Shown here piece by piece: positions 1 to 64,000 of a DNA stretch of 64,000 nucleotides. Position 1 is the first letter of the stretch; each line of letters begins with the position of its first letter. The translations under genes were made by a program, and so were the position numbers. The DNA is taken from the NCBI GenBank assembly GCA_947184155.2, contig CAMXCT020001735.1, positions 618,001-682,000 on the forward strand, written 5' to 3'. The notes below the pieces were generated by a model, which was not told the DNA's origin, made no database searches, and saw only the letters and a list, made by a program, of their open reading frames with translations. This DNA is from Cladocopium goreaui (Eukaryota; Sar; Dinophyceae; Suessiales; Symbiodiniaceae).

Positions 1-652
1 GCAGGTAGATATGGCACCGGGCGACTTGGAGGAATGCCCCAGATGACCATGTTGGCAAAGTAAAGATCAGCCATGATGACCATGGGGGTGCTGGATTTTC
101 AGGCCACGCGAAGCCAAGGAAAGCATTTTTAGGCCGCCCTCTAATTGAGACACTAGGAATGATGAAGATCCCGACTCTGAAAAAGCCATGGAAACACTTC
201 ATAAGTTGCTGCTCAATGTTCAATCTTTTGGGCAAAGCTCATTGAAAACTGTGAGATGGTTTGATTTGTGACGCCACAATCCCATCTTCCTAAAAAAATA
301 ACACCCCCAAATGGTTCCAAATGTGTGTAAATCATGTTAAACATTATTAAGCAATTGTTTGTTGGTGGTATTTAATATTCGGGGGAAGGGACTCATATAT
401 ATATATATATATATACATTTACAGTCGTATGATATGTATAATATGTATATATATATATATATATCTTTGAGCATTGATTTTTTTCTTTGATCTGGCAGGT
501 GCCGTTTATGAGGGGGAATGGTCATTTGCTGAGAGGTTAGGCACTGTAGTCGTCTCTATCAAAAGATGTCGACCCAAACAATCCATTGTGGGATCAATTG
601 GAGATATACATTAACATGAATAAATAACTCATACATAAATATATATATATAT
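1..652. other. Left flank of the DNA transposon, AT-rich, no confident gene
   Basis: No convincing long ORF. TA microsatellites lie at about 393-414, 445-464 and 638-652. A possible short exon follows a CAG acceptor at 499 (peptide VPFMRGNGHLLRG then a stop). The motif TATCAAAA...ACCCAAACAATCCA at 557-588 recurs in the same orientation beyond the right end of the transposon (7206-7236). Confidence 0.4.
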
Positions 653-680
653 GGGTACTGGGGAATAACCGTGCCCCCTG
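653..680 (+). repeat. Left terminal inverted repeat
   Basis: 28 bp beginning GGGTACTGGGGAATAACCG. It matches the reverse complement of 7006-7033 at 26 of 28 positions; the mismatches are at TIR positions 5 and 7. It is directly preceded by a TA run. Confidence 0.85.
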
Positions 681-690
681 GAACTGGTTT

Positions 691-848
691 GTTTATATGC
701 TTTGATTCATTTAATTCCCCAGTGCCCATGCAGACATGTACACATTTTAATATATATATATATAAATACCACAGTTTATATGCTTTGATTCATTTAATTC
801 CCCAGTGCCCATGCAGACATGTACACATTTTAATATATATATATATAT
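691..848. repeat. 83-bp tandem duplication
   Basis: The unit starting GTTTATATGCTTTGATTC occurs at 691 and again at 774 (period 83), each copy ending in a TA run. It lies just inside the left TIR and is subterminal sequence of the transposon. Confidence 0.8.
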
Positions 849-885
849 AAAAAATAAAAATACCACAATTCTCAAATCTTGGATA

Positions 886-1424
886 CAGAAAACTTTGCAA
901 AGTTTTCTGGATTCAAGATTCAAGATTCTGAGGGAAACTTTTTGAATCCCAAGCCTTGGGTCTGGATGAGGGAAGTCTGAAAGGATGATTCTGATTCAAA
1001 AAGTTTCTCCTAGAATCTTGAATCTTGAATCCAGGAGGCTTGGGATTCAAAAAGTTTCCCTCAGAATCTTGAATCTTGAATCTTGAATCCAGGAGATGTA
1101 AGTCGAGAAGGGGGATTTGGATTCAAAAAGTTTCTCCTAGAATCTTGAATCTTGAATCCAGGAGGCTTGGGATTCAAAAAGTTTCCCTCAGAATCTTGAA
1201 TCTTGAATCCAGGAGATGTAAGTCGAGAAGGGGGATCTGGATTCAAAAAGTTTCTCCTAGAATCTTGAATCTTGAATCCAGGAGGATCTGGATTCAAAAA
1301 GTTTCTCCTAGAATCTTGAATCTTGAATCCAGGAGTCAAGTCTAGAGAGAAGCTGGATTCAAAAAGTTTCTCCTAGAATCTTGAATCTTGAATCCAGAAA
1401 GCTTTGCAAAGTTTGCAAAGTTCT
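886..1424. repeat. Minisatellite of AATCTTGAATCC-type units with a 24-bp palindrome at its head
   Basis: Units of roughly 60 bp built from ATTCAAAAAGTTTC, AGAATCTTGAATC and TTGAATCCAGGAG repeat many times. The first unit (about 910-960) is inverted relative to the rest. A perfect 24-bp palindrome centred on TTTGCAAA sits at 886-909, and a related CTTTGCAAAG motif closes the array near 1400. Open frames on both strands here are repeat artefacts. Confidence 0.85.
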
Positions 1425-1434
1425 GAACATAAAA

Positions 1435-1802
1435 TGTGCATATCTTGTCTGCCGCCGCCCATATAAAAAAAAAAGCATGGCTATCCAGCTCAAAACACTG
1501 AATGTCTTGTCTGCCACGTCTCAGCCCAGGAATGCTGCGACATCACACCTATATGCGCACGAGCTTCTCAGGCACCTGGGTTGCACCCGGGCTACTTGAG
1601 AGACATACAATGTGCATATTGGTTCATTCTTCATGCATATCTTTTCTGCTACCACCCATAGAAAAAAAAACTTGCCATGCCTATCCACCTCAAAACACTA
1701 AATGTCTTGTCTGCCACGTCTCAGCCCAGGAATGCTGCGACATCACACCTATATGCGCACGAGCTTCTCAGGCACCTGGGTTGCAGCCGGGCTTCTTGAG
1801 AG
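1435..1802. repeat. About 198-bp tandem duplication upstream of the first transposon gene
   Basis: Two copies start near 1435 and 1633. The segment from ATGTCTTGTCTGCC to GGGC..CTTGAGAG (about 100 bp) is almost identical in both. Each copy includes an A-rich run. It lies directly upstream of the 1916 gene and may be promoter sequence, but no core element can be named. Confidence 0.75.
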
Positions 1803-1915
1803 TTATTCTGCTTGATTTTGGTCTTGCCATTCTTGGAGACTTGCTTCTATGTCTGCAGCCATTTTCATAAAAAGGATCATTAGTTGGAAAAAAAACTGTT
1901 TCGGCCAAAAGCACC

Positions 1916-2791
1916 ATGGAGCTTGCCGTGCAAGGAAAAGTAGCATTGACGCAGAATGGTGAGGCTATGATCTCCCTCTCACCGCTTGTGCAGATGAATG
2001 CTGCCGCTCCTCCTCGGGCTGCACCGCCGACGCCAAATCCTGAGATGGTGGCGACCTGGGAGATCCATTCTTCAAGACGACCTATCACAAGAGATACAAT
2101 GACCCAAGCGATGGTGACTGTTCAAAAGCAACTACGTCTTCCTACCGGGCTTAGAACAGGCTTATGGTCCGAAGAGGCCAACGAGCGCCTGCGAAGCCTC
2201 CTGGCAAGGCCAAAGCGAGGCTTCACCCCACCAAAAGAAGATGAGGTACCACCAAAGAAGAAGCAGCAGTTGGCCATCACGGACAAACCACATGAAGAGT
2301 CAGATGCTTTGCAAGGTCAACCACATGAAGAGTCAGATGCTTTGCAAGGTCAGCCCCAGTCACCACCCAAGAAGACATCCTCTTCGAAAGGAAGCTCCAA
2401 ATCATCTTCATCATCCTCTTCGAGCTCATCGTCATCGGGGACATCCAAGGCATCCAAAAAGTCTGTCAAATCCAAGGCTTCAAATGCCTCAGACAAAGGA
2501 TCGAAGACCTCCAAGACCTCCAAAAGCTCCAAGGCCTCTAAATCCTCTCAGTATGTTGGACGTGGTCGATCCCCTTCGGTGGCTTCGCAGGGGTCAGCAT
2601 CATCGTGCCCATCCGCAAGCACTTCCAAGACCTATTTGCGACGCCTGGTCGGTGAACTCTCGGATGCAGTCGGCTATCACCAACGCATTGAGGATGATTG
2701 CGACCGCTTGACTATGCAGAACGTGGAACTCAAGAAGGAAAACTTGGCATTGCATGCGAAGCTTCGTGCCATGCAAGCGGATGGCCGCTGA
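1916..2791 (+). CDS. Ser-rich, coiled-coil accessory protein of the DNA transposon (291 aa)
   Basis: I do not recognise the family. The ATG at 1916 opens a 291-codon frame ending in TGA. Residues 1-100 are mixed and Pro/Ala-containing. An 11-residue unit (PHEESDALQGQ) is duplicated head to tail near residues 125-146. A low-complexity Ser/Lys tract (KTSSSKGSSKSSSSS...) spans roughly 155-215. The C-terminal 50 residues (from about YLRRLVGELSD to the end) have heptad spacing typical of a coiled coil, with LTMQNVELKKENLALHAKL at its core. A DNA-binding or multimerising accessory role is inferred only from the position upstream of helicase and transposase genes. The gap to the next gene is 313 bp. 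Confidence 0.7.
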   Translation: MELAVQGKVALTQNGEAMISLSPLVQMNAAAPPRAAPPTPNPEMVATWEIHSSRRPITRDTMTQAMVTVQKQLRLPTGLRTGLWSEEANERLRSLLARPKRGFTPPKEDEVPPKKKQQLAITDKPHEESDALQGQPHEESDALQGQPQSPPKKTSSSKGSSKSSSSSSSSSSSSGTSKASKKSVKSKASNASDKGSKTSKTSKSSKASKSSQYVGRGRSPSVASQGSASSCPSASTSKTYLRRLVGELSDAVGYHQRIEDDCDRLTMQNVELKKENLALHAKLRAMQADGR

Positions 2792-3104
2792 ACATGCTGA
2801 CATGGCTTGATGGGCAAAATGTAGAGCTGCTTTGCAACATGTAGTTGTTACATATCATTCTTATGTCCAAGCATTGCTGGTTTCTGAATTATTGAGGATA
2901 GCCGTTTTGTTTTGAAGAAACCGGTATATCTCTGGCTGATAAAGTTGCGTCTGAAGAATGTGTTGCTGTTCATTCATTGGCCTCACACATGCAACTCTCT
3001 GTGTCATGCCTCAAGGTATAAATGCCACTGTTCGTGTCATGGCTCAAGTTCTCTCAAACTAGTTAGCCTTTGCCATCCTGTTTTTTTGGATCCTTTCATT
3101 GACC
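2792..3104. other. Intergenic spacer between the first and second transposon genes
   Basis: 313 bp, moderately AT-rich, with no ORF I would defend. A 9-base match to the end of the dinoflagellate spliced leader (TGGCTCAAG, 3042-3050) lies about 55 bp before the next ATG, but at this length it is within chance expectation. Confidence 0.4.
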
Positions 3105-3881
3105 ATGTCTGGTGCCCTGATGGACACTGCCATTGCAGCGGTTGACAAGAAGCAATTGGTGGCCTTGGATGCCCCTTCATGTGGACACACTGAGTGCTCC
3201 GATCCGATTCCATATGGAACTTTCACCACTGAGGCATGCCGACCCTTGTCCAAAGGCATCAAATCCATCCAGCTTCTCTTCGATGTTCATTTGAACATTC
3301 CTTCCTGTGGAGATGCTGCTCAACTGGGTGAACTTGTGGCCAAGGGCAAGCATGCCGACCTACCTGCTGCAATTGCCTTCAAAGTTCCTCTGCCTACCGA
3401 TTCCAAGGTGGACCTGCTCTACTACGATCTTGGTGGTGGTCAGGTCAGCATCTTGAAGGTTCTGTACCTTCCTCGGCCAGTGACCTTTCAGGCTGCAAAT
3501 TCTATGTGCAGTGGAGATGCATTTGTCCCAGTCTTCAGGGCAGGACCATGGAATATCAAGAAGGGCATACAATATTTGCTTCCACGTTTGGGTGGCTACC
3601 AAGTTCGTTGGCATACACTTGAGGAGAAGCAAGCTATGTCAAGTACAACTTCCAAAGACAAATGGAACCCACCCAACATTGAACTCGAAGAAGGGGTTGC
3701 CTTCATCAATTCCCATGCCCCTGAGTGCGATGCCCGCAATGAGCAGACGCTCTGGATTCTGATCAACATCAAGACAGACTCCGGCACCCCAATTGCTGGC
3801 TGGCCAGAAGCGAAGGTCCGAAATATGGCTCAAAACAAGAGCAAGGGCTTGGCTGAGACAGGGCATCCCCCTTTCCACTGA
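3105..3881 (+). CDS. N-terminal half of the transposon P-loop/helicase-like protein, ended by a frameshift
   Basis: ATG at 3105 (MSGALMDTAIAAVDKKQ) opens a 258-codon frame that stops at 3881. No domain is recognised. There are Cys/His residues near the start (CGHTECSD) and a middle part with PAPSC-like and LYYDLGGGQVSILKV segments. The frame stops just after a C5 run (3867-3871). The -1 frame is open from 3857 and continues as a hydrophobic stretch leading into the Walker A motif downstream. The two frames together read as one protein of about 655 residues, so the stop is probably a one-base indel and not the true end. Confidence 0.65.
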   Translation: MSGALMDTAIAAVDKKQLVALDAPSCGHTECSDPIPYGTFTTEACRPLSKGIKSIQLLFDVHLNIPSCGDAAQLGELVAKGKHADLPAAIAFKVPLPTDSKVDLLYYDLGGGQVSILKVLYLPRPVTFQAANSMCSGDAFVPVFRAGPWNIKKGIQYLLPRLGGYQVRWHTLEEKQAMSSTTSKDKWNPPNIELEEGVAFINSHAPECDARNEQTLWILINIKTDSGTPIAGWPEAKVRNMAQNKSKGLAETGHPPFH

Positions 3882-5077
3882 CGACATTCAGCCTGAAACC
3901 ATTTCTGTCCGACTTCCTGCTGCCTTATCTCTACCCGTTACTCCTCAACTTTGGCGTGATGCTACTCGGTTGTCCTGGTGTTGGCAAGACTCCATTTGTG
4001 ATCATCATGGCCATGGCACTGGGGAGATACCATGTTCGCAGAAGTGGCTGCGACGGGCTGCAGGCAGGATGGCGACGTGCAAAGTCATTGGACAACTTTC
4101 GACATCGTGCGCCAGTTGTGCATGAGGCTCTCTTCTTGGATGACCCATCCCGTGCAAAGGTCAGCATAGCAGACATCAAAAGCTTCTTGACCTCAGATGA
4201 AGATGGCACTGTGGACTCCCGGTACAATGATACCCGTCTTGTACGCAATCAAGTTAGGGCATTTGCTTCCAATGATCTACCTGAGGAAAGATTTGAGAGC
4301 AAATCAGAGGCTTCCACCATCTCTGAACAAGATTTCTTCAGCCTGCTCAGCGACATCTTTGCAGGAGATAAGGAGAAGGATGTCCTGGCAGTTCTGAAGC
4401 GTTCCATTGTCTTCCTCTTTGGCAACCAAGCTCTCTATCTTCGTCTTCCTAGTGAACAAAGGAATGCTATCGTTCATCGGATTGACATGGATGGTCTTCA
4501 TCAAGATCTGCTGAGTGATAGAGACAAGCCTTTGTATGGAAAGTACAAAGGTGGTACCTTCGAGACTGGGCCGACCTTTGATGCAGATGTGCTGAAGGAA
4601 GAACGCATGGTCGAAGAAGGTGTTGCGCACATGACGGAGTGTGAGAATGTCCAGCAGTATATCCAGCAGGTCAATGACAAACTCCAGGACAAGCTCTTGT
4701 TTGGTCATGCCAAGCATCTCACTGCTTCTCAGGGCTCATCTACTGGAGATGAAGATTCTCCAAAGGTCTTTGTCCCAGTGCCTGTGCCAAAGATAGGCAC
4801 ACAACCCTCAGGTCGTCGCCGTGGAAGCTTCGTGATCCCAGACCGTCGTCTACGTGCAAAAACTTCTGTACATGAAGATGTGGAGACACAGATTGGGGAT
4901 GCAGAGATGGTTGCACCAGAAGATTCCCAGAGTTCCAAGCCAGCGCTGCCTGCAGATCTGGAGATACAAGCTCAGGATGCAGAGATGGCTTTACAAGAAG
5001 CTTCCCAGAGCCCACCAGATGCAGAGGAGGTTGACTTTGAGGCAGACGCAGAGGCCGCAACCTTCATGCACAGGTGA
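3857..5077 (+). pseudogene. C-terminal half of the frameshifted P-loop protein with SF3-helicase-like motifs
   Basis: This frame is open from 3857 to the TGA at 5077 with no credible start of its own. It carries Walker A (GCPGVGKT, about 3968-3991), Walker B (LFLDDPS, Asp-Asp at 4139-4144) about 50 residues later, and ASND (about 4265-4276) about 43 residues after that. A, B and C motifs packed into roughly 100 residues, with Asn in motif C, resemble superfamily-3 helicases of small replicons and some transposons. An AAA-type ATPase is the alternative. The C-terminal third is acidic and repeat-rich (IQAQDAEMALQEASQSP type). Neighbours are the Ser-rich gene 5' and the transposase 3'. A role in element replication or transposition is inferred. 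Confidence 0.6.
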
Positions 5078-5409
5078 CCGTTCGGCCGCTTCATTTTCTT
5101 AATTCATTGGTATGTTGACAGTATGCAGCAGCCTCTCTTTGTACAATATAGGCTACACAACTTGTGTGCTCTGGCAGGTAAAAAGATGTCTTGTCATCCT
5201 TCGAACATGTGCAACACTTGCCTTCTCAATATCGTTCTTCATGCTTGCACTTACACTTTCATATGCAATTCCTTGTGTGTGCGTGAATGCGTTTGATTGC
5301 AAACAGTTGCAAATGATTGTGAGCTTTTTGCTGTAGAAATATTTGTCTCAAGTAGAAGTTCAAGGACAATCTATCATCAGCTTATTCTGTAGAGCCAAAT
5401 CTTAAAGGC
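5078..5409. other. Intergenic spacer before the transposase gene
   Basis: 332 bp of AT-rich spacer. The longest open frame (74 codons, from 5112) has no recognisable content. No promoter motif can be assigned. Confidence 0.4.
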
Positions 5410-6759
5410 ATGTTTGCTGGCTTTAAGCGACCTGCCTCTACTTTGAGCATGCAGACGGGTGGTCAGGACACACCAATTTCCATTGCTGCCTTCCAGAAGA
5501 GTGTTTGTGAGGATTGGTTTACCTCATCAGTCGTTTTTGCTATGAAGGCATTGAATACGCCCCTGTTGGTGCCCATGCATTTGAAAGACACTCTTTGTCT
5601 GCGAGGGCTGCTTCTTTGCCAAGCACTGAAGCTCTTTCCAACGGTTTCCAAGTGCCCTGCAAATTCTCGTCACAAAGTCAAGTTGGAAGAGACTGGGGAT
5701 CGTTTCCAATGGACATGCTCCGTGAGAGGCCACAAATGCTTTCGAGCTAGTCTTTGTCCAGTGGGTTTGCTTTCAAATGTGAGGCTCAATTCTTGGCTGG
5801 CTTTCTTGTACTTTGTCAATGGCCTGAGACTCAATATCCGTTGGACGAAGCTGACTACGGACATTGAAGAGATCTTTGGTGCCCATGATGCCAAAACATT
5901 GCGGCGGTGGAGGGGATTGTACCAAGATGCTCTCGAACTTTACCTCAAGAAGTATGGCCAGCTTGTGCTAGGCTCTAAAGCTGGTGATGTCGTTGTCTTT
6001 GATGAGACGAACATGGGACAGCCTCGTGGGATATCAAAGGCCGCTACCACCAAGAAGACCCATCACAAATCCAACAAGATCCAGAGGGATCGTATTGTGA
6101 AGCGTTTGCCTGCTCGAACTTTCCATCGGCCAGCAAGTTGTCTTCGTCGCCCTGCTGCCTCTTCATCAACTTCTGCTCGCAAGCGGCCTGCTGCTGTGAT
6201 GAAGTCAATCTACAACAAAGGCATTGCTGGGACGTCCAAAGACCAACGGACTGGGCGTTGGCTCTTTGCTGCTGTTCTTGTTGGAAACAAGGCAACCCGA
6301 TACACTCATGACAATGGTTGCAAAAGGTTCAGCTTCCATATTATGGACCTTCCAAAGACAGCACCAGACGGCAAGCCCAGGGGCATCAAGAGCATGAAAA
6401 AGGCCATCTTGAAGTGCATTAGCCCAAAAGCATTTGTGGTGCATGACAAGTGGAAGGCCTCTTCACCGGCTCTGGCTGACATTGGGTTCAAATCCGCGCC
6501 TCCTGTGAACCATAGCCAGGGATGGCGAGACCGTGCAACGGGCTTTCACTCCAATGACATTGAAAGTGAATTCTCCCGATCGAAAAGGTATGTGAGAGAG
6601 CGTTATGGCCGCCTATCCTTCCAATGCCAAGGGGCTGACGACGCAGAGGAAACGGATGCCGTGGATGCCGGAGATCTCTATGAGTATACATTCAAAACGA
6701 ATGTAGGGAATAGCTTCTTCGATGTCTTGAAGGCCTTGCAAATTAAGTCACCTTGTTAG
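5410..6759 (+). CDS. IS1595/ISXO2-like (Merlin-related) DDE/N transposase (449 aa)
   Basis: ATG at 5410, TAG at 6759. The N-terminal part (about 75-115) has Cys/His spacing like a degenerate zinc ribbon (KCPAN...CSVRGHKCF), followed by a probable HTH (about 145-175). The catalytic domain shows VVFDET (Asp198), VVHDKW (Asp346) and the signature HSNDIESEFSRSKRYVR (Asn382, Glu385). NHSQGW...GFHSNDIES closely follows the ISXO2 pattern VNHSxG...THTNxIES. Spacing from Asp346 to Asn382 is 35 residues, as expected for the DDN variant; Glu385 would give a DDE reading. About 147 residues separate the two Asp residues, more than usual, because of an inserted basic RPAA-rich tract (about 215-285) that may be a nuclear localisation signal. 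It would act on the TIRs at 653 and 7033. Confidence 0.8.
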   Translation: MFAGFKRPASTLSMQTGGQDTPISIAAFQKSVCEDWFTSSVVFAMKALNTPLLVPMHLKDTLCLRGLLLCQALKLFPTVSKCPANSRHKVKLEETGDRFQWTCSVRGHKCFRASLCPVGLLSNVRLNSWLAFLYFVNGLRLNIRWTKLTTDIEEIFGAHDAKTLRRWRGLYQDALELYLKKYGQLVLGSKAGDVVVFDETNMGQPRGISKAATTKKTHHKSNKIQRDRIVKRLPARTFHRPASCLRRPAASSSTSARKRPAAVMKSIYNKGIAGTSKDQRTGRWLFAAVLVGNKATRYTHDNGCKRFSFHIMDLPKTAPDGKPRGIKSMKKAILKCISPKAFVVHDKWKASSPALADIGFKSAPPVNHSQGWRDRATGFHSNDIESEFSRSKRYVRERYGRLSFQCQGADDAEETDAVDAGDLYEYTFKTNVGNSFFDVLKALQIKSPC

Positions 6760-7005
6760 CTGGATGTCTGAAAACGACGCGTCTGGGGAAAACACAAATG
6801 GTGCGATATCGTCTGTTGATTTGTCTTCTTGTCTTCTAGTGCAATCAGAGCATCATGCAGTATCACACAGCACATCAATGTCAAGGCTGACGTCAAAACA
6901 TTTGGCAGTGCATTATCTGCTCATTATGCAAAAAAGCCAGGTCTGCTACTACACGAATGGACTTCAAAGGCATGGACACAAAGGCAACTGCTTCTGAACC
7001 ATTTG
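6760..7005. other. 3' spacer between the transposase gene and the right TIR
   Basis: 246 bp without a supported gene; presumably the transposase 3' UTR plus subterminal sequence. Confidence 0.5.
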
Positions 7006-7033
7006 CAGGGGGCACGGTTATTCCCCCGAACCC
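7006..7033 (-). repeat. Right terminal inverted repeat
   Basis: 28 bp ending GGTTATTCCCCCGAACCC. It is the inverted partner of 653-680 (26/28) and is followed directly by a TA run. Confidence 0.85.
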
Positions 7034-7484
7034 ATATATATATATGTATATACACATACATAAATTATATATATAATTTATATATAGATACATATATGTA
7101 TATTAGTTACATATACATACATAAACATATATATATATAGAGAGAGATGCATCCATTCTATATATATACATAACATTTGTATATATATATATAACATATA
7201 TATACATATCAAAAACGGTAACCCAAACAATCCACTTGTTTTTATGATGTTCCATTTTCCGTCGATAAGCGTCTGGGCTTGGGTGTTTATGTGATGTATT
7301 AAATATTATATAAGTATATGCAAGTCACAGGAACTTCCTATTTGAGCCTACATTGTACAATAAGTTGGCCACATTCAGTCACTCCATCCCTTTTGTGCCT
7401 AACAATTTCATGGAACACCTGCTATTTGCAGATTGTTTTCCTTATGGAAACCAATGGATTTCTACATGTTTTCTTCCTGTTCAG
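7034..7484. other. Right flank: TA microsatellites and AT-rich sequence
   Basis: TA-rich simple repeats cover 7035-7207. The motif TATCAAAA...ACCCAAACAATCCA follows at 7206-7236 and echoes 557-588 left of the transposon. No gene is seen up to the exon candidate at 7485. Confidence 0.5.
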
Positions 7485-7567
7485 GGTATCAACGTGTGTT
7501 CCCTGACCAAGGCTACATTCTGCAGGTGCCATTCACTGGGAACTGGGCCAAGTTTATCTCCAACATG
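7485..7567 (+). CDS. Candidate host exon
   Basis: Follows a T-rich tract and CAG and ends at a GT. The open frame reads YQRVFPDQGYILQVPFTGNW and then AKFISNM. Composition is protein-like but the family is not recognised. Confidence 0.4.
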
Positions 7568-8274
7568 GTTCTTGCACCAGTTTTTACATACATGGACATA
7601 CATTGCCTACGTTGATGCATAGCATTAAATAACATAAGATGTTCAGTCGTTCATACGTTTTATACATTTCACTTATATATGCATTACATTACGCAAGAAT
7701 ACAGGCCATGACATGACACTACATTACGTTTCATTACATAGATAACAATAATTATACAACCACATATATTATATAGATGTGCTGTTTTTGCTTGTGTAGT
7801 CGATCCCAGTTTCTAAATAGTGTTAATTGCCGAAAAAGGTTCAGTTCGGCTTAGGATACCAAAAACTGCAAATAATAATACTGCTATAGAGTTTTGCTAA
7901 TATTTTTAGTTTCCAATTTTACAACGCTGTTGGTGGCCCCCCGAACAATAGTTATTCATTGCAAGGCTGAGCAAATCGGCTGGGGGCTCAAAGCTACCCC
8001 ATTGTGCCACCTGTCCAACGATAGTTAAATTAAATTGGTGAACAAGAATCACAATTTTCACACATTTTCACTAGAGTTGAAATGGCATAACTATAGTATT
8101 CATGGGGGTTATACACCAACATTTCGGTGGTCCCAGTTCTAAATTGGTTTATACATCCCACTAATCGCAATCATTCCCATAAAGTCTAGTTTTCTTGGAG
8201 TTTCCGTTCACCAATCACCACCAATTTCGCTCACGTTTGGGGGGCACCCCGCACCTTTCAACACACATCGCCAG
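7568..8274. other. Intron-like AT-rich sequence, no gene seen
   Basis: Low-GC sequence without coding signal, TIRs or tandem arrays that I can defend. Confidence 0.4.
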
Positions 8275-8389
8275 GGCGACCTGATCGACGACGTGGCCTG
8301 GTCCCAAGATCTGTCCTTCGACTCGGTGGTGCCGATGATCCAGCGCCTCTCGGGGGAAGAGGCGATGACGGGGCGACGGGGGGATGGGA
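8275..8389 (+). CDS. Candidate host exon (acidic)
   Basis: A GC-rich island after CCAG. The frame GDLIDDVAWSQDLSFDSVVP is open and continues with MIQRLSGEEAM. The donor is unclear: the first GT is at 8390, and a GA site within GGCGATGAC is possible. Family unknown. Confidence 0.45.
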
Positions 8390-9158
8390 GTTCTATGGGA
8401 CTTTCAGTAGATGGATATAGATGGTTATGGTGATACTTATGGTATGTTTAGTGGTGATTTTTGTTAATGGTGATTCCATGATGATGTGTTTTATAGGTAT
8501 TTATGATTATTATTAATTATCGGATTTTGATGGTGATTTAATGATGATTTCATGATGTTTCATGGACATGGATGCCTGCGAGGGTTTCGAGGGCCCTAAT
8601 CATGGGGGTTCGGATTTCTATAAGGGTTTCTCGTCGGACTGTGTGCTTGTTTTATGATTTTAACATGCTAGGTGTGGGTTGACTATAGGTTGGGATTTGG
8701 CCCACCAAAACAGGTTTCTATACCCGTGGTGAAGGGTAAATTGGTGACTTGTCCTTCGGTGATTAAACATGGCTAGCTGGGAAATACCGTGTGATTTATG
8801 ACTACAAATAAATGGATGGTTTTATGTGCTGTGTTGGATGACACACGATGGATGTGTAATATATATGTGGCTGTGGGTCTCACTTTCTGCACCCTTTGAA
8901 CTTTGGATGAATCCTTCTGCAAGGATGGATTTATTGGACCTGGTCCCAGAACTTGTGGTTTCATGTGCTGTGCACATCAAGCATTTGGGCGCTGAAATGA
9001 CGTAATACTTGCATACGGATGGAGATGCATCAAGACAATTCAGCGACATATTCGGACTTGAAAGTGCAGCATATCATTTTCCAATATTTTCTAAACATGT
9101 CTAAACATGTCTAAACATGTGACGGACATGGAAAAGGAATGGTTCTTCTTGCTGGCAG
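8390..9158. other. Intron-like sequence
   Basis: AT-rich with no supported exon. Three copies of CTAAACATGT stand in tandem at about 9092-9120. Confidence 0.4.
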
Positions 9159-9221
9159 GGCGCCAACAACTTGAGTCATTCCTCAAGCTGTGCCCCTCCG
9201 TCGTAGGCGTCCGTCTACACG
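9159..9221 (+). CDS. Candidate host exon
   Basis: Between GGCAG and GTGTGC. The open frame reads RQQLESFLKLCPSVVGVRLH. The length (about 63 nt) and flanks suit a short internal exon; function unknown. Confidence 0.4.
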
Positions 9222-9868
9222 GTGTGCCATGAGAATTGCTTCGAGCAAGAGTCGCCTGGGACTGTTTGGCTCTGATCGGGGGCAAATCCATGAGGGAAAT
9301 CCCACATATTTTCAGTGGCCATTTGAACCTTGGTGTCGATTTGATCTGGGAGTACCTGACAAGATCATCGATCTCAAGATGAGTGGTGTACAGGTTACAG
9401 ATCATCGATCTCAAGATGAGTGGTGTACAGGTTACAATCTGTGAAGTATAGCCACTGACTCACTGAGTCATTGCAATTCATAGTGCATTTAGCAAACATA
9501 TTGTTTTACTTCAGGGAACATCCTAATTTATTAGCCCCCTTGACTATGAGGAAATGGTGCTTTTCATATGTGGTTTTTCATCCTATCAAGGATCGAAAGT
9601 TACTTTTCCCAATCTCCCTCCAGCTCAAGGGTACGCGTCTCCCTCAAGAAAACTGGTGTTGCCTCAGATTGACCATAATTATACGGTTGGGGTTATACAA
9701 ATGTATACATATGTATACATATGTATAGACTGCCAGTCTTCTATTTTATCTCATAAGGTGCCAGAATTGATCAATAGTTTGATTTGTTGGAACTGCAAAG
9801 GCTGCATCGGAAAATCCATCGGTCCCGTACAGTACAGATTCACCATTCCCTCGTTGCTGGCTCAGCGC

Positions 9869-10160
9869 CTCGTAGCTGGCTCAATTTTTCTGACCAAAAA
9901 AAACGCAAAAAAAATGAGCCAGCTACATGCCCTTGAGCCAGCTCGGTGTGCCGTCATCATCCCGGCCAATACATACTATGTATTTGTTTTGTAGCTTTCA
10001 TATTCGTTCGCCAGCTCAACTTGATGTAGCTGGCTCAATTTTTTCGATGTGTTTTTTTCGTTGTTTTTTTTCGCTCAAAAAAATTGAGCCAGCTCAATGC
10101 CATCGAGCTAGAGCGATGTGTTTGAGCTAGCGCGGTGTTGCTGAGGTAGCTCGTTCCACT
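9869..10160. repeat. Cluster of inverted GAGCCAGCT repeats
   Basis: GTAGCTGGCTCAATTTTT and its complement face each other at 9869-9930 and again at about 10025-10100, separated by A/T homopolymers. Further TTGAGC(C/G)AGC copies follow to 10160. The arms could fold into two adjacent hairpins. No element ends or target duplication could be set. Confidence 0.6.
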
Positions 10161-10678
10161 TGAGCGAGCCTGCAAATTGCTTCCCAATGTGTTAAATTGC
10201 CAGGTTCAGTCCCAAATGATTCGTTTAATAGAGATGGTACCCCTGTTGCAGCCCAGAAATTTAGGAGCCACGTTCTGGGCCAAATCTGCTTAGACAGCAG
10301 CACAGCATTAAAGTCAAACACATGACCCCTTCTGAAATTGAGCCAGCTACATGTTTTGAGGTAACTCGAACATGAGGAAGATTGTGGATTGCTACATTCA
10401 AAAGGAAGTTGTGGATTGCTACATTCAAAAGGAAGGGGTCCCTTGTAAGGGTGTGGTGTAAGCAAAACTCTGGTGAGCATAAGCCAGCGTAAGCTCAGCG
10501 TAAGACAAGATATCCACGTAAGCAAAACCCGTGTGTGCGAAGCAAAACCTAAGCAATGGCATAAGCGTATCCGTTTTTGGTGCCAGGATATAAAGCATTT
10601 AGAACACGGCTCAAATGATTTCATATGTTTTTGTTCCTCCTATCTCACAGAATTGGATGATGGGACAATTTTCAGGAA

Positions 10679-10736
10679 ACCCCTACGTGTGAGGGTAAAG
10701 CCATGGTTTCCTGTAGGCTTTCCCTTAAACCAATCC
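10679..10736. repeat. Partial or diverged family-4 inverted-repeat element
   Basis: Its 3' side GGTTTCCTGTAGGCTTTCCC plus TTAAACCAATCC matches the right arm of the complete copy at 33259-33346. The left arm is strongly diverged. Confidence 0.5.
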
Positions 10737-10812
10737 ATTGACTATCATTACACATCCACCAGAGACATCGCCTACCGTCCTACCGTCCTACCGTCCTACC
10801 CCATCGTTGCAG

Positions 10813-10924
10813 TCGAGGCATCGTGTGTCGATGCCGGTGAGCGAACTGAAACCCAAGGAGCGACAGGGATCGTTGAACACCACGTGGGATGCTCGACAGC
10901 AGAATCAACTGATGTCCAGTGATG
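10813..10924 (+). CDS. Candidate host exon (basic)
   Basis: After GTTGCAG, ending before GTTGTT. The open frame reads SRHRVSMPVSELKPKERQGS and then LNTTWDARQQNQLMSSD. Charged and polar; family unknown. Confidence 0.5.
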
Positions 10925-12741
10925 GTTGTTGTATTGATTGGTGTTTGTTTCTCCTGGGAATCATCGAATTTTCGGTTTTCTGATGTTTGTTGAGTTAGAT
11001 ACTCAGGAACTCAGGTAGTGAACCCATCACGACGTGGGCAAAAACCACGTTTCAATAAGTCTGAAAACACTAAACACGTTTCTGGATAGGTAAACTCCCA
11101 GGATATGTGTTAATACCAGTTGAATACACGGCCTGATAGTTGAACCAGACAAAAAACCACAAGGTAGCACAAGTCAAGATCCCACCAAAGCAGCTCGGAA
11201 TTTATCAACCCAATAATTTCATATGTCCTTGTTTCACTGTTGGTTGGTCGCAAGAAGATGAAGTTCCCATTGAAAAACCAATAGGTAGATGATGGCAAAT
11301 TGTGTATCAAACCCCGAAACCTGTGGTATCAAGAAAACCCAGATATTGCTTGGTTACTATCCCCAAAAATTCCATGTTGGATTGGATCTCCAAGATCATC
11401 TCAATAAAATCAGGCGTGATTTTCATGGGATGTTATACCCCCAAAGATGCAACACATGGGGATTCGTAACGGGATTGTTGGTGGGAATTTCTTGGTGATC
11501 CCCTTGGGGATCAGCTTGGGGATCACCGTTCCACCAAGGACTACAAGAAGATGTCCAGGACACATGTTGTCTGTCATCGGGAAGGCTGAACATCCATGTG
11601 CAAAATATGTTGATGATCGTTGATGCATAAGATTGTTGAAAGTTCCATGTGTGGATGCACATGCACAATTATGATTCATTATGCATATATATATATATAT
11701 GTAAATGCTATTGTTTCATGTCCAAAACAAGGTTACCAAGGTGATATTTGTCAAACACGCTCACCAGCAACGGCAACAAGTTCAGGTGCCGGGTGCTCAG
11801 GGTTGGCCAGGTTACTATTCCGGCATTCAGCATGGAGCCGGGACATTGTTCGCCCTATTTTAGGCACCAATAAATGGTGGTATTGTATAACAAAAGGCGA
11901 CATTTGGCCCTAACAAATGAAGGTTTCCTAAAATAGGGTACCCCCCCAAATCATCCAAAAAATCGACCATTTTATTTTTATAATGCATGGTTTTAGGGAT
12001 CCACCATTTTAAGAAACCCTCATATCGGCCTTATATACTTTAAATTAGGCCTTGCATGCTGGTACTGGTACTCCCATTCCCCAGCCAAGCGACTCCAGGA
12101 GTGGTGTTGAGCTTCTGGATAGTTACCATGACTCCGTTTCTGAGCAGCATTGCCAGCTTTCTGCTTCCCATGTTAGACTTGATGCCCAGAGAAGTAACAT
12201 GTTGGAAAGATACATGTATGATTGCATGCATCTTTGGTAAGACAAGTTTTGCTCTGGGGCGTGGTTGCCAAATAGTTTTGTCTGAGAATAGGGTACCCTT
12301 AAGTCCAATGTTTCATAATTGTGCCATAATCAGTTGGTCGTACCCCATATCCCCGCGCCCTGTTGCTACATTCTCGTTGTTCTCATGTTTTGTTTGCAAG
12401 TTGCATCCCCATGATCGTCACTGGAAAACAACTCGCGATGAAGTGCTTCATATTGCAGATAGCATTTATATGCATTTATATATAATATAAATTTATATAT
12501 ATATACTTCAGGTATATACATATATATATATATCATATATATATATCATATATATCATATATATCATATTTAATTATATATATATATACACATGACCTGA
12601 TCCATGTTGTTGCTCATGTCGGTCTGAAAATCAGACAGAACACCCCAGATCAACATGGCCATTGTCAGCACTTCTTTTGGGGGCCACAGAAAATCCGGGG
12701 CTACTGCGCTTCGCCGCTTGAGATCAGACCTTTTGTCCCAG
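10925..12741. other. Long intron-like stretch with MITE fragments
   Basis: Holds a family-5 inverted-repeat element (11853-11938), a possible short exon after CACCAG near 11774 (QRQQVQVPGAQGWP), and TA microsatellites at 11679-11702 and 12476-12592. Several open frames here have no protein-like content. Confidence 0.4.
11853..11938. repeat. Family-5 inverted-repeat element
   Basis: CCCTATTTTAGG at the left and CCTAAAATAGGG at the right are perfect inverted repeats 62 bp apart. GTACCCCC follows the right end, as in the copies at 32411 and 53604. Confidence 0.6.
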
Positions 12742-12840
12742 GTGTCGAAGCTTCTGAAGCCTTGCGCAGAGGTGGAGTTGAACAAGCTCCTGCCCCTGGG
12801 ACATCGGAGATGGACTCAGACAGAATTTGATGCCATAAGA
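12742..12840 (+). CDS. Candidate host exon
   Basis: After GTCCCAG. The frame VSKLLKPCAEVELNKLLPLG then HRRWTQTEFDAIR is open; a second frame is also open, so phase is uncertain. The donor is not clear (possible GA site). Confidence 0.3.
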
Positions 12841-12965
12841 TTTCCTTCAGGCCCATCAGGACTCATAGTTTGATCGGTCGATTTTGGGTTGCAAACATGT
12901 TTATTATATCATATAATCGTGAGTTATTATAGTGTATTAATATATATATATATATTAATTATAAT

Positions 12966-13095
12966 TTACTATACTATACTATACTACTATACTACTATAC
13001 TACTATACTACTATACTACTATACTACTATACTACTATACTACTATACTACTATACTACTATACTACTATACTATACTATACTATACTATTCTAT
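12966..13095. repeat. (ACTACTAT)n simple repeat
   Basis: A tandem ACTATACTACTAT-type repeat. Its LLYYYTT-like translation is an artefact. Confidence 0.9.
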
Positions 13096-13137
13096 ACTAC
13101 ACTATGTCATGTTTTTGGCGTGCAAACCATGTCCAGA

Positions 13138-13257
13138 TCGCCACTCCGTGAGGTATCTGATCTGGAAACTGCCTCACTATGTCACCTCCTACCACCAAGA
13201 CACACACGTGCCGCCTCACTTCACGCTCTACAATCAGGCCACAAGGGTTACCCTCTG
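13138..13257 (+). CDS. Candidate host exon running into MITE copy 1A
   Basis: After TGTCCAG. The frame SPLREVSDLETASLCHLLPP, RHTRAASLHALQSGHKGYPL is open and reaches CTG just before GTAATC inside the MITE TIR. If spliced there (phase 0) it joins 13353 onward without a stop. Another open frame (HYVTSYHQDTHVPPHFTLYN) exists but meets a stop after that join. Confidence 0.4.
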
Positions 13258-13358
13258 GTAATCTGTTACGTAGCTATTGAAAATGGCCCATTTATAGTTG
13301 ATTTACCTATATTTAAAGATTGTGATTTTCCATAGCTATGTTAGTTTCCCAGAGGGTA
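13249..13358. mobile_element. MITE family 1, copy A (TACCCTCTGGTAA... TIR)
   Basis: About 110 bp with inverted ends TACCCTCTGGTAA / TTTCCCAGAGGGTA and inner arms CGTAGCTATTGAAAA / TTCCATAGCTATGTTAG. TA at both ends suggests a TA target duplication (Tc1/mariner-type MITE). The TIR carries CTG^GTAATC and CCCAG^AGG, which form a potential donor and acceptor. Confidence 0.85.
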
Positions 13359-13485
13359 GCTGGCAGATGGCACTCGATGGCACCGAAAAATGGATGCTGG
13401 GACCAAAGACCTTTCAAAGTTGCTGACTGGCGGTGTGAAAAACTGATTGCTGTGCCATCCCTGAATTCAGTAATTTCACTGTAAT
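13353..13485 (+). CDS. Candidate host exon downstream of MITE copy 1A
   Basis: Read in phase with the upstream exon if 13258-13352 is removed: RVAGRWHSMAPKNGCWDQRP, then FKVADWRCEKLIAVPSLNS. It is open for 44 codons to a possible GTAATT donor after 13485 and stops soon after in the unspliced frame. Confidence 0.35.
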
Positions 13486-14040
13486 TGACAGGCATCGTAT
13501 TTTGAGATATCGCGGCTCAACAACAAAACAGCTGATTGCTGTTTGATGTTGTTGTTTGTATCATTTCACTTCCTGATCCAATGCAGTACACAAGAACATA
13601 CAATCATGTTTGCTATTCAAAGCATGTATTAATAATATTGGCGTCCCAATAATAAACCTACCATTTGGGGATGGTTTATACTTTATAACATCCATTTATG
13701 GGATTTTGGGCATGGTTTATTAGTGGGTTTACTACGTTACATGTTTTGATTGGTACGGTAGAAATTTACTTGTCTCAATGTCCAATCAATCCAGCTACTT
13801 CCCACTGCCATAGGAACTTGAGTTAGTACTGTAACATTTAGTAGCCATGGTTAGTTCACCTATTTATCTATGGGATGTTCCACAAAACGCTGAAAATGCT
13901 AATTATATACATATATAATATAATTTATATAATTATATAAAGGTGACATGAGATATCCCACAAAATTGCGGAAATCCTTACCATGATTACTAACATGCCT
14001 TAACCAGTTTCTTAGTTCCTAAAGCTGCACGGGATTCCAG
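13486..14040. other. Intron-like AT-rich sequence
   Basis: No exon or classified repeat; a TA-rich patch lies at 13903-13942. Confidence 0.4.
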
Positions 14041-14133
14041 GTGTCGGGCGTGAGCATCTTCCACTTCTTGCCGGTGCTGCTGGGCATCTTCGTGACCCAT
14101 GTGGGACGCCATGATGTCGTAGCCCTCAAGAAG
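14041..14133 (+). CDS. Candidate host exon with a hydrophobic segment
   Basis: Flanked by ATTCCAG and GTCAGG, 93 nt (31 codons, phase 0). It reads VSGVSIFHFLPVLLGIFVTH then VGRHDVVALKK. The hydrophobic run could be a membrane helix; protein not recognised. Confidence 0.6.
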
Positions 14134-15013
14134 GTCAGGGCGCAACGCGGGCTCGGCGTGTCATGTGGTTATTTCACAATGCCATTTTTACTACCCATTT
14201 TCCTGGGAATGGGATTTCCATACCACCCATCAAAATGGTGATGGATGGTTTATGATTGTTTTAACCACATTAGGTGGATGGGAATGGCATGGGAATGGCA
14301 TGGGAATGGCTTCGAAATAAATATGACCATCATCCCAAATCCCCACGTTTTTTTCCGGTTGAAGTGTTGCATTCCCCTCATTTTAGGACCCAAATATCGT
14401 ATTGTTGGTCATATACCACTCACTATATCATACTACAGTATATCCTCACACAATGCTTGGTTTTGATAAAATAAAAAACCGCCAATGTTAATGGTTGAAT
14501 CCCAATTTTAAAGGATGTGTTTTTTCTTTTAATAGAATAGAATTTATATCTCCCCTCACAAAAACATTAAAAATCACCTGAATCTCGCACTTTCCCAATG
14601 GTTGGTGTCTTTTGGAACCCCCAATTTTTCACCTGGTAACGGGTGATGTTCCAGTTCCCCAGGTGTTGGAACAGTTGGATGAGATGAAGATTGGCAGTTT
14701 GGTGGTCTTATGTCCTGGGCAGGCCTGAAAAAGATGAGGGAAGAAACCATTGAGATGGGTAGTATAACATGTATAACTATGACTATAACTAGCCGTTACG
14801 GGATATGTGTATATATTTATATACCACATACAACTTAAGGTGGAAACATACTACTAGTATAACTAATAACCACAACTAACCAACTATACTTAAAAATGTT
14901 GTTATGTTTTATGGGTTATAACTCTAGGCAACCAACTATTCTCCAAGATGGGTTTGTCTGAAAATGGGGTATACCAGTATACCATGGTAGGCTATTGTTC
15001 ACAGGGATCATAG
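14134..15013. other. Intron-like sequence
   Basis: Apart from the weak exon at 14663 there is a triple GGAATGGCAT(G) repeat (14280-14310) and a GGGTTTGTCTGAAAATGGGG motif (14949) related to family-5 ends. Confidence 0.4.
14663..14696 (+). CDS. Candidate short host exon
   Basis: After CCCCAG: VLEQLDEMKIG up to a GT at 14697. Reading on, the frame stays open (SLVVLCPGQA) to a TGA, so a terminal exon is the alternative. Confidence 0.3.
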
Positions 15014-15069
15014 AAACAAACGGCAACGATGAGGGAAAGCGGAGCAGACAGCAAGTGCAATTGAAGAAG
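15014..15069 (+). CDS. Candidate host exon (basic)
   Basis: Between ATAG and a consensus-like donor AAG^GTAAGG. The open frame reads TNGNDEGKRSRQQVQLKK. Good flanks, unknown protein. Confidence 0.5.
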
Positions 15070-15343
15070 GTAAGGCAATTGTAAAAAATCTCAGTGGCGA
15101 ATATAGTGTGACTTAAGCAACAACATGTTATAACCTCCCCCTAAAAGCACAAAAATGCTCTAGAACTTACATCATGAGGGTAAAACGATAATAAACCATC
15201 CCCCAAATCACCCTAAAATAGGTTGTATAAACCATCAACATATGGGTGGTTTCTGGAATTGTTTTACCCACGTTGAAGATAGAAGCAACAATCACATCCG
15301 TGGAAAAACTACGCCATGAGTCCCCCGGGAAACCTGGCACCAG

Positions 15344-15458
15344 GTGGCGTTCATCTCTCCAATGGGATCGCATGGCGTTTGGGTGCCATCCGTGCAACAG
15401 AAGCCGGGCGAAATTGTCGATGATGGGCCTTGGGATGTTTCGGCCCTTGGTTTTGCTG
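15344..15458 (+). CDS. Candidate host exon
   Basis: Between CACCAG and GTAAATG, 115 nt. The open frame reads VAFISPMGSHGVWVPSVQQK then PGEIVDDGPWDVSALGFA. Strong protein-like composition; family unknown. Confidence 0.55.
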
Positions 15459-15741
15459 GTAAATGTCTTCCTTGTATGTGTTTTGTGTGTGTGCATAGTG
15501 CCAAGCTGTTTGGTACTTTGCACATCTGAGAGATTTGACGGAAGTGTATTTGATCTGACATGTGCCATGGTCAAAAGATGGATCAAAAATAATACACCGA
15601 TGGCATCGTCAAGGCACCAAAACGTAGCGTTTTCATTGCGAGGTCACATTGCGAAGATGGTGAGGATAGTTATGCTTTAGTTGGATCATCCCATGACGTC
15701 ACTGGAAATGATGCGAGACGGAATGAGACTGAAATGACAAT

Positions 15742-15831
15742 CTGGTTGGCGGTTTCAAACATGTTTTATTTCCCATAATATATGGGATCATTATTCCCAT
15801 TGACTTTCATATTTTTCGAGATGGTTAAAAC
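15742..15831. mobile_element. MITE family 2, copy 1, left part (interrupted by the copia element)
   Basis: Starts CTGGTTGGCGGTTTCAAACATG. Its right end (CACCAACCAG) lies at 23999-24008 beyond the retrotransposon. CAAT flanks both outer ends (15738-15741 and 24009-24012), a 4-bp target duplication. Confidence 0.8.
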
Positions 15832-16058
15832 TGCAGACACGCACAAATCAAGAAGTGTAACACTCCCACACATGTCCATTTTCAATTAATCCTGCGGTTG
15901 ACGTAGCCGCTTTTTTACTTCAAGCATTGGCGAAAAACCATTGCGGCTGCGAGCTGCGATTGCCGAGTTGGAGGTGCCCGGAACTGGAAGTATCTGTTCT
16001 TATCAGTGTGACAACGAGGGGAACTACAACATAACGATCCAGGTTGGTGGCTTCTTTA
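15832..16058 (+). repeat. copia-1 5' LTR
   Basis: 227 bp starting TGCAGACACGCACAAATC and ending GGTGGCTTCTTTA. It is identical by eye to 23767-23993. It begins with TG but does not end in CA. It must contain the promoter; no TATA-type element is obvious. Confidence 0.95.
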
Positions 16059-16076
16059 GGTTATGAGCCCAAGCTC
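16059..16076 (+). promoter_or_regulatory. copia-1 candidate primer-binding site
   Basis: GGTTATGAGCCCAAGCTC abuts the 5' LTR. Its reverse complement contains GGGCTCATAACC, the form of a tRNA-Met anticodon stem-loop (CAU anticodon) and not a tRNA 3' CCA end. Priming from an internal or half tRNA-Met is known for Drosophila copia and Ty5. Confidence 0.6.
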
Positions 16077-16095
16077 TTCCCTGTGATCAACTCCA

Positions 16096-19000
16096 ATGAC
16101 CTCGTTGTATGGTAGGAGAAGGGCCACACAACAGGAACTCCAACAAGGTGAACGTGAAATGCAAGCAGCTCAAGAAAGGCTTGAACGTGAAAACCAAGAA
16201 TTGCCTCTGGAGGATCAAGGACAAGGGTTGGGAGGGGAGCAAAAAGATTTGGTAGCAGCTGAAACTTCAGTAGTAGCCTCAGAAGAGAAGGGTGAAAAGG
16301 AGTCAGAAACTGTAAAGCCAATTCAAGATGTTTCCAAAAGCCCGTCAGCAGTTGAGCCGACCCCCGCAAGTGAGAAGGGAAAGGTAGGTTCAGCAGCTCC
16401 TTCAGTGGTGCCGATTTCTCCTCAATATCATCGGCAAGATGCGACTGGTGGTGCTCTTGACTCGTCAGGACAAGGGGTTGGGGCAGCCACACCACAAGTG
16501 ACTCAGCCTCAAAGCAGTAGAGATGGGATGGAATCAGTTGCCAATAGACCGGATGTTGGTTTTGCTGCCACCCCACAAACTCCTCTGTTTACAAATGAGC
16601 AGCTGATGCAATGGAGAATGTTAGAAGAACAAGCTCCTCTGTTGCTTCCTCGAAGACTCGACATGATGTATAACATGCCACTGCAACGTCCTCAATTCAT
16701 GGAGTTTGAAGAAGCGAGGTTGATAGAAGAACGTAGGAGGCATGAAGAGCTTAGGCAACATGTTGAATCACTGATGATGGAAAACAGAAGGTTGTCAAAG
16801 CGCGTGGAAGAGTTGGAAAGTAGACAGGTAGATGCCGCAGAAGAGTATCATACACCTGACCAAAAAGGAATTGAGCCCGTGTCTCGTAGAAAGGAGGCTG
16901 CAGACCACCAAAAGGAGGCCGCAGACCACCAAAAGGAGGCTGCAGACCACCAAAAGGATGCTGCGGACCCCCAAAGTAAGGCTGTAGACCCCCAAAGAAA
17001 GGACGAAGACCTTCAGAGAAGGTTGGGAGCCTATGGAAGGGAAGTTGAAAGCCGTCAGCAAAAGTTCGAGGACTGTCCCAGGGAGGCTGCAGACCCCCCA
17101 AAAGTTGGAAGTTCTTCGATCCCAAAGACATCAGGAGGCTGTAGACCCCCAGAAGATCCGCCAAAGGAGGCTGGTAGACCCCCAAAGGGAAGCTCTACGG
17201 GCCAAGGTGAATTCACAGAGAAGTCACTGGAGTTCATGGCGTTGATGATCGACTCCATGAAGGAGATGCAGCGAAAAATGACAGAAGGGAAAGAAGAGGC
17301 AGGCATGGTGAAAGGGATGGAGATCGTAAGGACTGGAATTCCTGACCTACCTGTGTTGCCGTCTTGGAACCCAACAACAGGACCATTGCAGCTGGGAGAC
17401 TGGCTTTTGATGGTTGGTCCACTGGTGGCTGATATGTCAGCATCTTCAGAAGAATGGTGGAAGTTGACAATCAAAGAAGCTGAGGCGTGGTACAAGGATC
17501 ACATGCAGCTCGCCCCCTTGGAAAAGATTCAACACGGCCATGCTACACCGTCTTGTTTGCAGGACACCAAGTGGCAAAGGCTGGAACGACGAGTTTCAGT
17601 GATGGTGCTTCAAAGCGTTCCAGAACAAGTCAAGGAGCAGTTGGTTGCATCTCGCCGCCTTGAAGTGTTCGGCATCATTACCTACCTTCATCTTCTTTAC
17701 AGTCCAGGGGGAGTGACAGAAAAGCAACTCCTTTTGAAGACTCTTGAAGATCCTGCAGAAGTCTCAGTTTTGTCAGAAGCTCCTGCCGCTCTACGGCGTT
17801 GGTTGCGGTGGAAAAGAAGAACTTTGGAAATTGGGGCAACACCGCCCGATCCTACGTTGCTCCTCAAGGGCTTGAATAGGTTGGTGCGAAAGGTGGTGGA
17901 CCCAAATCGAGAACTACAATTTCGTGTGTCACTGGTACGTTCCAGTTTGGGGGTCGACACAACCCCTAGCGATCTCAACATCACCCAGTTCGCCAACCAC
18001 CTCTTGGCGGAGTTGGAGCAAGCTTCATTAAGTGAGAAAAGGTCCTCGAGCTCTACCAAAGATCAACCGAAGTTGAAAAAGATTGAAGACAGTCAAGGTG
18101 GAAGAGAAGGTCGAGGATATGAAAGAGAAGAAGGACAGCAGAAGGAAAGACAAAGGTGCAAGTTTTTCTTCACTGATGCTGGTTGCAGAAAAGGAAAAGA
18201 ATGTCGCTTTTTGCATGACATCACCAAGGAGGAGATGGCAGAGAAAAGGCGATGTTGGACATGCGGAGCTGTCGACCATCTGTCGCCAAGTTGCCCCCGG
18301 AAGATTGGAAGCGAAAGTCCAAAGAAGGGAAAGGCGCTGAAGGCAGAAGGTGGGAAGACAGGTCAACAATCTCAGAAAGACGGAAGTGGTTCACCGACGT
18401 CATCAACAACAAGTATGAAAGATTTGCTGGAAGAGGCCAGCAAGTTGCTCAAGTCATATCAGGAGCCGCCGACTTCATCTTCTACGACATCTTCAGAGAA
18501 AAAAGAATCAGAAGGAGGATCAAAAGAAGAAATTTTGGAAAGACTCCATCAGCAGATCAAGTCCATGAAGACCTTCAAGCTGCTGCAGATTGGACGTGGA
18601 ACACATCAAGGACTGGTTGACAGTGGTGCGACACACCCTCTTCGACCTTTGAGACGATTTGAAGATGCAACTGCGTATCCAGTTGTCCAGGTCACTTTGG
18701 CCAATGGCACCACTGAGAAGTTGAAGATTTCTCCAGGAGGATCCATGGTTTCAGAAGTGAAAGATATCGAGCCAATCATTCCCATGGGCCTTCTTACAAG
18801 CCGATTGAAGTGTCAGGTCCAGTGGTCTGACGAGGGCATCAGCATCAAGCATCCACGTCGAGGTCTTTTACCAGTTTGCAAAGATGGGGGATGTCCACAA
18901 GTCCCTCGTGCGTTGGCCATGGAGTTGATTGAGGAGTTAGAAGAAAAGAAAGAAGGTTTGAAGCTGAAGGGTGCCCAACTTCAAAAGGAATTCGCATGGA

Positions 19001-22000
19001 TGTGCGACTTGGTGGACACTCATCCAGTGTTCAGCCAACTTCCAAAAGACATCAAAGAGGAGCTCAAGGTGCACCCTGGAGACTGGGCAAAGCTGCCTGG
19101 AAATCAAAGAATGAGAAAGACGTGGAAAAGAGATGGCTTTGTGGTTCATCTTTTTGCAGGGCCATCAGAAGGGTTCACTCTTGCCAGAGCTTTTCAACAA
19201 CAAGGCTCTGACCCAGAAGAAATCATCGAGATCGACATCTTGAGAGGCAAAGACCATGACGTCCTCTCCAACGACGGCGTCTTTGGAGCACTTCTCACTG
19301 CGTGTTTTCAAGGAAAAATGAAGGGTTTGGTTGGAGGTCCAAATTGCAGAACAAGGTCAATACTACGACATTTTCCGATTCCTGGCAATCCAGAAGCTCC
19401 GCGACCAATCAGAAGATGGGGAGGAGAAGAGTTTGGCATTTTTGATGCCACAACAGAAGAAAAGAAAAAGCTTTTTGAAGATGATCTTCTTTTGTGGAGG
19501 ATGGTTCTCCTCTTTGTCGTTTCGGAGTACGTCAGGGTGGCCATGGAAAAAGAAAGGAAAACGTGGTTTGCCTTAGAACAACCGGCTTCTCCACGTCAAT
19601 ACAATGAAGATGTGGTCTCCATTTGGGACACTCCCCAATGGAAGGCCATCGCAAAAGAGTTTGACCTGCACGAGCTCACCTACAACCAAAAAGACCTTGG
19701 AGGAAAAGCATCAAAAAGAACGACTTTTTCAACCAATATGGACTTGGAGCTGGCCGGCAACTACATGAAGTGCCAGTCCCAGGGGGAGGTTGGAAATTCC
19801 AAAGAACTTTCAAGGTGGTCTCCAGGGACGATGTCTATGGTGGCAAAAGGCCTGGTTTCAGCTTTGTGGAGGACGCCAAAAATCAAAGCTTTGAGTTGGC
19901 AGGAACATGTCCAGTTTGGCCACGTTCCCTATCGGCGTGATTGCGCTGTGTGCCAGCAAACACTTCAACAATGTCTTCCCCATCGGCGAGTCAAATGGCC
20001 CACTCCTGGCGTTTTGTCCTTGGATACAGCAGGCCCCTTGAAGAAAGGAAAAGATGTGGACTCCTCTACTTCCAAGTACTTCCTTTGCGGTGCTTTGGTG
20101 TGGGCTGTTCCAGCTGGAACAGAAAAGATGAAGCAGCCCGATGAAGTTGAGGATGAAGAAGCTCCGATGATCGAAGTAGAAGGAAGAGCAGAACCAGAAG
20201 AAGCAGAAGAGGTAAGAGGTGAAGAGAAACCAAAGAAAGGAAGGCCAAGAAAAGAGGGGGAGGGAGATGAGTTTCCTGATGCTCCAGCTGATCTTGAAGA
20301 ACAACAAAGAAAAGAAGTTGAAGAGGCAAAACAGGAACTTGAGTTCCGAACTTTCAGGCTGGCTTTTCCTTTACCATCAAAGAGCGCAACGGTGGTTACC
20401 AACGCCGCCATGGATATGATCCTGCAGCTTCGAACTGAAGGATATCACATTGGCCGCATCCACTCAGACCGTGGACATGAATTTGCCAAGACCTTTTTGT
20501 CTTGGGCACGGAATCGGGGTATTCATGTCACCAAAACCCCGGGTGACGATCCAAGAGTCAATGGAAGAGCTGAGGTTGCCATCAAGAACACCAAGACGCA
20601 GATCAGAAAAGTTTTGAAGGCAGCTGAAGTTGGACCAGAATATTGGCCTTTGGCATTGAGGTATGCCAACGCCGTCAACAGAAGCATCAGAAGAGATGAA
20701 ACTCCGAACTGGCCGCCATTTTTGTCAGATGTGGTTGTCAGAAAGAGGAGGTGGAATCGCGATGACTTTCGCCCTACAATGGAGGTGGCCAAGTATGTGG
20801 CACCGTCAAAAGAAGATCATGGACATTGGATCATCGGGGAAAATGGTCAAGTCCGCCTGACCCGATGTGTCCTTCGAAAAGTTGAAGCAGTTCCCACAGA
20901 AGAACAGTGGGTAGCGATTGAAAGGCAGGTTGAAGATGCCCAAACTTTGAGAAGAAGGCTTCGCAACAAGGCTGCGGTGAGAAGGCTGGAAGGCGAAGTT
21001 GAAGAAAGTGAAGAAAAGAAAAGAAAACAGAGGATCTGGAAGGTCATAGAAGAAGAATCAAAGTCCATGGTGGGAGATGATGAGGAGACCATCATGGAAG
21101 AAATGAAGTTGATTTGCGATCTGAGGAAGGTCGCCATGGAGGAGGAAGTTCCAGAAGAAGAAGTCTTGCAGACAAAGATCGTTTCTCAAAGAGAAGTTTC
21201 AAAAGAATGGGAAAAGTGGAAGATGCCTGCGGAAGATGAGATTCAGGCACTTTTGAACGAAAAAGAAGCGATGAGAAGCATCAATAAAGAGCAGCTTGAG
21301 GAGATGATTCGAGCTGCAGAAGAAAGAGGAGTGAAGGTTGAGTTTTTGCCTTCAAAGCTGGTTTTTACGAAAAAGCCAGGAAAGAATGGAGGAAAAAGAA
21401 AGATGAGGTGGGTGATTTGTGGGAACTATGAATCCCGAAGTGATCAGGAAAGCAACTTTTCCAGCGGTGCTGACAGCACTGCCTTCCGCGTCATGCTGGT
21501 GATGTGTGCCCGGAATCAATGGCAAGCCGGGACGTTGGATGTCAAAACAGCTTTCCTGAACGCCTTCATTGATCAGGAGACGTCATCAAACCTGATCATT
21601 GTCAAGCCACCATCCCTCTTGGTTGAAAAGGGATGTTTGCCCATCGACATCTTCTACCTCCCTGAACGTGCAGTTTATGGCTTGAGAAGATCCCCAAAAC
21701 TGTGGGGTGACTGCAGAGATGATGTTTTGCGAGTTTTGGAAGTGAAGATTCCAAAAGGAGAAGGTGAAGAAAAGCTGAGGTTGAGTCCGATGGAAGCTGA
21801 ACCAAATCTTTGGATGATTCTCAAGCAGTGCGATTTGTCTGAAGATGAGGAGCCCCAGCTGAAAGGCCTTCTCATGACCTATGTGGATGATATGATGATT
21901 GCAGGTGACGAGAGCGTGGTCACTTCAGTCATGAAAGAACTTCAATCAAAGTGGACGACTTCCACACCAGACCGAGTCAGTTCAGTGCCAATTCGGTTTT

Positions 22001-23715
22001 TGGGCACTGAAATCACTAAACATGAACATGATGGCCGTGATGTTTGGCTGCTGTCGCAAGAGTCCTACGTGCGGGACTTAGTAGCACAAGGTGGTGAGGA
22101 AGTGAAAAAGCGAAAAATCCCCATCACACGCGATCAAAGTTCCCAGCTTGAGGAGCCTGAAGAAGGAGTGACTCCAGAGAAGGTGAAAAGAGCTCAGAAA
22201 GAGGTAGGTGAACTGCTTTGGTTAGTGACCAGAACGAGACCGGAGCTGATGTTCGCAGTCTCAAAAATGGGCTCCGCTACCACAAAGTCACCAGACTTGG
22301 TCCACGAGATCTACAAGCAGGTCTTGGGCTATTTGCTGGTCCACCCAATGGATGGTTTGGTCTTCGATGTGAAAGCAGAAGGCCCTTGGCTTTTGGAGGC
22401 GTTTGCAGATTCCTCATTTTCGCCACAAGGTGAGGAATCCCACGGAGCATTCGTCATCAAGCTCTGTGGATGCCCCATTTTTTGGCGATCAGGACGTCAA
22501 TCCCTGATCAGTCTGTCAACAGCCGAAAGCGAGATGATGGAATCAATGGAAAGTTTGGTAGCTGGCGAGTCAGTCGCCGTCATAGCAGAAGAACTTCAAG
22601 GTGATCTCTTGAAGATGGCTTGGAGTGACAACCAAGCCGCCACTGTCATTCTCACAGCAGATGGTGGGAATTGGAGAACCCGCCACCTGAAGATGAGGGC
22701 GCTGGCAGCACGTCAATTGATTGCCAGCGGCGAATGGACACTTCGCCACAAAAATGGCGAACACATGGAAGCTGACCTGGGCACAAAAGCACTCACAAGT
22801 GCCAGGTTTGAAATGTTGAAAAAGGAGCTTGGAATGGCCGCCAACACCGGCGCTGAGGCCCACCAAGAAGGGGGTGGCGAGCCCGCGCCTGATGCCGGAG
22901 CGCCAACCGCTGGAGGAGAGCGGGGGGCAATGCCCGCATCAAATGGCCATCCAAGCCCAAAGATCGAAGCAGCGAAAGCAGTTTTGAAAGTGGTGCTGCT
23001 TTTGGCCGCTGTTCAAGGTGCACAATCAGAAGGTGAAGAAAACAAAGGAGGAAAAGAAGAAGAAAGCTTTAAAGAATTTGAAGTTTTCATGGTGGTTTTC
23101 AGCTTGCTGGTGGTCGTGATGACCATGGCCTTTCAATGGATGTGGAAGGTTGGAGTAAGTCGTGTTTTTCCCAGTCTGCCAACGCAGGAGGGAGAGGATG
23201 GCCGAAGTCACCCTGCTGAAGTTGATGCTGCGCCACAAGCTGAAGAACCAGAAGTCCCCGAAGAATTGAGCTCTGCTACCACATCAGAAAGTAGCAGCAG
23301 TTCACAAGAAGAAGATCCACTAGGAGTTCAACGTGCCATTCAGGATATCAATCGAGAAGAAGCTGAGCTCTGGAATCGAATCAGGGCTGACCCAGCATGT
23401 TTTGAGAATGAGTATAACGAGTTCGAGAACGAGCAGCTCTCAACTCGAGTTTTCAGAACGCGCTATGGAGTAGTTTATCATGGATCTCTGGAGTGCGGCT
23501 ATCTCAGAGCTCCACAAACTGGAAGGGCATTCGAATTTCACTGGTGTTATCTTTGCAGGTACGTGGCGATGAAAACGAGGGGACCACCACCACCAGGAGT
23601 AGTCTTTTATTTGAATGGAGTTGGCGCTGCAGTGCACACAAGTCTGAGATGTCCTTTTTTGCGAGACTCAAAGGAATTTCCAATGTGTGCTCAGTGCCGT
23701 CCAAATTTCAATTAG
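16096..23715 (+). CDS. copia-1 gag-pol polyprotein with methyltransferase-like domain (2539 aa)
   Basis: ATG at 16096, only 37 nt after the 5' LTR; one frame to the TAG at 23715. Gag: Gln/Glu-rich N terminus, KEAADHQ repeats (about 266-300), a CCCH finger (from Cys688) and a CX2CX4HX4C zinc knuckle (720-733). Protease: VDSGAT (Asp842). Then a C5-methyltransferase-like domain (about 1016-1215): VVHLFAGP, GGPNC with Cys1084 at the catalytic position, ALEQP and GGKASKRTTFSTN. Integrase: HHCC finger (His1271, His1276, Cys1283, Cys1286) and core Asp1310, Asp1458, Glu1493, with a long acidic insert between the two Asp residues. RT: TLDVKTAFLNA (Asp1815) and YVDDM (1929-1933). RNase H: Asp2105, Glu2144, Asp2178. 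The C-terminal 290 residues add a hydrophobic segment (about 2296-2309), a strong membrane helix (about 2331-2351) and a duplicated H-x4-C...C-x2-C motif (HGSLEC...CYLC; HTSLRC...CAQC). Confidence 0.95.
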   Translation: MTSLYGRRRATQQELQQGEREMQAAQERLERENQELPLEDQGQGLGGEQKDLVAAETSVVASEEKGEKESETVKPIQDVSKSPSAVEPTPASEKGKVGSAAPSVVPISPQYHRQDATGGALDSSGQGVGAATPQVTQPQSSRDGMESVANRPDVGFAATPQTPLFTNEQLMQWRMLEEQAPLLLPRRLDMMYNMPLQRPQFMEFEEARLIEERRRHEELRQHVESLMMENRRLSKRVEELESRQVDAAEEYHTPDQKGIEPVSRRKEAADHQKEAADHQKEAADHQKDAADPQSKAVDPQRKDEDLQRRLGAYGREVESRQQKFEDCPREAADPPKVGSSSIPKTSGGCRPPEDPPKEAGRPPKGSSTGQGEFTEKSLEFMALMIDSMKEMQRKMTEGKEEAGMVKGMEIVRTGIPDLPVLPSWNPTTGPLQLGDWLLMVGPLVADMSASSEEWWKLTIKEAEAWYKDHMQLAPLEKIQHGHATPSCLQDTKWQRLERRVSVMVLQSVPEQVKEQLVASRRLEVFGIITYLHLLYSPGGVTEKQLLLKTLEDPAEVSVLSEAPAALRRWLRWKRRTLEIGATPPDPTLLLKGLNRLVRKVVDPNRELQFRVSLVRSSLGVDTTPSDLNITQFANHLLAELEQASLSEKRSSSSTKDQPKLKKIEDSQGGREGRGYEREEGQQKERQRCKFFFTDAGCRKGKECRFLHDITKEEMAEKRRCWTCGAVDHLSPSCPRKIGSESPKKGKALKAEGGKTGQQSQKDGSGSPTSSTTSMKDLLEEASKLLKSYQEPPTSSSTTSSEKKESEGGSKEEILERLHQQIKSMKTFKLLQIGRGTHQGLVDSGATHPLRPLRRFEDATAYPVVQVTLANGTTEKLKISPGGSMVSEVKDIEPIIPMGLLTSRLKCQVQWSDEGISIKHPRRGLLPVCKDGGCPQVPRALAMELIEELEEKKEGLKLKGAQLQKEFAWMCDLVDTHPVFSQLPKDIKEELKVHPGDWAKLPGNQRMRKTWKRDGFVVHLFAGPSEGFTLARAFQQQGSDPEEIIEIDILRGKDHDVLSNDGVFGALLTACFQGKMKGLVGGPNCRTRSILRHFPIPGNPEAPRPIRRWGGEEFGIFDATTEEKKKLFEDDLLLWRMVLLFVVSEYVRVAMEKERKTWFALEQPASPRQYNEDVVSIWDTPQWKAIAKEFDLHELTYNQKDLGGKASKRTTFSTNMDLELAGNYMKCQSQGEVGNSKELSRWSPGTMSMVAKGLVSALWRTPKIKALSWQEHVQFGHVPYRRDCAVCQQTLQQCLPHRRVKWPTPGVLSLDTAGPLKKGKDVDSSTSKYFLCGALVWAVPAGTEKMKQPDEVEDEEAPMIEVEGRAEPEEAEEVRGEEKPKKGRPRKEGEGDEFPDAPADLEEQQRKEVEEAKQELEFRTFRLAFPLPSKSATVVTNAAMDMILQLRTEGYHIGRIHSDRGHEFAKTFLSWARNRGIHVTKTPGDDPRVNGRAEVAIKNTKTQIRKVLKAAEVGPEYWPLALRYANAVNRSIRRDETPNWPPFLSDVVVRKRRWNRDDFRPTMEVAKYVAPSKEDHGHWIIGENGQVRLTRCVLRKVEAVPTEEQWVAIERQVEDAQTLRRRLRNKAAVRRLEGEVEESEEKKRKQRIWKVIEEESKSMVGDDEETIMEEMKLICDLRKVAMEEEVPEEEVLQTKIVSQREVSKEWEKWKMPAEDEIQALLNEKEAMRSINKEQLEEMIRAAEERGVKVEFLPSKLVFTKKPGKNGGKRKMRWVICGNYESRSDQESNFSSGADSTAFRVMLVMCARNQWQAGTLDVKTAFLNAFIDQETSSNLIIVKPPSLLVEKGCLPIDIFYLPERAVYGLRRSPKLWGDCRDDVLRVLEVKIPKGEGEEKLRLSPMEAEPNLWMILKQCDLSEDEEPQLKGLLMTYVDDMMIAGDESVVTSVMKELQSKWTTSTPDRVSSVPIRFLGTEITKHEHDGRDVWLLSQESYVRDLVAQGGEEVKKRKIPITRDQSSQLEEPEEGVTPEKVKRAQKEVGELLWLVTRTRPELMFAVSKMGSATTKSPDLVHEIYKQVLGYLLVHPMDGLVFDVKAEGPWLLEAFADSSFSPQGEESHGAFVIKLCGCPIFWRSGRQSLISLSTAESEMMESMESLVAGESVAVIAEELQGDLLKMAWSDNQAATVILTADGGNWRTRHLKMRALAARQLIASGEWTLRHKNGEHMEADLGTKALTSARFEMLKKELGMAANTGAEAHQEGGGEPAPDAGAPTAGGERGAMPASNGHPSPKIEAAKAVLKVVLLLAAVQGAQSEGEENKGGKEEESFKEFEVFMVVFSLLVVVMTMAFQWMWKVGVSRVFPSLPTQEGEDGRSHPAEVDAAPQAEEPEVPEELSSATTSESSSSSQEEDPLGVQRAIQDINREEAELWNRIRADPACFENEYNEFENEQLSTRVFRTRYGVVYHGSLECGYLRAPQTGRAFEFHWCYLCRYVAMKTRGPPPPGVVFYLNGVGAAVHTSLRCPFLRDSKEFPMCAQCRPNFN

Positions 23716-23756
23716 CGGTTTGAGTCATGGATGTTGTAGAACCTGACGGTTTCTAC

Positions 23757-23766
23757 AAAGGGGGAG
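23757..23766 (+). promoter_or_regulatory. copia-1 polypurine tract
   Basis: AAAGGGGGAG lies directly before the 3' LTR, the expected place for plus-strand priming. Confidence 0.85.
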
Positions 23767-23993
23767 TGCAGACACGCACAAATCAAGAAGTGTAACACTC
23801 CCACACATGTCCATTTTCAATTAATCCTGCGGTTGACGTAGCCGCTTTTTTACTTCAAGCATTGGCGAAAAACCATTGCGGCTGCGAGCTGCGATTGCCG
23901 AGTTGGAGGTGCCCGGAACTGGAAGTATCTGTTCTTATCAGTGTGACAACGAGGGGAACTACAACATAACGATCCAGGTTGGTGGCTTCTTTA
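23767..23993 (+). repeat. copia-1 3' LTR
   Basis: 227 bp, no difference seen from 15832-16058. Followed by the AAAAC target duplication. Confidence 0.95.
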
Positions 23994-24008
23994 AAAACCA
24001 CCAACCAG
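23994..24008. mobile_element. MITE family 2, copy 1, right part
   Basis: AAAACCACCAACCAG is the inverted partner of the CTGGTTGG end at 15742, separated from it by copia-1. AAAAC is also the retrotransposon's target duplication. Confidence 0.75.
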
Positions 24009-24607
24009 CAATGATATGTCCAAAAAAATGTTAATTGTCAGAATTCAATCATCTTCAGCCATGATTATCATGGTTTGCTTCACTGTGAGTATGGCGCGCG
24101 CATACGCGCGCTGAAATTGAAGCCGTTTGATTCCATTCATAAATTGAGGGATTGTAATTGCAGCCAAAAGTCCCCCAGATAGTGAAGGCTTGGGAGGGCA
24201 TCTGAAAGGGAACCTGATTCTTTGGTGTTCATTGTAGCCTTCATGCGCATTGCTTGGCTGTGGTACCCCATCAACTGAGTAGCGAATCGGATCATCGATC
24301 ATGCCACAATCGGAATCGGTGGACAAATGTGACTCACATCCCCTTTTTGTATCGTTTTTGTTGGAATATATCTCCACAATATCCCTTTGAATGCCTCCAT
24401 TCTATGGCATCTATGCCATCAGGGAAGCAGGAAAATCATGGAAAATCCCTTGTTCCATCTTGTTCCTTCGATCCAATGAAGTAAATAGAAAAGAAGAGGA
24501 GATGATCTTTTAATCTCACAATATCTCACTAATATCTATACACTTTCGATATTTTATCAATCTTACCACATCATAATTGTCATACCCTCATCATACCCTC
24601 ATCTCAG
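24009..24607. other. Intron-like sequence after copia-1
   Basis: No supported exon. A reverse-strand open frame at 24045-24377 has weak protein character and no start or splice support. Confidence 0.4.
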
Positions 24608-24908
24608 CGGGTCGAGGAACTCGGCACTCCCAGCCTTCAGTGTCTCCGTCATCCGGGCCGCCGAAGTGTTTCTGTACCTGGGCGACAGAACAGACCATCA
24701 GATCCATGAGGAATTTGTACTTGAAATAAGCTTTAGTGAAGAACAAATCGACCGCGTTTGCCAAGTAATTTGCCTGAAATTTCACTTGGAACCGTCTTGG
24801 AACCATCTGGAGCCCATGGTCAACCCGTTTGGTCAACGCTTTTTCAGGAAGACAATTTTCGAGAACTTGAAGAAGCGTTTGAAAAAGGACTGGAAGGATG
24901 TCATGCAG
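24608..24908 (+). CDS. Candidate long host exon
   Basis: 301 nt between TCTCAG and CAG^GTGAGC. One frame is open throughout: GSRNSALPAFSVSVIRAAEV, FLYLGDRTDHQIHEEFVLEI, ending FENLKKRLKKDWKDVMQ. Another frame is open from about 24740 (LEEAFEKGLEGCHAGEPTG) and runs on to MITE copy 1B, so the phase and 3' end are unsettled. Family not recognised. Confidence 0.45.
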
Positions 24909-24979
24909 GTGAGCCAACCGGGACAGTCATGGCACTGTTGCTGTTCGCGAGAGCAAAAACTCATTCCATTTGCAACCTG

Positions 24980-25114
24980 TACCCACAGATAATCCAACAT
25001 AGCTGTGGAATGCTACGGAAAATCTCCTTGATCGATCTTTTCTTAGATGATGTACTGGCGTACCTATGAAAATCTGTGTTTTTTTCCATAGCTATGTTGG
25101 ATTACCAGAGGGTA
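24980..25114. mobile_element. MITE family 1, copy B
   Basis: TACCCACAGATAATCCAACATAG at the left pairs with CATAGCTATGTTGGATTACC then AGAGGGTA at the right. The donor-like CTGGTAAT of other copies is CAGATAAT here; the TTACCAG acceptor-like end is kept. Confidence 0.75.
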
Positions 25115-25375
25115 AATGCTACATTTTTGGTACATTTATTATTGGTTCAATCACATTGCGCCCTGCCTCTCAAGGTCAATAAGGAGGACTGAACATGTCA
25201 GGGGCCTGGACGCGTGACTTTGGGTTGCAGATATGCCGCTTTGTCCGTTGTTTGGGGTATATTATATGGATATATGGTATACCGCAATTCTCACGGCCAG
25301 TGACCTATAACAACTGTACCTCAACCAATGGACCAGAACCCGAGCTTATCCGATCCATCCTTCGCCATAACGCAG

Positions 25376-25469
25376 GACCGGGAACGCTTGGAGATCTACA
25401 AGGAAGTTCAGCGGAACCTGCGCGAACGCCTGAAGCTGACGGCCGAGGCACCTCGAAGAATCGCCAGAG
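25376..25469 (+). CDS. Candidate host exon (charged helical segment)
   Basis: After ACGCAG, before GTTGGTGAGG. The open frame reads DRERLEIYKEVQRNLRERLK then LTAEAPRRIAR. The frame is also open upstream to an ATG at 25328 (MDQNPSLSDPSFAITQ), so it may be longer or a first exon. Looks like a coiled coil; family unknown. Confidence 0.55.
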
Positions 25470-25710
25470 GTTGGTGAGGCACCTCCAGATTTCCATAAAT
25501 CCAACCAAGTTAGCCGTTAGTAAATTAGCATGGTGAAAGAATATGTGAACGACACCAAGAGAAACCCATCAATAAATATATACTATTATATACTGATATA
25601 TACATAGAAATCACAGATATAGATCTCAATTTTGCTTGTTTTTGCCAGTGCCATCATTAAAAAAAACCTGATTTTCCATGGCCCAATGGCCCAATGGGAT
25701 GGGATGCCAG

Positions 25711-25807
25711 GACTGGGCTTGGATGACGCAGCGCTACGTGAGGGGCGAGAGCCAGCTTCGCGGCGTTCAACGCCTTCGGCCGCGCCTGGAGGCACCATTC
25801 TCGGAGG
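25711..25807 (+). CDS. Candidate host exon (basic)
   Basis: Between TGCCAG and GTTTTT. The open frame reads DWAWMTQRYVRGESQLRGVQ then RLRPRLEAPFSE. GC-rich against AT-rich flanks. Confidence 0.55.
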
Positions 25808-26973
25808 GTTTTTGGGGGGAAATCGTGGTGATTTCATAGGGTTGAATGGTGACTTAATGATCTTAATGCTGATTGCATTGTAATTTATGTGACATTAATA
25901 TCCCTAAGAAAAACACGGAGAATATTTGAAAAGTAAATACCTACTGACATAGCAACGTGATAATTTATTTTTTGGGATGACATATTATAGTATATGTATG
26001 TGTATATGCATAATATAATCATATAGAATCACTAGAAGTTTAACTTTGAGTAGTTGAGCTGGGAAACAACCATTTGTGTTCTGGTCATTGAGTCAGTGAA
26101 TTTAGTTTCATATGATTCATGAGCAGGAATATGTGCGAAAGATACGTATTGCTATTTATTCCCAGAAGCCAAAGGACCTAAACTTCTTGGATGGTTCTCA
26201 CCCTTTGAGAATGGGGAATTGAGGACGCCAAAGGTGCTTGAAACATCCATTTTGAGTCACTGTACCCAAGCTTGAGTCGTACTGCCCGGCTGGATGATTT
26301 GGGCCAAAAATGGTCCCCCAAAATGGCAGGGTGAAAATTCATGGGGCCAGCAGGGGGCCAGCAGTTCTGGAGAATTTCACCTGCCAGGATGATGGTTACT
26401 CCAGCTCCAGCTAAGATCCACCACACCATTCCCCGCCAAAAAAACGCCCAACCGATGCACTGCCGATGAACTCTATGGGATTTGCAATGTGGCTTGACAT
26501 TGCAATAGGACAGGACTGGTGAAACTGTCCTGTGATTCTTGGTGACACGCCAAAACCAGGTCAAAACACAAACTTTTGACTTGCAGGCTGTGATGGATCG
26601 AAGCCTCTATGAGCTTCGATTCTTTCCTTAAATGGGTTTGATCGAAATTGCAGGAAGAATTCAAAGTCACCATGGGCCATGCCATGGGCTGCACCCCACA
26701 AATGATGGTCGCGTATTGCCAAGACTTGCAAAATCATCCATCATTTTAGCCTCAGATCCGGACATTACCATGATATTGATGTACACCGTTATAAGATATG
26801 ACACATGCTTGTAGTTGAAAATGCATATGAATAATGATATATATATATATATTATGTATTAAGATCACCATATCACTATATTAATATACTATATATATAT
26901 ACAATGTCATACATCAACCGGCATATCCTGTGCATATTACGGTGATTTTCCAATGCTTTTTTGAAACGCCAAG
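25808..26973. other. Intron-like sequence
   Basis: No supported exon. TA microsatellites at about 26843-26905; the reverse-strand frames at 26178-26694 look non-coding. Confidence 0.4.
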
Positions 26974-27055
26974 GAGCTCGACCGACACCTGGAGGCGTCT
27001 CTCTCCAGCGATGCGCCACGGAGCCATGGATGCCCTCGACAGCCTGCAGCACCTG
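26974..27055 (+). CDS. Candidate host exon
   Basis: Between GCCAAG and GTGATT. The open frame reads ELDRHLEASLSSDAPRSHGC then PRQPAAP. Unknown protein. Confidence 0.4.
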
Positions 27056-27215
27056 GTGATTTGAGTCGCTTGCGGCGCGGACAAAACCTGGACGTCGCGA
27101 AAAACGCGAGGTTTTCGGTTTTCTGTTTGGCCGCGGTAGGGATTGAAGGGATTGGGGGGTGCTAAGGTGTGCTAAGGTCGGGAATGTTGTGTGAAAATTG
27201 TAGCTGTATCTGGTT

Positions 27216-27318
27216 TCCCCTCTGGTAGTTTAACATAGCTATTGAATGCTATTGTTCATTGTTTAGTTTATTTTCTTTTAGACGTCCATAGCTATGCCAA
27301 ATTATATACCAGAGGGTA
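27216..27318. mobile_element. MITE family 1, copy C
   Basis: CCCTCTGGTAGTTTAACATA pairs with ATACCAGAGGGTA at the right end and inner CATAGCTAT arms. The left terminal TA has become TC. Confidence 0.75.
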
Positions 27319-27825
27319 TGCATGACATGCGTCAGCTAGCTTGTCTTGTTCGACGATTCATGCCCAATGCAAAGAAAAGGGTGACAAGAACGATATCTAT
27401 AGACATGATCATAGTCTGACAGGACGGACGACATGAGGTGAATGTGGATGTTCGGAAATTCCACTGGAAACCCGTTTGACTGATATTAGAAGCGTGTGCC
27501 GGCAGATGTGCATCATGCGATGTGGTGTTTGCTTCCATTCAGTGTTTCGAGCCGATAAAATCATCATCCTATGTGTCCTCATGTAAGTCCCATAGCATGA
27601 ATCTTCGTATTAATCATATATAACCACCATGCAAACTCACCATGTAAACTCACCATGTAAACTCACCATTGATCATATATACCGTATATATATATATTAT
27701 TATTATTATTATCATTATCATTATATTATATATCCACTATATAACCACCATGTAAATTCACCATGTAAACCCGCCATTGATCAGATATCTTCCCCATCAA
27801 CGGGTCAACTGACCACTGCATCCAG
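27319..27825. other. Intron-like sequence with short tandem copies
   Basis: CCATGTAAACTCA recurs at 27628-27670 and 27746-27775, with an ATT/ATC simple repeat between. No exon is seen. Confidence 0.4.
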
Positions 27826-27890
27826 GTATCTTCCACCCAGCGGGCACGGATCCTCACGTGCCTTGGGTTGCGGAATCCGACATCGACATG
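27826..27890 (+). CDS. Candidate host exon with GC donor
   Basis: Between ATCCAG and GCAAGT, the classic form of a GC-type donor, which dinoflagellates use often. The open frame reads VSSTQRARILTCLGLRNPTS. The frame stays open past the donor, so the end is not certain. Confidence 0.45.
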
Positions 27891-28092
27891 GCAAGTGTTG
27901 CTGGGAAAATCCGTTCGATAAATATGGCTATCTAATGGGCTATCAACGGCTATCTGCGGATATACATGGAAAACGGATTTTCCCAATAAAACTTAGCATA
28001 TAGATAGACAACTGCAATAAATGGCTATAAATGTTACATATAGTTCTTTTATTCTCTCGGAAGGTAATTGTGTCGGTTGATTGACACTTTCC

Positions 28093-28173
28093 ATTGAAAT
28101 CGAAGCGCAGATCAAGCAGTGCTTTGCCGCAGCAAAGGCGCGCGAAAATGGCGCTGCAGCAAAGACTACATGA
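28093..28173 (+). CDS. Candidate host exon (Ala/Lys-rich), possibly terminal
   Basis: The open frame reads IEIEAQIKQCFAAAKARENG then AAAKTT and TGA. An acceptor GCGCAG at 28110 would give a shorter exon. After the TGA the same frame is again protein-like (GKTAVLFAKNAE), so two exons or a different splice are possible. Confidence 0.35.
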   Translation: MEIEAQIKQCFAAAKARENGAAAKTT

Positions 28174-28493
28174 GGCAAAACTGCTGTGCTGTTTGCAAAG
28201 AATGCAGAGGTTTGCTCGGCCAAAACACAGCAGCTACATCTGAAAAAAAATCTGTGTTCTGTTCCCGTGATATCCTCATCCAATCCCCAGTAAATCCCCT
28301 ATGATATTCCCAGATTGGTGAAATCCCCATTTTTTGTAGCCCCGGTGATGTCCCCATCTGACGTCTGGTTATCGTTCGTTCCCCACAACCGGTCTCGGAG
28401 TGGTCCGGTCATCTCTTAGGAGTCTGATGTCCAGTGATGACAGGTCGGGAATTGGTTGATTTGTTGATTCCCCCAATGGCATACCCAAAATAT

Positions 28494-28566
28494 AGCCAAA
28501 ATAATCCCCAAATAATCCCCAAATAATCCCAAAATAATCCCCAAATATCCCCAAATAATCCCAGGT
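28494..28566. repeat. (AATAATCCCCA)n short tandem repeat
   Basis: Six or seven imperfect 10-11-bp copies of ATAATCCCCAA. Confidence 0.85.
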
Positions 28567-28587
28567 TGTATTGGAGTTCTATTGGAG

Positions 28588-28725
28588 TTCCTTCTGGGGA
28601 ACCATTGGAGGCCTGGCTCTCGGCATACGGTGAAGCCCTCGTTCCGCAGCCAGGAGTTTTCCGTCTGGTGGCGAGAAGGAAAGGTGCCCCTTGCGGGCGG
28701 AGCGCTGTAGGAAGATGGTGGGAAG
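28588..28725 (+). CDS. Candidate host exon
   Basis: Between TTGGAG and GTACC, 138 nt. The open frame reads PSGEPLEAWLSAYGEALVPQ then PGVFRLVARRKGAP and GRSAVGRWWE. Convincing protein composition; family unknown. Confidence 0.5.
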
Positions 28726-29427
28726 GTACCAATCTTGATAATTTGATAGATGCATAGCCCATAGGATCCATGTATGCTATATATGGTAACATTTACCATC
28801 AACATACCCCCAATGTTAGCATATATACCAGCACCATGGATCCTATGGGTAGATCGCTACTAATCCGATGATTCCACTTACTATTGATTGGACATGGTTT
28901 TTGGGACTATAGGATGTAAAATCTTCTTCATCCAGATTTACTGAATCTATCTGAATCTATAGGATATATAACATAATCCCATCCCCCTATTCTTGACATA
29001 TCCGACATATCCTGACACCCCGATTCTTTGGTCCAAAACTCATCTGGTTTCATTCCCTACATCCACCACGGTGACGGAATCCGTTAGATTTGGCGAGGCG
29101 ATATCCCATGGACTTGTCCATCATTTCGACGTCACAATTTTCCATGATTTATTAATGTTCTTTGTATTTCTTTGTCATGTTATAGTTCAGTTTATGATCA
29201 GATATGATGGGCAATCATGAATATCAGAATATGTGTATAAGTAATGATTATCTCTTAGTCATGTTATTGATCATGTCATCCATCCATATGGATACTTCCT
29301 GAGAAAATGTGTACCCCTAAATCCATGGGTTCATCATCATGTTCTCATTAATTACATTAAAACAGCCATGTTGAGGCATCTCCTATGTTCAGACACACCC
29401 ATATGATCAGAGCCGAGCCGAGCCCAG
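28726..29427. other. Intron-like sequence
   Basis: Contains a long imperfect inverted repeat (CATAGGATCCATG...GCTA at 28750-28775 against TAGC...CATGGATCCTATG at 28817-28850), probably another MITE. No exon is supported. Confidence 0.45.
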
Positions 29428-29476
29428 GTGCCTCTGCCAGAGTACACGGCCCGGCGCGTGCTGTGCCGCTCTCAGG
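29428..29476 (+). CDS. Candidate host exon
   Basis: Between GCCCAG and GTAAAC. The open frame reads VPLPEYTARRVLCRSQ. GC-rich and short. Confidence 0.5.
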
Positions 29477-29661
29477 GTAAACCGGGATTCACATGGATTT
29501 AGCATAATTCACCACTATATGTTGATGGTTTTAAGATGTTTGAACATGTTTTATGTTTTAACATGTTTTATGTTTTAACATGTTTTAGCCATTCAACAAG
29601 ATGGGGATTATAATGGATTATAATATATTATAATATGTGTGTTGGGAAGAATGCCCAATTC

Positions 29662-29774
29662 CTTACACCCTATATAGCTATATAACACAGATGTGGAAAA
29701 CCCATGGGGAACCCCCAGGAAAATAGTCTACAAATTGTTGATGTTCCACATCTATGTTAGTGTACCCTGGGGTA
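29662..29774. repeat. Diverged family-1-like inverted-repeat element
   Basis: CAGATGTGGAA at the left and TTCCACATCTATGTTAGTGT at the right are inverted, and the right end GTACCCTGGGGTA recalls the family-1 terminus. Much more diverged than copies A-F. Confidence 0.4.
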
Positions 29775-29981
29775 ACCAGCAAACAATGTCTAGCTTGTCT
29801 TAATCAGTGTCCTGAGAAATGATTGTGAATCTGTGGATCTATTGATATCTATTGATTATTGGTATTGATCGTGCAGAATAGTGCTATTGTTTGAACATTG
29901 AGTAGTCATATGTATTCATTCTTAATACGTTATGACAGTGAACAACAATTGAACATTGTATGTCTTTTGCATGACAGTGAA

Positions 29982-30089
29982 TACCCTCTGGTAATTTAAC
30001 ATAGCTATTGAAAATAGCCATAGAAATAGTTGATTTACCCATTAAAAATGGTGGATCTTTCAATAGTTATGTTAGTTTACCAGAGGGTA
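29982..30089. mobile_element. MITE family 1, copy D
   Basis: 108 bp, TACCCTCTGGTAATTTAACA to GTTTACCAGAGGGTA with CATAGCTATTGAAAA arms. Both splice-like motifs (CTG^GTAATT, TTACCAG^AGG) are intact. Confidence 0.9.
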
Positions 30090-30283
30090 ACAAATACGTT
30101 CACATCTTGGTAGTCATTGCTATAAGTTCTACTCGTTGATGCTGTTGATTCAACCGGTCGATGTTCATCATGATTTCAACCGAACGGATCCAACATCAAG
30201 ATGCCCAAGAGGCTACCGTTGAACCGTTCAAACATCTGGGTAAATTATAACGACCTCACTGTTCTCCCTCACTGGAAACCATA

Positions 30284-30350
30284 GTTAGTAAGGGAAATCA
30301 TCCCCAAATGGCCTTAATTCAGGTTAGTGAAATATTTTAATTTACCCAGA
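30284..30350. repeat. 67-bp repeat shared with 52027-52093
   Basis: The core AATCATCCCCAAATGGCCTT, AATTCAGGTTAGTGAAATAT and AATTTACCCAGA is almost identical to the second copy. The flanks differ. Confidence 0.8.
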
Positions 30351-30862
30351 AACATGTTCAAAACCAGTTTTCAGGTTGCATGTTGATTTTACCAGGTATT
30401 GAAAAAACCCTTTGTTAATCAAACATGGCAAGAGAAAACATGGCAAAAAGTGAACATCTTCTACAAACGGTAGTTGTTGCAGGGATTGGTCCATGAGCCC
30501 ATGGCAACTTCTTGTTGGATCTGCCATGGAGACCCAGAAAAGTCTCCGATTTTCCCACGGAAAATCCCTTCAACCACTGGTTGATCATCATGCTCCATTG
30601 TTAGGAATTCCGCCGGAACTGGGGGGGTGGGTGTACCCGCCGGGAATTTCACAGACAATCGTCCATGTATCATCATGTACTTCGACGATTTGCCGATTTA
30701 CCGAGTTGGAAATGGTGATTTTCCACAGTTACGGCCCTGAACAGTTGTAAATTGGATTATAACTCCATATAGCTCCTATAACTATTAGTTGATATTAGTT
30801 AAATATCATGATAATCCCGTTGAGAACTGTCAGTTGGGTCATAGCTGCTATGTCCAGCCCAG

Positions 30863-31018
30863 GTGGTGGGATCACAAGCCGCCTTTGCCCTTCGAACTGC
30901 AGATCCAGTCGAGATCCAAGGCCGATTTTTCCGCGGGGGCTGGAGTTTTCTGAAATGGAAACTGAGGTTTTCAACAGCAAACTCTGGAGATTTGACAGTT
31001 TGCGAACTGGAAAATGGA
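30863..31018 (+). CDS. Candidate host exon
   Basis: After AGCCCAG. The open frame reads VVGSQAAFALRTADPVEIQG then RFFRGGWSFLKWKLRF and a TGA near 31018. The donor is not clear. The reverse strand is open too but lacks flanking signals. Confidence 0.45.
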
Positions 31019-31152
31019 TGAACATTGTAGATTTATAGAGATTTGCCAATGAAAGTGGACAAAGTGGTGATTTTCATTGATGTATTGATGTTCGTTGTAT
31101 TGCAAACACTATTAAACACCAGCAGCCAGCATGATGTATGGTTCCCTTCAAG

Positions 31153-31236
31153 ATCCATCGCTCCTGGATCATCTGGATCCAGGACCGTGTGCGAATCTTC
31201 GACGAGCGCTTCCTCTATCTTCAGCGCATCATCAAG
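31153..31236 (+). CDS. Candidate host exon (amphipathic)
   Basis: Between TCAAG and GTGCCT, 84 nt, phase 0. The open frame reads IHRSWIIWIQDRVRIFDERF then LYLQRIIK. Strong protein character; family unknown. Confidence 0.55.
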
Positions 31237-31857
31237 GTGCCTCGGCTGAGAGCTCTGAGGCCGTTTGGGTATAGACTGTGACTGGAATCATGGGGGAATG
31301 GTTCCACTGTAGCCAAACAATTTTGCCAACATAAATGAAAAGTTCGTGAGTTACGATCATGTGCCCAGAGGTCATGTTGACAAAGTGGCTTGGATGGTTG
31401 GCCGAGTATGTTATGATCGATTTTTGGGTCCAGGAGGTGTACATAAACTGCGTAGGATGAGGAGTTTTTCCTCTTGATTCTATAAATCAAGACTTGGCAG
31501 GGCAAAAACACCTGCATTGATGTCATGTGATCGAAAAATCACATCTTCATTCTGTAGATTGGATTGATCCACTGGAACCAAATGAAGAATACAAATGGTT
31601 GCTTGAAAACATGGTACCCCATTCCATCCACTTCTTTTTTTAATCATAATTTTCCCAAAAAACAAATGGCCATTTGGGGCAACAGATTTTCAGACTCAGA
31701 GACACCCAAACATCATCAAAATGCGTTGCAGATGACATCAAATTGACCATTTGGGGCTATAACATATTTTGGTTATAAATCTGATTATATCACCGTAAAA
31801 TGGTTGGTTGTCCACTGTTGTTATTGCTGAATCGTTCCCCACTTCTCCGTTGCTCAG
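31237..31857. other. Intron-like sequence
   Basis: Reverse-strand open frames at 31221-31526 and elsewhere are not supported by composition. Nothing else is classified. Confidence 0.35.
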
Positions 31858-31934
31858 GCACGGAGAGAGCGTCGCAAGGCGAAGGCTGCCGAGTGGACCG
31901 AGGACGCTCCGCGAACTCCGTTAATAAATTGGAG
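31858..31934 (+). CDS. Candidate host exon (basic/Ala-rich)
   Basis: Between GCTCAG and GTACCC. The open frame reads ARRERRKAKAAEWTEDAPRT then PLINW. Clear composition change at both borders. Confidence 0.6.
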
Positions 31935-32045
31935 GTACCCAGCAGTTGAATGCATGTTCAACAAAGCCAAAAGTCAATTTAACAGCTAATAGATGGTTAA
32001 TATCCATAGATAGTAATGGTGATTAATGATTGTTAATGATGATGG

Positions 32046-32153
32046 CTGGTTGGTGGTTTGGAACATGATTTTTATGACTTTCCATATGTTGGGAATTTCA
32101 TAATCCCAACTGACGAACTCATATTTTTCAGAGGGGTTCAAACCACCAACCAG
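32046..32153. mobile_element. MITE family 2, copy 2
   Basis: CTGGTTGGTGGTTTGGAACA at the left and AAACCACCAACCAG at the right, with ATGG duplicated on both sides (32042-32045 and 32154-32157). It shares the inner TTCATAATCCCAACTGACGA with copy 3. Confidence 0.9.
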
Positions 32154-32410
32154 ATGGTATTGTGACCTGGTATGACCTGGTGGATGTTTAAAGCTTTGAT
32201 GTGACGATTTGGAAAGATTATCCTTTAGCTGACTAGTGACTTTCATCATCCTTGGATGGATGGAAACTACTAACAATCAACTACATAGTTGGTTTTGTTT
32301 TGGTATGGCTCAGCAAGAGCTTTCTGAGTCCAAACCCACAAATTCGGTCATGTTTCGTGGTAGGCACTCACTGTTGAGTGTAAACAATGTTGAAACATGT
32401 TGAAACAATA

Positions 32411-32511
32411 TGGGGGTTTCTCGAAATGGGGGATCCCCCAAAACCATGGTTTTCAATATTCAAATGGTCCAATGACTTGGATGATTTGGGGGTACCCCCA
32501 ATTTAGGAAAC
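32411..32511. repeat. Family-5 inverted-repeat element
   Basis: GTTTCTCGAAATGGGGGATC at the left matches the complement of TACCCCCAATTTAGGAAAC at the right. Each arm holds its own small palindrome (GGGGGATCCCCC, GGGGGTACCCCC). Confidence 0.65.
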
Positions 32512-32584
32512 TTCCATATTATAGGAGTTTATATCCTCAAAAGGGCCCTCAAGCATTCAACTCACTCTCATGTCATCCGCGCAG

Positions 32585-32883
32585 GGGCACACTATACCCA
32601 CAGATTGGATTTTGATTGGGTCAAAAGTACCACACCAGGCTTGGATACTACCACCATCAGCATCACTAAAAGGATTTCCATCCGCTTCGACTTCCGCAAG
32701 GAACGGAAAAAGATCTTGCAAGAAAGGCTCGGTAACCCCCAGCTCTCCCAAATCGTGGTGAAGGAGCCTCCATTTCTATCCCCGCTGAGTTCCAGAAAAC
32801 AACCTCCAAGTGTCGTGATTCATCATTGGTCACTTCAGGAGGTGCCCGGAACATCCCGGAACCACACTATTCAATCACTCAAG
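32585..32883 (+). CDS. Candidate long host exon
   Basis: 299 nt between GCGCAG and GTAATG, open in one frame: AHYTHRLDFDWVKSTTPGLD, TTTISITKRISIRFDFRKER, then KKILQERLGNPQLSQIVVKE. The last 100 nt are less protein-like, so an internal intron is possible. Family unknown. Confidence 0.5.
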
Positions 32884-33418
32884 GTAATGTTAGGAACTCA
32901 CACAGGAAGCCAGGGACCGTTTTGAGTTTATCTGGTTTATCATGGTTTATCTATATGCAAAGGGATGGATAGAACCAGTTGCCCTGACAACCTGTTGGGG
33001 CTCGACTCCTCCCTGGTCCGTTGCTGGAATTGTTTGCCTTAGCTTAAGCTATTGAAGGAGACCCAGGGATCGATAGTTTCTTTCAGGAGGTGACCTGAAG
33101 AGCGCAGCTTTCTTGACCTCTAAACTCTAAACTATCATTGATGTTGACGGGTTGCCCATCTTGGTTCCGTGGCCAACCCTCTTCTTGGTGTTTCTCTACA
33201 TCCAAAGATTTTTATTCATTCAGAATATCGTCGCACACCCATCTGGCCCATCTTCAATGGATTGGTTTAAGGGAAAATCTACAGGAAAACCCCATATTTA
33301 ATAGGAAAATCTATGGTTTCCTGTAAATTTTCCCTTAAACCAATCCAATCACATCTGATACTTTTTGTTTAACGCACGGACCACGGGACCTCAACGGGAC
33401 CCCAATTTTTTTTCGGAG
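32884..33418. other. Intron-like sequence with a family-4 MITE
   Basis: Apart from the inverted-repeat element at 33259-33346 nothing is supported. Confidence 0.4.
33259..33346. mobile_element. MITE family 4, complete copy
   Basis: 88 bp. GGATTGGTTTAAGGGAAAAT at the left and ATTTTCCCTTAAACCAATCC at the right are perfect inverted repeats, and matching continues inward (CTACAGGAAAACC / GGTTTCCTGTA). Confidence 0.85.
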
Positions 33419-33524
33419 TCGCGACAGGGAGCAGAAGAAGAAGGAGCGACAGCAAAAAGCCTTGGAGGCGCTGTGGGAACCATGGAGCGATCATGGACAG
33501 CAGCGTTCGCTGTGGGAAAGCTAT
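33419..33524 (+). CDS. Candidate host exon (charged) ending at a MITE
   Basis: After TTCGGAG. The open frame reads RDREQKKKERQQKALEALWE then PWSDHGQQRSLWESY. The donor GTGAGG is the start of the inverted-repeat element at 33524. Confidence 0.55.
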
Positions 33525-33640
33525 GTGAGGCCCCCCAGTTATGTTTCTTGGTTTATAAACCCCAGTAACTATAGTTATAAGACCATTAACCATAGTTATT
33601 GGAGTTATAAACCAACTGAACGCTATCTTGGGGCCTCACA
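33524..33640. mobile_element. MITE family 3, complete copy at an exon border
   Basis: TGTGAGGCCCC / GGGGCCTCACA are perfect 11-bp ends. Imperfect pairing extends about 50 bp inward (TTGGTTTATAAACCCCAGTA against its counterpart). The GTGAGG of the left end is the predicted 5' splice site. Confidence 0.75.
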
Positions 33641-33979
33641 TTGTATGGAAAGCGGAAAAAAACGTAACCTCGTTACGTGTCAAGTGGCAAAGCTACACGT
33701 ACCGTGTGGGCGTCCAGAAAACGCGAGTTTCTTGCCGCTTCAGACCCTCTGACTCTGAGATGGTATTCACTGGGCCTATACTAATACACTCACACTGACC
33801 CTTCAGAATTCCCATATTCTAAAAGAAAAGTGGGAGAACACAAAGGAACGACATATTATGAGGAACCAAATAACCTCTTCACAGAATGTGTTTTTTTTCC
33901 AAACTGTGCTTTCCATGTTTTTTTTTTTACAAACATAACATAACATTGACATACATTGACAATCAGACAATCCTTGCAG

Positions 33980-34059
33980 CCAGGCTGTCTCAGGAGCGAA
34001 GTGTGGCGGACTCCTGGGAAGTTGGGACACTTGGGATTGGAAGATTGGAGCGGCAAATG
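33980..34059 (+). CDS. Candidate host exon ending at a foldback
   Basis: Between TTGCAG and GTAATC, 80 nt. The open frame reads ARLSQERSVADSWEVGTLGI then GRLERQM. The donor lies inside the hairpin that begins at 34056. Confidence 0.5.
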
Positions 34060-34136
34060 GTAATCCTTTTCAGAGAGATTCTCAATGATTCTCATTATGA
34101 GAATCATTGAGAATCTCTCTGAAAAGGATTACCATT
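34056..34136. repeat. Perfect 81-bp foldback (40-bp arms, 1-bp loop)
   Basis: The left arm starts AATGGTAATCCTTTTCAGAG and the right arm is its exact complement, ending GGATTACCATT. No mismatch was seen in 40 pairs. Confidence 0.9.
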
Positions 34137-34139
34137 CTC

Positions 34140-34620
34140 ATATCTAATATTTCAATATTATATATACAATTATATATATAATTATGAATCATTATTAATT
34201 ATTTTTTTATTCCTTATTATATATATAATTATTGTTATTATGAATTATTATTATCATTGATTATTATTATTAGTAGTATTATTATTATTTATTATTTATT
34301 ATTATTTATTATTTATTATTAGTTTTATTTTTACTATTTATTTATTATTTATTTATTTTTGATTATTAATTACAGTAATTATTTATTATTATTGTTATTA
34401 TGTTTATTATTATGATTATTATTTATCATTATTACTATTTATTAGCTATTATAATGTATTAATGATAATTTTTTATGTTTGTTTTTTAATTTTCATTTAT
34501 TATTATTATTTATCATTTATCATTTATTATTATTGTTATTATGTTTATTATTATTAGTATTTTATTATTATTATTTATTATTGTTTTTGGATTATTATAT
34601 ATATATTATATACATATGTG
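34140..34620. repeat. TTA/ATT-rich low-complexity tract
   Basis: About 480 bp of ATT/TTA repeats with interruptions; the open frames here are spurious. Confidence 0.9.
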
Positions 34621-35185
34621 ATATCCTTTGTGTATTAAAAAAAGGACATGACCTTAGGATCTTTCAGGATGTCTTAGGATGTTTCTGGTGAATCCACGAT
34701 TTTCACTTTACCAGGCTGACACGTCCAAAAAGCTATGCAAAAAACCTTGAAACAATGTAGACATACAAAAGCCACCAAACCCCTGCAGCTCTCCACACCC
34801 AACTTTGAACAAGTAAATCCCAAGACCTCCTGTTTCCCATGCAGATTTTGCTCGTCACTCCTTAAGAATTACAGTGGTTTTCGTGGGCAAACGTTCTGTT
34901 TAGGCACCACGGTGTTCTTTTTCCGCGATAGACATGGCAGTTTCATTCCCCAAATGGTGTAAAGATCCAAAGATTGGTTCTCTCCCTATGTCTCTCCATC
35001 AAAATCATCCCAAATCCCCAAGAATTTGCTAAGAATCGTTGGAAAAGAGAATTGAAATCATCATAAAACATCTACTGTAAAATTAACATAAATCACCAGC
35101 TTTTGAGGGACTGTTATATATCATAAAATTGCCATCAAAAAAAAATAAAAACCACAATTTTCAGGTTGAACCATGTCATTTCCAG
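34621..35185. other. Intron-like sequence with weak coding signal
   Basis: A + strand frame at 34735-34962 is open (CRFCSSLLKNYSGFRGQ), but flanks and composition are not decisive. A small exon after GCAG near 34843 is possible. Confidence 0.3.
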
Positions 35186-35263
35186 GAACCTAAGAGGGGT
35201 TGTGCTTTCTGCCTAGACCTTGGCTACCTGCTGCCTGACTCCAAGCGGCGGAGCCTCACCTGA
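35186..35263 (+). CDS. Candidate terminal host exon
   Basis: After TTTCCAG. The frame EPKRGCAFCLDLGYLLPDSK then RRSLT ends in TGA at 35261-35263. If real, one host gene ends here. Confidence 0.45.
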   Translation, partial: EPKRGCAFCLDLGYLLPDSKRRSLT

Positions 35264-35564
35264 TGTTTTTTTTCAGCGGAGTTGCTCGTTTCAACATGGC
35301 TAGGGGTTTCCAAGTGGTACCCCAACAATGGATGGTTTATGTATGTTTCCTAGGTTGTTTTGAGGAACAATTCTTGGACTTCTTTGCAGGTATTACGTAT
35401 GTTTCTTCATAAGGTGGATGTTATCTTAGACTATTTGAGGGGGTATCCCCCCCCCATGTATGGAAACCTCCTAATATGCGATTGTATATGACCCATTTTC
35501 CCCGTTATGAAAAAGATATCAGTTGTCATCAATGACCCAAAAGGACCAAACTGTAAACTCGCAG

Positions 35565-35621
35565 ATCATTCACACAGCATCAGCAGGGTTTACTTCCGCA
35601 ACCATCGGCGGTGTTGAAAAG
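35565..35621 (+). CDS. Candidate host exon
   Basis: Between CGCAG and GTGTGC, 57 nt, phase 0: IIHTASAGFTSATIGGVEK. The frame continues open past the donor (CCAAYIRRPDLLGSW), so the end is uncertain. Confidence 0.35.
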
Positions 35622-36105
35622 GTGTGCTGTGCTGCGTACATTCGCAGACCTGACCTGCTTGGCAGCTGGTCTGTCAGTTCATGTGTGTATATATATAATT
35701 ACACAAGTTGAACGCATCAACTGAATGAGTTGAAGGGAACAGTGTAAAGAAACCGGATTCAAGGCTAGAAACCGAGTTTTCCTGTAATTTATCACTCAGC
35801 CCAGATTTGTTTCTGATCAAATCACCATATTTTGTCCAATATCCCCAAAATCCATCAAACTGGGTGTGTCTGAAAAAATGAGGTCCACCCCCAATTTGGG
35901 CATACGCACAATGATGATACGATGATTAACCATCATTTTTTGGGTGGGTTTCCTATTTTCAGACATCAACAACTTGATTAATCATCATCATCAACATCAT
36001 CATCATCATCACCATCACAATCGGTAGCAGAATCCATCAAAATTCATGTCTAGGATTTTTCCAACTTGAAAGTCCCACAAATTGGTCAGGTATTCACCCT
36101 CGCAG
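35622..36105. other. Intron-like sequence
   Basis: Contains an inverted pair GTGTGTCTGAAAA...GAGGTCCACCCCC / GGGTGGG...ATTTTCAGACA (35868-35966), related to family 5, and a CAT repeat (35980-36015). Confidence 0.5.
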
Positions 36106-36214
36106 GTGCCACCCCGACCCCAGCGTCGCCGGCGTCGCCGTCGGCTGCGCCCCGTGCTGCGAGTCGAAGCACTTCGCAAACGCCACGTGGGGAGCGCCTG
36201 GCAGCGCTTATATG
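36106..36214 (+). CDS. Candidate host exon (Pro/Ala/Ser-rich)
   Basis: After CTCGCAG; very GC-rich. The open frame reads ATPTPASPASPSAAPRAASR then STSQTPRGERLAALIW. The donor is uncertain (possible GA site in GGGATTG). Likely a disordered linker. Confidence 0.5.
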
Positions 36215-36699
36215 GGATTGAAGATGATAGAACATGATAGAATTAACAACTAATGATGTTAATTCATCAACAAAAAATGGCATTTAAGCAGCAACAAATG
36301 TGGATTTGAGCATCAGAAATTGGGAAGCTAGCTATCAAGAAATGAGGATTTGCCCATCGACAAAAATGTGTTTAAACCTATGAATCATGGACAATTGATA
36401 CAGAATGGTGAATACTCCCGGTCTGATGTATTTTTTGTCACAAACAAAAAGATTGCGATTTAACAAGTATATACGTGACAATTATTGATGGTTTATCAGA
36501 AAATTGATGATTTATCCAGCAAAATGCGGTTATACAATCAACATTTTATTAAGTGATATCATGGAACAGAACAACAAAATGATATTTGGGTTTGTTTGAC
36601 AATGATGGATTTACCCAGGGATTTACCTCCAATTTATGTTTTTTGTTTGGGGGAAAAAGATGGGAAATGATGTTGTCCAGCTAAATCCTGCTTTCCCAG
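36215..36699. other. Intron-like AT-rich sequence
   Basis: Nothing classified. Confidence 0.4.
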
Positions 36700-36761
36700 G
36701 TGCCAGTTCTCCGGCGGAAGCCGACACGGCCACTTCAGCTGACAAGGCGCTTTGGAACACG
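36700..36761 (+). CDS. Candidate host exon
   Basis: Between TTTCCCAG and GTGAGC, 62 nt. The open frame reads ASSPAEADTATSADKALWNT. Good splice motifs. Confidence 0.6.
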
Positions 36762-36942
36762 GTGAGCGTTTGGGCAGATGGGATCAGACTTGGGTATAGA
36801 TACTTGGATTAGTCTGTGTTTCCTTTTAACACTTGGAAATATACAAAACAAATACAGTAGGTGTTTCTTTCCGTAGTGGTTTTATACAGCTGTGGGAGAA
36901 ATCCAACAGCTTGCAAAGCAAATATAGAAATACCTCTCTCAG

Positions 36943-37055
36943 GGATGGTGGTCAGATCATCTTATGGATACGAAGAGTTTTGGTTGCTAAATAGGTGGGA
37001 AGCCAGTCCGCCAGTCCGCCAGTCCGTCCTGCAAAAGTGGGAAGCCATCATGCAG
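36943..37055 (+). CDS. Candidate host exon
   Basis: Between CTCTCAG and GTGATG. The open frame reads MVVRSSYGYEEFWLLNRWEA, then SPPVRQSVLQKWEAIMQ. Includes three tandem CAGTCCGC units (37008-37030). Confidence 0.4.
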
Positions 37056-37546
37056 GTGATGTATTGGTGGTGAGTGAATATGGCGCAGTCTGTGAATAAT
37101 TTGACAGTATCTTGATGCGTACCCTCCCGTAATCAAACATGGCAAGTGGAAATCCATGGAAATCCCCTATAAATGGCTAATTATTTAGCTTAGATGGTAG
37201 AATCATCGAACTAAATGAGGAATTCTCTAGCAAGCCATTTTTGAGGACACAGGATGGACCAGGTATGGAAAGAGGCTTCAAATCTATGGTCCATATCTTC
37301 TGATCCATAGATTCGATTTGGAACTAAAGAGAGAGGTTGAGGTATAAAGATCCTCAACAATTTCCCTAAACAGATACTTGATACTTGGTGCATTCGGAAG
37401 ACAATAATGAATGACTATCGTTGGTTTACTACATTTGTATGTTATTACAGTATCATATAGCTATATATATGATATGGTACACCAGCATACACCAGCTATA
37501 GTTATTACATGTGATTAGTGGATACAAGAGTTGGTTAACATATATA
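37056..37546. other. Intron-like sequence
   Basis: A half family-1 end (TACCCTCCCGTAATCAAACA, 37120) is present; no exon. Confidence 0.4.
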
Positions 37547-37653
37547 CTGGTTGTTTTTTCTGGAACATTTTATTTTTTGTGCATTCAGTTGGGAATTTCA
37601 TCATCCCAACTGACGAACTCATATTTTTCAGAGGGGTAGGGCTCAACCACCAG
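37547..37653. mobile_element. MITE family 2, copy 3
   Basis: CTGGTTG at the left and CAACCACCAG at the right, with an internal GTTGGGAATTTCATCATCCC shared with copy 2. No clear target duplication. Confidence 0.7.
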
Positions 37654-37702
37654 CTTACCATGTTCAGTTGGTCGTTGTTGGACGTTCCAAAAAAAAAAAG
37701 AG

Positions 37703-37747
37703 CCAAGAGTCACTGAGGCGGTGAGAGCCAGGCCTAGGCGTCGGGAA
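37703..37747 (+). CDS. Candidate short host exon
   Basis: Between AAAGAG and GTGATT, 45 nt, phase 0: PRVTEAVRARPRRRE. Confidence 0.35.
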
Positions 37748-37867
37748 GTGATTTTCCATGGGATTCCTGAGAGGTCACTATGTATATATATATATATTAT
37801 ATAATATTATATATATATATTATTTATATATATATATTTGCTATATAGTTTTGCAGTATATTTGCAG

Positions 37868-37965
37868 TTGGATGGATTTACAAGATTTATACACCAACTT
37901 TGGAACTAGTTTTGACAGCTTAGAGCTGAATAGTAACTTCTCAAGCACCAAGTTACAACATGGAG
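37868..37965 (+). CDS. Candidate host exon
   Basis: Between TTGCAG and GTAAAAG, 98 nt. The open frame reads WMDLQDLYTNFGTSFDSLEL then NSNFSSTKLQHG. It stays open beyond the donor to a TGA at 38045. Confidence 0.45.
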
Positions 37966-38357
37966 GTAAAAGAAAACGCAGTCAGCTGCACCCAAGTGTC
38001 CCAGATGGGGAAACTGTCGCTTTCTATTGCAAACGAGTTCATTGATTTCATACGTGGATGTTTAGTCTAGCAATGGGGACCTGACTTATAAGGTGACCTT
38101 TCCCTACTTGGGGGGGGGTGCACTTCCACTAATAAGTGACGTGGTTATAGAACCATAGTCAGAGGGGTTGTATCATGATGTATCCTAACTTGTGATAGTG
38201 AAAATCCCAAAGATTGTCAGATTCTTTTTTTCCCATATGCAAGTTTAGCAGGGGCACTTGTTTCCAACCCAATCGCATTGAACATTCGCATAATAAATCC
38301 CATAGCTGTTCATAATTATCCCATAATTATCCCATAATAACCATAATTATCCCATAG

Positions 38358-38500
38358 TGTAAAAACTCCTGCAGTAAAACCATGTATTGTACATATCATC
38401 GTACTACTCTGTAGCGTTGGTTCAAAAGAGCTGAGTGCTTAGCGGTTTTGTGGTTCACCCCCATTGTAAGTAACATTGGTGGCTGACCTTGTAAAATACA
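38358..38500 (+). repeat. copia-2 5' LTR
   Basis: 143 bp starting TGTAAAAACTCCTGCAGTAA and ending CTTGTAAAATACA. Identical by eye to 50500-50642. Unusually short. Confidence 0.95.
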
Positions 38501-38520
38501 GGTTATCAGCCGTAGTCTCA
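38501..38520 (+). promoter_or_regulatory. copia-2 candidate primer-binding site
   Basis: GGTTATCAGCCGTAGTCTCA abuts the LTR. Its complement begins with GGCTGATAACC, shaped like an anticodon loop with GAU. It differs from the copia-1 site (GGTTATGAGCC) at one base in the first 11. It could also be a degenerate match to an initiator-Met 3' end. Confidence 0.45.
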
Positions 38521-38530
38521 CTACTTTGCT

Positions 38531-41500
38531 ATGGGGACCCCAACTGACCTTCCTCTCGCCGTTCCAGGGTCAGGTCCATCGGCCGTCGCCGTGCCCAATG
38601 TGGCCGGGGGCAACCCCGAGCCGATGGATGACGAAACAATGTTCCAACCCGTTGTAGCGTACTTCACCTTCATACAAAACAACCTTTCCCAAATCACCAG
38701 TGGGAACACCCTGCAAGTCATGAGGGAAGCTGAACAGAGGCACCTTCAGATAATGCATGGAGTAGTTGACTCAATTCGAAACGAATGGTCAAGTAGACTC
38801 GTAATGCAGGAGCAGGAGTATGAGCAAAGGTTGCAGGAGGTTGAAGGTAAGGCCATCAGTGCCGTCAACGAGGAAAGGAAACGAGGCGACGAGTTAGAGG
38901 TCAGGTTAAATCAGGCTCAGGCATCGCATGACAAAAGAGTAGAGGATTTCAAGGCAGAGGCAAACACAAAGCATGATCAGAAAATTGCAGAGGAAAGGCA
39001 ACGTATCACTAGTGAATTCGAAGCTTCCTATGCACAGACAGTTGAACATGCAAAGAATGCCATAGCTGCCACGAAGAAGCAATATGAAGATCAGGCTGCA
39101 ATCGATCAGGCCAGGTCCATCAGTTTGAGGACTGAGTTCGAGAACTACAAGAAGGAGATGGCCGACAAGATCAACGAGGCAGCGGCTCAGAACCTTAGCC
39201 TTCAGGACCAAATCGATGACCTTCAGGAGCAGTTAAAGCATGTTGCCAAAGCGCAGCATGCCTCCGTTCCGAAAGCATCCGTCCAGAACGCTGAGCCGGC
39301 CGCTACCACTAGCGTGCCCCACTTCAATATTGCCACTCCCAAAGCATCCGATGCACAGGCTGCCAAAGGCAGTGATGAGCCGATCCATGAGTTGAAAACG
39401 CCTGCAGTGTTGGCACAAGAAGCAAAAGCCAAGTTGGATGAGCTGCTCAAAGGTGGCAGTCCCAAGCAAAAGCCGGCCGTCGGCAACGACCAGCCTCAAT
39501 TGCCAACGCAGTCAGGGTTTTTCACTCCCACTGAAGCTATCAAAACTCCCCCAAATGACTCTCCTAAGAGCGTAACCAAGCAACAGCAAATGATGGGTCC
39601 CTCAGATCTTATTGAATTGGTAAAAGCCTTAACCCAAAGGGAAGAAAAGGATAAGCCAAAAACTAAGGAGGCCGAAATCATCAAGTTGAACAACATGCCC
39701 GCTCCGGAGTTGTATAGGACTTGGAAGAATCATGTCAGGGATGAAGTGAAAAGCTGTTCAGATCGCCCGGATGAGGCATGGCTCTGGCTCAACGAGGTGT
39801 ACGATCAAGAGTGCACCAGAGAGCAGTTGGAGAAGAGACTCCAAGATCCTGGAAAGTTCCTCACGCTGGATACAAAGTTATCAGCAGCGCTCACGCGCTC
39901 AGCCGGAGGGGACCTCGCAACTAGGATCTTGAATTTCAAAGAGCAGCAATCCCGAAAAGGCATCCAGGTCAGGGGAAGGTATGTTCTGCTCATGTTTGAG
40001 GACTTCTTCAAGACATCAGAAGAAGCAGGTAGCCTTTACAGAGTAGAAGATCTTTTGGGTGTTGTCAAAGTAGGCGATACTGTCCAGGATCTCCGAAGAT
40101 TCATCAACAAGTGGGATGCTACCCTAGCTGGCATGGCTGTCACTCCCGATGATGCTGTGTTAAGGGACATCTTGTTGAGGCAGATCCGACCAAGTCAGTT
40201 GCTGAAATATGACATCGAGGTATTTGATCGTGCACATGAGAAATCCCACGAAAAGTCTTATAGTTTTCTTCACCAATCCATGAAGAACTTGATCGACCGT
40301 GAACGATTGAGGGAAAACAGGAACCGCATCGCGGAGAAGAACAAGGCTGGGATCAAGGACACAAAGGCCGCACCCGCCAAAGGTGATGGTCGCGGTGGCC
40401 GAAAGGGCTCTCCAAGTCGTGGTAGATCGCAGGAACGAGGTGGCAAAGGTGACAAGATTTGCTATAAGTTCCAAAAGGGTACCTGTGATAAGGGGAAGAA
40501 GTGTCCATTTAAGCATGTCAAAGATGATAAATCTCGAACTCAATCACCCAGAAGAACCAAGACACGTTCACCATCAAGGGGCAATAAAGATGATAAGGGG
40601 AAGAAGATGTCCAAGGAAGAGATGGCCAAAACCCCATGTATCTATCATGCCCAGGGAAAGTGCAGACGTGGTGACAAATGTTTTTATAAACATGATGACA
40701 AAGCTGCTGCCGCCACCAAAGACACCAAAAGGGCCAATTCACCCGCTCCCAAAAAGAAGAGCAAGGATTCCACAGCCGCTCCATGCCTGATTCAGAAGTT
40801 TGCCTGCATCGTCCGAAAACAGCCGAAGGCAACTTCGTGCTCTGATGAGTCAAGTGTCAGCATGAAGCGTCTTAGATTCCGAAAGGCCCCACATGTGATC
40901 GAAGTGAAGGCAGTCGGTCGTCAAGTCCCAGTCAAGCACCGTCCGAGAGAGTTCACTAAGGTGTACAAGACAGCTGAAGATGTTCCAGTTTCATCAAAGG
41001 TTGAACAACATGAGGCTCAGGTACGTGCTAGACAGCTTCAAGAAACTGTGGAACTTCATGATTCAGATGTTGCACCTAGTTGTGGGTTTTGTTGTTGGAA
41101 TGAGGACACATGTGACATCACATGCAAAGAGTGCAGATTCATCAGCGGTCCCAAAGCTCTTAGAGACATTGGTCGTTTTCCGTCAATTGCCACAGCTGCG
41201 CCAAAGGCCGGCGTTAGTTGGCTTGTCGACTCAGGTAGTGAATCCGATCTTGTGTCCAAAGGAATGCTGAGGGATGTCAGTGCCAAGAACTGCCGTGCAG
41301 CCGAGCATCCGATTTCCTTAGTCACAGCCAATGGTTCGACCGAGGCAAATGAGGTTGCCGATGTAAAGCTGTCCGCATTGCCAGATCCTGTGCATCCGTA
41401 TGTACTTGACCATACCCCAGCTGTGCTCTCCGTAGGAACAAGATGTGTAGATCAGGGTTACAGTTTCGTATGGCCTGCCAATGGCAAACCAATCCTAGTC

Positions 41501-44500
41501 CGTCCAGATGACAAGGTCGTCCAGCTCAAGATCGAAGGTCATGTCCCAATCTTGGATGATAGTTGCAAGGTTTATCCCAAAGACCAATTTCAAAAGGATA
41601 AGCATCTTAGAAAGTTGTTTGCAATGCCGACCTCACGGTCGAGCTCGAAAGCCAAGCGGGACGAAGCCCAAGATGAAGAGCAATTGGATGAGCTGGTGGA
41701 GGATGACGCTCAGCAGGAGTATATCCGAAGCCGCAAGACTGAGGATTTGTTGGCCGAAGCTGCAAGTACCCAACATCAGTACACACATTTCCCCAAGAAC
41801 CCCTTTTGCAGAACCTGCCAACGAGCAAGAATGATGGCTCCTCAGGCACGAAAGAAAGGTGGTCAGAAGAGAATCGAGACTGAAGTGTTTGGTGACCACA
41901 TCATTGGGGATCATGTCATCATCAAGAAAAATGTAGAAGAGGGTTTCAGGGGGGAGCAAGTTGCATTGGTGTTGAAAGATCTGCACACCCAATATCGGTA
42001 TGTCTACCCTAGCCAGTCCAAGGACTCACAAAGCTGTGTTGATGGTTTGAATCACTTCATTGGATCAAAGGATGATGTTCAAGTTGTGTATACTGACAAT
42101 TCCCCAGAGTTGATCAGGGCCATCAAGGATTTGGGTTACAGACATCAAACATCAATTGAATATGTAGATTCATCAAAGTCTTTTGCTGAACGCGAAGTTC
42201 GTCAGATGTTGGAAGGTGCCCGGAGCAACTTGTTGCAATCAGGACTTCCTTTGAAGATGTGGCCATTGGCCATGCAGCATCATGCGACCGCGATCAAAGA
42301 AAGCCCCCAGCTTGACGGCAGTGAATCCCCTTGGCAACTCAGGTTTGGTGAAGAGTTCCCTGCAATGCACATTCCATTTGGTGCCAAAGTGTTGTTCTGG
42401 AATAACCCCAAAAGGTTGGATAACACATCAGGTAAGCTCTCCCCAACAGCAAATGAAGGAATTTTCCTTGGGTATTACATCCAACCAGGTCATGATTGGA
42501 AGGGTGAATACTTAGTTGCCAAGTTGGAAGCCGCAGATTATCATGTCAACTGGGGTGCACTGACAATCCAAAGAACAAAGAGGTTGGAATTGCCATCCGA
42601 GGGTTTCATCTTTCCTTTGAAAGCTCTGATTGACTCGAAAGCACCCAAAGCCGATCGCCTTGAGGATCAGGTCATTCCGCAGACACCCAAAGCTGTGCCA
42701 CTTGAGTCCAGTTTGCATCCGCCACAAGATGAGTATGAATACGAGCCAGGAACGCCTCTACCAGCCGACAGCGATGTCGAGCCTGATGCACCCGAAGGGC
42801 CCGTATTTCCAGATCTCAAATTGACCCCCAAAGGTGAAATTATTCCAGATGGACATCATTGGGATGGTCACCGGATTGTACGTAACTACAAAGGTTCAAA
42901 GCGTCCGGAGGGGATCGACTCAGAACTGTGGAAGATGTTAGGACCTCAAGATAGGAAGTTGATCATCGAGGAAGAAGCAAAGAAAGCAGCCAAAGAGCAG
43001 GAGGAAAAGCCAGCATCGTCATCTGGCAGCAAGGGCAAAAAGAAGAAGTCTTCACCGGCCCGGCTTGAGGCAACTCAATGCCCTCCTGCAACTGCAAAGC
43101 TCGTAGGCAATGTTTGGGAAATTGTTCCAGCCACTTCCCAAAAGTTTTCCGTGCCGGCAATGCCAAAAGCTGCCGCGCCTGCCACAATTGAGCACCGGCC
43201 TCGAATTAGAGAGCTCGTCCGAGAGAAGATCAAGGAACTTGAGTTCAAGGTCGCACTCGAGCTTTTCGCTTCAGTTGCTAGGCTTGTATCAAAAGATGAA
43301 ATTGCCAGCAACCCCAAGGCTAAGGCCGCCCTTGATAAGGAGTGGGATAATCTCCGTAATAAGGGTGTTTGGGATGAGAAGCGTGTTCGTGAGTGCCGCG
43401 ACATAGTAGCTGAGGCTCGTCGCAATGGCCAAACTGTGCACCTAGGTCGAATCTTTGAGGCTTGCTATGAGAAGGGTTCTGAATTGCCTGAATCAGACCC
43501 TCGCCGGAAGTTCAAGGGTAGGACGGTTTTCCAAGGGAACAATGTCAGGGACGAGAATTCCGATCACGCACTCTTCAACGAGTTAGGCTCTTCCCCAGCA
43601 TCCATGGAAGCAGCAAAGCTGCTAGATGCTTTCGGTAGTCAGCCCGGGTTCTCCAAACAGCAGGCAGATGCAATCCAAGCCTACATACAAGCCCTCTTCA
43701 CAGGGGTGCCCACATGGTTGTCACTTCCACGCAACAGATGGCCCAAAGATTGGGAGAAAAAGTACTGGCAACCCATGGTTCCTATGTTACTTGCCCTTTA
43801 TGGCCATCCTGATAGCGGGGGTATTTGGGAAAATCATCTCAATAGCCGTGTGGTGAAACAGGGTTGGAAGCAAATTTTACCTGACATTTGGCATTCCATT
43901 TTTCATCATCAAGAGCTCAACTGTCTTTTGGTTGTGTATGTAGATGACTTCAAGATGGCTGGCCCCACCGCCAATCTGGAAAAGGCATGGGCAAGCGTCA
44001 AGGCTGCAGTGAACATTGGTGATCCTGAGCCATATGACCGCTACTTTGGCTGTACGCACCGGGAATTCCAAAACATCCGGTTGCCTTCGCAGGCACACCC
44101 TTTTGCATTTGCCTTTGAAGCCAAGAAGTCAGCAGCCGCACAACACAGAACACAAGACTGGTGGGAGCACGATGAAATCAACATGGCATGGATCAGACAC
44201 CACATACAACCCCGAAAAAGATTGTACCAGCCGGTTGATGAGGGGGGGGATGTAACTTGTCAAAATACGAGTCGCATAACTTTCTTTGACAAAAAGGTCA
44301 CATTGAAAAGTTGTCCTAGCATCACCGACGGGACAATCAGGGGGGCTATGATGTTTATACGGATGATTGGAAAACATCTAGCAATCAAACAAATGAATTC
44401 TGGACAGGAAAAACAGTTTTCTGTTATGGACATGACGGACCTGACAAATTCAAGCAGTTTGCAATGGCAAGTAAAGCCAGACCAGGACCACATCGCGATA

Positions 44501-44560
44501 AACGCGAGGCGAAAAAGGAAGCCAAGGCCTCTAAGTTCAGGGGGGTTGAACACGCCGTGA
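38531..44560 (+). CDS. copia-2 ORF1: gag, protease, integrase, reverse transcriptase (2009 codons)
   Basis: ATG at 38531, 30 nt after the LTR. Gag: long coiled coil (about 60-240), a capsid-like helical region (about 385-610), and two CCCH fingers (from Cys644 and Cys703). Protease: LVDSGSES (Asp900). Integrase: His1082...CRTC finger, GDH (Asp1122 or 1127), YTDN (Asp1189) and AEREV...LEGAR (Glu1222 or Glu1228). RT: KFKGRTVFQGN, DAIQAYIQA (Asp1713) and YVDD (1803-1806). The frame loses sense after about 44345: beyond the G6 run (44340-44345) the -1 frame carries the expected sequence (GGYDVYTDDWK) into ORF2. The last 70 codons of this frame are therefore probably out of register. Confidence 0.9.
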   Translation: MGTPTDLPLAVPGSGPSAVAVPNVAGGNPEPMDDETMFQPVVAYFTFIQNNLSQITSGNTLQVMREAEQRHLQIMHGVVDSIRNEWSSRLVMQEQEYEQRLQEVEGKAISAVNEERKRGDELEVRLNQAQASHDKRVEDFKAEANTKHDQKIAEERQRITSEFEASYAQTVEHAKNAIAATKKQYEDQAAIDQARSISLRTEFENYKKEMADKINEAAAQNLSLQDQIDDLQEQLKHVAKAQHASVPKASVQNAEPAATTSVPHFNIATPKASDAQAAKGSDEPIHELKTPAVLAQEAKAKLDELLKGGSPKQKPAVGNDQPQLPTQSGFFTPTEAIKTPPNDSPKSVTKQQQMMGPSDLIELVKALTQREEKDKPKTKEAEIIKLNNMPAPELYRTWKNHVRDEVKSCSDRPDEAWLWLNEVYDQECTREQLEKRLQDPGKFLTLDTKLSAALTRSAGGDLATRILNFKEQQSRKGIQVRGRYVLLMFEDFFKTSEEAGSLYRVEDLLGVVKVGDTVQDLRRFINKWDATLAGMAVTPDDAVLRDILLRQIRPSQLLKYDIEVFDRAHEKSHEKSYSFLHQSMKNLIDRERLRENRNRIAEKNKAGIKDTKAAPAKGDGRGGRKGSPSRGRSQERGGKGDKICYKFQKGTCDKGKKCPFKHVKDDKSRTQSPRRTKTRSPSRGNKDDKGKKMSKEEMAKTPCIYHAQGKCRRGDKCFYKHDDKAAAATKDTKRANSPAPKKKSKDSTAAPCLIQKFACIVRKQPKATSCSDESSVSMKRLRFRKAPHVIEVKAVGRQVPVKHRPREFTKVYKTAEDVPVSSKVEQHEAQVRARQLQETVELHDSDVAPSCGFCCWNEDTCDITCKECRFISGPKALRDIGRFPSIATAAPKAGVSWLVDSGSESDLVSKGMLRDVSAKNCRAAEHPISLVTANGSTEANEVADVKLSALPDPVHPYVLDHTPAVLSVGTRCVDQGYSFVWPANGKPILVRPDDKVVQLKIEGHVPILDDSCKVYPKDQFQKDKHLRKLFAMPTSRSSSKAKRDEAQDEEQLDELVEDDAQQEYIRSRKTEDLLAEAASTQHQYTHFPKNPFCRTCQRARMMAPQARKKGGQKRIETEVFGDHIIGDHVIIKKNVEEGFRGEQVALVLKDLHTQYRYVYPSQSKDSQSCVDGLNHFIGSKDDVQVVYTDNSPELIRAIKDLGYRHQTSIEYVDSSKSFAEREVRQMLEGARSNLLQSGLPLKMWPLAMQHHATAIKESPQLDGSESPWQLRFGEEFPAMHIPFGAKVLFWNNPKRLDNTSGKLSPTANEGIFLGYYIQPGHDWKGEYLVAKLEAADYHVNWGALTIQRTKRLELPSEGFIFPLKALIDSKAPKADRLEDQVIPQTPKAVPLESSLHPPQDEYEYEPGTPLPADSDVEPDAPEGPVFPDLKLTPKGEIIPDGHHWDGHRIVRNYKGSKRPEGIDSELWKMLGPQDRKLIIEEEAKKAAKEQEEKPASSSGSKGKKKKSSPARLEATQCPPATAKLVGNVWEIVPATSQKFSVPAMPKAAAPATIEHRPRIRELVREKIKELEFKVALELFASVARLVSKDEIASNPKAKAALDKEWDNLRNKGVWDEKRVRECRDIVAEARRNGQTVHLGRIFEACYEKGSELPESDPRRKFKGRTVFQGNNVRDENSDHALFNELGSSPASMEAAKLLDAFGSQPGFSKQQADAIQAYIQALFTGVPTWLSLPRNRWPKDWEKKYWQPMVPMLLALYGHPDSGGIWENHLNSRVVKQGWKQILPDIWHSIFHHQELNCLLVVYVDDFKMAGPTANLEKAWASVKAAVNIGDPEPYDRYFGCTHREFQNIRLPSQAHPFAFAFEAKKSAAAQHRTQDWWEHDEINMAWIRHHIQPRKRLYQPVDEGGDVTCQNTSRITFFDKKVTLKSCPSITDGTIRGAMMFIRMIGKHLAIKQMNSGQEKQFSVMDMTDLTNSSSLQWQVKPDQDHIAINARRKRKPRPLSSGGLNTP

Positions 44561-47500
44561 AGAACAAAGCTGGCGTCATGGCCAAGCCCGTGAACTTAGT
44601 GAGGTATGACATGAGTGATTTCCTGGGGTCCTGTGTAGAAAATTACTGTAATCTTGCAAAAGTCAGTCCATCGTCCTTGAAAGAGGTGCCAACACCATTC
44701 ACAGATGCTGGCATCGCACGGCCCACACTCAGTGAAGATGAAAAGCCTGGCAAACTTCAGCCAGTGGCCAGCAAGATCTTGATGAAGATACTATTTGCCG
44801 CAAGAATGGCAAGGTTCGACTTGTTGCGTGCCACACAAAGCTTAGCATCAAGAGTGACAAAATGGTCCATAGAATGCGATGTTGCCTTGCACAGATTGGT
44901 GTCATACATTCATTGTACAAAGCACCATTTCCTAGAGGGTTTCATTGGGGATGCCTTTGATGAATGCCAACTCTGGCTTTTTGCCGACGCAGACCATGCA
45001 GGCGAACATGATAGCAAGAGTACCACTGGCAGTGCCATAGTGCTTGTAGGCCCCAACACGTATTACCCCTTAAATGCATTCAGTAAGAAACAAACGGTTG
45101 TTGCCATATCTTCAACTGAGGCTGAGGTAGTTGCCGCAAATCACAGCATGAGAGCTGAGGGCATTCCAATGCTGGCCCTGTTTGAGCAGTTGAACCTTTT
45201 CAAGAAGCTACAGGGTAAGCCAGCTCGCGACGCCGCGAAGCCCCAAGAAGATGTTGTGTTCACTAGGATCGACCCCGAAATTGACGAAATCCGTAATGGG
45301 AATGTCGATACAGGTTGTAGTGTTGCGGACATCAACTCCCTCAAGGCCAGTTTCCCTGAATTTTATCAAGTCAAATTTATGGAGGACAACCAAGCGACTA
45401 TCACAGTCATGTCCACCGGTTCATCAGCATCCATGAGACACATGAACAAAACCCAAAACATCAACTTCAAATGGTTGAAACAACAATTTGAATGTAAACA
45501 GTTCGATCTTCTCAACGTAGGGACCAGTTTCCAAGTTGCGGACATTCTTACAAAACCTTTTACCCGGCCAGCCCTTTGGTTGCATGCCATTCATCTCATT
45601 GGCATTGGCCCGACAAAGGTGGAAGAAGCAGCAGCCCGCCACACCGCGGCGCCGAACTCCACTAAGGTGCCAAAACTAGCAACCGCTGCCGGGAATCAGG
45701 GGGGCTCCCAAAAGTCTTTTAAGCCCAGAATGTTGATCGAATTTTGCTGCTCTGATGATTCAAAGCTTAGTACCCCAAGAAAGTCCAATGAAGATTGCCA
45801 CTGCATTAGGGTTACCGAAAAGGAAGATGGTACCACTATCAGCTGTCGGCAACGGCTAGCCTCCCAAATCCAAGATTTCAGAAATGATTTCAATGACGGC
45901 ACTTTGATACTTTATGCATCATTGCCTTGTGTTGGAGGTAGCCCATGGGGGAACGTGAATGGCCTTACTGTTGAGGGTCAAGAAAGAATCAAAGAGCAAC
46001 AAAAACAGTTTACCAAGTTGTTCAAATCTTTTGTCAAACTTGTGGATGAAGTTTATGATGAACGAACCTTGATAGCATTTGAACTGTCCAAGAATTGCAA
46101 ATATTGGAGATGGCCGATGGTTAGAAAATTCCTCATAGAACGATCCATGACTACTCATCACTTTGATGGTTGCATGTTGGGTGTTCTTGGAAACAACGGT
46201 CAACCAATGAAGAAAAGTTGGACCATTGCAGGAAACTTCAAAGAACTTGCGGTGTTAGACTCATTCAAATGTGATGGCAAACATGAGCATGATCAAAGTA
46301 GGGGCAAAGCTCTTAAACTTGCTGAGAACTATACCTTCAAGTTGACCGACATGCTCCATGAGTGTTTCCGGGTAGCTGTGGTGGGCCAAACATCCAAAAG
46401 GATTTCACCCGCTGTCATTCGTGCTTGTCCTGCTAAAATGGCTGACTCGCGATTTGCCACAGCACACCCGGCCAGCCGCGAGGCTGCGCTCGAAGCCACA
46501 CGTGAGGCTAACAAAGAAGCATGGTTGCTCCTTCACAATCGCATTTTGTTTGCATTGGCCATGCGCAATGAAGGTGAGAATCAGGTTGCTCAGGACCTCG
46601 TGGATGGTTTGATGACCGAATGGACGCCGGCCTCGGCCCTGAGGTTCTACGGTCGAGAGGATCCGAGTGCAGAATATCTTAGCCTCTGCTTTTTGCCAAA
46701 GGAGTCCCACATCGAAAAGATCATGTTGCCAGAGATGCCTGTCAATCAAGTAATCTGGATCTTAGTCTCTGACTCGTCATGTGCACTGATCACAGGGCGT
46801 AGGAAAACACTTAAGAAGTACGATCTGTCCGAGCATTACCGGCAGCGTAAACCTAAGTATGTGACTGAGTTCATCCATGAGATGCTTTGGGGCAAAACTC
46901 TGCAGAAGTTGGTCAAACGTGGGATTGAATTGGCCGCGGACGCCCGCGAGCGCTATCCTGATGCCCGCATCAACCTGCATTTGTCCTGGTTCGGAAATGA
47001 ATTGGTAGGTGAGGATGGGATTGCCCAAAATCCAAATTGGCCGTACGACGGCCCCAACGGGCACTGGCCCACGATCATGGATGATTGTGAGCGCCATTTG
47101 ACTTGGTTTGTCAACAAGGCCCGGGAGTTGGATTTGCAATCGGCCGGTCTCACGACCGCGCCTTGGTCCGCTGACTATGGCATCCATCCTATCTTTGACC
47201 AGTTCTTTGATGCATTGGAGCCAAAGTTCAAAGCTCTAACCAGCAGCCTGCAAGGGCTTGCCAATCCGAAGTATCCGTGGCTGCGTGCGAAGGGGTACGC
47301 CGATGCGATGGAATTCAGAGACCAGTGGCATTTCGCCAACTCTGAAGAAAATCGCACGCGCCTCGCCGCATATTGGACAGCGACTTTGTTCGCTATTGAC
47401 TGCGGATGGCGGGTTGGCCGAATTGGTTTGGAGCTTGCTCAGTGTGGCCAGGAAACATGGGATGATTTGCGGAGGAACATGAGCGCCGTCCTCGACGAGC

Positions 47501-47673
47501 TGCCAAGATCCTATCAGGAGACATGTGCAAACATCACCAAGTTGCTTTTTGGAGAGTCCCGACGACACATCACGCCGACGGGCAGGTCATTCACCAAGGA
47601 GGACGTTGAAGCTCAACAACCAGACCGAGGACTACATCGACGTCAAGACGATGCCTTCTGGAACTTTTGCTGA
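44320..47673 (+). CDS. copia-2 ORF2: RNase H, methyltransferase-like domain, possible SGNH-like domain
   Basis: The frame is open from 44320; its first ATG is at 44464 and residue numbers here count from it. RNase H: FADADHAG (Asp175), SSTEAE (Glu219), MEDNQAT (Asp308), then VADILTKPF. A second domain (about 423-590) has MLIEFCCSDDS, LYASLPCVGGSPWG (Pro488-Cys489, motif IV-like) and MKKSWTIAGN (motif VIII-like), as in dcm-type C5-methyltransferases. It is unlike the one in copia-1 and lies after RNase H. A third region (about 760-910) has VSDSSCAL, SWFGNELVG and ADYGIHP, resembling blocks I, III and V of SGNH/GDSL hydrolases, a weak call. It overlaps ORF3 by up to 149 nt; reading changes by +1 near 47600. 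Confidence 0.8.
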   Translation, partial: HHRRDNQGGYDVYTDDWKTSSNQTNEFWTGKTVFCYGHDGPDKFKQFAMASKARPGPHRDKREAKKEAKASKFRGVEHAVKNKAGVMAKPVNLVRYDMSDFLGSCVENYCNLAKVSPSSLKEVPTPFTDAGIARPTLSEDEKPGKLQPVASKILMKILFAARMARFDLLRATQSLASRVTKWSIECDVALHRLVSYIHCTKHHFLEGFIGDAFDECQLWLFADADHAGEHDSKSTTGSAIVLVGPNTYYPLNAFSKKQTVVAISSTEAEVVAANHSMRAEGIPMLALFEQLNLFKKLQGKPARDAAKPQEDVVFTRIDPEIDEIRNGNVDTGCSVADINSLKASFPEFYQVKFMEDNQATITVMSTGSSASMRHMNKTQNINFKWLKQQFECKQFDLLNVGTSFQVADILTKPFTRPALWLHAIHLIGIGPTKVEEAAARHTAAPNSTKVPKLATAAGNQGGSQKSFKPRMLIEFCCSDDSKLSTPRKSNEDCHCIRVTEKEDGTTISCRQRLASQIQDFRNDFNDGTLILYASLPCVGGSPWGNVNGLTVEGQERIKEQQKQFTKLFKSFVKLVDEVYDERTLIAFELSKNCKYWRWPMVRKFLIERSMTTHHFDGCMLGVLGNNGQPMKKSWTIAGNFKELAVLDSFKCDGKHEHDQSRGKALKLAENYTFKLTDMLHECFRVAVVGQTSKRISPAVIRACPAKMADSRFATAHPASREAALEATREANKEAWLLLHNRILFALAMRNEGENQVAQDLVDGLMTEWTPASALRFYGREDPSAEYLSLCFLPKESHIEKIMLPEMPVNQVIWILVSDSSCALITGRRKTLKKYDLSEHYRQRKPKYVTEFIHEMLWGKTLQKLVKRGIELAADARERYPDARINLHLSWFGNELVGEDGIAQNPNWPYDGPNGHWPTIMDDCERHLTWFVNKARELDLQSAGLTTAPWSADYGIHPIFDQFFDALEPKFKALTSSLQGLANPKYPWLRAKGYADAMEFRDQWHFANSEENRTRLAAYWTATLFAIDCGWRVGRIGLELAQCGQETWDDLRRNMSAVLDELPRSYQETCANITKLLFGESRRHITPTGRSFTKEDVEAQQPDRGLHRRQDDAFWNFC

Positions 47674-48904
47674 GCCTCCCAAAGATGACCCTCCAAAGGC
47701 CGCCGGCGACGGCGAGCCCGCTGAATCCAGCAGAGCAACAATCCTGGTCCAAACGGCTGAGGTCTTGTTGAAGTCGCGACCGACAGCAGCACCAGTCCCA
47801 TTGGATGAGCCCGCAGATGACAAAAGAGCCACATCCAGCCAGTACCAGCCGCAGGCAACTGCGCGCTTAGAGGAACATGCATCCGGCCACGTGAAAGCAT
47901 ATTGGATGGAAGAGCATTTGCCTGAATACCAATATACAATGGTGACCAATGCAGACGGGGACGATGTACCCCGGATCCTCTTTGAAGGTACGGCCTATGA
48001 ACTGGAACTGCTATCGGCATCCGACGTCGAGACCATTGCTGGCCAGACTCGCGTCGACAAGAAATTCTCCGACTTTGCAACCCGTGTCAATAAAGTTTGC
48101 AGGGGGCATGGATCCTGTGCCAAGGTGCCAATGGACAAAGACCTTTGGATCGACTTGGAGGATTTTGCCAAAGCCTTCCGCAAGGAAGTGCCCCCAGACG
48201 TTTTCATCACCGTCGCAAACCTTTTTGGCACTGCGATGAAGATCGACAAGCATGGCAAGAGTAGGTTCCAATTCTTGTGTGCAAAGATCTCCCATTTCCG
48301 TGTCGACAATGGCCTAGGCATGCCGTATTATCCTGTGAAAATCCGTGCAATTCAGGGTCATTCCCAAGCTGCCTTGAAGTCCGCCGGGGGCCTCTATGCC
48401 AATTCAACCATGGTGTATTGCTCAGACCAAGTTTCCCCCGAGCGAAAAGCCGCCTTCACCGGCGTGCCCTTGTGTGCCATGACTGAGGTCCCTGAAGTTG
48501 TTTTTCATCGCACGATGAGAAGCAGCTGGAAGAGCATCGCACAGAACGGCCTGATCCCAGGCGGCGGTGACACAGTCAACAGTGGCCGTGCTCATATCTA
48601 CATGGCAGAACACTGTATCGGCACACAGGGATATCGATCTGGATTAAGAGCAAAATGTCCAGTCGAAGTCAAAATCGCAATGCGGCAAGCAGTTGAAGCT
48701 GGTGTCATCTTTAGTCGCACAGAAATGGATGGTATTTTGTGTTCAGAACGCATCCCACCTCAGTTTCTGGTCAGCATCTCAGAAGATGGACAGGTGCTTT
48801 GGTCCCGCGCCGAGAGCAATCCCGCGCCGAGAGCAATCTCGAGCCCAGCACATGGACAGGCGCGGAATCAGCCTCAGCACCGAAATCCAGAGCGGTCACC
48901 CTGA
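47525..48904 (+). CDS. copia-2 ORF3: Tpt1/KptA-like RNA 2'-phosphotransferase domain
   Basis: The open frame starts at 47525 without ATG; the first in-frame ATG is 47651 (MPSGTFAEPP). Residue numbers count from 47525. An acidic/Pro linker is followed by a Tpt1-like N-terminal helical part (about 175-265, DFATRVNKVCRGHGS...WIDLEDFAKAF). The family signature KIRAIQGHS is at 272-280. Then come VVFHRTMRSSWKSIAQNGL (from 326), RAHIYMAEH (about 355-363) and VIFSRTEMDGILCSERIPPQ (about 394-412), which match the Tpt1 patterns LYHGT, HVHLS and FY.SxNGVWLT..VPP. Tpt1/KptA transfers an internal RNA 2'-phosphate to NAD+, and related proteins ADP-ribosylate nucleic-acid ends. The usual Arg-His pair (LRH) is not obvious, so activity is uncertain. 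The frame continues into ORF4 through a 17-bp duplication. Confidence 0.8.
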   Translation: MQTSPSCFLESPDDTSRRRAGHSPRRTLKLNNQTEDYIDVKTMPSGTFAEPPKDDPPKAAGDGEPAESSRATILVQTAEVLLKSRPTAAPVPLDEPADDKRATSSQYQPQATARLEEHASGHVKAYWMEEHLPEYQYTMVTNADGDDVPRILFEGTAYELELLSASDVETIAGQTRVDKKFSDFATRVNKVCRGHGSCAKVPMDKDLWIDLEDFAKAFRKEVPPDVFITVANLFGTAMKIDKHGKSRFQFLCAKISHFRVDNGLGMPYYPVKIRAIQGHSQAALKSAGGLYANSTMVYCSDQVSPERKAAFTGVPLCAMTEVPEVVFHRTMRSSWKSIAQNGLIPGGGDTVNSGRAHIYMAEHCIGTQGYRSGLRAKCPVEVKIAMRQAVEAGVIFSRTEMDGILCSERIPPQFLVSISEDGQVLWSRAESNPAPRAISSPAHGQARNQPQHRNPERSP

Positions 48905-50289
48905 CTGCCCGAGATGATGCAAATGACGACCCAATGGATGACACCAGCACGGGGCGACCCGATGCCAGATCCACTGATGATGCCAGATCCACCGATGATG
49001 CAGCCACTGCCCCAATGCAAGTTGACCAGCCGCCCGCGAGGGCGCGCCGTGTTTACATTGCACCAAAGTACTGCGAACCTTTCATGGGCTCCTGCCCCCT
49101 CTGCCAGGTCGAGTACGTCAGTGGCCAAGTGACTTGTACCACATGTGGATTTGAGCCACTCCCAGTGGACGAAAGTGGCGAAACAAAAGAGGCCGACAAA
49201 CCCAACAGGAGGACCCGTATCCTTGAACGGCGAATGCAGAGTCTCGCCGGGTTCGGAATGTTTGGGAAAATGAGCGGCAGCTTGTTGACGGCTTTGACAA
49301 ATGAGCAAGCCGATCTTCTTCGCCGGGAACTGGGCCCCAGGGGGATCACATCCGTGGAATCAGCAGTCCTCAAAGACTGCCGCGACAGACACAGACGTGC
49401 AAAGGCACTGGGCTACGAGGACGTTGAAGATCGCTATACCAGTGACGTCACGTTTTGTGACCGCATCCACGGGGAGGGGAAAGGCCTGCAGGACTGTATC
49501 TTTGACGATATGTTCGCATACGCCAACCTCCCGGATCCACCCAGAACCAGAGCTCAGATCTCGGCTGGCGTCGCCGCCAATGCCCAAAATGAAAACTGCT
49601 TATCAAAGTTGATTTTCATGTCCCAACCTCGAGGTGTGGAAGGGTTCCCAGTTGAGTTCCGAAAAACATGGAAGAAAACCTGGGGTTTCATGTTCGGCCG
49701 CCACATTTTTACAGAGGATGAATATGTCAGCTACATTGGCCGTCGTGGCGCATTCCGTGGCCTGCTGACCTGGAAGGGCACCGTCCAAGTTCCTTTTGAT
49801 GGCACTCTTGAATTCCTCGAAAAGCTGTATGAGGAAAACCTTCCATTGGTTCGGGGCAACCTTGAACGCAAAGAGAAGCAGAGCGCCGCTGCAAAGGCTG
49901 GAGGTCCTGGAGGTCAAAAGGCCGACCCCACGGTCGCGCCCACCATTGAGCGAAAGCGCAAAGCCGAAGTTGATGCATCCGCCACCGCACATGATGACAC
50001 AGCCGCCTCAAGCTCTGCTCGCGCAGACGCCTCGCACGCTGATGCCTCAGTTGATCCCAACAATGCACCATTTCTTGCACCCGAACCACCAACATCCAAA
50101 GCAGGAGCACGACCATTCTTGGAGCCTGAGACGCCGCCCACTGCAAAAGCAGCAAGCACAGTCACATCGAGAGTTGGAATCGTGATCACTATGGTGCACG
50201 TCGAGAATGGAGTTTCTGGCGTGGGGCTTGGTATTACCGTGACGAGGCCGGCGGCCGTTGGATCTATTGGAACCGCAGGTAGACCATGA
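48739..50289 (+). CDS. copia-2 ORF4: zinc-ribbon, charged C-terminal region of the polyprotein
   Basis: The frame is open from 48739 without an initiating ATG in its first part; by the duplication argument it is the continuation of ORF3. It holds a CPLC...CTTC zinc ribbon (first Cys about residue 119), a long charged helical region with FPVEFRKTWKKTWGFMFGRH, and a low-complexity Ala/Pro/Asp tail. I do not recognise a family. TGA at 50289; 210 nt remain to the 3' LTR. Confidence 0.7.
   Translation: MFRTHPTSVSGQHLRRWTGALVPRREQSRAESNLEPSTWTGAESASAPKSRAVTLTARDDANDDPMDDTSTGRPDARSTDDARSTDDAATAPMQVDQPPARARRVYIAPKYCEPFMGSCPLCQVEYVSGQVTCTTCGFEPLPVDESGETKEADKPNRRTRILERRMQSLAGFGMFGKMSGSLLTALTNEQADLLRRELGPRGITSVESAVLKDCRDRHRRAKALGYEDVEDRYTSDVTFCDRIHGEGKGLQDCIFDDMFAYANLPDPPRTRAQISAGVAANAQNENCLSKLIFMSQPRGVEGFPVEFRKTWKKTWGFMFGRHIFTEDEYVSYIGRRGAFRGLLTWKGTVQVPFDGTLEFLEKLYEENLPLVRGNLERKEKQSAAAKAGGPGGQKADPTVAPTIERKRKAEVDASATAHDDTAASSSARADASHADASVDPNNAPFLAPEPPTSKAGARPFLEPETPPTAKAASTVTSRVGIVITMVHVENGVSGVGLGITVTRPAAVGSIGTAGRP
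48803..48836. repeat. 17-bp tandem duplication causing the ORF3/ORF4 frame break
   Basis: TCCCGCGCCGAGAGCAA occurs twice head to tail. 17 bp is not a multiple of three, and counting it once puts the ORF3 frame exactly into the ORF4 frame. Confidence 0.9.
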
Positions 50290-50490
50290 TTTTCTTTTGT
50301 TGCATAGCGCAAGATGCGGCATGGTAATGTGCCTTCCTTGCAAAGCTGCACTGGGTTTTACGGGCTTGAGCTTTTTAGAGGGACCTTTGAAAGACTGCAT
50401 AAAATGCTTAAAACCAAACAAACAGATTTGGCTACCCGCGAGGGTATGCTCTTCTGGGTTATTCGTTCTCCGCAGTCGTCCCTGCTCGCC

Positions 50491-50499
50491 CGAGGGGGG
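50491..50499 (+). promoter_or_regulatory. copia-2 polypurine tract
   Basis: CGAGGGGGG directly before the 3' LTR. Confidence 0.8.
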
Positions 50500-50642
50500 T
50501 GTAAAAACTCCTGCAGTAAAACCATGTATTGTACATATCATCGTACTACTCTGTAGCGTTGGTTCAAAAGAGCTGAGTGCTTAGCGGTTTTGTGGTTCAC
50601 CCCCATTGTAAGTAACATTGGTGGCTGACCTTGTAAAATACA
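50500..50642 (+). repeat. copia-2 3' LTR
   Basis: 143 bp, no difference seen from 38358-38500; followed by CATAG. Confidence 0.95.
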
Positions 50643-50786
50643 CATAGATGGATAGTTATCCCATAATTACCCCATAGTAATCCCATAATTAGCCCATAAT
50701 TAAGCCCTAAAACCATAATTATCCCATAGCTATCCATAGTTATACATATTTTTTTTAGCCCCAAAACTAAGCCCTAAACCCTGCAG
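50643..50786. repeat. CCCATAATTA tandem tract, insertion target of copia-2
   Basis: Repeated TTATCCCATAATTA(C/G)CCCATA units. The same repeat stands left of the element at 38309-38357, so it was split by the insertion. Confidence 0.8.
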
Positions 50787-50842
50787 CCCTTGTGGCTAAG
50801 TGCTCCTTGGAGGCCGAGCAGCGCACCGCCAGTGCGGACTGA
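50787..50842 (+). CDS. Candidate terminal host exon
   Basis: After CCTGCAG. The frame LVAKCSLEAEQRTASAD ends in TGA at 50840-50842. Confidence 0.45.
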
Positions 50843-51878
50843 CCAGGACATCCCATTTTTTCGGGGGTGCACCAGCAAGGCTCTTTTAAAGGAGTAGAAC
50901 GTACAATCCAAATGAAATATGGTATGAAATATAATTTATATATATATATATGTACATTATATTATATATACATTACATAGAAGATTATATGAAATATACT
51001 GAACTATGATATGAAAGATGATATAAGATTGTTTTTTAGTCACGTGTCTATCTTTTTAGAAGGCGCACAAAAAAAGGGAGACAAAAGAAACACTCCACGT
51101 GGAAACAGCCGGGGTTTCCCATGGGGTGGATCGTGATCTCAGCCAGACTGAAGCCACTGATAAGTGGGAAAATCCACTGAATGGGAACTTACATCACCAG
51201 GGTTATGAACCACTTAGACAGACAGACATACAGACAGACAGATAGATAGATATGTTTTACTTGGTGCATGGGCCTCTTTATATTGGGTTTCTGTTAAACA
51301 GATTTTGGGTATCAGAACTATATATAAAATCCCCCGAACTATATATAATTTAAAATTATATCAAATGCTTCAGAACTATATATATGTATATATATATAAT
51401 CAGAACCATATGTAAAATGATCAAAACATGTTTTACATGTGTATATATATAATAGTTACATTAAATTGAAACCTGATGTACATATGTACACACACATGTG
51501 TATGTATAGATTTCCATATTATGTACATGTCACAGGTTTATGTACAAATTATATAATACATGGTCATCATTGGTCATCATGGTCCCATGATGCTTGGTGC
51601 ATGTGTGTGGGTGCGCTGCATGACAACATTGCGAATTGCCAATAAAATGTCACAATTTCACACCTTTAATATTGTTGATCGTGTTTGCCATTCTGGCTTC
51701 AGTAGCCTTCTGGTCCATGGCATGTGGCATATGTTGGTGTTGCTTTCTTTTGCCACGCAGCGTTTGGGTAGTGGGGTTTTATATATAGTGCTGGGAAAGT
51801 TGTATAAAAATACTGGCTTCTAGTACTGGGAAAGTTCTGTAAAATACTGGGGATTTGATCTGGGAATCGATCTAAAGG
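50843..51878. other. Intron-like or intergenic sequence with microsatellites
   Basis: TA repeats (50935-50975, 51318-51400), a CAGA repeat (51220-51250) and unsupported open frames. No gene is seen. Confidence 0.4.
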
Positions 51879-51987
51879 TCCTTGTCGACCGGCGAGGCCG
51901 CGATGCGGCCGGAGCCCACGGGGCCGACGGAGCCCACCGGGCCGCCGTGTGCGACGCGGCCGTGGGGAGTCCCGGTTCGCGAAGTTG
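51879..51987 (+). CDS. Candidate host exon (Pro/Thr-rich, very GC-rich)
   Basis: Between CTAAAG and GTGAGC. The most protein-like frame reads SLSTGEAAMRPEPTGPTEPT then GPPCATRPWGVPVREV; another frame is also open. Confidence 0.5.
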
Positions 51988-52026
51988 GTGAGCAGAAAAT
52001 CACTAGGGTTTATGCTGGAATCATAT

Positions 52027-52093
52027 GTTAATAAGGGGAATCATCCCCAAATGGCCTTAATTCAGGTTAGTGAAATATTATAATTTACCCAGA
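52027..52093. repeat. 67-bp repeat shared with 30284-30350
   Basis: Second copy, with only a few differences across the core. Confidence 0.8.
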
Positions 52094-52341
52094 TGGATGT
52101 TTCATGATGTTTCTGGATGTTTATAACATCTAAGAACTACACTATAACCACACTTCATGAGGTGGCTAAAGCAACAAACATCACTGGGAAGCCACATTGT
52201 GAATGTCCATATTTGGGAGGGATGACTATCAATTTGCATCCCAGCTATTTGGATGTGACCTGCAGGGTTTATGTGGGGTTTTGACCCATCCCCACATGTC
52301 GAAATGCGGTTTTTCAATGCTTTTTCCGCGATAGGAAAGAC

Positions 52342-52459
52342 CTGGTTGGTGGTTTGGAACCATGGAATTTTATGAATTTCCAATACTTTCCATATATTGG
52401 GAATGTCATCATCAAATTTGACTTTCATATTTCTCAGAGGGATTGAAACTAACAACCAG
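52342..52459. mobile_element. MITE family 2, copy 4
   Basis: CTGGTTGGTGGTTTGGAACC at the left and AACTAACAACCAG at the right; about 118 bp, more diverged. Confidence 0.75.
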
Positions 52460-52507
52460 AAAAACATGATGCAAATCCAGTATTTGTCGATGGGCCTTGC
52501 TTCCCAG

Positions 52508-52578
52508 GCCAAGGCCTAGACCAAGTAGTGCAGGCTGGTACCCCGAAGCACCGAAGCATTGGGATGGGTGAAGAGTTG
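52508..52578 (+). CDS. Candidate host exon
   Basis: Between TTCCCAG and the strong donor GTGAGTG, 71 nt. The open frame reads QGLDQVVQAGTPKHRSIGMG then EEL. Confidence 0.55.
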
Positions 52579-52838
52579 GTGAGTGAGTACATGGATGTTT
52601 ATCCATTTTATGGTTGGCTTGGAAATCCCCCAAAAATTGAGGTTTAGAGCTGGGAAAATCATCTATAAGTGGGGATAATATGATTATGATTAATAGATAT
52701 TATAATGTACTGTATAATAGTAGTATTAGATTTGGTAAAATTGAATTAACTTTAGAAATATAATAGAACTTGGTTGTACAGTAATATTGGAAGAAATAGT
52801 GATGATTTTCAACGTTGGATTCTGGCGATGGCTGGCTG

Positions 52839-52962
52839 TTGAACGTTATCAAAGGGTGTTGCCACCAGAGTGAAGAGATTGAGTCTTTCATCGAACGACA
52901 TTTTGAAAACTTGGACATCCCGCCGCTTCCACTATTCCGGGGTCAATATTTTGTGTTTTGAG
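52839..52962 (+). CDS. Candidate host exon or gene end
   Basis: The open frame reads LNVIKGCCHQSEEIESFIER then HFENLDIPPLPLFRGQYFVF and a TGA. Acceptor uncertain. The reverse strand is also open (52888-53106) but less convincing. Confidence 0.35.
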
Positions 52963-53262
52963 TAGGGGAAACAAAGCCCTTGCAATCACTTGCCCTGTGA
53001 GGATTCCCAGAAAGAATCCGTTGCCCGTCCATTTTTTGTTGGAAGTTAAAGGAAAAAAAGGAATACCCTCCCCCAAACTAGTGCAGAACCGCAAAGCGGA
53101 AAGCACATCAATTTGAAGATTTGGTACTCTTGGACATAGTTATATAATGTTATATGTGATAAGCAATTCCTTAAGTTTATCAAACTCTAGAAAAGTTTTT
53201 TGATTTTTTTGGTGGGGTGTTCATTTTCCAAAGGAAACCAGCCATGCCATGACGCACTGCAG

Positions 53263-53345
53263 GGGCCAAGGGAAGCAGCAGTGGTCGAGGCCTGGCCGAA
53301 TTCTGTGGCCATCAGGGGCCATCCTCGGAGGCTTCATGAGCAAAG
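53263..53345 (+). CDS. Candidate host exon
   Basis: Between ACTGCAG and GTGCAT. Two open frames: GPREAAVVEAWPNSVAIRGH or GQGKQQWSRPGRILWPSGAI. Phase unresolved. Confidence 0.45.
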
Positions 53346-53924
53346 GTGCATGAACCAATGCACTACCAATCAATATTTACATATTTGAGGTAATCACGAT
53401 CCGAAAAAAAAAACAAAACATGTTTTAGAATGTTCTTAGATAAACTGATAAACTATACCATAGTCTATTACAAACATGTTGCAGGATTGGTTATTTTCTC
53501 AGTGAGAAATCCATTGTTTTGGGGAATCTAGTGGGAACATGTGCAGTGTTCAAGACCCTGTTGACGATGATAGGGGATCACCAAAATCTCACCCACATGG
53601 GGTTTCCTAAGTCATGGGGGTAGCCCCATTTATGGATGCTTGATTTCATCAAAAAATACCATCTATAAATGGATGATGGGCCTGGGGGTAGCACTATTTC
53701 AGGAAACCTCCACATATATTTGGGTATGGATCAATACCTATTAATACCATTTTTAGTGGGATGAACATCCATTTACCAGCTATTTTGATGTTCACCAGGG
53801 GTACAAGGTTTTGACACACTGCCATTTGAGGATTATCATCCATCATGGAATCCTGTACCTTTTTTTTGACCACAATGGAATGACGAATCAAGCGGGGCGA
53901 ACGAACGCTGCTCAGAAATCCCAG
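53346..53924. other. Intron-like sequence with a family-5 element
   Basis: Besides the inverted-repeat element at 53604-53710 there is no supported feature; a reverse frame (53694-54029) looks spurious. Confidence 0.4.
53604..53710. repeat. Family-5 inverted-repeat element
   Basis: GGTTTCCTAAGTCATGGGGG at the left and TAGCACTATTTCAGGAAACC at the right are inverted copies of the family end. Confidence 0.6.
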
Positions 53925-53973
53925 TGATTTTGGGGTGAACATCCGAGGATTCATCCCCAAGTCTTCCTGCAAG
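53925..53973 (+). CDS. Candidate host exon
   Basis: Between ATCCCAG and GTGGCT. The open frame reads DFGVNIRGFIPKSSCK. Confidence 0.4.
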
Positions 53974-54188
53974 GTGGCTCCCCCGACAAAGATATCAACT
54001 ATAACATTATAAATCAACGTAGCTATCATAAATCATCCAGATATCCGCGTGTTTGCTCCTTAAATCAGATTAAATCATGTTTGAAATCATATTTTCCACA
54101 TGTGTTGTTGCTTAGATCATCATTTTCCTATGGTTTCCTATAGTTTCCTTTGGTTTCAACCCCCATTTTGTGCCCCGGCGCACCCCAG

Positions 54189-54252
54189 GGCCGGCAACAG
54201 CTGCGACAGCGGCAGAACCTGGGACGCCGCCAACGGCCGAAGCAAAGGAGAT
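54189..54252 (+). CDS. Candidate host exon (Ala/Thr-rich)
   Basis: After ACCCCAG. The likely frame reads PATAATAAEPGTPPTAEAKE. All three frames are open, and the donor could be GA or GC. Confidence 0.4.
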
Positions 54253-54289
54253 GCGGGGACATATATGTATGATATCTATAATTATGATG

Positions 54290-54440
54290 TTATTTATGCA
54301 CATGACATATATATATATATATCTATATATATAGATAGATATATAGATGTATGGATGTATGTATGCTGATATATGCATATATGATATATACACGTTCATA
54401 TTAGTGTGTATATATATACATACATACATACATACAGTAT
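54290..54440. repeat. TA/GATA/CATA microsatellites
   Basis: ATAT, ATAG, GTAT and CATA simple repeats in tandem. Confidence 0.9.
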
Positions 54441-54737
54441 ATGAATATGTATATGCTAGCTGCGTCGAACTGACTCTACATGCTGGTGGAAAAAAGAAAC
54501 ACGTCATCCTGGAATAGACAGAATATGAACATTTCAAGGATATTCCCATTTTAGCCAGGATTCTTTTGAATTTCGATATTCTATCTACTCCAGGATGACT
54601 ATATAAACATTACATAGCCATATCAATATTATGAGTACATATCACGAAAGCTAGCGTCAGCTAGCTGGAGTCTTCTTGCGTTAGCAAGTATTCAGGGGGC
54701 TGCTCAAGGACATCACGTGATTTTTCACGTGAAAGGG

Positions 54738-55130
54738 CCCCCCCCCCCACCCCACCCCACCCCACACCCCACCACCATCACCATCACCATCATCATCAGC
54801 ATCATCACCATCATCATCATCATCACCATCAGCATCATCATCATCATCATCATCTCCACATCCTTAGCACCCTCGTCCTCATCATCATCCCGATCAGCTG
54901 CCGGAGCCTCATCATCATCAGCATCATCATCATCATCATCTTCATCATCATCATCAGTATCATCATCATTATCATCATCATCATCACCACCATCATCATC
55001 ATCATCATCATCATCACCATCAGCATCAGCATCAGCATCATCATCATCATCATCATCACCATCAGCATCAGCATCAGCATGTTCTTTTCCTCATCCTGAT
55101 CATCCTCCTCCTCCTCATCATCATCCCGCT
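54738..55130. repeat. C-rich run and (CAT)n trinucleotide tract
   Basis: CCCCA repeats followed by about 340 bp of CAT/CAG units. The 207-codon Ser-rich and Met-rich frames here are repeat translations, although 55080-55200 is less repetitive. Confidence 0.85.
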
Positions 55131-55608
55131 GGCATTGAAGATACGTCTTCCCTTCCTTCTTTCTCCTACCCCGCTAGCTTTCGTCATCCACCCCCGGCCT
55201 CAAGTATATATATATATACATACATGGACATAGTCACTGTAAATGATGGTTGGTATAGGGAACCACCCCAAATGACTGAACTTTTTTCAGGTTTCTGTGT
55301 TATTATTACGACTGTTATTTATCCAGATATAGATGATTAATAATCGTCACACATATAAAGTCTATATATATATACATACATAAATATTACTATATTATGC
55401 ATACCGTATATGTATAATTATGTTTGTATTTATTATTATTAGTAGTAGTAGTAGTAGTAGTATTTTATTATACATATACAAATGGTATTACATACATATA
55501 CAAATGTTATATATATATACATATTATACTAACCTGCTGAAGATCTATGTTGTAATCCATGTTCACGTTCCAGGCTCCGTTCACATGACCTGTTGGCCTT
55601 GATCCCAG
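55131..55608. other. Intron-like sequence with microsatellites
   Basis: TA repeats and a TAG repeat (55440-55462); nothing coding is supported. Confidence 0.4.
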
Positions 55609-55671
55609 TGGTCAACTTCAGTGTCAGTTCCACATGATGGAAGTGTTCTTCACCATGTCCGGTTAGTGGTG
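55609..55671 (+). CDS. Candidate host exon
   Basis: Between ATCCCAG and GTTAGT, 63 nt. The open frame reads QLQCQFHMMEVFFTMS; a second frame is open too. Confidence 0.3.
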
Positions 55672-55886
55672 GTACGTCGACCCGCCAAGATCTCCAATGG
55701 CAATCAGTTTTGGTCAAAATTCATTACAGTTGATCCAGATAGACGGATAGATATATAACCAGATTGCTTTTCTTTGGGATTGAGATGAAATGCGAAGTCC
55801 CCTTAAAACCTGAGGTCACACGAGATGCTGAATGATTCATAGAATCAAATCACAATTACACCCGAGTGACCACCCGTTTGGCTCAG

Positions 55887-56011
55887 CAACACCCGTTGAA
55901 CGCCAGGAGAAAGTTGCAGAGAAGCGCCACCACTGGGAGGAGCTGCGTCCCGGGTTCGAAGATGTTGGATGCGTTCCGTACCCGGGCGATCATCCCTATT
56001 TATGGCGATGA
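55887..56011 (+). CDS. Candidate host exon (charged), possibly terminal
   Basis: After GGCTCAG. The open frame reads TPVERQEKVAEKRHHWEELR then PGFEDVGCVPYPGDHPYLWR and TGA at 56009-56011. A GC donor before the stop is possible. Confidence 0.5.
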
Positions 56012-56710
56012 CTGGGGGATGGTTTATGGCATTGTTTTACCCACATTTTTTGTGGAATTTCTACTGGATACTACCCAGTAACCAATCACCAACTTCCAGC
56101 AGATGTCCCAAATTCATAGAGTCATAGACGGGTTGACACATGTTGACATCCATGAAACAACCAATAGGTAAATGAGAGTATCTTGATATACCAGAGCGCC
56201 CTGTTTGTTTTCCCTACATGATTATCATTGGTCAGATACGTCGCATCTGTCTGAAGAAGGCACAAGTACTGGAGTTAAAATTGGCATAGGTGTGCGGTGC
56301 ACATTGAGCACATCTTGAGTACATCTTATGTACATCTTGTGTATTTAATTACCACACATATCTTTGATCATGATCCAGTTTTTGTTCTGACCTTTGAATT
56401 CGTTTCTGCCGCAAAGAACAGCATCTTGGGCATGGGAATATAATGAAATTGAGAGTGGAAGAAACTGGAACTCCATAACCTCATCGTCATCATCATCATC
56501 ATCATCATCACCACCAGCACTATCACTTCTTGATGCTTTCATTCATCTAAATTCGTCAATTTTGTCAAGCCAGGGGTTGCTGAACATGGCTGAAGCACCT
56601 AAGTGTCCAACCTATTCCGACGTGGATCATGTTAGTTCAATCACCATTATATGGGTAGGGGTACACTATTTTCAGACAAACCCATATAGTCCTTTCCAAC
56701 ATATTCCCAG
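56012..56710. other. Intron-like sequence
   Basis: A CATCAT tract at 56484-56512 lies in an open frame that might include an exon, but signals are weak. Confidence 0.35.
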
Positions 56711-56838
56711 CTAGAATTGGATGATCCAGCTATATCCAGCACCGCCATAAGTGGTGCAGAGGATCCGAGTGCAGAGCCCGATGCCGAACCAGATACCGAA
56801 GCCTGGGATCGCCAGTTGTGGACAATTTTGACACGGGG
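56711..56838 (+). CDS. Candidate host exon (acidic)
   Basis: Between TTCCCAG and GTTGG, 128 nt. The open frame reads LELDDPAISSTAISGAEDPS, then AEPDAEPDTEAWDRQLWTIL. Clear composition. Confidence 0.55.
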
Positions 56839-56955
56839 GTTGGAAGATGTTTTTCCCATTAAATATCCTTTTGAATATGGGGAATATGGTCATTTCCGGT
56901 ATTTCCGGGCTTCCATCTTAAATTAGAAAGATGTATATAATGATGATTTGCCAAG

Positions 56956-57026
56956 AATCCACCTGATGTTCGGGATGTCAACGGACATGGCTCAGACAGA
57001 AATTGGATTTTCTGACGCCTACTTGG
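56956..57026 (+). CDS. Candidate host exon followed by a family-3 end
   Basis: Between GCCAAG and GTGAGG. The open frame reads IHLMFGMSTDMAQTEIGFSD then AYL. The donor is the first base of a GTGAGGC.CCC repeat, as at 33524. Confidence 0.45.
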
Positions 57027-57195
57027 GTGAGGCTCCCAAGTTATGTTTGTTGATTTATAAACCCATGAATTTATGGTTCATGTTATGTATATATAGATAT
57101 ATATGTTAAATCATATTAATTATGATATTGATATTCCCCATAAAGCCATAGAATTCACCAAGTGAAGTGTAATTATATAACTTGGCCATTTCATC
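57027..57195. repeat. MITE family 3-related sequence starting at a donor site
   Basis: GTGAGGCTCCCAAGTTATGT, then TTGATTTATAAACCCATG, parallels the left arm of 33524-33640. An ATAACTTGG near 57177-57185 may be the inverted partner. Right end not certain. Confidence 0.55.
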
Positions 57196-57202
57196 AGCCC
57201 AG

Positions 57203-57317
57203 GGGCCCAGGGCCTCTGGGGGCCTCACCAACGAGGCTGAGTCCCAGGGAGATTCATCGGCGAAAGGGCACGAGGCGAAGAAGGCCAAGACGCAGAGGCA
57301 GGGATGGAAGATCACCT
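57203..57317 (+). CDS. Candidate host exon (Lys/Ala-rich)
   Basis: After AGCCCAG. The likely frame reads GPRASGGLTNEAESQGDSSA then KGHEAKKAKTQRQGWKIT. A GC donor (CACCT^GCTATA) is proposed; other frames are open as well. Confidence 0.45.
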
Positions 57318-57897
57318 GCTATATATCTATATCTTATGATATAAATTATTACCAGGGATAGTAGGTAATTAATATATTAGGTGAGTACCAGTGATATTAC
57401 CAGGGATGATTATAAGATAGTAGATGGTGAGTATCCATAATATATCACCAGGGATTATATACGTAAATTATATTATATATATTATTTTTTGTTGATTCCA
57501 TAATATAATCACGCCGGGATAAACTCAAAAAAGTTATGTTGATTCTTCACCGGGGATTTGCCAAGAAGTTGAAATCACGTTAAAAGAAAACACACCAGAA
57601 TGGGGCTTACGCCTCAAATTACGGCACTTCCATGGCCAAAAAATGGTGATGCTCCTTTGGAAAGGCAGATGCCCTTTTACAGACAAACTCATAGTTTTGG
57701 ATTTGAGATAGACATATAGTGCATATATATATAATTATATATATCAGCAAAATCAGGAGTTAATAGTTACGAATAATCTAATAGTTGCTGTTTAATAGTT
57801 GATGCTAATAACCTGATCCAAGTGGTTCGGGGCTTCCCAGAAGTGGGTTGCAACCCAATCTAGCAAGTAACTTTGTCGCCTTTTTGGGGGGGGGGAG
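57318..57897. other. Intron-like AT-rich sequence
   Basis: Imperfect copies of ACCAGGGAT(A/T)A (57350-57460); no exon. Confidence 0.4.
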
Positions 57898-58023
57898 TAG
57901 CCTTTGGTAATTTAACATAGCTATTGAACATGATGAACGCGGGCTATTTCTAGATTTGATATGATTTGATACCTTTTCAACATGTTGATTTTATTTTTCG
58001 CTATATCAAATTACCAGAGGCTA
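57898..58023. mobile_element. MITE family 1, copy E
   Basis: TAGCCTTTGGTAATTTAACA at the left and ATTACCAGAGGCTA at the right; the compensating change CCC to GCC on both ends keeps the pairing. A (TTTG)n run follows at 58025-58053. Confidence 0.85.
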
Positions 58024-58322
58024 CTGTTTGTTTGTTTGTTTGTTTGTTTGTTTTCCTGGGGATAGTAGAAGCTACCTCGCGCGTCGCAGAAATGGTAGGT
58101 CAGAAGCTCCGGTCTGGTCGAAGAGGAGCACATGTTTCTCCGTAGGCCTGGTTTCGGATGGGATGGGAGGGATCAAAGCTTTGAGTTGAGGGAAGTTTTA
58201 CTAAGGAAGTTCAGGACACCATGTTTTCTTAATGGTTTTTAATTTATAATGGTTTTTATTTTTATTTTTATATGTGTTTATATGTGTTTATATGTGTTTG
58301 TTTCAAATTTTCCCATATGTAG
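58024..58322. other. Short exon-like segment and intron sequence
   Basis: A possible small exon ends at GTAGGTC (58093), reading IVEATSRVAEM; the acceptor is unclear. The rest is AT-rich. Confidence 0.3.
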
Positions 58323-58429
58323 GAGGCTCCTATCAATGGCACTTCAGCATTGTTGACCCCTTCGCGCGAGGCAATCCGCACGGTTGTGCATCGAAAGTGG
58401 CAGCCTCTTGGTGCAACTGGGAACGACTG
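58323..58429 (+). CDS. Candidate host exon
   Basis: After TGTAG, before GTGGTA. The open frame reads EAPINGTSALLTPSREAIRT then VVHRKWQPLGATGND. Strong composition. Confidence 0.55.
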
Positions 58430-59406
58430 GTGGTAGATTTATCCGTTCCAGTAGGGTATGGATATGTCAAACAACTATTAACTATTACGGTACAACATAA
58501 TACAGAAAATGGATGAAAATGGGAGTATGATGGAAACAATATGTTCGATCTACGTGAGGACAACTATAGTATGTCGGTATTTGATTGATGGTGTTTGTTC
58601 CTCGCGTGATGGAGACATGTTATCATATCCTGCAAGACATCATACATAGCAATCCCCCAAAAGATAGTCAAGTTTCTCTAGAGTGTCATAGATGATATAT
58701 AATTACCTCACAATTTATTCCAGTTCAATTCCTAGGTGTCCATTTGGATCTATTTGGGGTTTGCTAGACAAGATATAAGAGAGTTTTGCAAAGGTATCTA
58801 ATTGTATCTAAGGCTAGCCACGTTAAACGTTCCTGCCTTGAATTCGATGTTTATTGGCGATGCAAGTCCACCTTCTTAGACGAATATGTCTTGTTGGTTG
58901 AATCGCAAGTGTTGGTGAAGTATGAGCAGTTGTACCTTTTTGAGCAGCCCAAGCCATTTGTTCCTGTGTTTTGTTCCCATGTTTGAAAGCCAAAACCGCT
59001 TTGTTTGATGCTGAAATGATTGTTTTCTGTATGTCCTGTGGCTTAAATGCTGAACGTTGCAATGCTGCTTCTAAAATTTGGGTTTTTGTTGTTTTCATCC
59101 AACATTTCAATAAATTCCATACATATGTGTGTAATCACTTTGAACAAGTTTTGTAAAGTCACTTATAATAGCCACCAAAAAGATAGAACTGTCTTTTACT
59201 ACTATGGTGGCGTACAGTACCATTTGACTTTTCTATAAATCACCATAAATCCCTATAAAGTCACAAAAGAAATCCCTAAAGCCCTTAAAAAAAAACCTAG
59301 AATTTCCCAAAAACTCCCTCAGAACCCATATCAATCTCCCCAAAGAACCCTTTCAAATTTCCCCCAAAATCTATGAAAATCCCTAGAAATCCCTTTGGTT
59401 TCCCAG
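58430..59406. other. Intron-like sequence
   Basis: The reverse (58823-59110) and forward (58786-58986) open frames lack splice or homology support. Confidence 0.35.
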
Positions 59407-59488
59407 GCTGCCGCTGTGGCGGCGGCTGCCGCCAAGGCGGCCGGGACGCCCTGGTGGGTGCGGCTGCACCAGAAGATGCCCAAGGAAA
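59407..59488 (+). CDS. Candidate host exon (Ala-rich)
   Basis: Between TTTCCCAG and GTGAGG, 82 nt. The open frame reads AAAVAAAAAKAAGTPWWVRL then HQKMPKE. High GC against flanks of A-rich runs. Confidence 0.6.
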
Positions 59489-60062
59489 GTGAGGACCAGG
59501 GACGGGACGGGATGTTAAATCAGGAGGTAAATTAATGTAAATTAGATATAAGATCATGATAATATATTTAGCTAATTTAGTTGATGTAAAATCACATGTG
59601 AACCATGTGAATGTTCATTTAGTTGATATAAAATCACATAGTTGGTTAGTTGATATAAGATCATGAGGTAAATGTTGTTATTTGATAGTACCTTAAAATA
59701 ATTAGTGTTAAAATCGCATATTAGTGTAACACTAGTGTAACCATCTATATAAGTCACATGGTGGTAAATCACAGATTGTTAGTATAGATCGTAATGGGAT
59801 GTATCCCATCACATAGTGTTAATAATAGTGGGATTTAGCAATCCACTGTTTACATGTGTTTACCAATATTGTTGTGATTAGTAATTGTGGATTGAGTGAA
59901 ATATTTGAAATTTACCCTGATATATATATATATATATAATATAAATATCTACCTAACTATATATATACATATATATATATATACATATTATAATACACTA
60001 ATATTTGATGTACATTTATGCTTATAAGTACAATCTACTTCTATGGTGTTGGTGAATTTTAG
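59489..60062. other. Intron-like AT-rich sequence
   Basis: Diverged repeats of TAGTTGATATAA(A/G)ATCA (59579-59670) and TA runs (59920-60000). Confidence 0.5.
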
Positions 60063-60146
60063 GAGACCCGCGATCGCAGCGACGGGCCTCCATCCGAGGC
60101 TTCGGTGCTTCGGCTCTCCAGGGGATGTTGGTTGAGAACCCCCTGA
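60063..60146 (+). CDS. Candidate host exon, possibly terminal
   Basis: After TTTTAG. The open frame reads ETRDRSDGPPSEASVLRLSR then GCWLRTP and TGA at 60144-60146. A GT donor at 60126 is the alternative. Confidence 0.45.
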   Translation, partial: ETRDRSDGPPSEASVLRLSRGCWLRTP

Positions 60147-60569
60147 ATGAAGTGCAAGAAAACTAGGGTTTATTAATGGGATATATTATATACTATGGTG
60201 GGGTTATATAATAGTTACAACCTTTCACTCGGGTTTATATACATATATACATATATAAATATATGTATATTTATATATATGATGGGAGAATCCAATCCTC
60301 TGTTCATATTAAACATCCCCATGGTTAATGGTCCCAATGGAATATGGAAATTCCCTACTAAACCATGGTTTCTAAGGGAGTGTCTACCATCAACCCAGGT
60401 GGACCAACTTGGCTAACTCAATCCCATTGAATCCCCATGAAATCACCATTGAATCACCAACCTTGGATGGCTAGTCTACTCCTTTAGTTACCTTTAGTTT
60501 GTTTGCTATGGAAAACAACCATCACCAGCCAAAGATGACATTTTATAATCCATATTATATTATCATGAT
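60147..60569. other. Intron-like sequence
   Basis: TA microsatellite at 60237-60282; nothing else. Confidence 0.4.
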
Positions 60570-60673
60570 TACCCTCTGGTAATTTAACGTAGCTATTGAA
60601 AATGGCCATTAATAGTTGATTTTCCCATTGAAAATGGTGATTTTCCATAGCTATGTTAGTTTACCAGAGGGTA
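60570..60673. mobile_element. MITE family 1, copy F
   Basis: 104 bp, TACCCTCTGGTAATTTAACG to GTTTACCAGAGGGTA with long inner pairing (TAGCTATTGAAAATGG / CCATTGAAAATGGTG). Both splice-like motifs are intact. Confidence 0.9.
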
Positions 60674-60715
60674 ATCCCATTTTTGATGGGAATATCCATA
60701 TTTTCCCCCCCAAAG

Positions 60716-60876
60716 ATGACATGTTGTGGACCCGTCCAAGGCTGAGACGACGGAGACGACGGACCCGGGTTGCCCGCCCCCGGTGTCCCAAGACGCCGAC
60801 CCACCGCGGACGGCCAGCCCGGTGCCGCGGACGGCACCGGTCAAGAGGTGCGGGGAACGTTCCCAGGGAAGATAAG
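60716..60876 (+). CDS. Candidate host exon (very GC-rich)
   Basis: Between CCCAAAG and GTGAGAAC, 161 nt. One open frame is Arg-rich (DMLWTRPRLRRRRRRTRVAR); another reads more naturally (VDPSKAETTETTDPGCPPPV) but has a stop close to each end. Phase unresolved. Confidence 0.4.
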
Positions 60877-60897
60877 GTGAGAACACCCCGTTGGCAA

Positions 60898-60985
60898 TAG
60901 CTATATATATATATATACAATTTATATAGAAATATATATATATATATCATAATATAATTTATATAATATAATATATATATATAGA
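60898..60985. repeat. TA microsatellite
   Basis: Nearly pure TATA sequence. Confidence 0.9.
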
Positions 60986-61283
60986 AGTTACTGATTATTA
61001 CAAGCAACAAATGGTGATTTCATGAAATTGTTGCCGGGATTTACTAAGATAACTTGGTGAATTCTATGGTTTATGCGGAACGAACATCAGCCTGCGGCCT
61101 CGGGTCATTGGTCCTCCCACTGAGTAACTGTTGAATGATCCTGGTTAGTAAGCCCCCCTATTGGAGTTATCCAGGAATCCAGTTGAGGGACGATCCTCCA
61201 AGTAGTTTTCCGTGGGTTTTTTTCCACCCTTATAACTGGGATGTATTGGGAAGATACCAAAAAAAAACACAGTAACAACCCAG
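60986..61283. other. Intron-like sequence
   Basis: AACTTGGTGAATTCTATGG (61051) recurs inverted at 57145-57165, another small repeat. A short frame after CATCAG (PAASGHWSSH then stop, 61091) is too weak to call. Confidence 0.35.
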
Positions 61284-61400
61284 TTTCTATCCAAGAATCG
61301 CATCGAATCGCTAATTCTGGCAAGATCTACTATACATACCTCCACTTCGGACAGGATCATAGACAGGCTCGTCTTGAAATTATGGGACCAAAAAACTACA
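61284..61400 (+). CDS. Candidate host exon
   Basis: Between AACCCAG and GTAAATC, 117 nt, phase 0. The open frame reads FLSKNRIESLILARSTIHTS then TSDRIIDRLVLKLWDQKTT. Good candidate. Confidence 0.5.
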
Positions 61401-62269
61401 GTAAATCCACCGATTGAGCATCAATTATCACCCATTACCAGCACATAGCAGCACCACTTTTGGGTGTTGATCTCTCGCTTTAAGACACCCATTATATTGT
61501 TGGTCAGTTATATTCCTGGTATGATATACATATATATATATATATAATTATTATGTCCCCATATATAATACAGTATCCCGCTACATCCCAATTTTGACAG
61601 GTTGAATTATGTTCAATCACCATAGTTTTTATATATCTCACAAAAAGGGCCCCCCAAGTCATAAGTTGTTTTTATAAACCCACATGACTTTAAGTAGTTC
61701 GATATATCAACATATATCAACCATAAATCCAATCGTTTGCCTAGTCTTGTAACAACTTTCTCATATCGTTTGGGGGACCTTCCTGTAATTTCATATGAAA
61801 TTCTCATGGAATTAGCATTTTGGAATGGTTATTTTCCGATCAAAACGTTTTTCAATGGACAATCCACCATGTTTAGATCATGTTCCCAACTCGAAAACTC
61901 CATCAGTTTCGGGGGATTTCCCAACTTTGATGAGAGGGAAACTGCATCCCAACTCGTGGAGCTTGTTACAGTTAGGTGGTTGTATGATGATAACCATCAA
62001 TAAGGCAACCGTTAGAATGATAGTACCATTAGTACCCATTAGTTAGAACCTGAACCATATAGTTTGAACCATTAGAACCTGAACCATGTAGTTCGAACCA
62101 CAGCATCCTAACTTAAGATTATTACCATGGATTATTAATTATACCATGATGAATTATAACTATTATTACCTGATTATGACTATTGTTTATGATTACCATG
62201 ATTACCATGATTACTCAATGATAACCATGAACCCCCAAGGTTCAACGATATCAACGTTGAACTCCTCAG
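61401..62269. other. Intron-like sequence
   Basis: TA repeats (61528-61550), tandem GAACC(T/A) motifs (62040-62100) and unsupported forward frames. Confidence 0.35.
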
Positions 62270-62396
62270 GCAGCGGCCTCCGCCTCCCGCGCCGAGCCCC
62301 CGCCAGACGCTGCCGCGGCAGCCGCCCGTGCCGCGCGCCCCGCGCGCCGAGCGGGTCCAACGGCCGAGCTCGGCGCCACCCAAGAGGCGGAGTTCG
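62270..62396 (+). CDS. Candidate host exon (Ala/Pro/Arg-rich)
   Basis: After CTCCTCAG; about 80 percent GC. The open frame reads AAASASRAEPPPDAAAAAAR then AARPARRAGPTAELGATQEA. The end is uncertain (GA donor in TTCGG^GAGTTC or a GT two bases later). Confidence 0.5.
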
Positions 62397-62741
62397 GGAG
62401 TTCCAAGGGATTTCTGTGGGACTTCTGTGGGATTTTTCTGGGAATTTTATTGGGATTTTTCACCATTGAACATGGGGATTTTTGGGATTCAATGGCGATA
62501 TGACAAAGCGCGTCATGGGATATGACTGGAATATACTGGAATCAATGGGATGACTAGTTGATTATGGTTTGCGAACATGGTCCAGATGTTTTTACCATGG
62601 TTTACCGATGAAAAATTAGGGTTTTGAACAGCAGCAGTTTGAATTTGCCAGATGGTGAGTTGTTTTTGATGGTGTTTAACTGGTTTAGCAATCAACAATT
62701 GGCTGATTGGTGGATGGTTTCATAGTTTTTTTCTTTTTTAG
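62397..62741. other. Intron-like sequence
   Basis: GGGAATTTTATTGGGATTTT-type short repeats; no exon. Confidence 0.4.
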
Positions 62742-62787
62742 GTGTCAAGCCTGTTCTTGAGAATGATCCCAAGTGACGAGCATACAG
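62742..62787 (+). CDS. Candidate host exon or gene end
   Basis: After a T-rich tract and TTTTTAG. It reads VSSLFLRMIPSDEHT to a GT donor at 62788, or in another frame VKPVLENDPK and TGA (terminal). Confidence 0.4.
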
Positions 62788-63351
62788 GTTGAAGCCACCA
62801 GCCGGGGAATGAAAGAGGGATCATGGGGAGTTAGCGATGAAAGCAGAGGGTTTAACATGGTTTAACTATCAAACATAGAGATTTCACCAAGAATCAACAA
62901 AAATGAAGAGATAAACTAAGACAAATAGTGGCTATAGCAGAAGATCATTTCTCTTAGCATGTGGTAATTTTCTCGTTGTGACCTTGTTTTGTTTTTTTGG
63001 GTAAGCCACGTATAGCTGGGGAATTCACCAGGATCCCAATGGGATGGTTTTGCCATCCTGTTGTCTTTGGCCATCCCTCATGAACCACAGAGTCGTCTAT
63101 AGAGACAATTTCCAACCGATTGAAATTGCTCTGGGGCTGACATCTGTTCAATCTTCGTGTTGCATATGTTTGCTGAAATATTGTGAGGTTTAGATTGACT
63201 TTCTTGGTGTTTCGAGTTAGTTGAACTTGAATCGTTTTTTTTGGCCGCACTGTCGGTGGGTGAACCAAAGAAGATGCCGCCCCGCTGCGAAGCTGTCATT
63301 GTGTCTTCAGAAGTCTTGGATGGTCTTGGATGTTTTTTGGATTATCATTAT
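62788..63351. other. Intron-like sequence with a possible exon
   Basis: A + frame at 63247-63330 (ALSVGEPKKMPPRCEAVIVS) is protein-like, but acceptor and donor are not clear. Confidence 0.3.
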
Positions 63352-63448
63352 CTGGTTGGTGGTTTGGAACATGTTTTATTTTCCATAATATATGGGATAA
63401 TCATCCCATTGACTAATATTTTTCACGATGGTTGAAACCACCAACTAG
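63352..63448. mobile_element. MITE family 2, copy 5
   Basis: CTGGTTGGTGGTTTGGAACA at the left and GTTGAAACCACCAACTAG at the right. It is internally close to copy 1 (TTCC(C)ATAATATATGGGAT), the copy that copia-1 entered. Confidence 0.85.
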
Positions 63449-63596
63449 TATATACATTTTTTTTGAGGGGGAAAAACCATGTGCTACAAATAATACAAAT
63501 ATAGTTTTCAGATGTTTTCAGTATATAACTTCTTTGGCCAAAACGCAACTGTTGACGTCCAATGATCCAGCGATCGGCTGTTTGTCTTCCTGTCAG

Positions 63597-63736
63597 GACG
63601 CCGGTGGATGTGGATCCCACTGTTGGTCCAGCACCGGCTGTTGGTCCAGCCGCTGCGTGGAGCGAAAGGAATTGCTGGCAGACGACACAGGAGCGGGATG
63701 TTTTCGGCGTCAATGGCTGCCCGAAAAGAATCTCTG
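63597..63736 (+). CDS. Candidate host exon (Val/Pro-rich)
   Basis: Between CTGTCAG and GTTATT, 140 nt. The open frame reads TPVDVDPTVGPAPAVGPAAA, then WSERNCWQTTQERDVFGVNG. Strong composition. Confidence 0.55.
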
Positions 63737-64000
63737 GTTATTGAATACAAGCTGTATCATATGATGTTGTATAAGATTCACCGGTTCAATACGGCTTGAT
63801 GAAATTATAAGTTGGGATTGGGGGCAATCCACCAATCGGTACTGGAATAACGACATCAACCAGTCGAGGGGGACGACTATCAAGTCTGAGGGCTATTGAT
63901 CATCGGGAAGCCGCTGAATCAGCTTGGTTTGTTGATTTGTTAATTAGCTGGGTCGATATTCGCCAGGTTACCAGGTTGGCATTTCATTACGAAAAGTTGC

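Follow-up and report, generated by a model that had tools for sequence, protein, structure and literature searches.

The DNA analysed here, referred to as the window, is a stretch of 64,000 nt from Cladocopium goreaui (GCA_947184155.2, contig CAMXCT020001735.1, positions 618,001 to 682,000, forward strand). It contains a complete LTR retrotransposon of the copia type, designated copia-2 (window 38358-50642), with the LTRs, target duplication, primer site and polypurine tract expected of Ty1/copia LTR elements (Table 1). Four ORFs of this element sit in alternating frames. The original prediction, made from the letters of the sequence, placed a domain resembling the RNA 2'-phosphotransferase Tpt1/KptA in ORF3 and placed ORF3 between identical LTRs; the limits of both LTRs, their identity and the CATAG duplication on either side agree with this placement.

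Pfam searches returned nothing up to E 0.1 for ORF2 and ORF4, and no integrase up to the same value for ORF1. The protease, the integrase (upstream of the reverse transcriptase) and RNase H, each without a Pfam match, were recognized by eye. As to the reverse transcriptase (RVT_2), weak in ORF1, relatives such as P0063 and P0081 carry PF07727 among their precomputed domains. Neither Rfam at gathering threshold nor ARAGORN reported anything in the window, and the spliced leader had no match with three or fewer mismatches. An array of ATAATTATCCC-like repeats surrounds copia-2 (window 38311-38356 and 50652-50743). Elsewhere in the window, three adjacent ORFs at 3099-6759 resemble, by eye, a helicase- or AAA-type ATPase (GCPGVGKT; the AAA match is weak, E 0.093) and a transposase-like protein.

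Table 1. Features of copia-2, in window coordinates
Feature	Position	Strand	Basis
Target-site duplication CATAG, 5' copy	38353..38357	.	sequence
5' LTR, 143 bp, TG...CA, identical to 3' LTR	38358..38500	+	sequence
Primer-binding site GGTTATCAGCC, directly after 5' LTR	38501..38511	+	sequence
ORF1: gag with CCCH fingers, aspartic protease and integrase (by eye), most of reverse transcriptase	38531..44560	+	
Two CCCH zinc fingers (ORF1)	40454..40696	+	Pfam
RVT_2 reverse transcriptase (ORF1), weak	43505..44050	+	E 8.7e-4, 19.4 bits, below curated cut-off 31.6
ORF2: reverse transcriptase end, RNase H, methyltransferase-like and SGNH-like domains	44464..47673	+	
RNase H region	44956..45591	+	by eye; identity 69% in P0062, 71% in P0061
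C5-methyltransferase-like fold	45724..46392	+	fold and motifs
SGNH-hydrolase-like fold	46747..47403	+	fold and motifs
ORF3, continuous with ORF2 and ORF4 in relatives	47525..48904	+	ORF list, Pfam, relatives
Tpt1/KptA domain: RNA lobe and NAD+ lobe	48059..48808	+	range aligned in fold comparison
Arg-Gly at catalytic Arg-His position; His next at 48107-48109	48101..48106	+	alignment
Second catalytic Arg (IRAIQGHS)	48344..48346	+	alignment
NAD+-binding His (FHRTM)	48506..48508	+	alignment
Third catalytic Arg (SGRAH)	48587..48589	+	alignment
Phosphate-caging Arg of NAD+ site (SGLR)	48647..48649	+	alignment
17-nt tandem duplication at ORF3/ORF4 switch	48803..48838	+	sequence
ORF4: zinc ribbon and conserved C-terminal domain	48739..50289	+	ORF list, relatives
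Zinc ribbon CPLC...CTTC (ORF4)	49093..49149	+	by eye
Polypurine tract GAGGGGGG, before 3' LTR	50492..50499	+	sequence
3' LTR, 143 bp	50500..50642	+	sequence
Target-site duplication CATAG, 3' copy	50643..50647	.	sequence

Identity of the ORF3 domain

All four sequence stretches from which a Tpt1/KptA-like domain had been predicted lie in ORF3, in the order given. The profile search proposed as a check gave a significant match to PF01885 at residues 192-407 of this ORF (nt 48098-48745; E 1.3e-12; 48.6 bits against a cut-off of 26). Structure prediction of the Tpt1 part (pLDDT 84.4, pTM 0.77) likewise returned the Tpt1/KptA fold: all 19 of the 19 PDB matches obtained by Foldseek with E<=0.001 were Tpt1/KptA, the predicted fold has both an RNA lobe and an ART-type NAD+ lobe (Foldseek and VIA), and entries for TkoKptA with ADP-ribosylated DNA are among the PDB fold matches. 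Profile, fold and the relatives described below together rule out a chance match as the origin of this signal and bear out the presence of such a domain inside a copia retrotransposon; its assignment to Tpt1/KptA is almost certain.

Relatives and organization of the polyprotein

Relatives were collected by a first homology search (50 proteins), a second for which part of ORF2 served as query (60 rows) and a third with a Tpt1 profile (42 matches), and frame counts rest on the 103 proteins from the first two. Single-frame matches among these joined ORF1 with ORF2 in 31, ORF2 with ORF3 in 35, ORF3 with ORF4 in 27, and ORF2, ORF3 and ORF4 in eight. The pol parts thus form one polyprotein, of which the window holds a broken copy; its switch from ORF3 to ORF4 coincides with the 17-nt tandem duplication. 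ORF3 exists as the open frame originally described, but relatives reading through ORF2, ORF3 and ORF4 rule it out as a natural separate third ORF and identify it as a C-terminal part of the polyprotein. Programmed frameshifting is not needed, because relatives are open across these switches, and chimeric assembly is ruled out by preservation of the linkage in relatives listed under other contigs.

When partial matches are counted, nine of 103 proteins have hits in one frame to all three of the profiles built from the relatives (methyltransferase-like, SGNH-like and Tpt1). The original prediction had proposed looking for RNase H and Tpt1 in one element and had named absence of Tpt1 from sister copies as a refutation; relatives do carry Tpt1 in one frame with pol parts. 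In P0062 a single frame runs from RNase H through Tpt1 (E 1.4e-15) to the C-terminal domain, and parts of RNase H and of Tpt1 share a frame in P0061, P0075 and P0089. PF01885 scores exceed the cut-off in P0053, P0057 and P0062 and fall below it in P0075 (17.5) and P0089 (23.5); P0061 has no PF01885 match. P0061 and P0089 align with the RNA lobe alone, which forms the start of the Tpt1 profile, and P0089 has no match to the methyltransferase-like profile. Residues 648-717 of P0089 have by eye the look of a 2-oxoglutarate/iron oxygenase (HTD ... H), a resemblance that Pfam does not back; this stretch suggests that accessory enzymes are swapped like modules.

The Tpt1 profile search added pieces like P0075 (P0105 and others). 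One of its 42 matches, P0119, is named by its source RNA:NAD 2'-phosphotransferase, and P0142 and P0145 are the only ones that resemble ordinary Tpt1 by eye. In a tree built from 44 Tpt1 parts, the group containing the window (36 rows; support 99/96) is set apart from that of P0075 (six rows; 100/98). Because its branches are long and these two rows are its only ordinary Tpt1, the tree does not separate one capture from two. The domain order recurs in both divergent groups, and the cassette therefore looks old and kept. No relatives were found in viral contigs or in one scan of genome contigs.

Enzyme-like folds upstream of Tpt1

Two further regions, lying upstream of Tpt1, have predicted folds like those of a C5-methyltransferase and an SGNH hydrolase. 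Residue counts, here and for Tpt1, are over the rows that cover the position. For Tpt1 the rows are the matches of one hmmsearch that pass its inclusion threshold (93 sequences including the window, one row each); for the SGNH-like residues, where alone some proteins contribute more than one fragment, there were 58 rows from 54 sequences. The methyltransferase-like region keeps the Cys of PCxGG and the Arg of QSR in 30 of 30 rows each and the Glu of FEL in 26 of 26, and the SGNH-like set (Ser, Asn, Asp-x-x-His) is kept in 29/29, 29/30, 36/36 and 33/37 rows for Ser, Asn, Asp and His, respectively. Sequence profiles of both regions yielded no convincing match in PDB or Pfam, so that the two identities are those of fold and motifs, and one of the four Foldseek matches of the SGNH-like model with E<=0.001 was to the unrelated HydG. 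Both regions are designated only as methyltransferase-like and SGNH-hydrolase-like.

Active-site residues and conservation of the Tpt1 domain

The catalytic tetrad of CthTpt1 comprises Arg18, His19, Arg68 and Arg121; its NAD ribose is bound by His101 and Thr103, and the phosphates by Arg121, Arg139 and Arg140 (PMC6333775). Alignment shows that the window copy keeps all three Arg of the tetrad, along with His and Thr at the NAD site and an Arg equivalent to Arg139. Across relatives the first Arg is kept in 40 of 41 rows (Gln in P0059), the second in 50 of 52, the third in 51 of 54 (Lys in P0062 and P0104), the NAD His in 54 of 58 and the SGLR Arg in 47 of 48.

The Arg-His pair of the tetrad, which the original prediction had called unclear, is indeed absent as adjacent residues, but the position itself can be read: the window has Arg-Gly, with a His one residue on. 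Gly follows the first Arg in 41/41 rows, and His comes next in 28/41. In the alignment, P0062 and P0089 have one residue more before the next conserved Asp than P0142 and P0145 do, which an inserted Gly with the His kept would fit; the window has no such extra residue. The alignment equally allows a substitution for Arg-His and a one-residue insertion keeping the His. In the NAD motif HGT, 51 of 58 rows have Arg or Ser for the Gly, and 23 of 58 have Cys for the Thr.

Characterized enzymes indicate what a change at the His could entail: His19 contacts only the junction 3'-phosphate, and loss of the corresponding His in RslTpt1 slows step 2 only threefold (PMC6333775), whereas human TRPT1 with the H41A change no longer ADP-ribosylates 5' ends (PMC6582358). 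If the His has really been lost, this would favour as substrate an end without a 3'-phosphate, for example a terminal 2'-phosphate.

Compared with P0062, the window is 37% identical over all 254 residues of Tpt1, 32% and 19% in linkers A and B, and 32% over the 28 of 85 residues of linker C that align; the corresponding values for RNase H, methyltransferase-like and SGNH-like regions are 69%, 51% and 29%. Compared with P0053, P0099 and P0085, Tpt1 is 77-78% identical and the two flanking linkers 54-61%. The contrast is not uniform, linkers A (35 of 44 residues) and B reaching 86% and 71% in P0053, and it disappears in P0057 (Tpt1 96%, neighbours 88-98%); identity of Tpt1 to P0061 is 25% over 155 of 254 residues. 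At the protein level, conservation of Tpt1 leans towards purifying selection.

Primer sites of copia-2 and copia-1

A second complete copia element, copia-1 (window 15832-23993), has one ORF of 2539 aa, identical LTRs of 227 bp (15832-16058 and 23767-23993), the target duplication AAAAC and no Tpt1. Its LTRs share no stretch longer than nine letters with those of copia-2 by blastn, and its primer site, GGTTATGAGCC, has 10 of 11 letters as in GGTTATCAGCC of copia-2. Allowing one mismatch, this 11-mer occurs at four places in the window on both strands, two of them being the primer sites themselves. The complement of the primer site can be read as an anticodon loop, as of a half-tRNA primer, and presumably fits initiator Met tRNA. 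Half-tRNA priming is the mode of Drosophila copia and Ty5 (PMC5371799), which copia-2 on this reading would share. On this reading, the one letter by which the two elements differ corresponds to the first base of the anticodon; a tRNA with inosine at that base, copied as if it were G, would account for the copia-2 letter, and the difference could reflect either another tRNA or a mutation. Between protease and integrase of copia-1, as recognized by eye, a region at approximately 19147-19360 (HLFAG..., GGPNCRTRS) has the look of a C5-methyltransferase, with no Pfam match.

Proposed function and alternatives

As reconstructed from relatives, the pol polyprotein continues after RNase H through C5-methyltransferase-like, SGNH-like and Tpt1/KptA domains to a zinc ribbon and, at the C terminus, another conserved domain. 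We propose that Tpt1 binds NAD+ and may work inside the element ribonucleoprotein or particle, on a substrate to which the zinc ribbon and the RNA lobe would bind. That substrate would be a phosphorylated end in the RNA or cDNA of the element or in its primer; the likeliest candidate is a 2'-phosphate carried by the element RNA or by the cut tRNA that acts as primer. Processing of this end would allow reverse transcription to start, or keep the RNA usable. This overall explanation, in which a pol-borne Tpt1 would bind NAD+ and act on a phosphorylated end of element nucleic acid, is the best available and, judged from sequence, stands at about even chances. The domain is somewhat more likely than not to be still catalytic; that it acts on element or primer RNA ends is put forward tentatively; and it is doubtful whether the proposal holds in its fullest form, in which pol of two divergent copia groups would encode an NAD+-dependent RNA-end enzyme cooperating with a methyltransferase and an SGNH hydrolase on element RNA and a half-tRNA primer.

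Several observations weigh against this explanation. Gly invariably follows the first Arg and His is next in only part of the rows, a concern in view of the H41A phenotype; HGT is altered at both Gly and Thr; the third Arg is Lys in two relatives; and the contrast in conservation between Tpt1 and linkers is uneven. Some relatives match the RNA lobe only, fall below the Pfam cut-off or have no match. Moreover, Pfam searches of the element turned up neither a 2H nor a ligase or kinase domain. A cut tRNA end would be a possible Tpt1 substrate, but the link to priming is weak since copia-1 has a like primer site without Tpt1, which also weakens primer healing as a certain function. Cleavage by RNase P leaves a 3'-OH. 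Such a cut, mediated by RNase P, is used by Ty5 (PMC5371799), and with the lack of Tpt1 in copia-1 this implies that primer healing is not a general need.

The same departures, Arg-Gly for Arg-His and replacement of the Gly of HGT, would be expected if the domain were catalytically dead and served as an RNA- or ADP-ribose-binding module. We consider this unlikely: the three catalytic Arg, the NAD His and the NAD-cage Arg are nearly invariant across two divergent groups, beyond what binding would appear to need. Somewhat less probable is that 5'-phosphate ends of element RNA or cDNA are capped with ADP-ribose from NAD+ and thereby hidden from host nucleases or ligases. Human and bacterial Tpt1 do ADP-ribosylate 5'-phosphorylated RNA, the human enzyme DNA also, and the mark shields the phosphate from phosphatase (PMC6582358); TkoKptA with ADP-ribosylated DNA is, in addition, among the fold matches. 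However, it is this 5'-end activity that H41A eliminates in human TRPT1 (PMC6582358), and in the elements the first Arg is followed by Gly.

A role in counter-defence, by which Tpt1 would repair tRNA, rRNA or element RNA after cleavage by host ribonucleases whose products bear 2'-phosphates once the cyclic phosphate has opened, is less probable again. RNA repair has been proposed for phage KptA and considered for the KptA of a few RNA-virus polyproteins (PMC9503650), but the ligase, 2H or kinase domain sought with Pfam is missing from this element, and no host ribonuclease is known here. The least likely reading, that Tpt1 is a passenger, a captured fragment of a host gene useless to the element, could draw on the frameshifts that break the window copy but is very improbable given the same placement in two divergent groups and the conserved catalytic residues. 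An NAD+-dependent enzyme acting on element nucleic acid ends stays our preferred reading. The fullest form of the proposal, if true, would make this a retrotransposon equipped for RNA 2'-phosphate chemistry, with an Arg-Gly-His catalytic pocket unlike the Arg-His of characterized Tpt1.

Comparison with known systems

The copia-2 domain shares with Tpt1/KptA/TRPT1 (PF01885) the two-lobed fold, three of four tetrad residues and the His and Arg of the NAD+ lobe. It differs in being embedded in a copia pol polyprotein, in having Arg-Gly(-His) for Arg-His and a longer loop before the third Arg, and in the change of HGT to HRT or HSC found in the elements. Selfish elements with an RNA stage provide a parallel: KptA is rare in eukaryotic viruses and present in a few RNA-virus polyproteins, among them those of a picorna-like virus and a nidovirus, which unlike copia-2 are positive-strand RNA viruses and not LTR elements and are likened here by description (PMC9503650). 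The words retroelement and retrotranspos are absent from that article. Captured enzymes are known from retrotransposons; bdelloid rotifer LTR elements, which are gypsy-like rather than copia, offer one case, and we know of no accessory enzymes in Drosophila copia or yeast Ty5. The bdelloid elements encode a GDSL esterase or DEDDy exonuclease, a captured SGNH/GDSL hydrolase or RNA-end exonuclease to be compared with the SGNH-like and Tpt1 domains of copia-2, but do so in a separate ORF3, and the available portion of the report mentions no Tpt1 (PMC5408684). Symbiodinium LINE and DIRS elements and a charophyte Gypsy element with DNMTs are retrotransposons of algal hosts with a C5-methyltransferase, to which the methyltransferase-like region of copia-2 may be compared; the same source states that Copia has no DNMT domain (PMC5890265), and the copia-2 fold is only DNMT-like, with no PF00145 match.

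Searches of open-access PMC literature (bioRxiv lying outside) for Tpt1 or KptA together with retrotransposons, dinoflagellates or copia found no such element described. In PMC9498494, PMC3558436, PMC5124317, PMC4053983 and PMC3549820, which contain both Tpt1 and retrotransposon, Tpt1 stands for a telomere protein (two papers), a transporter (one) or PF01885 in lists of gene annotations (two). The word phosphotransferase is absent from PMC6338049, PMC11453091 and PMC3942190, on retrotransposon accessory domains and on dinoflagellate genomics and ESTs, and a microeukaryote DNMT paper, in the portion available, names copia only as a methylation target (PMC9998398). We found no earlier report of Tpt1 with two more enzyme-like domains in a copia polyprotein, in keeping with the original remark that no retrotransposon was known to carry this domain.

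Among the enzymes captured by retrotransposons, a member of the Tpt1 class was thus not found reported in this literature. If the copia-2 domain is active, NAD+ chemistry would be tied to reverse transcription, and a role of Tpt1 outside tRNA splicing would become testable in a mobile element. Genomes with such elements would show many Tpt1-domain genes that are no host enzymes.
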